Below the pieces are notes generated by a model that was given only the letters and a program-made list of their open reading frames with translations, did not search any database and was not told the DNA's origin. This document shows, one piece after another, positions 1 through 64,000 of a stretch of DNA of 64,000 bases (position 1 is the first letter of the stretch; each line of letters begins with the position of its first letter). Made by a program: the position numbers and the translations under genes. Source of the stretch: Neovahlkampfia damariscottae. Taxonomy: Eukaryota; Heterolobosea; Selenaionea; Neovahlkampfiida; Neovahlkampfiidae. The DNA is taken from NCBI GenBank assembly GCA_016618085.1, contig JABLTG010000006.1, positions 204,078 through 268,077 on the forward strand. Direction: 5' to 3'.

Positions 1-17
1 ATCACAATTTAACGACC

Positions 18-912
18 ATGCCAAAGTATTTAGAAATTGGAGAAGAAACTCCTCAATGGGAGTGGAACAATGGAAGTCGTTGGCAAAAAATAGAAACAAA
101 TGCAGCAAATCAAATTGAACAAGCATATCAAAAAAATTCAAAAGGTTCAGTTCAAGTAAAAAAAAAAAAAAAATAAATTAAAAAAAAAAAGGTTTACATG
201 AATTACACATATTACACAATTTCACTTGCAACAATGGAACAAGAAAATAGAGACTCATATAATAAAAGACCAATCCGTCGAAATTTAGTTAAAACAAATG
301 TTAAAAAAGTCAACGTTGAAGAATTAAACAAACTTTATGGAAAATATAAAGATAGTGATGAAGATGTTATTACAGGAGAAGGAATTATGAATTTCTGTGG
401 TGATTTCAATATTAACCCAGAAGAGTAAAAGAAAATATTTTTTTTTAAACTCTTTTAGTATTTCTTTGATGATTTTATTTTGGAAATTAGGATGTGATAC
501 AAAATACACATTAACAGAAACACAATTTGTTAATGGTCTTGCAGAATTAGGAATGGAAACAAGTTCAAAAATTAAATCAAAAATGTCTTCCATTAAAAAT
601 GAAATTTCAAACGCAAAAGATTTTAAAAAGTTTTATATGTGGTGTTTTACTTATATGAAAGATCCAACTCAAAAAAGAATTCATATTGATTTTGCTCTTC
701 CAACTTGGTCTTTAGTTATGAAAGGAAGATATAAATATTTACAAGAATGGATTGATTTTTGGAAAAATGGAAAAGATAAAACAATTCCAAAAGATGTATG
801 GTCTCAATTCTTAGAATTTACAAAAGATACTACTTTTACAAATTGGAATGATTTTGATCCTGGTGCTTATCCAATTTCAATTGAAGAATTTGTTGATTCA
901 ATGAAAAAATAA
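18..912 (+). CDS. WWE domain - Dcn1 (PONY) domain fusion protein
   Basis: Three exons (18-155, 192-424, 459-912; introns of 36 and 34 nt, GT-AG) give 274 residues in one frame. Residues about 10-80 form a WWE domain: W-E-W near the start, a second W in 'SRWQKIE', then a segment ending 'SYNKRPIRR' after 'MEQEN'. Residues about 95-270 match the Dcn1/DCUN1 potentiating-neddylation domain ('ILFWKLGCDTKY', 'ALPTWSLVMKGRY', 'YLQEWIDFW'). Known biology: WWE domains bind (iso-)ADP-ribose or ubiquitin-pathway partners, and Dcn1 acts with Rbx1 as a NEDD8 E3 for cullins. I infer an adaptor tying cullin neddylation to ADP-ribose signals. Family members usually carry a UBA domain or a short N-terminus instead. 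The ATG at 18 is the first in frame, but the window edge is close. Confidence 0.85.
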
Positions 913-973
913 ACTTCTTTATTTTGATTTAAACAGGTCTTTTTAAATATTTAGTTTTTTTTTTTTTTTTGAC

Positions 974-3900
974 TTACGAATGCATTCCAAGTTTAGTTTG
1001 AAATTCTAATTTTAATCGTTTTTGTTGAAGGAAAAATCTTTTACGATATCTCCATTTTATTAATTCATCAATTATTAAAATGAGTATTAATGATACCAAT
1101 AATACAATCAAATAAACATAAAACTAAAATATAAAAAAATTTCTTTTTTTTACTGGAAATTTTGTTGGAATGTACATTTGAAATGGTAAATCTCTATGAA
1201 TGATTAAAATTGAAAAAAATGAAAATAAAATTTGTAATATGATCACTAAAGGTACAAAAAATGTCCAAATTAAATTTCTACAAGGAAATATTTGAAAAAT
1301 ACTATAATAAGGATGAATTTCCGTTACTGAAATTAAACACATAAAAATTACAACAGAAAGTAAAGTCATATTTTGTGCATAAACGATACATGCTCTGACA
1401 AAATTGTGTTGATAAATTTCTTGATTGATTGTTCCTCCCCAAACAATTGACCAATTAATTTCTGGTATAAATGAAGTCAAAGTGAAAGTATACATGAAAA
1501 AACAAATGATACAGGGTATAAAACATTTCAAAAGAATAATAATTAATCTTTTAAAAGCGTTCCAATTCTGTTTTGTATTCTTTTCTGATATTAAATCCAT
1601 CATATTTTTTTCAATTGGATTAAAAATTAAAGAAATTGATAAAATTGGATTAATTACTAACATAATCCATACTTTATATTTTAGTTTAATAATTTCTTAC
1701 ACATTTGAATTCCGTCCATTATTGGAGGAAGAAATCCTAAAATACCAAAAAATTGAATGAAGAAAAGTATCAAATTGAAAATTAAATAACATTCAAATGA
1801 TTGTTTCATATTCTTTTCTAATCTTCTTGTTTCTTTAATTAATTGATAAACCAATGAAAATATATTTCCATTTTTTACTTGAAATTGACATGGAAAATTA
1901 ACCATCGCACCACTATTTTGAAAACTCTTCAAAGTATTATTCATTGAATTTAAAGGTAAATTAAAAGCAGGAGTTTGTTCTTCAAATGAACTTGGATCCA
2001 CTGATATTGCTACATTACTTTGAACATAAATGGGTGAGTTTTGAACTGCAGTTGAACTTCCAATTGACAAAACAATTTCACCATTATCTTGTAAAATCTT
2101 AATCAATTCTTTTGATGTTTTTGAGTTTACATCACAAAATAATGAAACTAAAAGAGGAACATTCTTGATTGGTTAAAATTAACATTTTGACTTACATCAA
2201 CCGATTTTAAATGAGATTTGATTTGTTCAATTCCATGAGGTAATTGTGCTTTTAAATCAGATTCATCAAGTTCAACACCTGTTTCTTCTAATGAAATGCA
2301 TGAATTCCAACCCTAAAATATTAATTCTTCAAAATATCAAACTGTATCAATTCCTAATTTTTGACCAAACGCTTTTGATCTTTGTTCATTTTTTGGAGAT
2401 GCATAAATGAATCTAATACCAGAATTATCATATAAATTTTCAATCCATTGTTGAATTCCATTTTTTGGATCTCTACCAAGACCAATCATACCTAAAAATA
2501 TTTGTCCTTTTTGAATTGTTTTAGCAATTGATTTTACATTCAATTTTTCAATTTCTGATTCTTCAGTATCAAATGGTATTCCAATTTCTGATTCATCATC
2601 AATATGTAAAATTGATTGTTCTTGTGATAAATTATTCAAAACAAAATTTTGATATTTATTATCAATTGGTGAAAATGAAACAGCTACAACATATAAATCT
2701 TTTCTAAATCTCCAATTTTTATAAGTTTGAATCAACTCTTTTTTAATAGTTTCTTGTAATGGTTGAATACCAAAACCATCAAAATAATCTAAAATGAGCA
2801 TTAGTATTTATTTTTGTGTATATTTTTACGTGAACAATAATCAATCAATAAAGTAGGTTCTCCATGTGAATGAATTTGAAATCCATCTTCATAAGAAACA
2901 ATAACAGAACTAATTTGTTGTAATCCTCTTTGTGTATGAATTTCTTTATGTGATTTAAAAATATCAATAATATCATCTTGAAATCCAATTTCTTTTCCTA
3001 ATAAATAAACATATTCTATTTTTTTTTTGATGATTAATATCTTTTTTGAAATTACTCTTCCATAATGCAATGCTATCTTCACAAAGACATTTCTTTTCAT
3101 TTGATAAATCAGATTTTGTTGTTAAAATACAATTTAATCCTAATGGTTTCAATGATGTCATATGTGATTCCCAATTATCATCTTCAAATTTCAAATTAAA
3201 TTCTGAACTTGTATCTTTATTAATATCAAGAATTTTGAATAAAGAAGAATCTTGTGGTGGAAAAAAAGCTCTTGATTCTGTTTTTGATTCTTCTTCATCA
3301 ACATTTGAAATTCTGAGATCTTTGTTGGAAAGAAAATTTTCACTTTCAACTTTTTTATCTTCTTCTAAAATTTCTTCAATATTTTTAATACATGGTGATG
3401 GTGATGGTACAGGTGATTTGTAAAATGCCAAATCTGATTCTTCCATATTTTTTAATTCAATTTCTGTTTGTTCTTCATCTCTTTTTTTCATTTCTTCTTC
3501 TAATTCTTGTTCTTTTTCATATTCATCAATATCTTCTTCTACATCTTCATTTTTGATTAAATTAATTTTTTGACTTTCAAATGCATCTTCTTCATCTTCT
3601 TCTTCTTCTTCTTCATCTTGTTTTCTTTTTGAATATTCAATTTCTTCTTCTGATTTAAACATTAAAACTCGGCTTGGAATATCTAATTTTATTGTGAAAT
3701 TAAATATGTAACTTACAAAATTCCTTTTTTTGTTAAGTTTCATTTTTGACTTACATCAGATAGAACACCATCTCTATCAATAAAAAATACATTGGTAATT
3801 GATCCTAAACATAATAAATTATCATAAATCTGTTCAGTACTAAAAAGAACACTAAAAAATGATTTCATCAATAAAACTAGAAAAAATGAATTTTTGAAGT

Positions 3901-5185
3901 CTTTTTCTTACAAAATGGAATTCTAATTTTCTTATTTTCATCAATACATTCATCAACATTTTTAGTCAATAAATGAAAAATTGCAACTATTTTTGACTTA
4001 ACCAATGCCTTCATTGTTATCCAAAAAAATGGAAATGGATTTGTTAATAAAAATAAAACACAATAAAATGGTTGTTGCAATAATAAAAATGCAAAATCAT
4101 AATTTCCAAAGTTCAAACCAACCCTAAAGTAATCTTTTTAAAAAAAATCAAAATTTAAAACTTTAATGAATTGATAAAAAAAATAATCAATAAAGATAAA
4201 ATTATGAACACAAAAAAAAATTTGTTAAAAATGTCAATTGATAAATCGGATGGTAAGTTCTCTAAAAACATTAAAATAAACATGATTTAATAAAAAAAAC
4301 GAACGTGGCTTCATAAAAGCAATAAGAATTTTTTTTTTGTTTTTTACTTTTGTATATGGAGGAAAACTTTCTTTGATTGTTCTGGCAATCATAGTTTCTT
4401 TTAAAATATAAAATCCATCTAAATATTCATCAAATTTTGTGTTTTTTTTTTATTACCTTCTCCCGTCGACTTGAATGTCATTTCATAATGTTCCAATGAA
4501 TCTGTATTGTTGCAACAAATCAAATCATTTTCAACAAGAAACATAAATGGAAGTCTTCTCCATTTACCATCCCTACAAACTAACATTAAATCCATACCTT
4601 TAAAAGAAACAGTCAAAAAATTGTTTTTTTTTACTTTCAACTCCTTCTAAGCTTTTGGCTGAAACTTTTTAATTCTTGAATAAAATGCTTACGTAGTAAT
4701 GCAAATTCAAAATTATTCTTCTTCAGTTGATTGTACATTTTATTGGCTCTGCTTGAAAGTATTGTATTCTTGAGTGTGAAAAAATGTTAAAAACTTTTTT
4801 TTTTTACTTTTTGGTAAAAATTGATTAATTTTGATATTATACTGAATATAAATAAAATTAATAACAAAATTGATTCAATAAAAATTCTGATAACTTCTAA
4901 ATTAGAAAAAGTAAATTTTTGTAATTTCAATCCAAAAGAAATGAAGAAACAAATTACTGAAATACCGATTAAAACAGTATCTATTGATATTAATGATACA
5001 ATTGAAAATCCAATTAATTTAAAAATATTCATTTTTATATCATTATTAATAACTTTTGATAACTCTGTTTTTAATTTTCTTTTCATTTTTTTTAGAAGTA
5101 TTTTGTATTACTCTTTTGCTTGTTCTGATGTTAGTCCAACTTCCTTTGTGTTGAAGCGAAAGTCATGAATTTCTTCTTCACCCAT
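974..5185 (-). CDS. TMEM94-like P-type ATPase-related membrane protein
   Basis: A multi-exon gene (I place about a dozen short introns) of very roughly 1200 residues. It starts at ATG 5185 ('MGEEEIHDFRF') and stops at 974-976. From the N-terminus it shows two membrane segments, a 'LVCRDGKWRRLP' block and more membrane segments. Then follows 'FFIDRDGVLSDIPS', the position of the P-type phosphorylation motif. Next are a long acidic low-complexity insert (about 3450-3680), 'DYCSRDYFDGFGIQPL', a hinge-like 'VPLLVSLFCDVNSKTSKEL', and C-terminal membrane helices. The order and motifs match animal TMEM94, reported as an ER magnesium-uptake ATPase-like protein. The usual D-K-T-G is replaced by D-R-D-G, so standard phosphoenzyme chemistry is doubtful. 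Exon borders are my own reading and a few may be off. Confidence 0.75.
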
Positions 5186-5242
5186 AAAAAAAAACGATCA
5201 AAATCAACCAATTAAATTCTACTCAGTAATTCCTAAATTAAA

Positions 5243-7354
5243 ATGTCTCATGGTTTGTTTCTTCATCATCACCTGAAAGAAAAGTAAAATAAAATACATA
5301 AATTATCAAAGAATAAATTTAAAAGCAGAAACTAATTCATTACAGTTGATAGAAATAACCATAGAACTTTTACAAGAAATACTCAAATTATTATCTAATG
5401 AAGAATTTATTTCTGAACTAAAAAATGAAAAACATAGCTTAAAAGAAACAAAAAATGAAATTGAAAAATTGAAAAAATCTTTTGAAATATTCTTAAAATC
5501 AACAACAAAAATAGAAGATTATAATTATTTCAGTTCAATTGAAAATTTCAATTTCAAAGCTAGAGGTTTAATATTAACTTGTATTCATGAATTAAAATCA
5601 ACATATAATTCATTAAAAGAGTACAATGAAACAAAAAATACTTTTTTATATCAAACAATAATGAAATCATCTTGGGATAGTCAATTTTTAATAAAATTGA
5701 ATTCAAACAACAAAAGATTGATTTGTTTAAATAAATTCATGGATCAAATCATTGATTTTTCAAATTTTAAAACACAATATGATTATACCAAAGATATTGA
5801 CTCATTTCAAGATTTAATAAAAGAAATTGATATTTCAGAATTTATGAAAGTTGGGGAACAAGTAAAAAATTAATCAAATTTTTAAATTCTGTTCAAAAAG
5901 TATGTTGAAAAATGTAGATGGTTTTTTTCGGTTTTAATTAAATCAACTGCATCTCATGGATATGCAACAAAAACATTTGATAATGATATTGGAAAACAAA
6001 TCGCCTTTGTTGCTTCAAATGCTTATTTTTTTTTAAATTCTGATTCTGCAAACAAAGAATGTGTTGATTTTTTTGATAAAGCAACTTATGAATCTGGAAG
6101 TGGATTTTGGAATATTCAAGATACAAATCCAATCATTAGAACATTTACTTATTTATCTTTACCATTGATTAATGTTTCCCATGTTTTTAACATCCCAGCA
6201 GAATCAAAAGAGTTCTATGAAGAAAGACAGAAAGAAATTTTAATGAAAATTCAACAAAATATATTGTCAAAACAAGAAACTGAAGAAAAAATTGAATGTG
6301 AAAATGATTCACCAATATCATTAGATGAATACTCAGATAGTTATTTGAAGATTTATGAATCACTTCAAAATTTAAAAATGGAAAAAATTAGTTTACGTTT
6401 GATTTCAAATTCAGAAGTCTATCTTCCAAAATCAGATGATACACAAAAATCAAAAATCAAATTTGAAAGATCTTCAAGTTTGATTAACATTTTAAAATCT
6501 GATAATGAAATTAATTCAAAAGGGGGATGTATTCATTTTCATATGCATGGGTAAGAATTTTTAAAGACATTTCTGATTTAAAAGTGGTGGATTTGTTGCA
6601 ACTTCAACTTTTTCACATGAATGTTACTTAAGACAATGGGCAATAAAAACCAATATTCCAATCATCAGTGTTGAATATACAAAAGCCCCAGAAAAACAGT
6701 TCCCAATTCAAATTGAAGAATGTTATCAAGCATATAAATGGATGTTAAAAAATGGTGAAACAATAAGTAAAATTAAAATCAAACTTTTAATTTCAATAGT
6801 CAAATCACCAATTAAACATATCACTATTTCAGGTGATTCGGCAGGTGGAAATTTGTGCAGTATCATCACTATGATGTCTCTCTTTGATGGAATTAGAATA
6901 CCTGATGCTGTTGTTTTATCATATCCAGCAATGTATATGCATAGCTCACCTTCACCATCTAGATATTTATCTTTAATTGATCCAATGTTAAATTATGGTT
7001 TAGTGAAGATTTGTATGGAAGCATACATACTTGACCCAAAAGAAGGAAGAACAAATCCTTTTCTTTCACCTGGAATCGCACCAGATGAAATTGTGAAAAA
7101 ATTTCCAACATGTTATATTGTAACATCTTTGAAATTTTTTTTTTATTTTTTGACAGAATGTTGGTACTTTAGATCCTTTGTTAGATGATACTATTTATTT
7201 TGCAAAAAGATTGTCAAAATTGACTGGAAAAGTTAAACTCGAAGTTTACGATGGATTATCTCATGGATATTTAAATCTTTTAGATCATGTTCCTGAAGCA
7301 AATGATGCTTGTAATAATGTAATAAATTGGATCAATGAACAATCCAAATTTTAA
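5243..7354 (+). CDS. Hormone-sensitive-lipase-like esterase
   Basis: About 640 residues in several exons, starting at ATG 5243 only 57 bp from the divergent gene. The N-terminal half (to about 6200) resembles the HSL N-terminal helical domain. A charged linker follows. The catalytic alpha/beta-hydrolase part has the oxyanion 'HGGGF' (rebuilt across the intron starting near 6552), the nucleophile motif 'GDSAGGNL' (Ser codon 6838-6840), a likely Asp in 'GTLDPLLDD' (after an intron ending near 7155) and His in 'LSHGYLN' (7262-7264). The triad is therefore complete. HSL hydrolyses cytosolic acylglycerols and sterol esters. The N-terminal domain marks the animal-type HSL rather than the short bacterial HSL family. 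A further 33-nt intron near 6774 is possible but does not change the frame. Confidence 0.83.
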
Positions 7355-7398
7355 AATATTTCCAAATTCAATTTGTCTTTTTATTGGTGGAAAAAAAA

Positions 7399-8125
7399 AT
7401 GTCTTTCCTCATCAAATGCAGTGAAGATGAATTCACAAACAAATGTTTTCAATGGTTAGAAAATGAAATTGTTGAATATATAACAAAAAAAGGAACTTGT
7501 GTTGTCGCATTATCAGGAGGTTCAACACCAATTCCAATTTATAAGTAAAATAAAAAAAAATTAAAAAACAAAAAGGTTATTAAGCGGTTCAACAAAAATT
7601 GATTGGAGTAAATTATATGTATTCTTAGTAGATGAAAGATATGTTCCTTTTGATGATAAAGATAGCAATACAAAACTTGTTAATGATACAATCGTCAATT
7701 TATCAAACTTGCCAAAAGAAAATTTTATTCACCCAAATACTTCTTTATCAATTTCTGAATGTGTCAAAGATTATGCAAATCAATTAACTGAATTATTTAA
7801 AAGAGCAGGAATGTGTGACATAATGACTCTTGGAATGGGTAATGATGGACATATTGCAAGTTTATTTCCACCAGTAGGAAAAGAAGCTTATAGTGATGAT
7901 GTAGTAATCAACACACAAACAGAAACTATGGTCATTAGAGAAAGAATGAGTGTTACAATGAAAGTAATCAAAGAAAGTTCAAAACAGGCTATTTTTTTAA
8001 AAGGCAAACAAAAAGGTGAAGTTTATAATGAAATGATCAACAGTAAAGAACAAGATGTTTCACGTTGGCCACTTTTAGAAGTATTAAAAGATCAAAAATT
8101 ATATGTCATTGCTGGAGGCTGGTAA
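7399..8125 (+). CDS. 6-phosphogluconolactonase
   Basis: Two exons split by a 31-nt intron (7545-7575) give 231 residues, the normal family length. Visible family motifs are 'ALSGGSTP' near the N-terminus, 'LVDERYVP' in the middle and 'LGMGNDGHIASLFP', which carries the catalytic His region. The enzyme hydrolyses 6-phosphoglucono-delta-lactone to 6-phosphogluconate, the second step of the oxidative pentose phosphate pathway, in the cytosol. No targeting peptide is seen. The start at 7399 is the first ATG after the upstream gene and follows an ATTGGTG element at 7383-7389 by 9 bases. The protein ends 'VIAGGW'. Confidence 0.93.
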
Positions 8126-8199
8126 AATAATAAAAAATCTTCAGTTATCCAATCAAATTGTTGAGCTCTCAAATTTAGAACTGAAGGAAAGAAGAAAAC

Positions 8200-8979
8200 A
8201 TGAGTTCGATTCATAACTTAAGCGAAGATGAATTGGTCTATATTTTTGGATACTTTGATTTCTCAGAAATAATGACACAATTAATTTATGTTTCTCATGA
8301 ATGGCTTGAGTGTGGGGCAACAGCAGTTCAACAAATTAAAATATCTGTTTCATATTCAACAACAGATAAGACAGTTTTATCACTTTGTTATATTATACCC
8401 AATATTGAAAGTTTAGACTTGTCAACTTCACCTGACATTTCATCAAAATCTTTAGAATATTTAGCAGAGTATCATTCAAACACATTAAAATGTATTGACA
8501 TCAGTTTTTGTCAATATTTTGCATTTGAAAATATTTCATTCTTTTTTAAGAAATGTAGAAATTTAGAGGTGATTTCAATGGATCATATGAGAATTTCGTC
8601 TGAAACTGTGAATACAATTTCTGAAAATTGTAAAAATTTAAAGGAATTAAGATTATTCTATGCTCATTGTGATGATGATTCAATTTATAATTTAATTAAG
8701 AACAACAGAAATTTAGAAGTATTAGATTTAACTCAAATTCCAATATCCAACAAGACTTTGCAAGAATTCAAAAATTTAAAGAATTTAAGAGTTTTAATTT
8801 TAGATGAAACTCGTTTGTTCAAGGTTGGGATGATTCAGGAAATTATTTCGAACTGTGAGAAATTGGAATTACTCTCTTTGAAAGAAATCAATTTTCCTTA
8901 TTATGGTTATGGATTTTCAAGTTTTCTTGATCAATTACCACAAAAAAGAAGAATTAAATTAAAGTTAGAATTTTTTTAA
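8200..8979 (+). CDS. F-box/leucine-rich repeat protein
   Basis: An intronless ORF of 259 residues. Residues about 5-45 resemble an F-box ('NLSEDELVYIFGYFDF', then 'VSHEWLECG'). The rest is a run of AMN1/Skp2-type leucine-rich repeats ('IESLDLSTSPDI', 'LKCIDISFCQYF', 'LKELRLFYAHCDD', 'LEVLDLTQIPISN', 'LRVLILDETRLF', 'LELLSLKEINF'). Such proteins usually serve as substrate receptors of SCF ubiquitin ligases. The substrate cannot be told. The C-terminus is lysine- and arginine-rich. Confidence 0.8.
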   Translation: MSSIHNLSEDELVYIFGYFDFSEIMTQLIYVSHEWLECGATAVQQIKISVSYSTTDKTVLSLCYIIPNIESLDLSTSPDISSKSLEYLAEYHSNTLKCIDISFCQYFAFENISFFFKKCRNLEVISMDHMRISSETVNTISENCKNLKELRLFYAHCDDDSIYNLIKNNRNLEVLDLTQIPISNKTLQEFKNLKNLRVLILDETRLFKVGMIQEIISNCEKLELLSLKEINFPYYGYGFSSFLDQLPQKRRIKLKLEFF

Positions 8980-9016
8980 ATTTATTCGTTGTTCTTAATT
9001 TTCCATCTATAGTTTG

Positions 9017-9023
9017 ATTGGTC
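9017..9023 (+). promoter_or_regulatory. ATTGGTC element before ELMO gene
   Basis: A CCAAT-type heptamer 14 bases upstream of ATG 9038. The same motif recurs upstream of many genes in this window, usually in this orientation relative to transcription. Confidence 0.5.
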
Positions 9024-9037
9024 AACAATTCTGATTG

Positions 9038-9985
9038 ATGTCTGAAACATCTACCGTGAGGTCAAGATCCAGCACATCAACTTCAAATGTAGATAGTGAG
9101 ACCAATCTTTTATCAAGAGGAAGAAGTGAAAAAAAACTCAAAAACAGCTCAATTTCAACTTGTGAAGTTTCTTCACCAGAATTAGACCATTGCCTGTATC
9201 ATGAAGATAATATTTTGAAAGAAACCAATGTTTTTTCAATAATAAAACATCTTTCTCCTTCCAAAATAGAAAACAAAAAAGTAAGAGTAAAAAATAAATA
9301 ACAACAAAGGAAAACGAACTGCCATCAATAACTCCAGAAACATCTTTTCTTTGTTTGTGTTTACCATTGAGAATACCAACGGAAGAACTCAATGAAGATC
9401 TGAAAATTGAATTAAAAAAATATATTGGTATGACAAGAGTAAATCAAAAAATTTCTAAACAATTAGATGAATTTAGATTATGAAAATCATTTACATATTT
9501 TGATACTGGAAGAATATTATAAAAATGTAACGAATGAAAAATTACCAGATTTAAAAGGAAAGCATTGGGAAGATATTGGATTTTTAGGACCTGATGTACA
9601 AAAAGAAATTAGAGGAATGGGAGTATTTGGGTTATGTTTTTTATTATACATATCTCAAGTTCATCCAGAATTTTGTCAAAAATTATTTACTTTATCAAAA
9701 AATGAAAAAAAAAAATTTGATTTTTCGATTGTTGTGTTGCACATTTCATTGATTGTTTTGAATCAATTAAAAAGTGGTCATATGAATAATTATTTAAATA
9801 AGGAGTCTTCAATAAGAAATTCAACTTTTTTATTGTTTATTGGTTTGTTGGAAGAGTTTTATGATATCTGGAATAAAAACAATTTTAAAGATGATCAGTT
9901 CCATCAATTATTGGAAACAAAAATAAAAATATATGCTGAGAAAAAATGGAAATTGATTATCGAAAAAAAGAAAAAAAAAGAATAA
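9038..9985 (+). CDS. ELMO/CED-12 domain protein
   Basis: Three exons (introns 9281-9309 and 9439-9466) give 296 residues. The first 80 or so residues are Ser/Thr-rich and probably disordered. The ELMO domain follows: 'HWEDIGFLGPDVQKEIRGMG' is its signature (W-x-x-I-G-F ... R-G-x-G), then 'CFLLYISQVHPE' and helices rich in Leu and Ile. The C-terminus is a short lysine-rich tail. ELMO-domain proteins act with DOCK GEFs on Rac or as GAPs for Arf-family GTPases. The single-domain size here fits the ELMOD-like group. The start ATG at 9038 lies 14 bases after ATTGGTC (9017-9023). Confidence 0.85.
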
Positions 9986-10026
9986 AAAAATCATTTCATT
10001 GGATGAATTTCATTGGTGGAAATAAC

Positions 10027-12280
10027 ATGACTGGACAAAATGCAACGACGAAAAACGAGGTTTGGATTTTGGAAAAGTTAGCCAGACATAAAGTCTTGTT
10101 TAGTATTGAAGTCGTTATTACAGTTATAAAAATAGTTATAGTGACAGGTGAGAAAAACAAATTAAAAACAAACTAAAAACAAGTCTTGTCGGCATTTGAT
10201 ATTTTTGCTACAAATTACAAAATTAATGATGACCCATATCTTATTATTGGATTAATTATATTTCCATTATACTTAATTTCAAGTCTTGTAATCATAGCCA
10301 TTGTCATTTTCAAAATAGTTGGTTTAAAATTCGTAAAATATTTTTATGACACTGATGGAATTCAATACCTAAATATTTTGGATTTAATTCTATTAGTATT
10401 AGATTTCCTTATGAACGTCACTTCTGTTACGTTTTTTATAATCACCTTTGTGAGAATTTCAACTATCAATTATTTGTTTTTTGGTGTATTTGCTGTTTTA
10501 CGTTTATTAATTGTACTTTTATGTTTTACATTAATTTATTCATAGTTTACTTCATATCATCCAAAACTTCGAACTATTGGAAAAGCCTTATGGAAAGCAT
10601 TACCTACAATCATCATCATGTTGACATTTTTTTTTGTTGTTGTGTATTTTTTTTCATCAATGAGTTATGTAGTTTTTGATACAAGTGATGAAATAAATGA
10701 TTATTTAGAAGCCAATGTGACAGTACCTGCTGCTTTATGTCAAGATGATGTAATAAAAAACAAAAGAATTACTTTTCAAAAAAGGTATGTGCAAAGTTCT
10801 TTCGTAATCCATATCAATCATTTGTTTCGATCACTCAAGTTATAACAGGGTTTGTGATACTTGAATTTTAACATTTTTTAAAAGTGATGGTGAGATTTTT
10901 TTTTAGAATTAAAAAACTTTTTAGGATGGGCTGCTGATATTGCAAGAGGTCTAGAAAAATACTTTCCATTGTCTAGTTTCCCTTTTTTCACATTAGTTTA
11001 TTGTTTTGTTGTTTTTATTATAATGAATATTGTGACAGGTGTTATTTTGGATTCAATGGCAGAAGTTGAAAAGGAAGAAATTGATGACAGTTATAACAAT
11101 TTAATCGAAAATTTAGATTCAATTTACAACAGAATCGAAACACTTGAATCAAAAATGTTGATACTTGGAAATTTGAAAAAAATTGAAAAATTAAGAGAAA
11201 GTTTTGATGATATCAAACTTGATGAAGAAAATAAAGAAAATGAAGAATCAAAAAAAGAATTGAAGGGACTAGACAAATTATTGAATATCACAGAAAAGAT
11301 AGTGCATCACAAAGCATTTTTTGGAATTGATGTTTTATTAACAATTATCAAAATTATATTATCATTTGTGATCAGTGTACCTGGTTTTGCTGATCCAACT
11401 GTCAAATTTACAAGTATTTTGTATTTGATTACTGGAGTTCCAATATATCCACTTTATGCAATGATCTCTCTTTGTATTCTTATCATGTTCTCAATGAGAT
11501 TAGTTGCATTAAGAAAGAGATATTTTTATGATAATGGTATTTGTTATTTAAACATATCAGATGGAATATTAATCATATGTGATTTAATTCTAAATTTGAT
11601 ATCATTTGTTTTTTTTATTATTACAATGTCACAAACAACAGCACTTTATTATTTATTTTTTGGATTTTTCATCACCATTAGAATCTTAATAGTAAGTTAT
11701 TATTTCATTGAATATATATTGGCAGTTCACTTCTTATCATCCAAAGTTAAGAGAAGTATCACAAGGTATGATCAAAGCATTGCCAACAATTTTGATTATG
11801 TTTCTCTTTTTTTTTGTATTGGTATATTTCTTTGCATTGTTTTCATATGTTCTATTTGATTATTCAGATGATGCAAAACAAAATCCATTGACAGCTATTT
11901 GTAATACAACGGTGTGCACAGAAAGATTTAAAACACCCTATGATGCTTTATTAACAACATATCAAGTTATTGATGGTGATAGTTGGGCAGGAGATATTGT
12001 TGTTCCACTTGAAAAGACATTTTTTGGCACATATATTTATTTCATTCCCATTATATGTTTTATGGTTTTCATAATGCAAGAAGTTATAACAGGGTAGGGA
12101 TTTGTAATGAAACTAATTTTTTTAAGCGTAATTTTAGATGCTATTCAAGCAGAAGGATCTCGAAAAGATGAATTAGAACAAGAAAAATTAGAAGAACAAA
12201 GAAAAGAATTGAACATTGAAAATTTGGATAACATCATTTCTCATCTCGAAAAATTTGAGTCAAAATTGAAATTGAAATAA
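10027..12280 (+). CDS. Two-domain (2 x 6TM) voltage-gated-type cation channel
   Basis: About 660 residues in roughly eight exons. Two homologous 6TM units are visible. Unit 1 starts 'LEKLARHKVLF' and has pore 'VITGDGWAADI' and S6 'VYCFVVFIIMNIVTGVIL'. Unit 2 starts 'TEKIVHHKAFF' and has pore 'VIDGDSWAGDI' and an S6 ending 'MQEVITGVILDAI'. Both share the block 'FTSYHPKLR' after S4. The layout is that of two-pore channels, but the G-D-[GS]-W filters resemble CatSper, NaV or CaV filters, suggesting a calcium or sodium channel. S4 holds only one Arg, so voltage sensing is doubtful. The protein ends in a charged coiled-coil-like tail. ATG 10027 follows ATTGGTG (10011-10017); ATG 10002 is an in-frame alternative. 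Confidence 0.78.
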
Positions 12281-12282
12281 AT

Positions 12283-13711
12283 TTATTCATCAATATTTAT
12301 ATCCTTTAATTCTTCATCTTTTTCAACCAAATTAATCGCTTCATTTTCATCTTTTAAAGATTGTTGTTCTTCAACAATTGGTACTTCTTCAATGATGGTT
12401 TCTTTATTTTCTTCTTCAGAATCTGTAGGTTTTATTATTTGCACATCTTCTTCTTTTGGTTGTGTTTCTTTCCTTTCTATCATTTCTTCACCTTTTTTTT
12501 CTTCTTCTTCTTCTCTTTCGACTAATAATTTTGCTGCAATGAACAAATTAAAATTATCTTCCATATTCGTCAATAAATCATTGATTTTGGTAACTTTTTC
12601 AGTAACTTGTTCTATTTCTGATTTTTCTTCGAATTCAATTTCTATATCATCGTCAGTTTGTCCTCCACCTTCAATTTCCTGATCCATTTCTTTTTTAGCT
12701 TTCTTCAATTGATCAAGATCATTTTCACCTCCTTGAATAGCATCTAAAATAATACCAGTCAATAAATTCAAAAGAATCATTGTTGTGAAAACATAAAATG
12801 ATCCAAAAAATAAAAATGAAAAATATGGTAATTGAGTTTCTCCTTCTCTAGTTATTCCAGATAACCATGAATCACCTGACATCACTTGGAACATTGTAAA
12901 CATTGCTTGATATATATTTTGAAAATAATCTTGACAAATTGCTGATGTACATCCTGTAGTTGTTCCATTAGTGACAGTACTAACTTCATCATTAAATGCA
13001 ATAATTCCAACAATGCCATAGGTATATAAAACAACAAACAAATATAAAAAAACGGTGAATATGGTAAAACAAGAATTTCTTAATCCAAAAACTATTTTTC
13101 TAATTTGTGGATGATGTCCAATGTACTAGAAAAATAAAATCAATTTTTGTTAAAAAATATTTTACATATGTCAATCTAAAGACCATTACTGCTCCAAAGT
13201 ATCTGTAACTTGATCTACTACCATAAAGAGATGCAATATATACTCCTAAGGCTGAGATATTCACTAATATATCAACAGTTACAATAACAATATCCATTAA
13301 ATTTAACCAACATATTCCTTTGTGATAAAAGAATTTTAATCTTTTAGCAATGATCCTAAACACTATATCGCCAAACTGAAATTATGTTTTTTTTTTTATT
13401 TCTTACCACTAATAATGTTAGAATACTATACACAATGAATCTAAACAAATAATAAAAATATAAAATTATTTACGTTGCAAGTTGAAACCACTTTAACCAA
13501 ATATCACCATTAAAAGCTGTATCGAGAACTGTTTCGAAAGGGTTACTATTTCAAATTGATTCATACCGTTCATAACAAGAATAATTAATAATTTCATGCA
13601 AGTGATAAATAAACTGAGGAGAAAATATGCTTTATGCTCTGCTATTCTTTCCAGTGTCGAAAAGAAATTCTCCACACCAGTTTTTTTAACCTTCACTTCT
13701 TTTTTATCCAT
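12283..13711 (-). CDS. Single-domain 6TM voltage-gated-type cation channel
   Basis: About 425 residues with five or so exons, starting 'MDKKEVKVKK' at 13711. The order is S1 after 'LERIAEHKAYF', then S2, S3 ('CWLNLMDIVIVTVDILVNI'), S4 with little charge ('YFGAVMVFRLTYY'), 'IGHHPQIRK', S5, pore 'FQVMSGDSWLSGITREGE' and S6 'MILLNLLTGIILDAI'. A long acidic Glu/Lys tail of about 130 residues follows, probably coiled coil. Its domain is clearly related to both domains of the convergent neighbour, so the three domains arose by duplication. The two genes' stop codons (12278-12280 and 12283-12285) are separated by 2 bp. Ion selectivity cannot be read with certainty. Confidence 0.78.
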
Positions 13712-13789
13712 ACCTTAAATATGATTGGCTGAAATAGTTAATGACACAAATATTATTTCACCAAATGTCACACGTCAATAAAATTCAAT

Positions 13790-14713
13790 TTATTCTTCTT
13801 TAAAGTAATTATATATTTTTTCTGAAATAGATTTTCCCAATTTCTTTTTTTCTTCATTAATCCTATTTTGACCTATTGGATAAATAACTTCAATATTTGT
13901 CAATAAACTTAATTTTTCTTTTTCAGTTTTATTTGAAAAATAATATTCATCCGTTAGTGATTTAAAAGTTGGATATTTATTGACAATTGCATTTACTTTA
14001 ATTTCAGGAATACCCAATTGTAATAATCCATTCTTAAAAGTCTCAGATGGATCTTTTGATGAATCTGTTTTTGTTGTTTGAAAGTCTAATATTGTCATTT
14101 TCTTTTCATTTGTGAATAAATTTAAAACAAAAGTGTTTAAAAAGTCAGATGTTTCTTCTGAATTTTGTGTTTCTCTTGTGTTTATATCTAAGTTAATTTG
14201 TAGTTCTGTTATAACTTGTAGGGTTTTTTTAGGTGCAAAATTAGGTCTGTATGTTTTATCTTCACGACATTTTTTACTTAATTCTGTGAGAACTTTACAA
14301 TATTGCATGTTAAAAGACTCCAAAATTAAAAAAAAATCAATTTTTGAAATTTCTTCATTTTGAGTATTCTCATTGATATATTTGACAAGTTGATGTTTTA
14401 TCGATGTAAAATAAGCTACCATTGTTGAATTTTCTTTAACAAATTTTTCCGATGAAGGTTGAATATAAATCACTTTTGTAAGGAAATTATTATTCATTTT
14501 AAATAATATTGTGTTGGGTATTGGATTATTTTGTTCTATTATATTACATTTCTGAGAAAAATTTGTTTTTAAATTTTCAAGAATTTCTTCTCTTTCTACT
14601 TTTCGTTTCACCTTCTTTCTGTAAATATTTTGATCAAAGTAGATTTCAAGAGAATCATTTTTTGTTCGTTTATTTTGTGAATTTTCATCCAAAGTTTCTT
14701 TTCTTTTACTCAT
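13790..14713 (-). CDS. EME1/MMS4-like endonuclease partner subunit
   Basis: An intronless ORF of 307 residues. The C-terminal 75 residues match the helix-hairpin-helix region of EME1 ('LLQLGIPEIKVNAIVNKYPT' region, then 'ISEKIYNYFKEE'). The centre looks like a diverged ERCC4 nuclease fold with no catalytic G-D-x(n)-ERK-x3-D visible, as expected for the non-catalytic partner. EME1 pairs with MUS81 to cut branched DNA and Holliday-junction intermediates in the nucleus. It is shorter than yeast or human EME1 (over 550 residues), lacking most of the disordered N-terminus. The N-terminus holds Lys/Arg clusters that could be a nuclear signal. Confidence 0.65.
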   Translation of the reverse strand: MSKRKETLDENSQNKRTKNDSLEIYFDQNIYRKKVKRKVEREEILENLKTNFSQKCNIIEQNNPIPNTILFKMNNNFLTKVIYIQPSSEKFVKENSTMVAYFTSIKHQLVKYINENTQNEEISKIDFFLILESFNMQYCKVLTELSKKCREDKTYRPNFAPKKTLQVITELQINLDINTRETQNSEETSDFLNTFVLNLFTNEKKMTILDFQTTKTDSSKDPSETFKNGLLQLGIPEIKVNAIVNKYPTFKSLTDEYYFSNKTEKEKLSLLTNIEVIYPIGQNRINEEKKKLGKSISEKIYNYFKEE

Positions 14714-14802
14714 TCTAATTTTTTGTTTTCGGTTATTTTAACCAACGAAATCAAGTCAATTTCTATTGGACCACGTTTTAATTCAAACAATCAAAACAAA
14801 AG

Positions 14803-15064
14803 ATGGTTTGAAAGAGTTTGGTTTTAATTTTTTTAGACAAAAAGTGCAAGACTTGCAAAAATTAAAAGTGATGAATGGCAAAAAAAAGGAAAATTGTCAA
14901 AAGAAGAAAAAGAAGAAAAAAAAAATAAAGATGATGCTCCAGCTGTCTCACCGTTCATTTTAGGAATGTTTTTATTTGTTGTAGTTGGTTCAGTTATTTT
15001 TCAAATCTTCCAAAATGCACGTAATGCAGCTACATATGGTGTAGGTGCTCAATACGAAGGTTAA
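14803..15064 (+). CDS. RAMP4/SERP1 stress-associated ER protein
   Basis: A tiny two-exon gene. Exon 1 is only the ATG (14803-14805), the intron is 14806-14836, and exon 2 runs to 15064, giving 76 residues. The N-terminal half is Lys/Glu-rich and cytosolic; the C-terminal half has one membrane segment 'FILGMFLFVVVGSVIFQIFQ', the hallmark of RAMP4. RAMP4 sits at the Sec61 translocon and supports membrane protein glycosylation under stress. The C-terminus extends a few residues past the usual end ('YGVGAQYEG'). A single-codon first exon is unusual and would be missed by most gene finders. Confidence 0.88.
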
Positions 15065-15318
15065 GGATTTGTAATTTCAAAAAAAAAAAAAAAAAAAACA
15101 ATAAAATTTTTCCAATCTCCCATTCTTTTATTTTTGACTATTTTATTCTTTTCTCACTCTGGAGTATATTACTCATTTCAAAATAATTAGAAGCCTGACA
15201 TTTCATATTTTCAACTTAGTTTGAAGGAAGTGCTCCTCAATTGTTCTCTTTTGTATTCATTGGAGAACAAGAAGATGAAAACAACAAAAAGCAGCATGAG
15301 AAAATTATGTAAAGAAGT

Positions 15319-15963
15319 TTATTTTTTTTCTGATTTTTTAGCCAATTTAGCAGCTTCTTCAGCTTCTTGGATAACTTTTTTAGCTTTTCTATCCATTCTT
15401 GCTTCGTATTTTTGTTTTAATAATTTTTGTTTTTCTTTCTTTGCTGCAAGTTGTTCTTTGAGTTTTTTTTCTCTTAATTTTTCCGCGTGGAGTTTGAAAA
15501 CTTGTTCCATAAGATTTTTTTTAGCTTTGAAACCATTACCCTTAACTTTAAGGTATAATCTATGATATAAATGTTTATCAATTTTTCCAGAGTTTCTGTA
15601 TTTTTTTAAGACTCTTCTAAGAATTCTAATTCTTTTCATCCATTGAATTTTTGTTGGATTTCTAGCTTCAGATGTACCTCTTCTTTTTCCGATACCATTA
15701 TGTCTACCTTTTGCTCTAGCTTCTTTCATTTTTCTCCATCTATAACGTGAACGAATAACAATTGGTTTTCTGATGATAGCACCATCTTTGATGAGTTTTC
15801 TGATGTTAGCTCCTAAAAAATAATTTGTTTAACAAAAAAGTTCAAATTTACTTGAGTTAGCCATTCCTAATTCAGAAAGTTCATTTGGATCCATCCATAC
15901 GCGTTTTTTACCACATTTAAGGATATCAGCTGCTAATCTCTTTTGTGTACGAAGAGTAACCAT
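15319..15963 (-). CDS. RPL19: 60S ribosomal protein eL19
   Basis: Two exons, intron 15813-15851 (39 nt), giving 201 residues, close to the usual 190-200. It starts '[20 protein letters not shown]' and continues '[13 protein letters not shown]', '[10 protein letters not shown]', '[11 protein letters not shown]' and '[16 protein letters not shown]', all typical of eL19. The C-terminal third is a long Lys/Glu-rich helix, also typical. It is a structural component of the large ribosomal subunit. An ATTGGTC sequence on the plus strand (16027-16033) lies 64 bp upstream. Confidence 0.97.
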
Positions 15964-16215
15964 CTAAAAAATTAAAAATTAGAATCACCTGTTGTTTTGC
16001 TTACGTTTTAACTCAGAACTTATATGATTGGTCAAAGAAAATAAAAATCTTTGATTTGCTTAAATTGATTCTTTTTTGTTCGAATCTGATTGGTTGTTTT
16101 TTATTAAATGTAAAATCCCATTTTAATTTTAAAAATGAGCAAATAATTAAAGAAAATCAGTATCTAATATCTAGGAAGATTTTTTTGGTTTTTTTAAAAA
16201 TTTCCAAATTTCTTC

Positions 16216-16222
16216 ATTGGTC
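16216..16222 (+). promoter_or_regulatory. ATTGGTC element before Miro gene
   Basis: A CCAAT-type heptamer 27 bases upstream of ATG 16250, in the orientation seen at several other plus-strand genes here. Confidence 0.5.
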
Positions 16223-16249
16223 AATTGATCCACCGCCTAAACTCAACAC

Positions 16250-18189
16250 ATGTCTTTGACAGGTTTATTTGTTGGTGATAACCAACTTCTGAAAACTGGT
16301 TTGATACAATACCTTACAACTGGAGAGTACAACACAAAAGCAAAAGTAAATTATGCAAAACCATATGAATTAGAAATTAAAGAAATTACCTTTAACTTTA
16401 TTGATGCAGACCGTAAATTTTTTTTAAAATTAACAAATTTCAGCATCCATTGAACCATCCACTTTATTTTCTTCTTCTTCACTTGAATACATAGATGTTG
16501 TTTTTTTGACTATTGAATCAGAAAAAGATTTAGAAAAAGTTGAAAAAGAGTGGATAGAAGAAATAAAAAACAAAAGAAAACCTCTTTATATTCTATTTCA
16601 AACAGATGATCTCTTGGGTCAAAATTTAATCAACTTCGACTCTTTACAAAACTATGAATTATATTTTGGTTATTTTCTTTTTTTGAAAGAAAAACCAACT
16701 TTTTTTGATGAACTTTTACAACAATTATGTGAAATATTTTTCATTCAACCATTGAATACCATTTATGATTTCAAAACGAAAGTAAGAAAAGAAAAAGAAA
16801 TTCTCATTTTTTTTAGGAATTGACAAAAGAGGCTGTTCTAGCATTGGATAGAATATTTTGGTATTTAGATGAAGACCATGATGGTATTTTAAATAAAAAA
16901 GAAGTAAAACAACTTTCACACGTTCAAATTGGTGTAAACTCAAATGAATTTCTTGAGTTACAAAAAAATTTTATTCAAGAACGTGAATATGAAAAAGTAT
17001 GGAAACTCTTAAAAGCTTTTCATTATGATATTGAATTGAATTTAGATTTCACAGAATTAACGTAAAAAAAAAACAAATTTTTTAACACTCAATTAGAGAA
17101 CCATTTGTTGAACATTCAATCGATAAAATAGTGAATATGAGTCCAAAATTTTTAGAAAAATTAAAAAAGATATTTCATTATTTTGATTATGATAAAGATA
17201 ATTGTTTAAATGATAACGAACTTCAATTTGTTTTTAAAATAATAAATTATAATCCATTTGAAGATGAAGATTTGATTTTAGAGAAAAATGAAGGAAAATT
17301 AACATTAAAAGGCTGGATTTCACTTTGGCAGTAAAAAAAATTTATTTCACAATTTTTTAACACAAATTTCACACAGTTTTATTTTATATCGAAATTTTGA
17401 ACAATTTTTGAATTCATTATGTTATTTAGGTTTAAGTGATGATTTAGAGTCATTTTTAGATTTTAAAAAAAAAGGAGAAGTTTCTGATATTATTCAATGT
17501 TTTGTTTTTGGTGCAATTAAAGTTGGAAAAACAAGTTTTATTTCAAGAGGTTCTTCTTCAAATAAACCAACAAAAAAACAAACATCTTCAATATTTAAAA
17601 TTAAAAATCAACATTTAATTTTAACTGAATTTCCAGATTCAAAAGCAATGAGTATTATAAATTCAAATGAATTATCAAAATGTCATGTTATTTGTTTACT
17701 CTATGATGGATCAGATAAATATAGTTTTTCATATTTGACAGATATTCAAGTTGCTATATTTAAATCCAATTCAAATATTCCATGTGTTTATTTTGAAACA
17801 AAAGCGGATTTAGAACAAGTTGAACAAGTAAGTAAATTTCATTTTTTTTCAACTTTTTAAAAGAATCATGAAGTTACACCTTCTGAATTTTGTCTTCATT
17901 TATCATTGACAGCACCTATTTCTTGTTCATGTTTGAAAGAACCAGAAGCTTTAACTCCAATTTTTGAACAAATTTCATACATTGCTTCAGATCCGTATAT
18001 TTTTTTAAATTTTTTAAATTTTTAAGGGAAATTGCAATACCTCGTTATAAAGATGATGTAGTTGATAAAAAGTCAACAAAAATTTCACCAAAAACAATAA
18101 TTAAAAGAACAATTACAATTTTAAGTGTTGTTGGTATTGTTTCTTCAATTTTTTGGTTTTATGTAAAGAGAGATAAAAAAGAGGAATAA
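16250..18189 (+). CDS. Mitochondrial Rho GTPase (Miro)
   Basis: About 573 residues in seven exons. Order: GTPase 1 (about 1-150), EF-hand 1 ('DEDHDGILNKKE'), EF-hand 2 ('DYDKDNCLNDNE'), GTPase 2 with an intact P-loop ('FGAIKVGKTSFI'), and a C-terminal tail anchor ('ITILSVVGIVSSIFWFYV') followed by 'KRDKKEE'. This order is unique to Miro, which sits in the outer mitochondrial membrane and controls mitochondrial transport and ER contacts. GTPase 1 looks degenerate: its P-loop reads 'GDNQLLKT' and no NKxD is seen ('FQTDD' stands at that place). In GTPase 2 the NKxD position reads 'ETKAD'. It follows ATTGGTC (16216-16222). Confidence 0.92.
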
Positions 18190-18307
18190 AGAAATTTCAT
18201 TTTTTCATCAATATGTGTCATAAATAAAAAAAATGTTTTGAAAAGTGATTGTATTGGACAATTTCTTCATATCCAATCAAAGTCCATTAAAAAAAAGTGA
18301 ACAAACA

Positions 18308-18559
18308 ATGAGCAGTGGACCTACAATCAAAGAAAATTTTGATAACAGAGAATACATTGAAAAAGTATCACAAAATATTCTTCGAATTACAGAGTTTTTA
18401 AATAAATTTGAATTTGTAACAAGAACTAAATTAAACGACTTAAATCAAAAATTATCTGTAATTGAAAGAAAAATGGAATATATTGAAGCAGCTGTTGATT
18501 CTGTTGAATTAGCACAAAAACAACAAAATAATTCATCCATTGAACAAATTGAAGAATAA
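18308..18559 (+). CDS. BRK1: BRK1/HSPC300, WAVE/SCAR complex subunit
   Basis: A small intronless gene of 83 residues. The core 'NREYIEKVSQNILRITEFL' and 'RTKLNDLNQKLSVIERKMEY' matches BRICK1 closely, with the regular heptads of its single long helix. BRK1 is the smallest subunit of the five-member WAVE regulatory complex that links Rac to Arp2/3 actin assembly. The normal length is about 75 residues. Its presence supports a cell that crawls with actin-rich protrusions. The start ATG at 18308 is preceded by ATTGGAC at 18254-18260. Confidence 0.9.
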   Translation: MSSGPTIKENFDNREYIEKVSQNILRITEFLNKFEFVTRTKLNDLNQKLSVIERKMEYIEAAVDSVELAQKQQNNSSIEQIEE

Positions 18560-18753
18560 AAAATTATTTATAAAACAAAAATAAAAATTCATTCAAAAAA
18601 TAAAGAATATTAAAAAAATCATTTTCGGAGATTTAAATTCCCAAATATTAAAAAGTGTCCAAAAAAAGTTCTTGAAATGCTCTTATTGGCAAACTGTACT
18701 CCATTCCTATTGGCTTATTTTACAAACGTCTCGACTAAAAGAATCAAAGAGTT

Positions 18754-19967
18754 ATGAGTTGTCTTAAAGGTAATGATCCAGAAAAAGCTAAAAACGATGC
18801 TCTAAACAATAATTTAAAGAAACAAAAAAATAATATGGACACTTCTGTCAAAGTGCTTCTCTTAGGTTTTTTTTTTTTTTTTTTTAAAACAAACTTTTTT
18901 AAAGGAGCTGGAGAATCTGGAAAATCAACTTTCTTCAAACAAATGAAAATTATCTATGTTAATGGTTATACTCAAGATGAATTACTCGCTATTCGTGAAA
19001 CTGTTAGAGAAAACATTATGAAATCTATGAAGTCACTTTTGTCAGCAGCAAACCAAAGAGGTTTTAAATTAAAACCTGAAAACGAAGAAGCAGCTGAAGT
19101 TATTTCAGAATTTCAACTTGATGAAAATATTGACAAAAAATACACTGTAAAAACTGGTAAATGTGTGGCAGAACTTTGGAATGATCCAGCTATTCAAAAA
19201 GTTTATGAATATAGATCAGAATTTCAGTTATTCGATTCTGCAGTTTAGTAACAAACTCTTTGAAAAAAATTAACATTATTTTAGTTTCTTTTCTGAAATT
19301 GAAAGAATTTCAGATTTTTCATATTCACCTACAATACCAGATCTTATTCGTTGTCGTACAAAAACAACAGGTATTGTTGGAATTGAATTTGAAATTGATA
19401 AAGTTCATTATAAACTTTCAGATGTAGGTGGTCAAAGATCAGAAAGAAAAAAATGGATTCATTGTTTTGATGATGTTAACGCAATTCTATTTGTTGTTGC
19501 TCTTAGTGAATATGATTTAAAATGTTACGAAGATGGAACAACTCCAAGGTAAAAAAAAAACTAAAAATAGACCTTAACAAAATTTAATAGGATGGATGAA
19601 TCACTTGGATTATTTGAAGAAATTTGTAACAATAAGCATTTCACTGACACTCCTATCATCCTTTTCTTCAACAAAGATGATTTATTCAGAGATAAAATTG
19701 AAAAAACAGATTTAAGTGTTTGGGATCCAGGTTTGTTTTTTTTTTTATATTTAAATAAATCATCTATACATAGATTATACTGGTGGAAATGATTACGACA
19801 AAGCTATTAAACATATTAGAGAAAAATTTTTGGGTGTAAATCCAATGTCTGATAGAACTATTGAAGTTTTTGTTTGTACATCCACTGAAACATCTGTTGT
19901 CAAACAAGTATTTGAACAAATTAAAGGAGCTATTCTTCAATTACGTGATTCAAAAAAGAAAAAATAA
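18754..19967 (+). CDS. Heterotrimeric G protein alpha subunit
   Basis: About 350 residues in five exons. All nucleotide-binding motifs are present: P-loop '[11 protein letters not shown]', switch I 'RCRTKTTGI' with the catalytic Arg, switch II '[16 protein letters not shown]' with the catalytic Gln, 'LFFNKDD' for guanine binding, and a slightly altered last motif 'VCTSTET' (usually TCAT). The all-helical insert lies between P-loop and switch I. The N-terminus is 'MSCLKGN': there is no Gly at position 2 for myristoylation, and Cys3 could be palmitoylated. It would transmit signals from 7TM receptors at the plasma membrane. The first intron is T-rich (18 T in a row). Confidence 0.95.
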
Positions 19968-19985
19968 ATTTATAATTTTTTATTG

Positions 19986-20792
19986 TTAACAGAAACATGT
20001 ATTTTCATCTTTTATTTCATTTTGATTTACTAATTTTATTCTTTTATCAATCATTGTTGATTGTGTATTTTCATTTTCTTTTATTAATTTTTTACAAATA
20101 AAAAGGAATAATTCATCAACTCCTTTGTTTTCTTTTGAAGATGTTTCAAAATAAATTGAGTTCATTGAATTTACAAATTGTTTCATTATTTCATTTTTTT
20201 TTGAAAGCATTTCTTTTGTCAATAAATCACTCTTAGTTCCTGTGAAAATGAAGACTTTTGTTTTTAACTTTTTTTTTTTTTTTTTTTACTTGTATCCTCA
20301 GGAACATTCTTTATTAGTTCTTGTCTCCAATATTTTGAATATTTTATCAATTCTAATTCATCACTTTCCATTAAATCCTAAAGATAAAAATTTAGTTTTA
20401 TTTGTTTTAGAACAATTGAAATAACAGCAATAACAGTTCCACGATAATACATAGGGCCCTATAATATAAATATATTTTAAAATGAAGTACCATTGTTCTG
20501 AACCTCTCTTGTCCAGCTGTATCCCAACAATTAAGTTTTACTGTCCACTCTGGAAATTTCCTGTAAAATAATGTTAGAGTAAATATTTGAATACATTGTC
20601 TTGGTTGTGAATGTTGCTCCTATTGTTGTTGATGAATCCATTATAAACTTATTTTCACAAAATCTTACAAGTAAACATGTTTTTCCGACACCTAGAAGAA
20701 TTAAATAGATTTTTAATACCAGCATTTCCAATAATTACAACTTTTGCTTCGATGATTTTATTCTTCTGGTCAATTTTCAAATGTCGTTCCAT
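19986..20792 (-). CDS. Rab-like small GTPase
   Basis: About 201 residues in six exons from ATG 20792 ('MERHLKIDQKNKI'). Motifs: P-loop 'GNAGVGKTCLL', switch I 'TTIGATF', switch II 'WDTAGQERFRTM', guanine motif 'GTKSD' (NKxD with N replaced by T), then 'FETSSKENKGV'. The C-terminus is 'TCFC', a double-Cys geranylgeranylation signal typical of Rabs. It resembles the Rab5/21/22 group in 'TIGATF' and should act in vesicle traffic, probably endocytic. The catalytic Gln is kept. Introns include a 3' one with a long T run on the plus strand (20272-20287). Confidence 0.87.
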
Positions 20793-20990
20793 GCAAGTTT
20801 CAAGTTGAGGAATTAAACAACCAATAGGATGAATTTCTTCAACTTTGGAAGATGCAAAATATGAAAAATGAAAAATTCTAGAGAATAATGAACAATTTTA
20901 TGGTGTTGAAAAATCGGTTGAGATGTTACAAATTAACCAATTGATTTCCTTCTTTCACCAAATTTGTCACAACAGCAAAGAAGACATTTA

Positions 20991-21900
20991 ATGTCCAAAA
21001 GTTCAGGACTTATTGATTTTTCAGCTGGATGTGTAGGTGGTGTTGCTCAATGTCTTGTTGGTCATCCTTTAGATTTAGTTAAAGTTAGACTTCAAACTTC
21101 TACTCAATATTCTGGAATGGTCGATGTGTTTTCTAAAGTCATAAAACAAGAAGGAATGTCGGCATTGTACAAAGGAGTTCAAAGTCCATTGGCTGGGTTG
21201 ACACTATTGAATTCAGTCATGTTCTTTTCATTTGGAAAAGTTAAAAATTTTGTGAAAAAAGAAGGAGAAACAGATGATGATTTATCAGTAATGCAAACTG
21301 CAATAGCAGGTGGTATTACAGGTGTTATAATTGCAACTATTGATGGGTAAAATAATTCTAAACTTACAATTTAGACCTGTGGACTTTTATAAATGTCAAT
21401 TACAAGTTCGATATAAAGAATATAATGGTTTTTTTGATTGCATGAAAAAAATCTATCAAAAATATGGAATTAGAGGATCATTTCAAGGTTTCAATGCTAC
21501 CATATTAAGAAATGTACCAGCAAATTTTGCTTATTTTGGTGTTTATGAATTTATCAAAAGATCAATGACAGAAAAAGGAGAAAAACCATCCATTACAACA
21601 CTTATTCTTGGTAAATATAAGATTTTGAAATTAATATTTTTGATAGGTGGAGGATTTGGAGGTTTAGCCTATTGGGGATTATCATATCCTTTAGATATTA
21701 TAAAATCAACAATTCAAGCTGATTCTCCTTCAAATAGAGTTTATAAATCAGTGATAGAATCGGCGAAATTAATTTATAAAGAATTTGGAATGAAAGGATT
21801 CTTTAGAGGAGTAACACCTTGTTTAGTAAGATCATTCCCAGCAAATGCTGCTTGTTTTACATTTTATGAACTTACGAAAACAGCATTGGAGAAATTATAA
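20991..21900 (+). CDS. Mitochondrial carrier, carnitine/acylcarnitine-like (SLC25)
   Basis: About 281 residues in three exons. Three tandem carrier repeats are visible. Signature motifs: 'GHPLDLVKVRLQT' in repeat 1, 'PVDFYKCQLQVRY' in repeat 2, 'SYPLDIIKSTIQ' in repeat 3. The end 'VRSFPANAACFTFYE' matches the acylcarnitine, ornithine or basic amino acid branch of the family. It lies in the inner mitochondrial membrane. The exact substrate is uncertain; the carnitine/acylcarnitine carrier is the best guess. I use the ATG at 20991 because the longer frame upstream has no ATG. Confidence 0.88.
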
Positions 21901-21922
21901 ATGGTAGAGAGAAAATATATTT

Positions 21923-24681
21923 TTAAATTAATTTTTTTGCAATTTTGAATTCTTTTAACCAATTTTCTTTTTTTTCAATTGATTCAAAAGAATATTCAAT
22001 TTTTTTATCTTTTGATTTTAAAATTAAATTTTTTTCATTTGATTCTTCAAATTCAATTTCTGAGATTTTGAAGAAATATTTTACTTCAAAATGAATTTCA
22101 TTTTTTTCATTTTCTGATAAAATTTCGTCTAAATTTTTTTGTTCATTTTCATGTATTGATTGAAATTGATTTGGTCCAATTTTTAATTTTTCTAAAGAAT
22201 GAACTAAAATATCATTAAAAAGAAATAAAACACAATTTGTTGTTGAAAGTGATGTTTTTTCTAATACTCTTTCATGTTGAATAAATCTTCTATTTTTAAT
22301 AATAATATCATCAATTTGAAGTAATTTTGATGCAATTTTCTTCATTTTTGTAAATTTATTTCTACTTTGAACTTGTAAATTTAAATAATCAGCTACATCT
22401 GAAATAGTGCATAATGCTTGTTTTAAATCATTAAAATCAATATGATCAGATGGTGATTTCTTTAACATTTCTTGTAATAATAATTTATATCTTGGTATTC
22501 TTTGAATTGGTGTAATTAAGAATGATGTTATTTTTGATCCTTCTGTCATAAACTTATCACCTCTTCTTAAATTTAAAAATGTTTCAAATTTTGAATCTTT
22601 TTTAGATTGTTGAAGAATCCAGTTCAATGATTTTTCATATTTAACAAAATAAGTTGTATCTATATATTAATGAATAATTTAATTTTACATATTTTTAAAT
22701 AAGGTGAGAATTCAACGAATAAATCACCAATTCTTGGATTTTCATGCCAATGATCAATTCTATTCTTAAATTTAACTAATATTTTTGAATTTAATTTATA
22801 AATATTTTCTAATCCAGAAAATACTTCTTCTCTTTTTGATTTTGATACAATTGGATTTAAAAATAAAGGATAATAATATAATTCTAATGTTTTACCAATA
22901 TTAGTTACAAATGCAGTTTCAGTTTCTAAAATTTCCAATGCTAAATTTGCTCTTGCTTGTTCATTAGTTCCTTCTTTAATTTTAATATGTGTTTTTGATA
23001 ATGTTAATAAAACACCTTTTGTTGAATCATTTGATTTATTTGTTGAATCAACAATTGAATTTGAACCAATAGTTGTTGAGTTTATCAAAATTGGTAAAAT
23101 ATTATTTTTTGAAGTATGATTTAAAATTTTTTGTTTTGTAACAATTAACATATCTCTTAAATCTTCTGATATTAAATCTTCACCAATTTGAATAATTTGA
23201 AATTTAAATTCATCATCAGTCTTAAATTTCTTTTTTAAAATTTCTAATTTTGAAGATCCTTTTGATTTAAAAATACCTTTTGGTGATGCTGCTGTAAACA
23301 TTAAAAAAAATGTTGGTTTTTTATATTTTGAAACTAAATCATGACATAATTCTAAAACAGGTGAAAAACTTGGTCTTTGATCTAATTTATTTGATAATAT
23401 CATAAAATCAATAATTGAATAATAATTCTTTATAGGTTCATTTTCACATAAAATTGTATTTCCTTTTCTTGAATTGAATAAAATTAAACTAAATTTATCT
23501 TGACTTTTTAATTTATATTTTATATGTGTATATCTCAATGCAAGTTCAAATGCAACTCCATATCTACTATTTAAGAAAGAAAATTCTTTTTCTTTTAAAA
23601 TATCATTTGTAGGTGAAACATCATTCAAAGCCATCATTTTTGAAGAATCAATCAAAATTATATGATGATCAGAATTATTATCATAATCATATCTGTGTCC
23701 ATCTGCTGATAAAATACCTTCAGGTAACTTGAAAAAAAAAAGTTAAAAAAAGTAAAAAAAATGATACTTGTTCAGATATTTCAGTAATTTTTGAAACAAA
23801 ATCTTTTGAGTATACATCAATTTTTGAATGTCCAACAGACCTTGTACATGGATTTCCAAAAATATTTTTATGTTCACATGTATTAAATGCTTCAGTTTGA
23901 TATGGATCTTTAAAATGAATCATATCCCAATATGCTTCATGTGTAATTTGATCAATATTTGGATATTCTTTTGATATTTTCTCAGACACATGTTTTACAC
24001 CTGTAACATTGAATAAACTTTGATCACAAACAGATCCTTCATTTGATCCACAAATATTATAATGATAATGCCCTCTTCCAAATCTTTTACAATATTCATC
24101 TTGTATTTTAATCTATTGAATATATTTTCTTACGACATTTAAAATTTTTACAAATTTGACCTTGATAAAAGTTCATTGTTGTTTTATCTTCGAACTGTAA
24201 TTTTGTTTGTTCTTTTTGTGATGAAACGAACATTAAATTAAACATTTTTCCATGCTATTATTTTTTTTAAATTCTCTTTTTTCTTACTTCTTTTAAATCA
24301 TGTTTATCTTTATGTCCGTATTCTTTTTGACAAATGAAACCACAACCTGGACAAGCGACATCACAATAATGAAATGTATCTTTTTCTTCTTTTGAATGAC
24401 AACAATGACCTTCATGTTCCAATTTAAAGGGTTCTATAATTTTTGCGCTATTTTATTTTAGTATTTAATTAAAAATCAAACCAATTCTCTCTTCTTCCGA
24501 GTTGAGTTTTTGATTTTCCAAGATCAATAGACTTATCAATTGAACAGTGGCCAGGAAAAGCTATCTCGTCGCACTTTTTGGTACAAGGATGAGAAGAATT
24601 ACAAAAGTGTGTTGTATGTTCTCCTTTTAAAGTACATTTATTTGAACACTGTTTGAAGCAACAGTTATGTTGACAACTCAT
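21923..24681 (-). CDS. Cys-rich / VWA-like / RhoGEF (DH-PH) protein
   Basis: A multi-exon gene of roughly 840 residues. N-terminus: a Cys/His-rich region with repeated C-x-x-x-C and H-x-C spacings ('MSCQHNCCFKQCSNKC', 'HFCNSSHPCTKKC', 'ACPGCGFICQKEYGH', 'CKRFGRGHYHYNICG'), probably zinc-binding. Middle: a VWA-like domain beginning 'HHIILIDSSKMM' with 'FSLILFN' and 'PTFFLMFTAASPKG'. C-terminus: a DH domain ('EILETETAFVTNIGK', 'FLITPIQRIPRYKLLLQEML') and a PH domain ending 'WLKEFKIAKKLI'. DH-PH domains activate Rho GTPases. The front modules may sense a partner or metal. I place the start at the first ATG of the Cys-rich frame (24681). Confidence 0.8.
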
Positions 24682-24824
24682 CTCCAAACAAAACCTACGA
24701 ATTTTTGTAACCAATCAAAATAACAACCAATCCGGTTAAAGAAATTTTATAAATATTTCATTTTCAATTTTTGGCATTCAAATAAAAAATGAATAGAAAA
24801 TAAATTGAAATTTATTTTTGAGTG

Positions 24825-27800
24825 TTAATTTGTTTCAAATGCATCAGAAAGAAGTCTTTCTACTTCTAATTTATGAGCCATTGGATATCCTGTTGCAGGT
24901 GATGATGAAGTAGGTCTTCCTACATACTTTGGAATTCTTTTATCGCCAATATGTTTTAAACTTGTTAAAAATCTAAAGTAAACATGTTGCCAATAACCCA
25001 TATTTTTAGGTTCTTCTTGCACCCAAACTATATCTGCATTTTTATATTTTGAACATTCATCTGCAACTCTGTCAAATGGAAATGGTGATAATTGTTCAAT
25101 TCTAACAATTGCAACATCATTAATTGATCTACGATGTTCAAATAAATCATAATAAACTTTTCCTGTGCAGAAAATGACTCTTTTCACTTTTTCAGGTTCA
25201 ACCAATGTTTCCAAAGAATCTGAATAACATCTTGTGAATTTTGAACCAAGTGACATATCAGAGAATTTTGAGACACATAATTTATGTCTCAAAAGACTTT
25301 TTGGAGTGAGTACAATTAATGGTTTTCTAAAATCCCTTAAACATTGTCTACGTAAAACATGGAAGAAATTTGCAGGTGTCGAACAATTTACAACTTGCAT
25401 ATTGGAATTTTGAATTTGCATTCTTTTTTCAGTTTTCATTTCTGGGTAAACATCTGGGTCTTCATCACATAATTGTAAAAATCTTTCTGGTCTTGCAGAT
25501 GAATGTTCTGGACCTTGACCTTCATAACCATGAGGGAGAAGAATAACTAAACCAGTTTGTCTCAACCATTTGTCTTCCATTGCAGAAACGAATTGATCAA
25601 TAATAATTTGCGCGCCATTTGAAAAATCACCAAATTGAGCCTCCCAGATAATCAATGAATAAGGATTTTCTTGAGAGTAACCTAATTCAAATCCTAAAAC
25701 ACCAAATTCTGAAAGATTACTATTACAAGGATGGAATTTTGCTTGATCTTTTGAAATATTATTTAAAGGGATATAATTGGTTTCAGCATCTGATTGTTCA
25801 ACTAAAACACAATGTCTATGACTGAATGTACCTCTTTCAACATCTTGTCCACTGATTCTAACATGGTATTTTTCTTTTTCCAATAGAGTTCCAAATGCTA
25901 ATGCTTCTCCTAAAGACCAATCAACATCATCCCCTGTTTCAACCATTTTTCTTTTTGCTTTTAAAATTCTTTTAATAACAGGATGAATTTTAAATTCATC
26001 TGGATAACTTGAAAGAGCAATTCCAACTTTTTTTAAAATTTCTTCTTCGACACCTGTGGATCTAACAACAGAATGATGTTTTTCACTTTTGAAATTTCTC
26101 CATAAACTATCTTTTTTAAACCATTCTAATGATGAAGATCTATCTTTCTTTGATAATTCAAATTCATTTTCAAAATGTTGTAAACAATTTTCATTTTGTT
26201 TTTTAAAATCATCATCTGTAATTACATTTTCACCAATGAGTTGTTTTCCATAAATTTCCAAAGTTGTTGGTTGTTTTGCAATTCTTGAATACATTTTTGG
26301 TTGTGTAAAAAATGGTTGATCCAATTCATTGTGCCCCTTAAAATAATGAATCATTTAGAAACTTACATGTCTTCTGTATCCAATAATATCAACAACAATA
26401 TCTTTTTTGAATTTATTTCTCCATTCTGCAGCAAGTTGACAAACATGGACAACTGCTTCTGGATCATCTGCATTCACATGAAAGATTGGAGCTCCAATAA
26501 ATTTAGCTAAATCAGTACAATAAGATGATGATCTTGAATTTCTTGGATTTGTAGTAAATCCAATTTGATTATTTACCACAATATGTAATGTACCTCCTGT
26601 TGTATAATGATGTAAATCTGACAATCCAAATGTTTCATAATTAATTCCTTGTCCTGCAAATGAAGCATCTCCATGTATTAAAATACTCATACTTTTTTCT
26701 CTTTTTTCATCGTTTGAATAGAATTGTTTTGCACGTGTTTTTCCTTCTACAACAGGATTAACAGCTTCAAGATGTGATGGATTTGGTACAAGTGAAAGTT
26801 TAACTTTTTTTTCTACTTGAACGAGTTCTCTTGTCATTGACATTCCTAAATGATATTTTACATCACCAGTTCCATAGGCATCATCAATTGCACCTTTAAA
26901 TTCACGTAAAATATCACTTGTTGGTTTTCTTAAAATACTTTCAAGAACATTTAATCTACCTCTGTGTGGCATTCCAATAACAAATGATTCAACACCTAAT
27001 ACAGCACTTTGATCAATAAATTCTTTCAATCCTGGAATTAATGATTCACAACCTTCAAGACCAAAACGTTTAGCTGTTGGAAATTTCATTGCAAGAAATC
27101 TTTCAAAAGTATCAGCATAAGCAAGTCTATCAAGAACAATTTTTTTTTTTTCTGTTGAAAATTTAAATTTTTCAAATGTTTCTGGAGATAAATACATTAT
27201 TTTTTTTTACCTGCTTTTTCTGAAATCCAATTTTTTTGTTCTTTTGTTTCAAGATGTGAAAATTCAACTCCAATGTGATGACAATAAACTTCTTTTAATC
27301 TTTTAATTAAAGTGTCAAGTTTAACAGGTGGAAAAGAAGGTGAAAGAAAACCAGTTGAAAGATCAACACCAATTTTAACAGGTTTATCATTTTTCAAATA
27401 TTCCATTAATAAAGGATAATTTTCTAACAATAATTCTTTTGGTATTTCATCATTCAAATCAGCATCATTTAAACCTAAAGGACATAATTCTTTTTTTTTT
27501 TTAATATTTTTTTATAAAAACCTGCGATATTGTGTCCTCTTTGTTGATGTGCTTGGATAAATGCTTGAATACTTGTTTTTAGATTTAAAGGTTCGTTTAA
27601 GTCTTGTATTGATGAACTTGATGAATTTGATGTTTGTTGAAAGGACTGTTCATCAGTACCTAGAGATTCAAAATACACTCTCCATGTTTCATCAACAGAA
27701 GATGGGTCTGGTTTTGTTTAATAATTTTTGTGTTACCTGAAACCCAACGCTTTTCCATTTCTTCCATGTAGTTTACAGATGGGTTAGCGAGATTTGAATT

Positions 27801-27875
27801 GAATCTTTTGAAATTACCACTGAAGAATTTGGATGTTGTCCTCAGTAAATTCTTTTTCACTAATCTTGTCAACAT
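24825..27875 (-). CDS. 2-oxoglutarate dehydrogenase E1 component, mitochondrial
   Basis: Five exons give roughly 970 residues. The N-terminus '[18 protein letters not shown]' is Arg/Lys/Ser-rich without acidic residues, a mitochondrial presequence. Catalytic motifs: 'GMPHRGRLN', the ThDP-binding 'GDASFAGQG', '[11 protein letters not shown]', 'ARPERFLQL' and '[12 protein letters not shown]'. It decarboxylates 2-oxoglutarate in the TCA cycle as part of a multi-enzyme complex with lipoylated E2 and E3. Its presence argues for a respiring mitochondrion. The intron near 27170-27197 is only about 29 nt. The start ATG at 27875 has GACCAAT 9 bases upstream on the plus strand (27885-27891). Confidence 0.96.
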
Positions 27876-27884
27876 CAAATTTTT

Positions 27885-27891
27885 GACCAAT
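27885..27891 (-). promoter_or_regulatory. ATTGGTC element (minus strand) before OGDH E1
   Basis: GACCAAT on the plus strand, i.e. ATTGGTC in the gene's own direction, 9 bases before the ATG at 27875. Confidence 0.5.
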
Positions 27892-27899
27892 AGAGAAGC

Positions 27900-28631
27900 T
27901 CTTCCACATTTAAAGAAAAAATGAAAAACTTGGTTTTTACTTACTTCAAAATTTTGTCAAATATAACCAAAAATTCAAATATATAAAGGTAAGTATGAGG
28001 ATTTTTCTTCAAAGTGAAATGTTGCTGAGATGATTGAAAACAATTTATTTTTTACGATGCGGAATATATACTAAAATAATGAAAAAACCGTTATGCTTTA
28101 TATTTAGTATTCTTATATTTGGATGCTAATGACCACCAATTAACAAAGAGACTAAATGCTTTTGATCAAATTTTGATTTACTTATTCAATTTTAAAGAAA
28201 AATCATCAGAATTTTACTCATTACTTCAATGTTATTTATCATTACACAATAACCTTAACAATTTTGTCAAGCATTTCTATTCATTAATCATTTCAATTCT
28301 ATTCATCATTCAGTACAATTTATTAATCACTTCAATTTTATCAATCATTTCCATCTTGTTATTCATTACAATTCTATTTATCATTACAATTTTATTAATC
28401 TCTTCAAGTTATCCTTTTTATGTGCTAGTTGTCACTTGTTCTTAAACAAAAATGCGAACACTGTAGATGATGAGAAATTATACTTCATGACATCAGGTGG
28501 AATTATACCTTGTATGAGAAATCATATACTGTGTCTAGTGCAGGGAAACTTCCTCACTTAGGTCCAGGATATAAGTCACCAAAATTACCTGATATAGCAC
28601 TTCTTCAATTAAAATTTATTTCATTTTATAT
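27900..28631. other. Intergenic stretch with gene-like scraps and degenerate repeats
   Basis: About 730 bp without a complete gene. Two plus-strand pieces look coding: 28119-28250 (reads as a helical peptide but has no clear start or homologue) and about 28500-28635, a frame with 'AGKLPHLGPGYKSPKLPD' ending in TAG at 28633-28635, overlapping the stop of the convergent gene. Between them lies a degenerate 18-bp tandem repeat. AACCGTTATGC at 28086-28096 matches a motif also found before Cdc20. I suspect a decayed gene. Confidence 0.4.
28262..28412. repeat. Degenerate ~18-bp tandem repeat
   Basis: About seven imperfect copies of a unit close to TTACAATTTTATTAATCA. Copies differ at several positions and one is about three bases longer. 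Because the unit is a multiple of three, an open frame of Ile/Leu/Ser-rich peptide appears, which I regard as a by-product of the repeat. Confidence 0.6.
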
Positions 28632-29844
28632 TTAGAACCAATCTGTTCCACCAAATGATCTTGTTTCTTCTGGATCACCAAAAGGACAACACTGTTTACC
28701 CTCTTCTTTCAATGGTTGCCAATCTGCATTTTTCTTGTCCCTGTAATGTCTCAACCAAAATGCTCTGTCAAAACTTTTCAAAAGAGCAGCGTCAGTTTTT
28801 CGATAATCTTCAAGAAATTTTGGAAATTTATCAATAACTTCTTTTAAAAATTCGTCAAGTTCTTTATGATTTTGAAACGAAATTGTTTTATGTTTAAATC
28901 CACATTTTTCTCTAATTACAGATGGAATATCATATTCAATTTTACATTCTCCTTTGGTTCTTAATTTTTTAACATATGATCCTAATTGACCTTTGAATTT
29001 AAGATGTGGATCAATATCAAGAGAAAGTAAAATATCATCAACAAATGCTTGACAATTATTCTCTTTTTTATCATATGGATGAAGAACATTCCATCTTGCT
29101 ATCACTTCAGTAATTTTTTCAATAACAAAATCAACATCAACAACTTCTAAATCATTATCAATATCAACACAAATCAATGCAGCTTGTGAATAAATTTTCT
29201 TTGGAACACATAATGCTCTATTTGTCCATTCTAAATACCATGGACCAATTGAAAGTGCTGAATGAAACATACCACATTGTGGTGATAAATCAAATGTACT
29301 TGCAAAAGGTGAAAGTATTTTTCTGATAGTTTTATCTTTATTTGTTTTAGCAATTTCAGTGATGACTAATTTAATTTTAATTTTTTCATTTGTTTTTGAG
29401 AATAATTCTGAGTCTTCAAATATTTCTTCTTCATCATCATCATTTTGTTGTGAAATTGATTGCGGTGTTGATTCTATACCTGATACTAATGTTGACCTTT
29501 TATTTTCTTTTGGAATTGTTTGAAAATATTCCTATAAAATAATTAGTTATTCTTCTTAATACCATAGCTGATTTAAAGTTTTTATTCAAATAAGCTTCTT
29601 TTATTCCTTCTTCTTCAGCTAATTTAGTGGCTACATTTGATAATTTTTTATGATCAACATTTTTTGGATCCTCACGAGAAGCAGTAATAATTTTTTCTTT
29701 TACGAATTCAAGTTTTTCAAAATCTTTCAATTGTTGAAATTCTTTTTTATCTTTCTCTATTTTAAGTTTAATTTTTTTATTTTCATCAATTGGTTCATTT
29801 GTTTTTGTTGTCTTTTTTTTTCCAAAAGCACCTTTCAAACTCAT
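28632..29844 (-). CDS. Permuted NlpC/P60 (LRAT/PPPDE-like) family protein, copy A
   Basis: 394 residues, two exons (28-nt intron near 29532-29559). Starts 'MSLKGAFGKKK'. The N-terminal 130 residues are a helical, Lys/Glu-rich module with 'AYLNKNFKSAM', shared by the paralogues. A conserved block 'KIKIKLVITEIAKTNKD' follows, then 'GMFHSALSIGPWYLEW' with a His, and 150 residues later 'KKENNCQAFVDDI' with a Cys. His before Cys is the circularly permuted papain-like order of LRAT and PPPDE proteins, so a cysteine peptidase or acyltransferase fold is likely. The C-terminus has the motif 'ALLKSFDRAFWLRHYRD'. The cellular role is unknown. Three paralogues lie in this window. Confidence 0.7.
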
Positions 29845-29904
29845 GACACGTCAAAATTGTTTTTGTTTTATGAAAGAATTTGATTGGTAAAAAAAATTAT
29901 AAGT

Positions 29905-31269
29905 TTATTGATTGTTTTTTATTTTATCTGACCATTCTTTTTGAATTTCTGTATCAATTGGGAACCATTCTTTACCACCTAATGAATTGGTTGAAACAGG
30001 ATCACCAAATGGACAACCACAGGTTCCTTTGATTTCTCCTTTCTTTGGTTTATATTGTTCACTATCAGGTAATTTAAAGTGTCTTAACCAAAAAGCACGA
30101 TCAAAACTTTTTAAAAGCTAAAAAAATAAAGTTATCAAAAAATTAAAATAATACTTGATAATCATCTGGATAATCAGATTTGAATTTTGGATAACTTTCT
30201 TCTATATTTTCAACAAATTTATCTAATTGTTCATGTGACTCAAATTTAATAACTTTATCTTTAATTTCACATTTTTCTTGTATTTCAGGTGAAACTTTAA
30301 ATTCAATATTACAAGTTCCTTTTTTTCTTAATACTTTCAAAAAATCTCCAATTTGTCCTTTGAAATGTTTATCAATATCAATTCCTATTTACAAAAAAAA
30401 ATGAATTTTTAATTTTTTGAAAAAACCTAAAGAAGCAAAAATATCATCAACAAAAAGTTGACAATTGTCACTCATTCTATCATATTTACGAAATATATTC
30501 CATCTTGAAATTACTTCTGAAATTCTTTTAAAGTTAATTTTTTATGAAATAACCTGTCTACAACTACATCAACATCTACAAGTTCCAAATTTGTTGGTAC
30601 ATCAACTGCAACCAACGCAGCACTTGAAAAACATTTCTTTGGAATACATAGACTTTTATTTGTCCATTCTAAATACCAAGGTCCAATGATTATAGCTGAA
30701 TGAAACAAACCTAAATTTTAGAAAATTAAAATATTCATTTTACCAAATTCAGGAGTTAAATTGAATGAACTTGCTACAGGTGATAATATTTTTCTCAATT
30801 GTCTTTCTTTTGGTGTATGAGAAACTTCCGTTATTACCAATTTTATTTTTAGTTTTTCATTAATTTGAACTTGTGGTTGTTTTTCTAATTTTTCAATGAG
30901 TAACATATCATCCATATCATCAAAATTTTCATCATTTAAACTCAAAGATTCACCTGTTGAGTTTGAACTCAATAATTTATTTTTTTCTTGAACGTTTGGT
31001 ACAATTTTAAAAAAATCAATGACTGATTTGAAATCTTTGTTGATATAAGCTTTTTTAATATCTTCTTTAAGTGCTAAATTCTTCGCCATTTGTTTTAATT
31101 TTTTCAAATCTATGTCATTTATTGAAAGGTTTGAAGATTTTAAAACTTTTTCTTGGACAATAGCAACTGCTTCCAATTCATCCATGGATTCAAGTTCTTG
31201 AAATTCTGTTTTTGCTTTATCTGTTAAAATTTTTTCTTTGGTTTGTGTTTGTTTCTTCTTTCCAAACAT
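29905..31269 (-). CDS. Permuted NlpC/P60 (LRAT/PPPDE-like) family protein, copy B
   Basis: About 400 residues in five or so exons, so more intron-rich than its paralogues. Starts 'MFGKKKQTQTKE'. It keeps the N-terminal helical module ('AYINKDFKSVIDFFKIVP'), the block 'KLKIKLVITEVSHTPKERQ', the His motif 'LFHSAIIIGPWYLEW', the Cys motif 'MSDNCQLFVDDI' and the end motif 'LLKSFDRAFWLRHF'. The C-terminus 'KEWSDKIKNNQ' is its own. It is the most diverged of the four copies. It follows copy A in the same direction. GACCAAT lies 12 bases upstream of the start (31281-31287). Confidence 0.68.
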
Positions 31270-31280
31270 TTTTTGACGTT

Positions 31281-31287
31281 GACCAAT
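31281..31287 (-). promoter_or_regulatory. ATTGGTC element (minus strand) before copy B
   Basis: GACCAAT on the plus strand 12 bases upstream of the ATG at 31269; ATTGGTC in the gene's direction. Confidence 0.5.
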
Positions 31288-31422
31288 GATTGGTTGAGAA
31301 ATCTCACAATTTTAAGAACTTTTTGAATACAATCGTCAATTTATTTGGAATCTATTTCGGTTGAATTTTTTTTTTGGCAATGGGTTCGCTTTATTGAGCC
31401 AAAAAAACTCCGATTGCTTATT

Positions 31423-31429
31423 ATTGGTC
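31423..31429 (+). promoter_or_regulatory. ATTGGTC element before acidic membrane protein gene
   Basis: A CCAAT-type heptamer 38 bases upstream of ATG 31468. Confidence 0.45.
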
Positions 31430-31467
31430 AAACATTTTTTAACAGCTACTAACGAATTGGATACAAA

Positions 31468-32324
31468 ATGAGAACGATTTTTTTTGTTGTCCTGCTGTGT
31501 GTATATATTGGTTCTGTAGTATCAGAAACCGCACAAATTGAACAAGCTTTCACCGTTGAGAATTGTACAGCAGACACTTACGCTTTGACTGTAGTTTTTT
31601 CTGCTGCCTTACCAATGTTTGGTCTTGGAAGGTAAAATACTTTATAAAATTAAAAAGATAGATTTTTCATGGGTTACGTAGTTGTAGGTTTGATAAAACT
31701 TTTTGTTTTTTGGTTTGGTGCTTTGTGTTGTTGTGGAGCTTGTTTTGTTAGTTTCAGAACTTTAAGGTCAATTTCAAAAGCAAATAAACACTTAAGACAA
31801 AAAAAGAAAAGAGCAGTAAAATATCGATCAGACTCAGAAAGTAAAAAAAAAAAAAAAATTTTAACTTTTTAACAAAAGACATTTCAGATTCTGATGATGA
31901 AGACGATGATGATTCAGATGATGACGAAGGTGATAAAAATGAACCAAAAGATTCAGATGATGAAGGAGAAGACTCTGACGATGACGAAGGTGCTGATTCT
32001 GATGATGAAAAACGTACAAAAAAAAAAAAGAAACAAAAAAAAAAAAAAGATTCAGATGATGAAGGTGGTGAAGATTCAGAAGCAGCAGAAAAAAAATCAA
32101 ATTCAGAAGAATCTGATTCAGACGATGATTCAGATGTTATTGATTCTGATGATGAAAACGCACCTGCTACGATAAAAAGAAGAAAAAAATTACTTATACG
32201 CTTGAATCTCATTGTTTGGATTTTGGTTTTAACTTTTACTACGGTTGTTTTGGGATGGTTCCTTTTAGACTTTCTTTTAATCGTAACAAGAGTTACTCCA
32301 CCGTACAGATGCAATTATATGTAG
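31468..32324 (+). CDS. Secretory-pathway membrane protein with acidic Asp/Ser/Glu-rich region
   Basis: Three exons give 262 residues. Signal peptide 'MRTIFFVVLLCVYIGSVVS', a short loop with one Cys, a membrane segment including 'GLIKLFVFWFGALCCCGACF', a basic stretch, then about 90 residues of repeated S-D-D-E units broken by Lys runs. A final hydrophobic segment 'LIVWILVLTFTTVVLGWFLL' and the tail 'RVTPPYRCNYM' close the protein. The acidic part could bind calcium or basic partners. I do not recognise the family. The reading frame is set by splicing at two introns (30 and 38 nt); other frames through the acidic repeat are shadows. Ends with TAG, rare here. Confidence 0.65.
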
Positions 32325-32361
32325 AAAAAAAAATATTGTATCAATAAAAAATTTCTCTTTT

Positions 32362-32983
32362 TCAGTGTTGTTTTACAAATTCCAAACTAATTTCATTTTG
32401 ATAGTCTTTCAATTGTTGGACAAATCCTTTGTTTGGCATAATTATCTCTCTTGATGTTTTGATGTGTTGAACTGTTTTTTCAAATGTCCATGACTTAGTT
32501 TTCATTAAATAGGCAATGCAGACTGATGAACTTCGAGAGACACCTGCCACACTAATTGTGAAATTTTTAAGAACTTTTTTTTTATACCAATGAATTAAGA
32601 CTCCAGTGCCTTCAGTTAATCCTTCTTGGATAAATTCATTTGTCTCTGAAAATATTTCTTTCAAATTGAAACTTTCACAATCACTAACAGAAATTGATTT
32701 GTACTTGAAATTCTAGTGGAACTTGTCAAAAAAAATATATTTTTAAAATTACATTCGGATAGTGTTGTCTCGGTGATTTACATACTTGTACAATATGACT
32801 TATGTTTTTTTTTTTCAAAAGGTTCAAGTTCTATGAAAAATTTAACACAGACTTTCTGAATACCTTTTCCGCTTCAATGCAGCCAATGAATAAATTTTCA
32901 TCCACCTCATTCATCATAGAAACTGAGTAGCTGTCATCAGGTGGTATTTCTGATTCCTCTTCATCTTCTGTGTACCAACTCAT
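32362..32983 (-). CDS. Dual-specificity protein phosphatase
   Basis: Four exons (introns of 33, 40 and 36 nt) give 170 residues. The active-site loop 'HCVAGVSRSSS' (H-C-x5-R-S) is complete only after removing the 36-nt intron that interrupts the Cys codon. Upstream is 'VDENLFIGCIEAE', the typical start of the DSP fold, and downstream 'IAYLMKTKSWTFEKTVQHIK'. The general acid Asp is probably in 'SVSDCESFN'. Such small atypical DUSPs remove phosphate from Tyr and Thr or from other substrates. The N-terminus is a short acidic extension. GACCAAT lies 16 bases upstream (33000-33006). Confidence 0.85.
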
Positions 32984-32999
32984 TTCACTTGAGACGCTG

Positions 33000-33006
33000 G
33001 ACCAAT
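33000..33006 (-). promoter_or_regulatory. ATTGGTC element (minus strand) before phosphatase gene
   Basis: GACCAAT on the plus strand, 16 bases before the ATG at 32983. Confidence 0.5.
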
Positions 33007-33123
33007 GAAATTTGATCTGTTGAAAAGAATCATTTCAATCGATTGAAAAATATTCTTGACATTCATTTTTAAAAATATTGAGTAAATGTTCACCTCTGAT
33101 GATTTACTTCAATCATAAATCTC

Positions 33124-33154
33124 ATTGGTCACTTGAAAAACAGTTTTATTGGTC
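33124..33154 (+). promoter_or_regulatory. Two ATTGGTC elements before RalGAP-like gene
   Basis: ATTGGTC occurs twice, at 33124-33130 and 33148-33154, in the same orientation, ahead of ATG 33172. The spacing is 24 bases. Confidence 0.5.
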
Positions 33155-33171
33155 CAAATTACAAGCACAAA

Positions 33172-35657
33172 ATGTCCAAACTCTTTGGAAAACTTTTTGA
33201 AAAAAAGGTTACCAGTTTAGACACCGAAACAGAAAAATTTATCTTTGACAAAGATCAACCTGTTCTGAAAAGATTTCAAAAACTTTCAAAATTCACAGGT
33301 AAAAAAATAAACAAATTCATTTAACTTTCTTTTAGAAAATGGTGAACCAGAAGAAATGAAAAAATTTTATGGAAGTAATTACTCCCAAGTGTATACACTA
33401 TTTTTAGACGCAATTACACAATTTGATAATAATTTAAAACAAAAAAGTAAATTTTAAAAAAAAACAAGACTAACTTTTTAAAAAGACAATAAATTCATTC
33501 CAACAAGTGATATTGTGAATTTAGGTCATATTTTACTTTCATTATTAAAATACGCACGTCATGTCATACAAAAAAAATGGCAACAAAGAAGTATTGGTAA
33601 GAAAAATTTAAAAAATTTATATTTTTCAAAAGTTCATTATATTGAAACATACGTTGATCCAAGAAATGTATTTACAATTAGAAAACTTGGACTTGATTTA
33701 CTTTTAAATTTTATTGATGTTATGGAAGACGTTTGTGACGATAAAGTTTTTGACTTGGCAAATCATGTTCTTGATTTTTCAATTTTTGCTGATGAAAAAG
33801 TGAAGTTACCTTCTTTTCAAGTTAGAGGTTAGTGGTGTTTATTTTTTTTTGTAACTTTTTAGTCATTGATGATAAGGATCGTTTAAAAATTCAAGTAACA
33901 GATAAACCACCAACAGAACAAGAACAATTACAGTTTTTATCAATGTTTTTTGGTTTTATTCGTTCAAATGATCAACAATTCGCTTTTTGGTGGAAATTCT
34001 TTAAATCAAGAATTGCACCTATTTTATATCCACATGAATGTCAAAGTTTAGAACTCTTAGATAAAATGGATGGTAAAAGAAAAGATTTTATTTTTTAAAC
34101 ATTTAAAGATATGGGTTTCAGACAACCATTTACAGCACCACATCAAATTCATCTTTTAGTTTTAGGAATGATTTTAGAATGTCTTGGAACACCAAAAAAA
34201 GCAGAAGTTTTATATTCAACAGACAAAGACATTTATTTATTACTCTTAATTTTCAGACAATCATTTTTATTACCACCACAATTTTTTGAATATGCTCAAA
34301 AAATGTTAACAACTTATAAAGCATGGATTTGTAAAGATTCAATTGAATACGTTTGGCCAGAAATTATGGAAAGAAGTAGAAATATCTATTATAGAGTAAA
34401 AAAAAAAAAAAAAAAATTTAAATCAAAAAAAAAGGTGTTCATTGATAATTTAACACAAACATTTTTTATGAGAGGAAAAGAAGAATATTTAGATATTCAT
34501 ATTGCTATGGCTTATGAAGTTTTAGATATTTTTATGTTTTTTGTACAAATTCCAGATAAAATTGAATTTGAAACATGGTCAACTTTACTTATAGCTCATA
34601 TTGAAATATTTGAACATTTAATGTTAAGAAAATCAAGTGATCAAACATATGATCAAAAATTTGGTGACATGCTTACAAATATAGTTGTTAGAAATTTATT
34701 CATTATTTGGATAAAATCACATCCAGAAGATGAAGAATTATGGGCACAATTACTTGAAACTATTAAAACTTATTATAATGAACCTGCAATTGCTGAATTT
34801 TGGCATAATACAATTATCAATTTAGTTAAATCACTTTTATCAACTGTTTTTGAAGTACCTACTGATTTAGTTGGAAAATATTTAACTTATGATATTGAAA
34901 AATATTATCTTGAAAAGAAAAAACATAAAATGAAAGTTACAACAAAAAAATATGGAGCTTCAATTAAAGAATTCTTAATTAAACAAGATGTTGATGTTTT
35001 ATTACATTTATATCATAATATGACAAGTATGTATGGAAATGATAATAATAATTTGAACGGAAAACTTCATTCAAAAAAGATTCAAACTATTTCAGATTCA
35101 ATTTTTTTATTTTTAAATATTTCACATCAAGAAGTTAAAATTACAAAAGGAAATGTTTCAACACCTTTTATTCATGCTCCAGAAGGAAATAAATTAATTG
35201 AACTTTATGGTGCTTGGATATTTGAAGCATGTGATCGTTGGGATACGTAAGAAGAAGTAGAAAAAAAAGTTTAATATTTTTTTGAAGTTCTTTTCTTGAA
35301 GGAAAAGTTTCAGCTTATAAAACATTATGTAGAATTTTTTGTCAAAAATTTAGTCAACCTTGGGATAAAACATATCTTGCTTATTATATGAGAGCAATTC
35401 ACAATGGATTTGGTTCAAAAAATACAGATATTCGTGATGTTATTTTACTTAATTCAACTGAATTCTTTTCATTTCAATATCCAGGATCAAATCTTTTAAT
35501 TCCAGATTATGTAAAAGCATGTGAAGAAGTGTTAAAAATACCAAAATCATCAAAAGAATTAAAATTATCTGCTATTAGTATTTTAACTTCAATCATTTCA
35601 ATTTGTTATATTTATGGTGATATTGAATTGATTAATATTGATACTGTTAAATTTGAA

Positions 35658-35688
<31 letters not shown>

Positions 35689-38263
35689 GAAAAGAACAAG
35701 AAGAACCAGAACCAGAAGTTGAATCACCATTTCATAATTTCTTAACAGTAAAAATTCAAAATTATTTTTTAACAACTTTTTAAAATAGATTAAAGATAAA
35801 ATTATTAAATTATTGATTGCAAGTACATTGGATATATCAACTGAAGAATGTCAAATTAAATCAGCATGGGGATTATTAATTCTTTTAAATAAAGAATTAA
35901 ATGAAGATCCAAGTAACAATATGCCATCAAAATATGAAATTAAATCAATAATTGATACAATTGGAAGTTTAGTGGTTGGAAAACAAATTGCTTTGGCATT
36001 TGTTAGTCATGATATCATCAATGCAATTTGTAATTTAGGATTAGTACCTAAAATAGGAGTCATACTTGCAAGTAAATTACTTAATCAAATTGCATCTTCA
36101 ATGATTACTTATATGACTTCTGGAACAAATATTCATCCTGATCTTACAATTGATTTATATAATACAATTGGTGAATTAATTGTATGTGTCCCACAAGAAA
36201 CATTAATTGACGTTCCAGTTATGGATAATTTATTCACAGCTATTGCAGTTGGATTAAATAAAGATAATGTTGTTAAGAAAATTGGTACAGAACAAACACA
36301 TGTAAGTAGAAAAAGTACATTACAAAAATCATCTGATATGAAAGCAATTGATGCTGCAAAAGAAATTTCAGATGCTTCTTCAACACTTTTATTTTATATT
36401 ATGAATACAGTGAATAGTTTTCCAAATCCAAATGGTTCATCTTCCGTTTCATCAAATTTATCAGAATTTGATTATTTCAAAAATATTGAAAATTCAAAGA
36501 ACTTTAGAATTGTTCATTATGGTTTTAATTCATCTGTTATTATGTCAGTTATGGAAAAGAAAGCAGAAGATAAAACATGTCATATTGTTTTAAGAGATAT
36601 GACTGGTAGAAATTGTTGGGATTATAAGTTAGTATATAATCATATTGATCAAATTTATCAATTTCCAGAAGGAATGGAAAAAAAGAAAGATGATGGTTTA
36701 TTCAAAGCAAAACCAATTACTGACTCTAAAAAAGATATTAATAGTTCAATTGGATCAATTGAAGCAGAACCAAAAACTGAAGAAACAAAAACTGAAGAAA
36801 AAATGGATAGTGAAACAAAAACTGAAGAAAAAACAGAACCTGGAACACCTATTGTTGAAGAAGATGATGATGTTAAAGTTGATGCTCCACAAGTAGAAGT
36901 AGAAGGAGAAGAAGAAGAAACTCAAAAAGAAGAAGTTGAAGAAGAAGTTGAAGAAGAAGGTGAAGGTGAAGAAGAAGAAGAAGATGAAGATGATTATCCA
37001 AAATTTGATATGGAAATTGATACTGATAAAACTGATATGTTAGAGATTCTTCAAAATTATGTTGGTCAAATATTTCCAGAATATTTAGAATTTAGAGCAA
37101 AAGCAGTGACTGAAATTGAAGAACAAGTAATTGATACAAAAGATGAAATTGAAAAATCAAATGAACAAATTGCTCTTGAAGAAGAATTATTATCAACAAC
37201 TGAAGACAAACCATTTGAAAATTCAAGACATCCTGAACCAGAAAAATCAACACATACAGTTTTCAAAGCATTAAGAACATTTTTAAGTACATTAGGATTT
37301 GTTAGACATGGAAATCAACAAACATTTATCAAATTAACACCTGATCAATCATTTTATAAATCACTAAAAGCACTTGATAAATTACCTGAAAGAGAAACTT
37401 ATAAAATTGGTGTTGTTTATATTAAAAATGAACAAGAAATGCCTTCCAATATTTTTGAAAATGAAAAAGCCAGTGATTTATTTAATGAATTTGTAGATTC
37501 ACTTGGATGGCCAGTAAATCTTAAAGATCATATTGGATATTGTGGAAATGTTGATAAAAGTACAATTGGAGAAAAGGATGTTTTACCATATTGCGCAACA
37601 GCAACAACTGAAGTATTCTTTCATGTAACAACAAAAATTACAACATCATTAGAAGATGATCCTCAAAATTTATCAAAAAAAAGATTAATTGGAAATGATG
37701 TTGTTCATATTATTTGGAGTGAACATGATAGAGATTATCGTTATTGGACAATTATGGCTCCAGAAAGTTTCTTTTATATTATCATATATCCTTTGAAAAA
37801 TGGTTTTTATAGAGTTCAAACGGTCATCAAAGAAAGAGCAAAAATTCCTTATTTTGTTGAATCGAATGGATCAGATGCAACAAATCCAATTCCAATTGGA
37901 CCTTTAACAAATGGTATGGTTGTTGATAAAATTAGTTTGGCACCTTTGGTCAAACAAACTGCATTAAACGCTTGCAAAGCTCATAAAGCAGTTTCAAAAG
38001 GATTTAAAAAACCTTATACAACAAGAAAAATGATGATTGATGAAATCATAACAAAATATCGACCTCAAAAACCAATCAGTTATCAAGAATTTTTAGAACC
38101 ATTATTTGAATATCAAGAACAAGAAGAAAACATTAATTTTGTTATCCAAGAAGAAGTTGAAGAAAAATCAAAGGATAGTTTTGATCCAGAAGCTTATAAT
38201 CCAGAATTAGACGACAAAGTTGTTGAAAAAAATGAAACTGAAATGGAAATCACAGAGATGTAA
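33172..38263 (+). CDS. RalGAP/tuberin-like GTPase-activating protein
   Basis: A large gene of roughly 1600 residues with short introns clustered in its first half. The N-terminal two thirds are helical repeats typical of RalGAP-alpha/TSC2 scaffolds ('YARHVIQKKWQQR', 'DPRNVFTIRKLGLDLLLNFI', 'MGFRQPFTAPHQIHLLVLG'). Two low-complexity acidic stretches follow (about 35656-35725 and 36770-36995). The C-terminal Rap/Ran-GAP domain runs from 'LGFVRHGNQQTFIKL' to 'FKKPYTTRK' and contains 'LIGNDVVHIIWSEHDRDY', which holds the catalytic Asn. The protein should inactivate a Ral-, Rap- or Rheb-like GTPase. RalGAP usually works as an alpha-beta dimer; no partner gene is seen here. Confidence 0.85.
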
Positions 38264-38347
38264 AAGAAAAAAAAAAATAAAAAGTTTTTAATTGAAATCA
38301 ACAACCAAATTCAATTGAAAGAATGGTAACTTTTCTTTTTATTCAAA

Positions 38348-39851
38348 TTATTGAATATTATAATGCTCTTCTTTTTCTTCAGGTTTGGGAAAATTAATTG
38401 AGTTGGTGATTGGAAGTGTCAATAATATATTCAAAATTGAGAAAATTCCTATGATAATAAATGGTATAAATACATCCAACAGATACATTTTCATTGAAAT
38501 AGATTTTGAAATTGCCAATAAATAACCAGCTGATAATTGACCAATTATTCTTGAAACACAAGATCCAGATTGAGATATTCCCATCATTAAACCTTGAAGA
38601 TTTGAAGGAACTGCATTTAACAAAAAAATATTTGTAGTTGTTGCAGTTAAAATCATTCCAATTGTTCTGACAATGCTCCAAATAACAATTAAAACCCATA
38701 GCAAATATTGATTAAATGAAAGTAAATTTAATAAAGGTGTCAATCCTACTAATGAAAAAAATAGGAATCCAATTCGAAATGAATTTAGTTTTCCAATAAA
38801 TTTTACAATTAAATTATAAATCAATAATTGTCCAAGTAAAAATATGAATGATTGAATTGATTGGACAATTCCAATATTTGATGGATTAAAGTTTAGACCA
38901 CCTTCTTCCAGTGGTAAAATGGCCCAAATTCCGAATATTTCAGTTGCCATTGAATAAATAAAAGTTGAAACCATGAATACAATGATTGAAAAGATACTAT
39001 TTCTTGTTAAGATTTTTGAAATTTGCTTAAATTCTTCCTTGATTGATTTTTTCTTTTCAATTGAATTATTATTTTTCAAGAAAATTATGGACAGTAATAA
39101 TCCAATAGACATAAAAATTGAGCAAATTAAATTTGGTATGAGGTATGGAAATCTATCCCAAATTGAATTTCGTTTGAAGATATTTGGATATGATTTGACA
39201 GGTCTTGATAATAATCCTGATATTGAAGGACCTACTATTCCTCCAGCACCCCATGCAAATCCAAGAATTGACCAAGCTCTTTTTTTTAATTTTGATTTTT
39301 TTTTACTTTGCCTGGTTTGATCCATCTGTAATTTCTCCAACATATGATTTTGCCGTTGTGACATTTCCATTGAAAATACCAAGTAAAAATCTGAAAATTA
39401 CAGCAAAATAAAAATTCGTTGAACCTCCAAATGAGATCATAAAAATATTTGCGAAAATTTGACCAACGATTAGAATTGATTTTTTACCAGTCTTGTCTGC
39501 CAAGTATCCTATAATCAAACTTAATCATTTAAACACAAATAATTTCTTACGAACTAATGAATTGTCCAAGGTAAAATGCTGCTGTCAGAATTCCTGTGTA
39601 AAAACCAACTTCTGTCTCATTTTTCACCATTCCAAAGTCTAAAACTAAATATCCTAATTATATTTCAATTTTTTTTTATTTTTACCAACAAATGGAAATA
39701 AGAATTGTGCATTGTATGACTCACAAAATAAAATAAATGAAATTGATAAAATTTGAAACCAAGGCAAAGGAGTTTCAATTTTTTCATCTTCTTTCTTTTG
39801 TAGACTTCTCGATTCTTGAATTAAACTTTCTTCTTCTCCATTTTCTTTCAT
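38348..39851 (-). CDS. MFS transporter, zinc-induced-facilitator-like
   Basis: About 460 residues, several exons, starting 'MKENGEEESLIQESRS' with a dileucine-like acidic N-terminus. Twelve hydrophobic segments can be counted roughly. The MFS loop 2-3 motif 'GYLADKTGKKSILIVGQ' and the block 'RFLLGIFNGNVTTAKSYVGE' place it in the ZIFL/multidrug-type branch; 'GFAWGAGGIVGPSISG' is the motif C region. Substrate unknown; relatives move metal chelates, auxin, tetracycline or other small molecules. The start region is 48 bp from the divergent Kelch-F-box-Rho gene, so the two probably share a promoter. Confidence 0.8.
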
Positions 39852-39899
39852 AAAGTAAAGTTTGGTTTTGATTGGACAACACCACACTCTCTAAACGTC

Positions 39900-42073
39900 A
39901 TGTCCTTGTCTGTTAAAAATTTATCCCATATCAACTGCATCAATTCACCAAAAGTCAACAGATATGGACATACCATGAACCTTTATTCAGAACAAGATAA
40001 AAAAGATATTTTTATTTTTGGAGGTAACGACAAAGATCATTTATAAACTCAAAAAAAAAAGGTTTACTTATGAATATGAAAGACATAAAAGAAACAAAAT
40101 CATTGATGTACGAACTTGAATTCACAAATCAACTTTTACAATTTTCACTATCAGACAACATGTGGAAAGAACACTCATTGAATTCTAAAGGAACTTTACC
40201 AAAAGGAAGACATTTTCATTCTTCAATTATTTATCAAAAATCTTTATTTATTTTTGGTGGAAAATCAAATGGCTACTTAAATGATGTTCAAGAATACTCA
40301 ATTGGTAAATTATTAATAATATTAATTTTTAAGAAAATAATACTTGGAGTGAATTAAATACAGATGGTGATATACCAACACCACGTTATGGTCATTCTGG
40401 TGAGAATATTCCAAATTAATCATTTTTTTTAGCGGTTTGTTATGACAATTGTATGTATGTATTTGGTGGTTATGATAGTGAATCATTTTCTTGCAATGAT
40501 ATTTTTGAATTGAATTTAGGTATTTCAAAAAAGTCGATTTTAAATCCTTCAGAAACTTTAAAATGGAAAAAAATTGAATTAAAACAATCACCACCTGTTC
40601 GATTTCATCATAAATGTATTTTAGAAACAGATACAATGATTATTTTTGGAGGTATCCATCAAGGAATTAAACATCTCAATGATTTGTGGATTTATAATTT
40701 CAAAGATAATGAATGGATAGAATTACAAACTACTGGAAAAAAACCAAAAGAAAGATATGGTCATCAAATATTTTTGGTAAATGATAATTTATTTGTCTAT
40801 GGAGGAACAGAAAAAGATTCAGAAATCAAATCAATTGACTACATTAATTTTAAAGATCTAAAATGGAAATCCTTAAATTTATCAGAATTCCCTTTTGAAA
40901 ATATCTCAGGAACTGTATTTACTACAATAATACAACATGATAATGTGATTTACTTTTATGGTGGAATATTTAAAAAAAAAAATAATTACTCTGATGAAAC
41001 CAATGTAGTCATTGATTTATTAGGTCAAAAATTTGATCAAAAAACTACAAAGAATTTTAATGATCTACCAGAAGATACAATCTTAAAAATATTATCATAT
41101 TTAAATAAGACTTCTATTTGTAATATTTCAATGGTTTCAAAAAGATGGATTTTTTCAAAATACTCCAATCATAATTTTATTTGGAAAAATGACTATGATT
41201 ATTTTTTTGAAACATTTAAAGACACTGGTGTTTTTGACACTTTAAAATTTGATCCGAAATCGGATTATTCTTATAAGAATTTAATAATTCAATTATATCA
41301 TCAAAATGTTCAAATGATGTCTCATTATAAACCTCAGAATGAAAATCATCGTTATATTGGATCTCAAACTTTGAAAATCTGCACCAAAAATATTATTCAT
41401 CAACCAATCAAATTGATAGTTCTTGGAAATGGAGCAGTAGGAAAAACTTGTTTGTTGATAAGTTATGCAACTAATTCGTTTCCTTCTGATTATGTTCCAA
41501 CTGTTTTTGATAATTATTTAGCAAATATATTAATTGGAGAGAAAACATTGAATTTAGGTTTATGGGATACGGCAGGTCCAGAAGATTGTTCGATTCATAT
41601 ACAGTATTAATTTTTTAGATGATCGTTTAAGACCTCTTTCATATCCACAAACTGATGTTTTTATTGTTTGTTTTTCAATTGCAGATGATTTACAATACAG
41701 TTCATTGAAAAGTGTGGAAGATAAGTGGATTCCAGAAATTAGAAGCAATACTGTATGTCCTTGCCCTACTGTTCCGATTGTGTATGTTTTATTTCTATTT
41801 TTTGACTTTTTTTTTCCCAGTTTGGTTGGCACAAAATCTGATTTGAGAAATCATAAAGAATCTATTGATCGTGTGAATGATGGAAAGATGTGTTTTCATT
41901 CAAAAGATGATGGAATTGCCATGGCAAAAAAATATGGTTGTGTGGCTTATTGTGAAACATCTGCTTTGACTCAAGATGGTTTGAAAGATTGTTTTGATTG
42001 TTGTATCACAGCTGCTTGTTTTCAAAAGAATTACAAAAAATCAACAAAACATCAAAATTGCATTTTGAGTTAA
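39900..42073 (+). CDS. Kelch - F-box - Rho-family GTPase fusion protein
   Basis: About 660 residues. Kelch repeats fill residues 1 to about 370 ('DIFIFGG', '[16 protein letters not shown]', '[12 protein letters not shown]', '[19 protein letters not shown]', '[13 protein letters not shown]'). An F-box follows ('[18 protein letters not shown]', 'SMVSKRW'). The C-terminal Rho domain has '[18 protein letters not shown]', 'YVPTVFDNY', 'LWDTAGPED', then across an intron '[14 protein letters not shown]', 'GTKSDLR' and the prenylation box 'CILS'. One uninterrupted exon (about 40430-41588) carries the Kelch end, the F-box and the Rho start, so the fusion is not an annotation error. Switch II has Pro where Rho has Gln61/63. 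I infer a membrane-tethered SCF-type adaptor. Confidence 0.85.
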
Positions 42074-42346
42074 AGAAATCATATAAAATATAAATTTAAA
42101 TTTCTAAATGTTGTATTTTTTCACTGATTTGTTTTTGATATTCCATGTTGAAGTAATGTTTGTATTTCTTGAAGAATTAATGTTACACTTCTATTCCTGA
42201 AAGAATCATTTTTCATCTGATAATTTTTCCTTTTATAATTTAAATTGACTTTCTAGCGCTCATTTTTCTTTTCTTTAAATGAAGAAATTGAATTGAAAAT
42301 TGAAAATTTATTATAATACAATCAAAACAAAATGAAAATCTAAAAG

Positions 42347-43090
42347 TCATTCAGATTGATCAAAAATCATATCAGTATTATCAAAAAATATTGAACCCCT
42401 TTTTTTGATGTTCTTTTTTGGAATATGATTTTCACTTTGTGATTCATCTGATGATCTTAATTTCATTGTATATTCATCTTGTTTTTTTGATAAACTTGGA
42501 GATCTTGATCTTGATCTAAAAAATGATTTTGCTCTTTTTATAATCCAATTTTTAGTAATTTTAATATTCATTTCTAAATTATTTGATATATCAACATGAC
42601 ATTTTCCAACTAAATAATAATCATTATGAACATAAACACCCCAATAAAAGATTTCAATTGATTGGTTATCTTCGTTATAAGATATGACAGGTGGTTTATA
42701 TTTTTCATGTGAAATAAATCCAAAATTACATCTTGCATAATAATAATCTATTGTATAAGGATGTAAAAATGCTAATGATTTATATGAATCTTTTTCAAAA
42801 ATAAAAAAATCAGTTCCCCTGTTCTCGTTCGTATTTTTGAAAATATATTTGAAAAAAAAGTGTTGCATTAATGATATTTTTTCTTGTTTTCCTTGTTTTT
42901 TCCAACCAACTACTTTTAGTATTTCTAAAAAATCTGAAAACTCCACTTTACTTTCTGTCTCTTCTGAAATTGGAAAGTAGTCTTTTTTTACTGGTGATAT
43001 TGATTTTATTTCTAACCATTCTTCAACTGGTACCGATATGAATTCAAGTACTTTCTCAAATTCGTCTCCTTCTTGATTTGAGTTTGACAT
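42347..43090 (-). CDS. Hypothetical protein
   Basis: An intronless ORF of 247 residues that I cannot assign. From ATG 43090 it starts 'MSNSNQEGDEFEKVLEF'. The centre is rich in aromatic residues and beta-like ('IEIFYWGVYVHNDYYLVGK'), suggesting a small lipid- or carbohydrate-binding fold. The C-terminus is basic and Arg/Ser-rich ('KSFFRSRSRSPSLSKK'), then polar. No membrane segment or signal peptide is seen. GACCAAT occurs 10 bases before the start (43100-43106), supporting the chosen ATG. Confidence 0.6.
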   Translation of the reverse strand: MSNSNQEGDEFEKVLEFISVPVEEWLEIKSISPVKKDYFPISEETESKVEFSDFLEILKVVGWKKQGKQEKISLMQHFFFKYIFKNTNENRGTDFFIFEKDSYKSLAFLHPYTIDYYYARCNFGFISHEKYKPPVISYNEDNQSIEIFYWGVYVHNDYYLVGKCHVDISNNLEMNIKITKNWIIKRAKSFFRSRSRSPSLSKKQDEYTMKLRSSDESQSENHIPKKNIKKRGSIFFDNTDMIFDQSE

Positions 43091-43452
43091 AAAACAATTG
43101 ACCAATCAAATTGATAATTGTCAAATTAAAGAAATTGAAAAATTTTGTCAAACACCTCCACCTTTATCACCAACTAGGATATATATCGTAGTATACCTTT
43201 CATGATATATCAGTAATTTTTAAGATAAAAAAATCACACAATCAGAATCAGAATAAATGGAAACAACATAAGTGCAAAAGAGTGGTTTCTGTAGAAAATA
43301 AAAAACAGCGTTTCAATTTCGTTCATGTGTTCGAAAATCAAACAAAAAAGGGTATCAAATAAGTTCCATCGGAGTTTTAGGGAGATTATATCGGAGTTTT
43401 AAATCTCCTTGCTCCAATAAAAGTCAAATGGGATCGTCCTAACTTCTCACTT
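43091..43452. other. Intergenic stretch, divergent promoters
   Basis: 362 bp between two divergent genes. It holds GACCAAT (43100-43106) for the left gene, a repeated ATCGGAGTTTTA (43368-43379 and 43390-43401), and GGAGATT/AATCTCC arms around the second copy. I see no ORF or tRNA. Confidence 0.5.
43368..43408. repeat. Direct repeat of ATCGGAGTTTTA upstream of lipocalin
   Basis: Two exact 12-base copies start 22 bases apart, about 50-85 bases before ATG 43453. GGAGATT (43381-43387) pairs with AATCTCC just after the second copy. Could be a transcription-factor site. Confidence 0.45.
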
Positions 43453-44037
43453 ATGAAAAACGTACTCTTTTCACTCTGTTTCATTTTATTTATCGCTTTA
43501 ACATCTTCTGTCAATGTGAATGCTTCAAAAGGAGCTTGTCCAAAACTTGCCACTGCAAATGTGCTAGTAGCAAAATATTTAGGAAGATGGTATGAAATAG
43601 GAGTAGCTGGATATCAACGTTTTACCTTTCAAAGAAACTGTGTTTGCACCAGAACAGAATACTCCATCAAAAATGAAGTTAAAAAAATCATCAAAGTTGA
43701 TAACTCTTGTAATAACAAAACACCAGAAGGAAAACTTTCAAGATCTATTGGAGAAGCTATTCAAAGAAATGCTACTGATCCAGGAAAACTTTCTGTTACT
43801 TTTGGTTTGGGCATTTATAGTCCTTATTGGGTAATGGAAACTGATCACACAAATTATGCATCAATCTACTCTTGTAATGAAATTTTAGGATATAAATTTG
43901 AATCAGTTTGGATCATTTCAAGAACACCTACAATGAATGAAACTTTGTTTAAACAAGTTGAAGCAAGACTTCAAAAAGCGACAGGATTCAAAGAAAACAT
44001 TCCAAAAACACTTCAAAAAGGTTGTACTTATCCATAA
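43453..44037 (+). CDS. Secreted lipocalin (apolipoprotein D/Blc-like)
   Basis: An intronless gene of 194 residues. A signal peptide of about 24 residues ends near 'VNVNASKG'. The lipocalin signature follows: 'CPKLATANVLVAKYLGRWYE' with G-x-W-Y-E, later 'SPYWVMETDHTNYASIYSC' (the Y-x-x-Y-x-C strand pair) and 'WIISRTPTMNE'. Several Cys residues could form disulfides. Lipocalins of this type bind small hydrophobic ligands outside the cell or in the secretory pathway. The ligand is unknown. The family is common in bacteria and animals but less so in protists. Confidence 0.9.
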   Translation: MKNVLFSLCFILFIALTSSVNVNASKGACPKLATANVLVAKYLGRWYEIGVAGYQRFTFQRNCVCTRTEYSIKNEVKKIIKVDNSCNNKTPEGKLSRSIGEAIQRNATDPGKLSVTFGLGIYSPYWVMETDHTNYASIYSCNEILGYKFESVWIISRTPTMNETLFKQVEARLQKATGFKENIPKTLQKGCTYP

Positions 44038-44107
44038 AATTTTTTTGTATTTGTGAATTCATTTTGTTGTTCTTTCAATTTTTTTTATGAATACTTGTAA
44101 TTCACTG

Positions 44108-44114
44108 ATTGGTC
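44108..44114 (+). promoter_or_regulatory. ATTGGTC element before MPDU1 gene
   Basis: A CCAAT-type heptamer 18 bases upstream of ATG 44133. Confidence 0.5.
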
Positions 44115-44132
44115 AGTTCTGAAAAATAAAGC

Positions 44133-44988
44133 AATGTCAGCTGAATCAATTGCAGGTAAATCAAATTGGTTTCAAATTAATCTTCAAAGAAATCACAAAA
44201 TTAATCGGTCTTCCTCAAAAATGTTCAGAAGAATTTTCACAATTCATTTTCCAAACAGCTTGTGTGAAATTAATCTTCAGTAAAATACTTGGTTATGGTG
44301 TTGTTGGTTTGTTTTTTTTATATTAAATCATAAATAGGTGGTTCTTTACTTTACAAACTTCCACAAATTTTCAGTATCCTAAGAGCAAAATCTGTAATGG
44401 GTCTTTCAATCCTTAGTATCTTTTTAGAATTACTTGGGTAAAGAAACCAAAATTAATCAAACATAGAGTCACTATTAATTTAAGTTACAACTTCAGAAAA
44501 GGTTTTCCATTTTCTACATGGGGTGAATATGTTTTTATGTTGATTCAAACAATCATTATTTTATTTTTAGTTGATTATTACACAGGATCATTTAGATTTA
44601 TTCAATGGGTTTTATATTTTGGATTAACATATGCTCTCTTTACACCTTCAATTTTACAAGAAGAAAATTTAAAAATTGCACAACAACTTGCAGTTCCAAT
44701 TTTCGCTTTTAGTCGTGCAACACAAATTTTTGTGAATTTTAAAGTTTGAAGTTATATTCTTATTAACTTGATGTTTAGAATGGAAATGTTGGTACCTTAT
44801 CTTTTGCCACAATTTTCATGCAATGGGGTGGATCAGCATCAAGAGTTTTTACAACTATCCAAGAAGTTGATGATCTTACAATTTTAGCATCTTTTTTAAT
44901 TGGTTTTAGTTTAAATACAATTTTGTTACTTCAAATGATCTTCATGAAAAAAGGTGAACAAGTTAAAGAAGAAAAGAAAAAAAAATAA
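44133..44988 (+). CDS. MPDU1/Lec35-like PQ-loop protein
   Basis: Five exons with four introns of about 29-36 nt give about 241 residues. The PQ-loop block 'GGSLLYKLPQIFSILRAKSV' and 'LSYNFRKGFPFSTWGE' match MPDU1 closely, as does 'RVFTTIQEVDDLTILASFL' near the end. The tail is Lys-rich ('EEKKKK'), an ER retention-like signal. MPDU1 sits in the ER membrane and is needed for the use of dolichol-P-mannose and dolichol-P-glucose in N-glycan and GPI assembly. The first exon is short, ending 'MSAESIA'. Confidence 0.87.
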
Positions 44989-45229
44989 ATTTAAAAATAA
45001 AAAGAAATTCGTTGTTTATTCTTCAAATTTAATAAAAAAAGTGTTTGGGTGTGTGTTTTGAAAATCAAATTTTCAAAGTGATATAAAATTGAAAGTGTTA
45101 AATGATTTGTGAGTTGGGTTAAATTATTTGACAAATTCAAAGTTAAATTTTTTGTTGTTGCTTTTAATAATGGAGAATGTTAATAAATCATAAATGAAAT
45201 CAACAAATCCCTAAAAAGATTAGTTGATT

Positions 45230-45277
45230 TTGAAATCCCAAGAAAAAATCAAGACATAGAATCTTGTGGGATTTCAA
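45230..45277. other. Hairpin between convergent genes
   Basis: TTGAAATCCCAAGA (45230-45243) can pair with TCTTGTGGGATTTCAA (45262-45277) with one bulged base, leaving an 18-base loop. It lies in the 297-bp gap (44989-45285) between the 3' ends of the MPDU1 and Cdc20 genes, 9 bases from the Cdc20 stop. It may mark transcript ends. The rest of the gap shows nothing else. Confidence 0.45.
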
Positions 45278-45285
45278 TTTTTATC

Positions 45286-46659
45286 TTACCGAATGTTTAA
45301 TCCTCTGATTGACATTGGAGAGAGTGAATCTTTTCTTGATTTTGATTGTTGAGGTTCAAAAATTTTCCAAAATCTGAGAGTTTCATCACCTGCTGCACTA
45401 CAAACAGTAACACCATCCGGAGATTGAGCTAAATGTAAAACACGTGAGGTATGACCTTGCAATTCAGCAATTTTTGACATTGTTGGGTATTTCCAAACAG
45501 TCAATTGATTTTTACTGAATCCGTGTGAAGTCACAAGTTCCTTATCGTGTTTTGACCACATAATTGAGCAAACTTGAGAGTTTGTATCGACTGAATTAAT
45601 ACATTGACCTGTTGACATATTCCAAAATTTTAAACATCTATCTGCAGTACCACCACCTGATGCTAATAATCCTGTTTGCCATGGACACCATGCTAAAGCT
45701 TTAACAGCAGCTTGATGTTGTGTAAATTGATATTTTGGTTGTGATGAAAATTTAGATCCATCCCAAATATTCAATACATTATCATTACCACCTGAAGCTA
45801 AGAAATTTCCACATGGTGACCATTTTAATCCACATACTTCTTGTTCATGTCCTTCAAATTGATTTACAATATGTTGTTGAATTCTAACATCATGATTAAT
45901 AATTTTACCATCTCTAGATCCTGATGATAAAATATGTGAATTCCAACTTAATGAACTGATTCTTCCTTGATGTCCTCCCATTGTTCTAACTCTTTTCATT
46001 CTTTCTACATCATAAATTTGAACTTCATTATGATTTGTTCCAACTGCTAAATATGATCCATCTTCAATCCATGAAACTGATGTAACAAAATCATCTCCAT
46101 CAGTTGTATTCATTAATTTATTGATTGAACCATCTTCTGCGTTCCATAAATATACACTTTCTGAAAGAGCAACAGCTAAAAGATTTTCTGAACTCCAATC
46201 TAATAAATTCAAATAAAAATCATCAACAAGTGCTGGTGCGTCTAATATTCTTTCAGGTGTATTTGCAATAACTCTATTTACTGATAATTTATCTTTTTTA
46301 ATTCCTCCTCCAATTTTATTTTGTGAATATAATACTCTAAGATTATTTTGATAACCTTTTGGAGCTTGAGGTGCTTTTGAAGTCAAAGATAAAATTTTGT
46401 GTTCTTTTAATTGTCCAGAGAACATTCTGTTTTCTAAATTATTTGTATAACTTGAATTTTCTTGGTCGTTTTCTTTTGTTAATTTCAATCTTGAAATATC
46501 CATATCTTGGTTTTTTCTGTTTGGAATAAAACGATCATTGGTATTTTGTGGTTTTTCTCTTTGTATTTGTTCTTTTCTTTTCCATCTTGGTTGAACTAAA
46601 TTTGTGAGGTCGTTTGAAGCATCAAAGTTGAATGAGTTTTCTTCGTAGTGGTTATACAT
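45286..46659 (-). CDS. CDC20: Cdc20/Fizzy, activator of the anaphase-promoting complex
   Basis: An intronless gene of 457 residues. N-terminus: C-box 'DRFIPNR', then a KEN box in 'LTKENDQEN' and the Cdc20 block 'KGYQNNLRVLYSQ'. Seven WD40 repeats follow (e.g. 'LAVGTNHNEVQIYD', 'SGSRDGKIINHD', 'SGGNDNVLNIWD'). The C-terminus ends in Ile-Arg, the IR tail that docks on APC3. Cdc20 brings mitotic substrates to the APC/C for ubiquitination. The order C-box, KEN box, 'GYQN..LKVLYS' fits Cdc20 better than Cdh1. Two AACCGTT sites and several CCAAT-type sites lie upstream. Confidence 0.94.
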   Translation of the reverse strand: MYNHYEENSFNFDASNDLTNLVQPRWKRKEQIQREKPQNTNDRFIPNRKNQDMDISRLKLTKENDQENSSYTNNLENRMFSGQLKEHKILSLTSKAPQAPKGYQNNLRVLYSQNKIGGGIKKDKLSVNRVIANTPERILDAPALVDDFYLNLLDWSSENLLAVALSESVYLWNAEDGSINKLMNTTDGDDFVTSVSWIEDGSYLAVGTNHNEVQIYDVERMKRVRTMGGHQGRISSLSWNSHILSSGSRDGKIINHDVRIQQHIVNQFEGHEQEVCGLKWSPCGNFLASGGNDNVLNIWDGSKFSSQPKYQFTQHQAAVKALAWCPWQTGLLASGGGTADRCLKFWNMSTGQCINSVDTNSQVCSIMWSKHDKELVTSHGFSKNQLTVWKYPTMSKIAELQGHTSRVLHLAQSPDGVTVCSAAGDETLRFWKIFEPQQSKSRKDSLSPMSIRGLNIR

Positions 46660-46720
46660 GTTTTTGGTTAGTTTTTATAGAGTTTGAGTTGAATAACCAA
46701 TGAAAAAGTCCAGTATTTAT

Positions 46721-46740
46721 AACCGTTTTTTAGAACCGTT
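46721..46740 (-). promoter_or_regulatory. Two MYB-type AACGGTT sites before Cdc20
   Basis: AACCGTT occurs at 46721-46727 and 46734-46740 (AACGGTT in the gene's direction), about 60-80 bases before ATG 46659. The core AACGG is that of the plant mitosis-specific activator bound by three-repeat MYB proteins. GACCAAT occurs further up at 46766-46772 and 46789-46795. Confidence 0.45.
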
Positions 46741-46895
46741 ATGCAAAATTATTGGCGCATTTTTAGACCAATGAAATACGAATGATTAGACCAATGAGGT
46801 TTGTATATAGAATTTTTTAGTGACAAGTGATCGATTTTTGATCACAATTGAATTATTTTTGATCAACCAATCAAAAATATTAAACAAATAACATT

Positions 46896-49800
46896 TTATT
46901 CTTTTTTGTCTCTTAACATTCTTCTAAGAATTTTTCCGCTTGCACTTTTTGGAATTTTCTCAATAAATTCAACTTTTCTAATTTTCTTTTGTGGAGCAAC
47001 TTTTGTTGCAACAAACTCCATAATTTCTTCTGCAGAAACAGTTTGATTTTCTTTTAAAACAATAAACGCTTTTGGAATTTCTCCAACTTCTTCATTTTTC
47101 ACTCCAATCACAGCAGAATCTGCAATTGATGGATGTGTTGAAAGAAGTCCTTCAAGTTCAGCAGGTGGGACTTGATACCCTTTGTATTTAATAAGTTCTT
47201 TTACTCTTTCTAAAATAAACATTTGGCCAGTTGATTTTTCAATTTTTGCAATATCTCCTGTATGTAACCAACCTTCTTCGTCAAGAGTAATTTTTGTTGC
47301 TTCATCATTTTCTAAATATCCAAGCATCACATTCGGTCCTCTGAATAAAAGTTCTCCTTCTTCATCATATCCAACATCTTTCTTTGAATCTGGATTTACA
47401 ATTCTAGCTTCTGAATTTGGAACAAGTACACCTGCTCCACCAGCAGGTGATTTAGTATTAAATTCACCTGAAATTAAAGGAGATGATTCTGTCATCCCAT
47501 ATCCTTGACAAATGGAAAGTCCAAGTCTTTTTTCACATTGATCAGTGAGTTCTTTTGATAAAGGAGCTGCACCTGATACAATTGTTTTGAGGGAAGATAA
47601 ATTGTATTTTTCAACCATTGGATGTTTTGCAAGAGCTAAAACAATTGGAGGAACAATATGAACTCTTTGAATCTTATAATCTTGAACAATTGTAAGGAAT
47701 TTGACCAAATCAAAACGAGGTAATGAAACTGTGCAACACCCATGAGTAATGCTCAACCCAAAAAATACATAAATAGCATAAATATGATAAAATGGTAAGA
47801 TTCCAATAAGATTTTCTTTTTCACGAATGAATGATGAATCAACTCCTTGGATAATGTTTGCAACGATATTTGTATGTGAAAGCATAACTCCTTTTGAAAC
47901 TCCAGTTGTGCCTGAAGAGTAAGGTAAGATTGCAATATCTTCTTGTGGATTGAATTCAATATTTAAATCCTTAATCTCTTCAACAGGTTCAAGTAACTCC
48001 ATAATATCAACAACTTTAATTCCTTCATGAGTTTCTTCTTTCACTCCTTCTTCCATATTTGGATTTAAAACATAAATAGTTTTAACTTTAGTTTGTGTGG
48101 CTGCTTTTTTTGCTGTTTCTAAGCCTTCTGGTGTTGTGACCATCCATAACGCCTTTGAATCATTTAATTGTTTCTCTACTTCACTTTCTGTGTAGAGAGG
48201 GTTTAATGTTGTCAATGTACATCCAGCTTTTAAAGCTCCAAATAAAATAACAGCCATTAAAGGATGATTTGGCATAAACATTGCTAAGACATCACCTTTT
48301 TTTGCATTAACATTAAAATGTAAATTTTGAGCTAAAATATCAGTTTTTGAAATGAGATCATTGAATGTTAATATGTATTTTGTATCATAATCAATGAATG
48401 CAGGAGCATCACCAAATTTTTTTGCTTTGTTTAAAACAAAATCTTGTAATGTTAAATCTGGAATCATTCTTGATTTAATTGGTGATTTTATGATAATTTG
48501 TTTTGAAGCGTCACGTTTATAAAATTTATAACCTCCTCTTCCATCTAAATTGAGAATCCAATCATGATGTCTTGCTAATGACTTACGATGTGAAACTGTG
48601 AAAATAGTAATTCCTAAATCACCACATGTTTCATAAATTTTGTCTTCAACTTCATCACTAACAGCAGATGTACATTCGTCTAAAATTGCATACAAAGGTC
48701 TGTGATAAAATAATCTAGCCATAGCAACACGTTCTATATTCAATAAAATTAAAAAAGGTGATATTTTTGTTACGTTTTTGACCTCCTGATAATGCAGAAA
48801 ACCAATCTTTTTCTGTATCCCAACTCCATGTTTTTGTGATTAATTTAGCTGGATCAACGATTTCCAATAAATGTTCTAAATCAGTATCTGAAACCCCTAA
48901 TGCTTCCATTTGTTCTTTTGTGTGTGGATAAATAATTTGATCTCTTAAATTTCCAAGTACAAGGTATGGTTTTTGTGGAATAAATAAAACATCTTCTTTG
49001 TATGGTTTAGTTAAAGTACCACAATGCAATGGCCATAACCCACCAATAACTCTGAACACTGAACTTTTTCCAGCACCATTTGGACCTGTAACCATGACAT
49101 GTTCATGAGGACGAACTTCGAAATTTAAATCTCTTGCTAAAACTCTTCCTTCAGGTGAAACAACTATAAATTTGAATTACTATTATTTTTTAGTTCTTAC
49201 TGTCAACTTTTTCAAAAATGATTCTATCACCTGGAATATAAGTTCCACCACCAATAACTTGATTGATTTCAATACCTTCTGTTCCTTTTTTTCTTTTGTC
49301 ACATCTTAATTTCCAATCAATAATCCAATCATGAATATAATTTTCAACTCTTGCAAAATCATCTTTTTCAATTGGTTTTTCTTCACTAATTTTAAAAGGT
49401 TTGTTTCCACTTGTTTGTAAATTATGAACTTGTTCTAATAATTCAGATACACGTGAAGTATAACCAGCAATTGTTGTAATTTTATTTCCAACTAAAACCA
49501 AATCACCAACAGCAGTTGAAAGTTTGCTTAAATATTGACTATTACGAATGTATTCTCTTGTCAAAACATCAGCTGTTTTATCTCTAGCACCATCAATATT
49601 CCAAATAAAAGGAGCAGATAAAACACCATAACCAGCAATAGAAGCCCAGTATTTGACTAATAAACCATCAAATACATCAACAAATGATCTAAGATATCTG
49701 AAATATGTAACATGATCAAAAATTGCTTTCAATGAATTTGAAATAATAATTTTTTCTTTTTTTGAACCATCATAGAATGCAATTTCTTCTGAATTTGTAA

Positions 49801-50820
49801 TAATTCTTTGATGAGCTGTTCTATAATAACCTTCTAATTCACTCTCTTTTGCAGTAAGTGATCCAAATGAAGGCATGATATTTTTTTTAATGAAACCAGA
49901 AATAATAAAGTAAAGATACATAATCTAGAAGGCGTTAGTTATTTTTTGTTACTGAAATTCCTTGCCATCCTGTGACTTCTGTGAGTCTAACTGTAAATAA
50001 AATAACATCTAAAACTGGTTTGAAAATAGTTGAATAAAGGTCAGCAATTGCATGGGAGAATTTTTCAATATCAGCAGTAACTCTTTGATCAGCGTTATCA
50101 ATTTTATCGGTTCCACCAAGATTTACAGCTTTATAAAAGTTTGTACCATTCAAATAAGTATTATTTACATGATTACTAAGTTTTACACGAATTCTTAAAG
50201 CCAACATATTTGTGAAGTATTTTAATCCTGAATTTATTGCACTTGCAGGAATTGTCAAAAGAGCAAATCTAAAAATTTTTTAAATATCACAAAAACAAGT
50301 TACTTTGAAACTCCGAGAAGCAAATCAGTGTATTGTCTTCCTACTAAATATTGTGCATTTCTTCCAAGGAGTTCAGCAATTTCAACAGTCAAAAGGGTTC
50401 TTGAAACTAATAGAACTGATAAAATACAAAAGTATTCAAATTCTTTGGTATAGATACCCGGAACAGCAATTTTAAGAATTTTGATTAATCTTTGAACAAA
50501 AACTCTATCAACATTAATTCTTTTTTTCTTCTTTTCTTCAACTTCAGCAAGTTTAAAATCTTTTTCCAAGTTTTTTTTGTTAGAAGAAAATTTTTCAGAG
50601 TATTTTTTATAGACCTTTTTATCATTAGTTTAATATGGTTTACTTTGTAAAGCCCAAAGATTGTCCCACCAGCGGCTAAAGAACCGATAACAAACTTATG
50701 GAAATTTGGGTTTGTCATTAAACGTTGCACAACATCAGGTTTTTTAAAAAACTCATCAAGTTGTTCAATAGTAGTGTTTACATATTTATCCAAAGCTTCT
50801 TTGTCAAACAATGAGGACAT
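46896..50820 (-). CDS. Peroxisomal ABCD transporter fused to 4CL-like acyl-CoA synthetase
   Basis: About 1240 residues. ABC half: start 'MSSLFDKEALDK', six-TM region with the ABCD loop 'NADQRVTADIEKF', Walker A 'GPNGAGKSSVFRVIGGLWP', signature 'SGGQKQRVAMARL' (across an intron) and Walker B 'YAILDECTSAVS'. In the same exon, with no stop or start between, follows an ANL synthetase: 'LPYSSGTTGVSKGVMLSH', 'QGYGMTESSP', 'GWLHTGDIA', 'ERVKELIKYKGYQVPPAELE' and 'KIPKSASGKILRRML'. All synthetase core motifs including the final Lys are intact. ABCD proteins import acyl-CoAs into peroxisomes and release the free acid, which must be re-activated. This fusion puts both steps on one chain. The C-terminus 'RDKKE' is not a PTS1. 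Confidence 0.9.
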
Positions 50821-50918
50821 GTCTTTAGAGTAAAAATGGCCAATGAAATAAATTCCGACAACAGATTTTTTATCCAATCACAAAACATCGCATAATTTTC
50901 CTTCTTGGAGACCAAGAT

Positions 50919-53137
50919 TTATTTCAAAATTGTTATATCATCTCTCACTTTTATTTTTGAATTAAAATCCTTTGTATTCATCAAAATTCCAAACAAAATT
51001 CTTCCTTTTTCTCTTCTAAATCTAGCTAATGTTCTTAAAGGTTCGTATGTTTGATTCAACGTTTCTGAATCAACACAAATCATGCTACATCTATTACATC
51101 TTCCATTTACTTCAAAATTAACTTTTCCAATTGAAACTTTTTCATAATTATCCTCTTCAAATGAGATCAAATTTTCACCTTCATAAACTAAATTCGGTCT
51201 GAATCTTTCAATCAACCAATTTGAATTAGGATCATTTTTATTTATTCTTTGATTTAAATCATCCATACTTTTTGTACTAATCATCAAAAATTGAGCCTCA
51301 TTTGAGAAATTCAATTTATTTTTTGATATTGACATTCGATCAACATTTGGATCTTTTCTGATCAAAGAACATTTTCTATTGAGAACTTTCTGGAACCATA
51401 CATTTATTTTATCATCATATATCAAGCCTTTTGTTTTATTTTCACATATTTTTAAATCATTTTTTTGATTTGGAAAGAAATTTAATTCAATTTCAAGAGA
51501 TTCAAATCCTTTTGAATTTACAATTAATTTGCCATTTTTGATAACTGGATAAATCAAAGATAATTTTGGTTCTTGATTTAATTTTATTCCCTTTCCATTT
51601 TCATCAATTAATGTCCAATCTCTATCAAATTCCAATCCAAATTCATTAATTTTCCATTCTTTTACATTCATTCCTTGACATGATTTTATAGGATATAATA
51701 TGATATTCTTTAGTGATTTTTTTGAATCAATGTCATTCAAAATTTTCTTTTTTTCCTCAAATTCAATAAAATATTTTTTCACAAATATCAAAAATTCATC
51801 AACATCTTTTCTGGTTGAAATATAACCAAATGATAATCTAATTGATCCAGTTGGCTTATTATCAATAATATCATTATCATCCCAACAAACATGACCTTTT
51901 TTAAAATTATTTAAAATATCATCAGATGTTAAATTTAGTTCATTCTGACATGCACCAGGATTACAGAAGCATCCAGTCTGAAAAGTAGTTTAAAATTTGA
52001 TCAATATTAACTTACTCTGATGTTAATATTTTCCATTGAACATAATTTTTCGACATGTGAATATCCAATGTAGTTTCCATTTGAATCTTTAAAATTCAAA
52101 TTCAAAATTGATCCTTGTTTTGAAATATCATTTAAATGGTGATTTCCATAAAATTCACAAATATTTTCACCATTAAAATGTTTTAAACTATTTAATTTTT
52201 CATACATCAATGATGATAAAAAATAAGAATGTTTGGAAATGTCATTCATTGAAATTTGTAATTCTTTGGGTATCGACAAAACATGTTTCAATGAAATAAT
52301 ATTTAGAAATGGAACTGTACCATCTTCAAATATTTCATGTAAATTTTCCCTATTTTGATGAAAGTGTGCATTTGAGACACTCACTGAAACAGTTCCTCCA
52401 GAAAAATGAATTTTTTGTAAACTATTTTTTGATGATTTATGTATCAATAGACATCCCAATCCAGTCGGAAATCCAAATATTTTATAAAACGAAAATGCAA
52501 CAAAATCTGCAGGATACTTTTTTAAATCCAAATAATTGGTTGAAACAAATTTTGAAGCATCCAAAAGAATTTTCCAATTTCCAATGGATAGAATTTTCAG
52601 AATCCAATCCAAAGAATATTTTCTTCCGGTTGAATTACATTCTGCAGGGTATACAAACAAATTATTTTCATTTGAACTTTTGAAAACTCCTTCATGATTT
52701 TTTTCAATTTCAGCTTCTGTAACAGTTGACACTTCTGATCCATTTTTATAAGCAAATTCTCGGATACCAAGAGCACTATTATGGTTTTCAAAAAGAGAAA
52801 TGAATTTTGAATCTTTTTGAAATTTAAAACTTTCTCCTATTATCTTCATAGAGTGTGAAGCATTGTGCGTAAAAATCACCTCATATTCTTCTGCGTTGAA
52901 AAATTTTTTGATTTCTTTTCTAATTTTTTTTATTTGTAAAGTAGTTTCTGTGCTGATATTTGATTTACTATGTGGATTTGAATATAAGTTGTTTGACCAA
53001 TCTTGAAAAATTTTTTGTAAATTTGAATTTGGAAAAAATGTGGAAGCAGCATGATCTAAATATATTGTGTCTTTTAATTGTCGAAACTCAGAAGTGACAT
53101 AATTTTCTATTTTTCTGAGATAATTTTCTTCATTCAT
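50919..53137 (-). CDS. Molybdenum cofactor sulfurase (NifS-like + MOSC)
   Basis: Two exons (one short intron near 51980-52010) give about 728 residues. The N-terminal aminotransferase-V domain has 'TIYLDHAASTFFP', 'NPHSKS', the PLP-lysine region 'AFSFYKIFGFPTGLG', and the persulfide Cys region 'TGCFCNPGACQ'. The C-terminal MOSC part has 'LYPIKSCQGMNVKEW', 'LIERFRPNLVYEG' and 'VNGRCNRCSMICVD'. It adds the terminal sulfur to Mo cofactor, activating xanthine dehydrogenase and aldehyde oxidase. The domain order and length match animal and plant MOCOS. Cytosolic; no presequence is seen. Confidence 0.92.
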
Positions 53138-53247
53138 TTTTGTTCACCTTAAACAAAGAAATTGATTGGATGAAAATATTTGGTGGACAATAAGAATAAA
53201 AATGGGATTGATCATGATACTGCAATTATCAGAAAGTTTTCAAACAT

Positions 53248-53470
53248 TTATTTTCCAGTTGGTGTGAGATATTCCTTGGTTTGTTCATAGAGTTCAGAAG
53301 CTTTGCTCTTGATTCCTTCTTTTTGCTTTTCTGTTTTTTCTTCTGCAGCTTTTTCTTTTGCTTCTTCATGAACTTGTTTTACTTTTTCTGATCCTTCTTG
53401 AACCTTTTTGGAGACTTTTTCTGCAGCTTCGGACAAAGGTTTGGTGAGCTTTTCTTTGGTTTCAGTCATT
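53248..53470 (-). CDS. Small charged helical (LEA/apolipoprotein-like) protein
   Basis: From ATG 53470 ('MTETKEKLTKPLSEAAEK') the ORF gives 73 residues, nearly all Lys, Glu, Ala and Gln in an amphipathic helix pattern with heptad and 11-mer-like spacing. It resembles group 3 LEA or perilipin-like segments that coat membranes or protect proteins on drying. The frame stays open upstream to 53607, with ATGs at about 53578 and 53533, but that part is of different composition and could be 5' leader. No domain call is safe. Confidence 0.5.
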
Positions 53471-53803
53471 TTGAAATTATGATCTACAAAAGAATCGCAG
53501 AAATTTATTGGATCATCAAAACTAGATCGACGAACCATTTTTGAATGAAGAATATTAGTTCCAGTTAAAAATAGCTGCATTATTCGGCAAAGCAAACATT
53601 CAACCAAATAGTGAAAAACTATTCAAAGAGCAATTTTTAAAAAGATTTGTTCTTTTTTTTCCTAACTCAAGGTAGCTTTTGAACCTAAAATTTGTTGTGT
53701 AGAAATTTTTTGAAGTTTTTTTTGTCTTTCTCATCTCTTTTGCAGAAAAATTTTGTTTCTTCTGTGTTCAAGGTGTTGGGATGTTCAACCAATCAATTTG
53801 AAA

Positions 53804-54433
53804 ATGAGAAAAAACAAAATGCTGAAGAACTTTAGAAATCATTTTTCAAAGAGTCCACAATATCAAAAGAACTACACTCATAAAATTGTTTTCCTGGAAG
53901 GAGAACCTATTTCAAATAAAACAACAACCATTTTGGAAAAACTGAACAAAATGGGTTTCACAACATACGACAACAAATTGCCAAATGATGTTGATTCAAT
54001 AGAAAAATTCACACAAAAAATAAAAACCCAATTAAATTTTGAAAAAAATAAAGAACTGCAAAACAAAGAAAACTTTGTTTTTTTCAATGGAAGTTCTTTA
54101 GGTTTGCTTCTTACAGATTCAAAATTTCACAATTTAGAAAAACAAATTGTCAGTCAAACAAATGAATTAAAAAAAGAGTTCAACATAATTAATTTACATT
54201 GTTTGACGGAGGATTATATGATGAAAATGAGATTGGCATACCATTACGAAATGGTTTTACATAAAGAGTTCAATGTTGAGATGGTGGATAAATTACATGG
54301 GTTAAATGAAAAGTATAGTCACCTATTTAATGATCAATTGTTCACAACAGACGCAAAACAAGCAGTCTATTTGTTGATGCAAAAATTTCAAATTCCGTTT
54401 TTCGAATTGCCAAAGAGAAAGGAGAAATCTTAG
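53804..54433 (+). CDS. Hypothetical protein with diverged P-loop-like N-terminus
   Basis: An intronless ORF of 209 residues from ATG 53804 ('MRKNKMLKNFRNHFSKS'). The segment 'KIVFLEGEPISNKTTTILEK' has the place and hydrophobic lead of a nucleotide-kinase P-loop, but the glycines are poorly conserved (a normal loop is GxxxxGK[ST]). Later 'ENFVFFNGSSLGLLL' and 'MRLAYHYEMVLHKEF' recall, weakly, deoxynucleoside-kinase order. The basic N-terminus with Ser and Phe could be an organelle-targeting peptide. I do not assign a function. Stop is TAG. Confidence 0.5.
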   Translation: MRKNKMLKNFRNHFSKSPQYQKNYTHKIVFLEGEPISNKTTTILEKLNKMGFTTYDNKLPNDVDSIEKFTQKIKTQLNFEKNKELQNKENFVFFNGSSLGLLLTDSKFHNLEKQIVSQTNELKKEFNIINLHCLTEDYMMKMRLAYHYEMVLHKEFNVEMVDKLHGLNEKYSHLFNDQLFTTDAKQAVYLLMQKFQIPFFELPKRKEKS

Positions 54434-54795
54434 TGGACTATGTAAAAATAATAAACTTTCTATTCAAAAATTAAAAATATTCTTTTTATTTTTGTTCAAA
54501 AAAAAAATTGAACAATCTTCAAGTTTCATAGGACAATTGAAAACCATAATCTATTTTCATTGGTAAAAGAACGTTTTATCAGTGAGTAGTTGATACCAAC
54601 TATCGACGATGACGAAACGAATTCATAGCCGTTTTCGTAATCCACAGAACTTCCAATTCTAACCTCGCGCGCCTGCAGGTTGTGCTAACACACATAACAG
54701 AAAATGCGGAATTCTAAATACTGTCCTTAGATATGGACTGAGTCAATTTTTTTTGTATTTTTCAGAAGTGGTTTTTTGACCAATTATTTTTCGTT
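54434..54795. other. Intergenic stretch with GC-richer island
   Basis: 362 bp. From about 54590 to 54740 the sequence is richer in G and C than its surroundings and includes the run CTCGCGCGCCTGCAGG (54664-54679). AACCT/AGGTT around it can pair. No ORF is seen. It could be a non-coding RNA gene or a recent insert. GACCAAT at 54778-54784 stands 11 bases before the SDR start. Confidence 0.35.
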
Positions 54796-55738
54796 ATGTC
54801 AGATTTATCAGGAAAAGTTGCTTTGGTCACAGGTTCAACAGATGGCATTGGTCTTGGTATTGCAAAGGTATTAGGTACTAAATTCTTGGTTCACTAACAA
54901 TTCCAAATAGCTTCAAAAGGTTGTCATGTTGTAAGAAAAAAATACACTTAAAAATGAAAAAAGGTTGTCAATGGAAGAAGAGCAGAAAAAGAAGTAGAAA
55001 AAATGCTCAAATCATTTGAAGAATACAAAAAATCTAAAGTAATTTACTGTCAAGGTGACTTGATCAAAGGAGAAGATTGTAAAAATTTAGTTAAATTTAC
55101 AATCGAAAAACTTGGAAAAATTGACATTCTGGTGAGTAAGAATTTTAAAAAAAATTAAAAAAAAATAGACAATGCTGGTATTCAACATGTCAGTCCAATT
55201 GAACAATTTTCGGATGATAATTGGGACAGAGTAATCGCTTTAAATTTAACTGCTTGCTTTCACACAATGAAAGAAGCGTTATCACACTGGAAATCAAAAG
55301 AAGATAAAAATATTTATGGGAGAATTGTGAATATTTCATCTGTTCATGGTGTAGTTGGTTCTGTCAATAAATCAGCATATGTAGCAGCAAAACATGGATT
55401 AAATGGATTAACAAAAGTTTGTGCATTAGAAAATGCAGAATACAACATCACCTGTAATTCTGTATGTCCAGGTAACAAAAAATTCTATCCAAAATAATTC
55501 TATTATTTCAGGATGGGTTCATACAACTTTAGTACAAAATCAAATTGAACTAATAGCAAAAGAAAAAGGAATATCAGAAGAAGAAGCAAAAATACTTTTA
55601 GTTTCTGCCAAACAACCTTCTAAAAGATTTACAACATGTGAACAAGTTGGTGAAATGGTTGCATTTTTATGTTCAAATGCATGTTCAAATTTATCTGGAA
55701 CAGAACAAATAATGGATGGTTGTTGGACTGCTCAATAA
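54796..55738 (+). CDS. SDR dehydrogenase, 3-hydroxybutyrate-dehydrogenase-like
   Basis: Five exons give roughly 260 residues, the classical SDR length. 'ALVTGSTDGIGLGIAK' is the T-G-x3-G-x-G cofactor motif. Across introns follow 'VVVNGRRAEK' and 'VNNAGIQHVSPIE' (N-N-A-G). Catalytic residues are in 'RIVNISSVHGVVGSVNKSAY' (Ser; Tyr with Lys in 'YVAAKHG'). 'VCPGWVHTTLVQNQIE' is very like bacterial D-3-hydroxybutyrate dehydrogenase (VCPGWV-T-LV-QI). The Arg/His choice before the loop suggests NAD. It interconverts acetoacetate and 3-hydroxybutyrate. Close similarity to bacterial enzymes fits either an old mitochondrial or a transferred origin, but the gene has acquired introns. Confidence 0.88.
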
Positions 55739-55745
55739 ATTTGTT

Positions 55746-56927
55746 TTATTCAACTAAATCATTATTTCCAAAACTTCTTGTTTTCACAGGATCATCCCAT
55801 GGACATTGAATTTGTAATTCATCAGGTTGATCATAATCTTTATCAGGAACATATTTTGCATTATTTTTATCTCTAAAATATCTTAACCAAAATGCACGAT
55901 CAAAACTTTTTAAAAGTGCAGCATCACTTTTTCTTGAAACAAAAAAATCAGGAAAGTCCTCAAGAATCTCATTGACAAATTGATCAAGTTCTCTATGTGA
56001 ACTAAATGTTTTTTTTTTCTCTTTAAAACTACATTTTTCTCTAATATCATCTGGGATGTCATATTCAATATTACATTCTCCTTTTGTTCTTAATTTCTTA
56101 ACAAATTCACCAAGTTGACCTTTAAATTTTATATGTGGATCAATATCAAGTGCAAGTAATAAATCATCAACAAATACTTGACAATTATTTTTACTTTTAT
56201 CATATGAATGATTGACATTCCACCTTGCAACAACTTCTGATAATTTCTCAATTACTTTATCAGAATCTACAATTTCTAAATGTGAATCAATATCAAGAGC
56301 TACAATTGCAGCTTGAGAAAAACATTTCTTTGGAATACATAATTCTCGATTTGTCCATTCTAAATACCATGGACCAATTGAAAGTGCTGAATGGAACATT
56401 CCACACTTTGGTCCAATATTTAATGTACTCGCAACAGGTGATAATAATTTTCTTATTGTCCTTTCTTTTTCATTTTTTGCAATTTCTGTAATGACCAATT
56501 TAATTTTTAATTTTTCATTGGTTTTCATTAAAATTTCTTCATCTTCTTTTGAATAGATTTCATCTTCTTCTATCTGTTGACCTTCTGAAATTGAGTTCAA
56601 AACTTCACTTTCAACACCTGAAACTAAATAATTTTGTTTTTCTTTTTGTTTTGGAATAGTTTGAAAATATTCAAGCGCATTTTTGAAATTTTTGTTCAAA
56701 TAAGCTTCTTGTATTCCTTCAGGTGTAGATAAATTTTTTGAAAAATCAACCAAAGTTTTTTCAGGAACTTCACTGCCTGTAGCATTTTGTATTTTTTTTT
56801 GAACCAAATTCATTTTTTCAGAGATGTCCAATTCTGACAGACGTTTCTTGTCTTCCATTATTTTTTTCTTTTCATTTTTTGAAGGATCTGATAATTCAGT
56901 TTTTGATTTTTTTTTTCCTAAAACCAT
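55746..56927 (-). CDS. Permuted NlpC/P60 (LRAT/PPPDE-like) family protein, copy C
   Basis: An intronless 393-residue member, starting 'MVLGKKKSKTELSD'. It has the N-terminal helical module ('AYLNKNFKNALEYFQTIPKQ'), a conserved beta block 'KLKIKLVITEIAKNEKERT', the His motif 'GMFHSALSIGPWYLEW', the Cys motif 'KNNCQVFVDDLLLALDIDPH', and the end motif 'ALLKSFDRAFWLRYFRD'. It is the best template for the family here. It lies tail-to-tail with the SDR gene, with stops 7 bp apart. It is most similar to the neighbouring truncated copy D, showing a local duplication. Confidence 0.72.
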   Translation of the reverse strand: MVLGKKKSKTELSDPSKNEKKKIMEDKKRLSELDISEKMNLVQKKIQNATGSEVPEKTLVDFSKNLSTPEGIQEAYLNKNFKNALEYFQTIPKQKEKQNYLVSGVESEVLNSISEGQQIEEDEIYSKEDEEILMKTNEKLKIKLVITEIAKNEKERTIRKLLSPVASTLNIGPKCGMFHSALSIGPWYLEWTNRELCIPKKCFSQAAIVALDIDSHLEIVDSDKVIEKLSEVVARWNVNHSYDKSKNNCQVFVDDLLLALDIDPHIKFKGQLGEFVKKLRTKGECNIEYDIPDDIREKCSFKEKKKTFSSHRELDQFVNEILEDFPDFFVSRKSDAALLKSFDRAFWLRYFRDKNNAKYVPDKDYDQPDELQIQCPWDDPVKTRSFGNNDLVE

Positions 56928-56987
56928 TCAAAAATGAGGTGAATCCAACTTGAGGAAAAATGTGCAATTTTATTGGATGATAAATAT

Positions 56988-58018
56988 TTAAATTAATTTG
57001 TTGTTTCCAAAACTCTTTGTTGTAACAAGGTCATCCCATGGACACCCTAATATCATCAATTCACTTTTCTTTTCATCTTGTATTTTAAAAGCACTGAAAT
57101 CTTCATTATTCTTGTCTCTGTAACGTCTCAACCAAAAAGCACGATCAAAAGATTTCAAAAGTGAAGCATCTCCTTTTTTTGACACAAAAAAATCAGGTAC
57201 TCTTTCTAAAATTGTTAACACAAAATTATCCAATTGTTTATGAGTTGTAAATTGAATTTTCTCTTCTTTAAAGCCACATAATTCTCTAATATCAGTTGGT
57301 ATCTTATATTCCATTTCACCTTCACCTTTTGTTCTGAGATTTTCTACATATTGACCTAATTGTCCTTTATATTTCAAATGAGGGTCGATATCAAGTGCAA
57401 GTAATAAATCATCAACAAATACTTGACAATTATTTTTACTTTTGTCATATGAATGCATTACATTCCATCTTGCAATAACTTCAGATATTTTATTAATAAT
57501 GGTGTCAGTATCAAATAATTCCAAATTACTTTCCAAATCAAGAGCTACAATCGCAGCATGTGAATAACATTTCTTTGGAATACATAATTCTCGATTTGTC
57601 CATTCTAAATACCATGGACCAATTGAAAGTGCTGAATGAAACATTCCTGAAATTGTTAAACATTGATAATTTTACCACATTTTGGGCCAACATTAAATGT
57701 ACTCATAACAGGTGATACTAGCTTTCTTAATGTCTTTTCCTTATTATTTTTCGCTATTTCTGTAATGACTAACTTAATTTTTAATTTTTCGTTTGTTTTC
57801 ATCAAAAATTCTTCATCTTCTTTATCATATTTGAAATCTTCATCTTCTTCAACTTCTTGTGAATTCACTATTGATCCTCCAACTGTTGACATCATTCTTT
57901 TAATATTTTGTTTTGGTATTTGTTGGAAGTACTCCAAAGCGTTTTTGAAGTTTTTGTTTAAATAAGCATTTTTAACTCCTTCAGGAGTAGCTAATCTTTT
58001 ACTAAAATCCTTTAACGA
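56988..58018 (-). pseudogene. Permuted NlpC/P60 family, copy D, 5'-truncated
   Basis: Clearly a duplicate of copy C: it keeps the region from 'KDFSKRLATPEGVKNAYLNK' on, the His motif 'GMFHSALSIGPWYLEW' (rebuilt across a 30-nt intron near 57645-57674), the Cys motif 'KNNCQVFVDDLL' and the end motif 'LLKSFDRAFWLRRYRD'. The first roughly 55 residues of the family are missing. Upstream at 58019 the sequence switches to an AT-only repeat (58021-58070) in which the frame has no ATG before a stop. I therefore call it 5'-truncated. The body is still open, so it may be young or have a new start not visible here. Confidence 0.65.
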
Positions 58019-58020
58019 TT

Positions 58021-58070
58021 TTTTTTTATATTTTATATTTTTTATTTTATTTATTTTATTTATTTTTTTT
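58021..58070. repeat. AT-only low-complexity tract at truncation point
   Basis: About 50 bases made only of A and T, with TTTATTTTA-type units, replacing the expected 5' end of copy D. It marks a breakpoint. Confidence 0.7.
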
Positions 58071-58080
58071 TATGGACTAG

Positions 58081-58465
58081 GTACTCATGATCACCAGAGG
58101 TTTTTGTTCCACTGCGGGAAGAATATGATACAAAGTATCAAGTCCAGGAATAGAGAAATTGCTAAAGACCATTTCAAAATCAAAAAACATTGCTAATCAT
58201 TCAAGTTAAAGTTTAGAAATTATGCAAGGGTTAGATTTCGAAAGGGGGAATGTATTCATACCATATTTTGAAATGACCAATCATTTGGCTATATTTAATA
58301 ATGCCATTATTTTGTAACGGTTTTTGTCTAAATAAACAGTTCAGGTACAACATACCAGGACTAACTTTATCACTCAAACTTACTTTTAACTTAAGCAAAC
58401 CTTTTATTCCAAACACGCCTAAGTTTGGCAAAAGAAGCTTCTCCAGCATTCTCAACCAATCAAAA
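58081..58465. other. Gene-free stretch with a short minus-strand coding-like scrap
   Basis: 385 bp. A minus-strand frame starting at an ATG near 58190 reads 'MFFDFEMVFSNFSIPGLD' and ends in TAG near 58077-58079 after some 38 residues. No family is recognised. AACGGTTTTT occurs at 58317-58326. Otherwise nothing is clear. Confidence 0.3.
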
Positions 58466-58936
58466 TGCTTTCAATACTTTACTTCTGTGTTGTTTGTATT
58501 GGTTTTTCATCACAATTCAATCAAACTTTGATCACAAAAATTTCAGGCGATAATAATATTACAAGCTTTTGGTGATGCACTTGGAGCTCCAAACGAAATT
58601 TACAATTTCAAAAATTATTCTTCACCTAAAAATCAGAAGTGTACTTTGAGAAATGTCTCCAATTTTTATAACAATACAATGTATCCAAACACATGGTTCA
58701 TATGGCCACCACCTTCAAAAATTAAAAATTACTTTGGAGTGTTCACTGATGACACTTCTCAAAGACTTGCAAATTTTTATTTATTTTTATCAAGCTATAA
58801 TAATAGCGCTTTAAATTTTGATGAATATGATTACATAATTTGGAAGAAAAAAATTGCAAATGATTTATTAGTAGTAGAGGCGAAAGGTCCAACTGGGAAT
58901 TTAACTTTTTTTAATTTTCACCCCCCAAGGAAGTAA
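58466..58936 (+). pseudogene. ADP-ribosylglycohydrolase-like fragment
   Basis: A plus-strand piece that begins with a possible short first exon (ATG 58466) and continues after an acceptor near 58545. It shows the two N-terminal hallmarks of the ADP-ribosylglycohydrolase family: 'FGDALGAPNE' (G-D-x-x-G-x-P-x-E) and 'FGVFTDDTSQRLA' (T-D-D-T, the first metal-binding site). The frame ends at 58934-58936 after some 130 residues, whereas the family needs about 300 with a second metal motif. What follows (C6 and C7 runs) is unlike coding sequence. I judge it 3'-truncated by a rearrangement. It removes ADP-ribose in intact relatives. Confidence 0.55.
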
Positions 58937-59636
58937 AAAAAGACCATTTTCGCGGATTTTTTATTTTTTTCGACCAAATCCCCCCCAACACCCAGAGCCA
59001 TTTTCTTGCCAGCTCACGCCTCAACTCGGCATTTTTTTGTCATTTGAAAATTTTAGTTACCTTCTTACTTTTTGTTAGCCATAATTTATTTCTTGGTTGC
59101 CCTCTTTTATTGGTTTATGATATTTGGCGTTTGGTTGATTCAATTTTATGATGATGATATTTTGGAACTTTAGATCAATAATTTCAAGATTTTGGCAGAT
59201 GGATTGAAGAAAAGAAAATTCTTTTAACAAAAAAAGAAACATTGAAACAATCCTGTGAAAAGAAAATCATTTATTATTTAAGTGGATGATATCTTTATGG
59301 ATTTTACAAGTTTCATTGATGCTAATCATTGAGTCACCATACAAAGCACGAATTCGACGCATTTCTCTTCAATAACCTACAAACAAGTTTTTTATATGAT
59401 TTTTGAAAATATGGAATATAATTTAACATATTCAGGTTGTCCGATGGTTTCATTTAGAGATGATTATTTAAACATAACAGGAGTATTTAAATATCATACA
59501 ATACCGATTGATAAAATGGTGGAAATTTGTAAATTTGAAAGTCCATTAGAAAATTATGAAAAAACATTAATTTTAATTATATAGATTTATAAATTGGGTT
59601 TAAGGAATAAATTATATTATAGTATTATATAATATA
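58937..59636. other. Rearranged stretch with exon-like scraps left of the element
   Basis: 700 bp. It opens with unusual C-runs and a G/C-richer patch (58920-59035). Plus-strand frames at about 59090-59172 (hydrophobic, 'WFMIFGVWLIQFYDDD'), about 59190-59290 ('DFGRWIEEKKILL') and 59396-59584 ('SGCPMVSFRDDYLNITGVF') look like exons of an unidentified host gene, but I cannot join them. The last 30 bases before 59637 are almost only A and T and may be the promoter of the next ORF. Confidence 0.4.
59607..59636 (+). promoter_or_regulatory. AT-only putative promoter of the polymerase ORF
   Basis: The bases directly before ATG 59637 include ATTATATAATATAAT. The minus-strand ORF at the window's right end also has ATAATATAAT just before its ATG. 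The shared decamer suggests a common element-specific promoter, unlike the ATTGGTC of host genes. Confidence 0.4.
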
Positions 59637-62600
59637 ATGGAAACTCAAAAATTAAACAAAAGAAAAATTAAAGATTTAGCAAATGAATCATTAAACAACA
59701 TTATTCACTTCAAAAAGAAGAAGGATGGACAACGTTATTATTATTACAATGATAATAAAGAACAAAAAATATTTATCACAAAAGAAGACAGAAAAAGAAT
59801 TTCACAAGAAAAGAAAAAAATTAGATCTGAAAATTTAACAAAAAGAGAAAAAAAATTGCCAGAAGATTATTTAAACAAGAAGGTAATTATTGCAAGACAA
59901 GGAAATGAATATTTTTATTGGTATCCTAGTCCAGTATTTAACAGAACAAATATCACCAAAGAAAAAGTTGATGAAATTAAAAAAAAAGCAAAAGAATTGA
60001 AACAAGAAAATAAAGAACAATCAGAACAAAAATATACAATTCATTACACTATTTGGAAGGAAAAAATTATAAAGAATGAGGAAGGTGAAAAAATAAAAAG
60101 TGAATTTACAAATAAAGATAACCCACCTAAAATTTACCCATCTAGAAGTGGGACAGTAGTTGTTCAAACAAATGCTGATTTCATTAAATTTTTAGAAAAT
60201 TACCCAAATTATTATGAACATGATTACAAGCATAAAAATAATAAACTCATACAATATGATGAATTATTTAATGACCATTTATATATTCCTATTATTGCAG
60301 ATGAACAAGACCGTGACCAAATAGACAAAAATAAAGGAGATGTTATTGTTTCACTTGAAAAATTAATTGACCCTTTTGCTACTGATGATAATGGTAATGG
60401 TGAACTTACAGCTTTTAAAATGAATCTTTATTATGGTAATTTCATTACATTTGATGATATCAGAAGAGGAACACATAAGAAAATGAATATTATGAAGACT
60501 AAATTACATGCTGAAACTTGTAACACAATCAATAATAAAGCAATTAATTACAAAGGGAAAACATTAAAGAAAATTATTGATACAAATCAATTGAATGATG
60601 AACACAAACAAAACGCGTGTGTCTATACTGCTTTAATCAAAATGTATCATAATACCATAAAAATAAATCAAAAAAGAATGTCTTACAATAATTTATATCA
60701 ATTCTTTCACGATAAGAAGTATATTGAAAACGCAGATTTAGGTTTATCAATTGAACAATTAAAAAGGTTCTTTGAAACATTTAATTTACATTGCACATTA
60801 TTAGATGGACAAAATAAAATATTTTACAAATATGTTGCTAAAAATGTTAAACACATTGAAAATAAGCATTTTAAAGCAATTATTACAAATAATCACATTT
60901 ATCCATTTACAAATAGATTAAATGCATTTAATTCAAAGGAGGAAGAAGAAATTAAAACTTGTGAATATTATAATGTAAAACCAAAGAAAGATAAAAATGA
61001 ATTGTTCATTTATGATAAAGAAGAGTTATTGAATTTAGAATTTATTGATGATAGAATCACAATTTATTATGGTGGAAATTTAACTGAAGTATTAATTTGG
61101 TTGAAATATACTTTAAAATATCACCCACAAATTAGATATTCCAAATCATTAACTAATATTTTATTGAAAATAAATAATACCATTGTCAATTTAACAAATC
61201 ACGATATTACATTTAATGAAGATGAAACAGAAATTAGATGTAAAGATGAAAAAGTAAAAACCGATTATATGAAATTGTATAAAAAATATGATAATGAATT
61301 TATGAATGGATTATTACGTAAAGACTATTTATCAACTTATTCTGATTCATTACAACATAATTTATTTAATTTTCCAATTTCTTGTGCTGTTGGTAATTTA
61401 AAATGTAATATTCCAAAAGAACAGTTCGCAATTGATTTTACAAAAGCTTATTCTTCAATCTTATATGAAAGTAAATTTATCCCAGTTGCTACATCTTTTA
61501 ATGAATTTGAAAAATATAATGGAGAAGCTATTTTACCATCAAATTTATATATGATTAAATTAGAATCTTCACCAGAAAATAAATTATTATCTGATACAAC
61601 AAGATTAATTTATGGTGTTAATTTATTATTGATTAAAAAATATCAAAAAGTTAAAATTATGACCGTTTGTAAGTTAAATAAAGTTCAAAATAATGATATT
61701 TTACCTTCAATTATGGATAAAATAAAAGATAGTGGTTTAAAAGTTGATGATTGGAAATTCATTTTAAATAAAGGTATTGGATTAACTGGAAAAAGATATT
61801 CACAAGGAAGTCAAAGCGGATTATATGATACAGAAAAAGAAGCAAATATGTATTTGAAACGTAATAATCCACATTTTCCAAAACACGTAAGAGATACAGA
61901 ATTATGGTATATTGAACATAAAGGAGAAAGGAAACAATTAAAAAATGGTCTTTATTTAATTCAAGCATTAATTTATGATACAATGAGAACAAAATTATTT
62001 TTAATGTATAAAGAATTAAGAGAACAAAGTATTGATGTTGTATCAGTAAAAACTGATTGTATTTATACAGATAAAAAACCGGACACTTTAAGATTATCAT
62101 TTAGAACTGGCAATAAATGGGGGGAAATAAAACCAGTTCAACAAGAATATTTTAAAGGTTCAACTTTTTTAACAATGTATAAATACACTAAAGATTGCTG
62201 TGATACTTGTTTAAGAAAATGTGAAAATTTTAATGTTGAAAAAATTAAATCAAAAATCTTCAGACCACCAACAATAAACAAAATTGAATTAAAAAATGAA
62301 TTTGATAATACAGAATTTAGTAAAGCAATTGATAGAACCATTGTAAGAGCTGACCTTCCAGGTGCTGGTAAAACGACCAATATTATTAAATATTATCAAT
62401 CCATAAACAAAAGAATTTTAGTTGCTTGTCTAACAAATGTTTTAGCATTAGATATTAAAAATAAATTCAAAAAAGTTGAAGCGATTACATTTTGTAAATT
62501 AGCCGGTATTATTGTAGGAGATGATAAAAAAGTGAGGTCATTTGATTTAACAGATTTTGATGTCATTCTGATTGATGAAATTTATAATTTGACAACAAGT

Positions 62601-63644
62601 GATTTATGGGATTTGAAAAATATTATGGAATCAAATGAAGATAAAATATTTATTGCAACTGGGGATAATTTACAAAATAGTCCGATTGAGAATTTCATTA
62701 ATGATGAAACTATTTACAACAAAATTATTGAGAATATGTTTTATAATCATTTACAATTACATAGAAGTAGAAGAATTAAAGATGAGAAACAAGAAGAAAC
62801 ATTAAAAAAATTAAAGAAATACATTTTTGATAATTTCAATAATGTTTCACGTCAAGAACTCATTAATACACTTCATACACAATTTGGAATTAAAATAAAT
62901 GGAGAAAAAAATAACAGAACAGATATGAATATTACTTATTTTAATTCAACAGCGATAAAAATATGTCAAGGAGTATTAAATAAATTAAAATATAAAAAGG
63001 TTCAATGTAAAATTTTTAACTGGTGCAAAGATATCAAATGTTTCGTAAAACAAAGATTTAGAACTAAAGATAATTTATTTCACAACAATTATGTTTATAA
63101 TATTGTGGAATTAAATAAAGAAACTGCAACATTACAAGATATTTTAACCAAAGAAAAATATATTATTTCAATTCAACGTTTAGATAGTTGTTTTCGTCCT
63201 TATTTTGCTCATACAAGTCATTCAGTGCAGGGAGTCACCACTGATAAAAAGATTAATATTTTTGATATTGAAAGTGATTTTGTTGATGATAGGTGGGCTT
63301 GGACCGCTCTCACAAGATGCACCAACTTAAATAATTTAAATTTAGTTGTTTCAAATACGAGTGTAAAATTGGATTATGATTTTGAAAGAATGATAAGTAA
63401 TTACAAATCTCAAGACATGAAAGCGAAAAGAAATATTACAAATAAATTTATTACAAAAAACGATATTATGGAAATGCACAAAAAACAAAAGGGTAAATGT
63501 ATTATTTGTAAAGAACAATTAAATTTATCACCAATTGAAGGAGACGGAAAAAATATTTCAGTAGATAGATTAGAGAACTCTTTAAGTCATTTAAAATCAA
63601 ATTGTCAATTAACATGTATTCATTGTAATGTAAGCAAAAAATAA
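59637..63644 (+). CDS. Family B DNA polymerase - SF1 helicase - HNH nuclease fusion
   Basis: An intronless 1335-residue ORF. N-terminus (1-300) is Lys/Tyr-rich, with two related units ('RYYYYNDNKEQKIFITKEDR', 'EYFYWYPSPVFNRTNITKEK'). At about 320-430 a block with 'NACVYTALIKMY' and 'NNHIYPFT' is like that before PolB cores of Polinton-like and plasmid polymerases. Polymerase motifs: A 'FAIDFTKAYSSILY' (Asp near 600), B-like 'LNKGIGLTGKRY', C 'VSVKTDCIYTD' (near 807). Helicase: Walker A 'LPGAGKTTN' (near 910), Walker B 'VILIDEIYNL', 'FIATGDNLQNSP', 'HTSHSVQGVT', 'WAWTALTRC'. HNH end: 'CIICKEQ', 'ISVDRLENSLSH', 'CIHCNVSKK'. It should copy its own DNA. No proofreading exonuclease motif is evident. 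It lacks introns, unlike many host genes here. Confidence 0.87.
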   Translation: METQKLNKRKIKDLANESLNNIIHFKKKKDGQRYYYYNDNKEQKIFITKEDRKRISQEKKKIRSENLTKREKKLPEDYLNKKVIIARQGNEYFYWYPSPVFNRTNITKEKVDEIKKKAKELKQENKEQSEQKYTIHYTIWKEKIIKNEEGEKIKSEFTNKDNPPKIYPSRSGTVVVQTNADFIKFLENYPNYYEHDYKHKNNKLIQYDELFNDHLYIPIIADEQDRDQIDKNKGDVIVSLEKLIDPFATDDNGNGELTAFKMNLYYGNFITFDDIRRGTHKKMNIMKTKLHAETCNTINNKAINYKGKTLKKIIDTNQLNDEHKQNACVYTALIKMYHNTIKINQKRMSYNNLYQFFHDKKYIENADLGLSIEQLKRFFETFNLHCTLLDGQNKIFYKYVAKNVKHIENKHFKAIITNNHIYPFTNRLNAFNSKEEEEIKTCEYYNVKPKKDKNELFIYDKEELLNLEFIDDRITIYYGGNLTEVLIWLKYTLKYHPQIRYSKSLTNILLKINNTIVNLTNHDITFNEDETEIRCKDEKVKTDYMKLYKKYDNEFMNGLLRKDYLSTYSDSLQHNLFNFPISCAVGNLKCNIPKEQFAIDFTKAYSSILYESKFIPVATSFNEFEKYNGEAILPSNLYMIKLESSPENKLLSDTTRLIYGVNLLLIKKYQKVKIMTVCKLNKVQNNDILPSIMDKIKDSGLKVDDWKFILNKGIGLTGKRYSQGSQSGLYDTEKEANMYLKRNNPHFPKHVRDTELWYIEHKGERKQLKNGLYLIQALIYDTMRTKLFLMYKELREQSIDVVSVKTDCIYTDKKPDTLRLSFRTGNKWGEIKPVQQEYFKGSTFLTMYKYTKDCCDTCLRKCENFNVEKIKSKIFRPPTINKIELKNEFDNTEFSKAIDRTIVRADLPGAGKTTNIIKYYQSINKRILVACLTNVLALDIKNKFKKVEAITFCKLAGIIVGDDKKVRSFDLTDFDVILIDEIYNLTTSDLWDLKNIMESNEDKIFIATGDNLQNSPIENFINDETIYNKIIENMFYNHLQLHRSRRIKDEKQEETLKKLKKYIFDNFNNVSRQELINTLHTQFGIKINGEKNNRTDMNITYFNSTAIKICQGVLNKLKYKKVQCKIFNWCKDIKCFVKQRFRTKDNLFHNNYVYNIVELNKETATLQDILTKEKYIISIQRLDSCFRPYFAHTSHSVQGVTTDKKINIFDIESDFVDDRWAWTALTRCTNLNNLNLVVSNTSVKLDYDFERMISNYKSQDMKAKRNITNKFITKNDIMEMHKKQKGKCIICKEQLNLSPIEGDGKNISVDRLENSLSHLKSNCQLTCIHCNVSKK

Positions 63645-63646
63645 AT

Positions 63647-63751
63647 TCGTAGTTTTTGTTATCCATAAAAATTGGTTGATAGATTCTATATAAACAAATC
63701 AGATTATGTAGAAACAAATGACCATAAATTTATGAATAACAAAAACTACGA
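63647..63751. terminator. Inverted repeat (23-bp arms) between convergent ORFs
   Basis: Arm 63647-63669 pairs with 63729-63751 at 22 of 23 positions; the loop is 59 bases. It starts 3 bases after the polymerase stop and ends 11 bases before the stop of the minus-strand zinc-finger ORF. The place suggests a bidirectional transcript-end signal, as known for mimivirus hairpins. Confidence 0.7.
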
Positions 63752-63761
63752 GTCAAAAATT

Positions 63762-63983
63762 TTAAATTTCACCATGAATAAGAGAATTTTTTTTATGTCT
63801 TTTTGAATTGCAGTGCCTTTGAAATTTGTATTTTCTCACATCCATATTACAAAATTCACATCTTTTTGTTTCATATAATTTTTTTTTTATTTCTTCTTTA
63901 TTTTCTTCATAATAATTCTTAAAATAATCCTTGTAATGCTGTTCTCTTTCGAATTCTGTTTTAAAATTATATTTTTTAGGCAT
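63762..63983 (-). CDS. Small C2H2 zinc-finger protein of the virus-like element
   Basis: An intronless ORF of 73 residues, starting 'MPKKYNFKTEFEREQHYK'. The first half is a Tyr/Glu/Lys-rich helix ('DYFKNYYEENKEEIKKKL'). The second half is one zinc finger, 'CEFCNMDVRKYKFQRHCNS' with a final His in 'KRH' (C-x2-C-x11-H-x5-H spacing). Short proteins with this mix of a YY-ENK-type helix and a single C2H2 finger are common in giant viruses and polinton-like viruses. It converges on the polymerase ORF. The ATG is preceded by ATAATATAAT. It may bind the element's DNA. Confidence 0.65.
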   Translation of the reverse strand: MPKKYNFKTEFEREQHYKDYFKNYYEENKEEIKKKLYETKRCEFCNMDVRKYKFQRHCNSKRHKKNSLIHGEI

Positions 63984-64000
63984 TTTTGTAATTATATTAT

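Follow-up and report, generated by a model that had tools for sequence, protein, structure and literature searches.

What kind of element carries the 1335-residue reading frame near the right edge of the 64,000-nucleotide window (the whole stretch of Neovahlkampfia damariscottae DNA analysed here), and is it complete? Very probably, a Polinton-like virus of the Tlr1 type has integrated into a eukaryotic chromosome, and the region is its left part, with a large internal deletion. The sequence-only reading had described one chain with family B polymerase motifs, an SF1 helicase and an HNH/endonuclease VII-like end, and the ORF, the Pfam and PHROG matches and the aligned motif rows agree with that description. 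Its view of a virus-like element akin to Polinton-like viruses is borne out by 27 replicase loci, linked genes and terminal repeats in sister copies. The element begins at 58870, outside the interval first given (59637..64000), with a left terminal inverted repeat of the kind whose search had been advised; the repeat lies 0.77 kb from the replicase 5' end. The right edge of the window, base 268077 of contig C274, is the last base of that contig, which stops within the element, and the right end of this copy, with any facing repeat, lies beyond the assembly.

Features of the element copy in the window (window positions; C280 and C11 are sister copies)
Feature	Position	Strand	Remarks
Predicted target duplication TTTATT	58864-58869		directly left of the terminal repeat
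Left terminal inverted repeat	58870..59150	+	begins 5'-AGTAGTAGAGG; same repeat at other copies
Inner left arm	59151..59371	+	by alignment to C280
Deletion junction	59368..59371	.	jump from C280:4332 to C280:18215
Small-gene remnant, 62 codons	59396..59584	+	gene 5' of replicase in C280 and C11
Replicase ORF, 1335 aa	59637..63644	+	N-terminal region, OTU-like region, PolB palm, SF1 helicase, HNH
Predicted vOTU-like protease region	60489..60956	+	residues about 285-440; position and Cys328/His420
Predicted PolB palm region	61074..62246	+	residues about 480-870; motifs and weak profile support
SF1 (Pif1/RecD-like) helicase	62349..63356	+	residues about 905-1240; Pfam and profile against PDB
C-terminal HNH/endonuclease VII-like domain	63396..63641	+	C1291, D1310, R1311, H1318, N1322, C1327, C1330
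Palindrome	63647..63751	.	z-score -11.6; between convergent replicase and small ORF
Small ORF, 73 aa	63762..63983	-	zinc-finger-like pattern by eye; conserved in element family

The helicase is recognised by Pfam at residues 907-1061 (Viral_helicase1, E 6e-7; AAA_30, 3e-6; AAA_19, 8e-6), each match exceeding its own curated cut-off. The single replicase protein found no match in the PDB, and a profile of 14 relatives matched Pif1/RecD-type SF1 structures (8bns, E 2e-21). Residues 1175-1335 resemble the PHROG endonuclease VII family (E 3e-7); the window protein has no Pfam HNH match, and Pfam Endonuclease_7 appears in only one of the 14 relatives (E 0.036). Because the tail is reached at 18 of the 27 loci of the genome, judged from the query ends of the matches, and is present in nine of 11 aligned outside relatives (P0001-P0009; absent from P0010 and P0013), it seems to have belonged to the enzyme for a long time and not to be a transient homing insertion. 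The remaining nine replicase matches end before residue 1280. The HNH residues themselves are not constant: P0002, P0004 and P0006 have N in place of D1310, and the tail of P0007 has lost the D, R and H.

The polymerase and OTU assignments are predictions from motifs. The 12 aligned rows all retain PolB motifs A (D600), B (K707, N711, G715) and C (K-T-D807), with the first Asp of the usual DTD of motif C replaced in every row, and Cys328 and His420 of the predicted vOTU-like region are likewise invariant (12/12). The polymerase part alone was recognised by no database search (Pfam, PDB, profile searches): the profile search against the PDB returned helicases only, with nothing for palm or OTU up to E 10, and hhalign comparison of the palm with the phi29 and PRD1 polymerases gave no support. 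Pfam likewise returned no OTU family match for the replicase. Against the DNA_pol_B_2 proteins of the same genome the palm scored weakly (E 0.07-0.21), with nine of 11 checked motif positions identical in register. About 180 residues separate His420 from D600, in our judgement not enough to hold an exonuclease as well as the beginning of a palm.

Is such a fusion new? The sequence-only reading gave these activities as known separate genes of viruses, a view overtaken by a preprint in which Tlr1-like helicases of Polinton-like viruses, of transpovirons and of Tetrahymena Tlr1 are described as pPolB-S1H fusions, with a C-terminal HNH or GIY-YIG domain in some (PMC11071308). As far as that account describes them, they share with the present protein the order of N-terminal region, Cys/His region at the place of the vOTU, palm, SF1 helicase and nuclease tail, as well as palm motifs without the full DTD; the tail is HNH here, unlike the GIY-YIG of Tlr1 (PMC11071308). 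On its predicted architecture, the replicase thus fits the Tlr1-like helicase (pPolB-S1H) type of Polinton-like viruses, within which it forms its own sequence group: the closest relative found outside this genome is 33% identical (8000 candidates scored). The eight genome copies put in a tree form one group (support 99/99). No IMG/VR relative was confirmed with the replicase, the replicase alignment, P0010 or the capsid alignment.

The family is abundant in the genome. With 35 of 85 candidates scored, the replicase gave at least 41 matches; merging these leaves 27 loci, spread over 24 contigs, and the terminal repeat, which starts (AGT)2, is present in at least 40 copies (40 of 68 candidates scored). 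The repeat faces itself at both ends of C29 (125 bp, 100%), C47, C280 and C258. Facing repeats in the genome are spaced 0.9-21.5 kb apart. Two of these four repeat pairs with flanks read have perfect 6-bp target duplications (C29, TTGATA; C47, TGGACG); the C258 flanks match at five of six bases, and those of C280 do not match. A ubiquitin-family gene is found about 150 bp away from the C47 repeat.

Sister copies link the replicase to virus genes. The rve integrase has 42 genome matches; of the three integrases scanned with Pfam, that of C7 is over the rve cut-off (E 4.5e-8), those of C78 (1e-7) and C280 (2e-7) are just under it, and the C280 frame contains an in-frame TGA. An A32 ATPase (Pox_A32, 9e-15) has 37 matches, and a minor-capsid candidate has 19, recognised by DUF5901 (9e-10), which we take to be a minor capsid protein. 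The capsid candidate (34 matches) has no capsid family match itself; P0021, a relative 52% identical to it, matches Capsid_N at 2e-5, just over the cut-off. In C280 the order is terminal repeat (3836), ATPase (6294), major-capsid (MCP) candidate (6984-8207), minor-capsid (mCP) candidate (8234), integrase (16712), replicase (18484) and terminal repeat (25375); in C47 it is terminal repeat (15571), replicase (17930-20489), mCP candidate (24213), MCP candidate (24965), ATPase (26212) and terminal repeat (28906). A partial inverted second copy adjoins the C280 element. Pox_A32 and Capsid_N are by name also NCLDV families, which could speak for a fragment of an integrated giant virus; set against the spacing of the facing repeats, the (AGT)2 ends, the 6-bp duplications and the rve integrase, that origin has a negligible chance.

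Gene content and ends resemble those of several known elements. Tetrahymena Tlr1 is described as a single element that carries genes for an RVE integrase, a packaging ATPase, capsid proteins and an SF1 helicase (PMC4642659), a likeness of gene content rather than of directly compared sequence, and in another host. Polintons/Mavericks share the rve integrase, 6-bp target duplications, ATPase and capsid genes, and the (AGT)2 ends reported for vertebrate Mavericks (PMC8097293), whereas the replicase here is a helicase fusion with, it seems, too little room for an exonuclease. OmPLV of Oxyrrhis marina also has many endogenous copies and joins helicase and polymerase in one chain, but is described as having an N-terminal helicase and a tyrosine recombinase together with a full exonuclease, and as lacking target duplications (PMC12721341).

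The copy in the window has no match to the integrase, ATPase, capsid or minor-capsid genes. Its positions 58870-59371 align with C280:3835-4332 (94% over 504 columns), after which about 13.9 kb of C280, including the integrase and capsid genes, are missing between terminal repeat and replicase. A small gene located before the replicase in C280 (105 aa) and C11 (104 aa) has lost its 5' end at the junction, and a remnant of it is left here. Capsid and integrase genes had been thought possible beyond the right edge; C280 carries both 5' of the replicase, where they are deleted here, and the contig ends at that edge. The copy therefore looks defective and not self-sufficient, contrary to its earlier description as self-replicating, and, since no integrase or capsid gene is present as far as the contig end, it could be mobile only with help from fuller copies.

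Could the deletion be a product of assembly? A contig end inside a repeat, a unique junction and close copies able to confuse an assembler would suit a join of different elements, or a contaminant contig. The same contig carries a second element copy, with an integrase (C274:93874-98112), target duplications flank C29 and C47, the C47 repeat neighbours the ubiquitin-family gene, and three further loci are shortened on the same side with different junctions, all of which make this explanation very unlikely; a contaminant in particular is unable to explain the 27 loci, the two duplications and the second copy. A misjoin confined to 59368-59371 is possible.

As in the window, the terminal repeat is close to the replicase 5' end in C29 (0.9 kb), C167 (1.1 kb) and C11 (1.8 kb). 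Together with the window these loci might represent a capsid-less replicon or selfish satellite, short, bounded by terminal repeats, retaining the replicase and moved by full elements. C29 spans 7.15 kb between identical 125-bp repeats with a perfect duplication, and has no integrase, ATPase, minor-capsid or capsid match among the matches listed; the window keeps an open replicase frame, as does C167 apart from an altered final stretch. Transpovirons are about 7 kb with terminal repeats. They also bear Tlr1-like helicases (PMC11071308), whereas the short forms here reside in a eukaryotic genome and appear to be private deletion derivatives of a full element. A transpoviron proper, a plasmid-like molecule of mimivirids, was ruled out, the copies lying in eukaryotic contigs with ubiquitin genes. 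Against a satellite, the C29 replicase is broken into two frames (173 and 1150 aa), C11 retains residues 1-348 only, and the window junction interrupts an adjacent gene. No other locus spans that junction (four matches, all listed), and the C29 junction was found at one locus only (40 of 60 candidates scored); the C167 query matched mainly terminal repeats, the junction lying further right. Because the window junction is unique, nothing shows that the short form moves by itself, and we regard a satellite as distinctly unlikely. A broader proposal, also unlikely, is that terminal repeat plus open all-in-one replicase without integrase or capsid genes is a recurrent class. With primer, polymerase, helicase and nuclease in one template-bound chain, the replicase would act mainly in cis, so that such deletion derivatives could persist as satellites of the full virus. 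On C199, related capsid genes share a contig with a second, helicase-free replicase, so that on this broader reading replication modules would be exchanged.

The replicase is under purifying selection, with dN/dS of 0.13-0.26 between close copies (0.134 against C280, 0.261 against C167). This and the open frame might suggest a gene domesticated by the host, which is highly improbable: the gene follows a terminal repeat and is accompanied by a second element gene, close copies are broken, and the selection may predate the insertion, having acted on a mobile lineage. The small ORF belongs to the family as well. It is conserved by tblastn in the stretches around seven other copies (C167, 81%; C29, 78%; C280, 69%; C79, 62%; and, more distantly, C270, 45%; C7, 40%; C78, 37%); its proposed C2H2 nature stands on a CxxC-H-H pattern seen by eye, with no Pfam zinc-finger match. 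The palindrome family also occurs in other element copies and is perhaps a transcript 3' end signal.

Taking the region as part of a Tlr1-type Polinton-like virus, we infer the following cycle for its intact relatives. The terminal repeats would be the starting points of replication, with protein priming by the N-terminal part of the replicase, and the OTU-like domain may free the primer part by cleavage. The palm would copy DNA, the fused SF1 helicase would displace the other strand, and the HNH domain might cut branched or homologous target DNA. The capsid protein and A32-type ATPase would package the DNA, and the retroviral-type integrase would insert the linear DNA with 6-bp duplications. 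On the very probable reading, a eukaryotic genome gains a many-copy Tlr1-type family in which integrase, capsid-candidate and replicase genes are linked and the ends are defined exactly.

Where are the capsid and integrase genes of the element whose replicase lies near the right edge of the window? The sequence-only reading had suggested that they may lie beyond that edge, but the contig, C274, of which the window spans 204078-268077, ends there, and on contig C280 these genes lie within about 13.9 kb that is absent from the window copy. The window terminal repeat starts at 58870 (first bases AGTAGTAG), window 58870-59371 matches C280:3835-4332 at 94%, and from window 59368 the match resumes at C280:18215, the missing stretch holding in C280 the ATPase, capsid-candidate, minor-capsid-candidate and integrase genes. 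The deletion junction cuts the small gene preceding the replicase, and a plus-strand zinc-finger gene that follows the replicase in C280 (Pfam zf-C2H2_jaz, 1e-7) and C29 is lost to another gap, about 450 bases long. The small minus-strand ORF retained in the window, earlier read as a C2H2 protein, is conserved around seven other copies, but Pfam finds no zinc finger in it. On contigs C29, C167 and C11 the terminal repeat likewise lies near the replicase 5' end, but with other junctions. In genome searches, junction-spanning DNA was matched at the window alone for the window junction and, with 40 of 60 candidates scored, at C29 alone for the C29 junction, and because each was matched at one locus the shortening of the copies looks like separate deletions; misassembly is a less probable account of the window junction.

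The replicase is, as first read, a single ORF, uninterrupted across 1335 codons at window 59637-63644 (+) in an assembly of 20.4 Mb and 307 contigs, and its proposed SF1 helicase is borne out by a Pfam match at residues 907-1061. The family B polymerase assignment holds in part: the PolB motif residues D600, K707, N711, G715, T806 and D807 are invariant in 12 of 12 aligned rows, but the polymerase part alone matches no database profile searched, and comparison with the phi29 and PRD1 polymerases gives no support. Motif C carries a substitution of its first Asp in all 12 rows; where related proteins have their vOTU protease, Cys328 and His420 are likewise invariant. The genome's own DNA_pol_B_2 proteins give nine Pfam matches, eight of them above the cut-off (the E. 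coli control scores beneath it), and against three of these proteins the polymerase part scores weakly (E 0.07-0.21), with 9 of 11 checked positions identical in register across motifs A, B and C. This in-register identity is support, not proof, for a PolB palm.

The HNH/endonuclease VII-like end is detected by PHROGs at residues 1175-1335 (E 3e-7), whereas Pfam has no HNH match in the window replicase. Of the 11 aligned relatives from outside the genome, 9 carry an HNH-like tail; by our own count from match ends, the tail is reached at 18 of 27 genome replicase loci, its final stretch being changed in the C167 replicase. D1310 is altered in four tailed relatives (N in P0002, P0004 and P0006; K in P0007), and P0007 also lacks R1311 and H1318. 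We read the tail as a long-kept domain that would cut DNA in replication, recombination or homing.

The replicase has at least 41 matches in the genome (35 of 85 candidates scored), which we merged into at least 27 loci on 24 contigs; the rve integrase has 42 matches, the A32-type ATPase 37, the capsid candidate 34 and the minor-capsid candidate (DUF5901) 19, these four counts being of pieces, not loci. Replicase, both capsid candidates and ATPase share one locus on each of C280 and C47, the former additionally with an integrase. A second copy on the window's contig (C274:93874-98112) carries integrase and replicase; the C7 replicase has as neighbours a GIY-YIG gene, an integrase that clears the Pfam cut-off and a zinc-finger-like protein that does not; the integrases of C78 and C280 fall just beneath it. 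Among 10 proteins scanned, the capsid candidate itself hits no capsid family; its relative P0021 (52% identical) matches Capsid_N just above the cut-off, and P0018 matches it beneath the cut-off.

The terminal repeat has at least 40 copies (40 of 68 candidates scored), with facing pairs on C29, C47, C258, C280 and C268. The flanks, read for the first four, form perfect 6-bp duplications at C29 (TTGATA) and C47 (TGGACG), match at 5 of 6 positions at C258, and show no target duplication at C280. The perfect duplications resemble those of vertebrate Mavericks, which also have (AGT)2 ends (PMC8097293), and 6-bp duplications are a typical product of rve integrases (PMC12220804). The C280 element may not be intact: its flanks are unmatched, its integrase frame contains an in-frame TGA, and a partial, inverted second copy adjoins it.

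The replicase is followed in the window by a 105-base palindrome; it forms a much stronger fold than shuffled versions do (z -11.6), and its core is found again at 9 of 40 loci examined; a family of such palindromes, about 110 bases long, lies between element genes in convergent and divergent positions. The palindrome is possibly a transcript end signal where genes converge, although one of the C280 copies sits between divergent genes.

Coordinates of palindromes, helicase-free replicases and neighbouring features
Feature	Location	Remarks
Palindrome family	C280:11446-11924, 17942-18051, 22957; window 63647-63751; C29:2150-2259, 7269	
Second replicase type (DNA_pol_B_2, without helicase)	C227:5215-6996	593 aa; motif C N-T-D
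Second replicase type	C268:169-2001	610 aa
Second replicase type, interrupted	C199:5472-5900; C188:8801-9229	
Mini-element	C258:33904-34763	0.86 kb; integrase fragment between two facing terminal repeats; 5/6 target duplication
Facing terminal repeats	C268:23690-32076	About 8.4 kb apart; no replicase, integrase, ATPase or capsid among matches listed between them
Ubiquitin-family gene	C47:15207-15419 (-)	About 150 bases outside left terminal repeat of C47 element
Fibre-like proteins (by eye)	C274:91738-92952; C280:8986-10170	About 400 aa, mutually alike; adjoin element genes
Endonuclease VII-like ORF (by eye)	C167:19024-19350 (-)	Separate, 108 aa; near replicase 3' end
Duplicated host-like genes	window 55746-57937 (-)	Neighbouring; 393 aa, second copy split into two frames; DNA 73-83% identical; no firm family match

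At dS 0.21-0.29, in pairwise comparison of 8 of the 27 loci, replicase dN/dS is 0.134 (window-C280), 0.261 (window-C167) and 0.192 (C280-C167), which shows that selection acted on the replicase within the lineage and says nothing of the window copy's activity. The eight genome copies included in a 19-protein tree group together (99/99), with P0001 beside this group; P0003 sits on a long branch and its placement is unsure.

The sequence-only reading took these activities as known from separate viral genes, but their fusion in one chain is an architecture already described for the Tlr1-like helicases of Polinton-like viruses (PLVs). Tlr1-like helicases include palm and vOTU domains, with a C-terminal GIY-YIG or HNH that varies among PLVs (PMC11071308); cryptophyte PLVs have fusions with C-terminal GIY-YIG and with N-terminal HNH (PMC12220804); Tlr1 and Polintons have in common an RVE integrase, ATPase and both capsid proteins (PMC4642659); and OmPLV has a domain order opposite to that of the window replicase (PMC12721341). 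Following the models described for the protein family (PMC11071308), replication would start by protein priming, the OTU-like domain would free the primer part and the palm would copy DNA; to these steps we add that the SF1 helicase may aid strand displacement. The sequence group and its genome add a member to this known architecture, and we do not claim the family as previously undescribed. The genome also encodes a second, helicase-free replicase type, which on C199 (15.4 kb) shares the contig with pieces of minor-capsid, capsid and ATPase genes (13954-15409), a gene linkage suggesting that replication modules have been exchanged.
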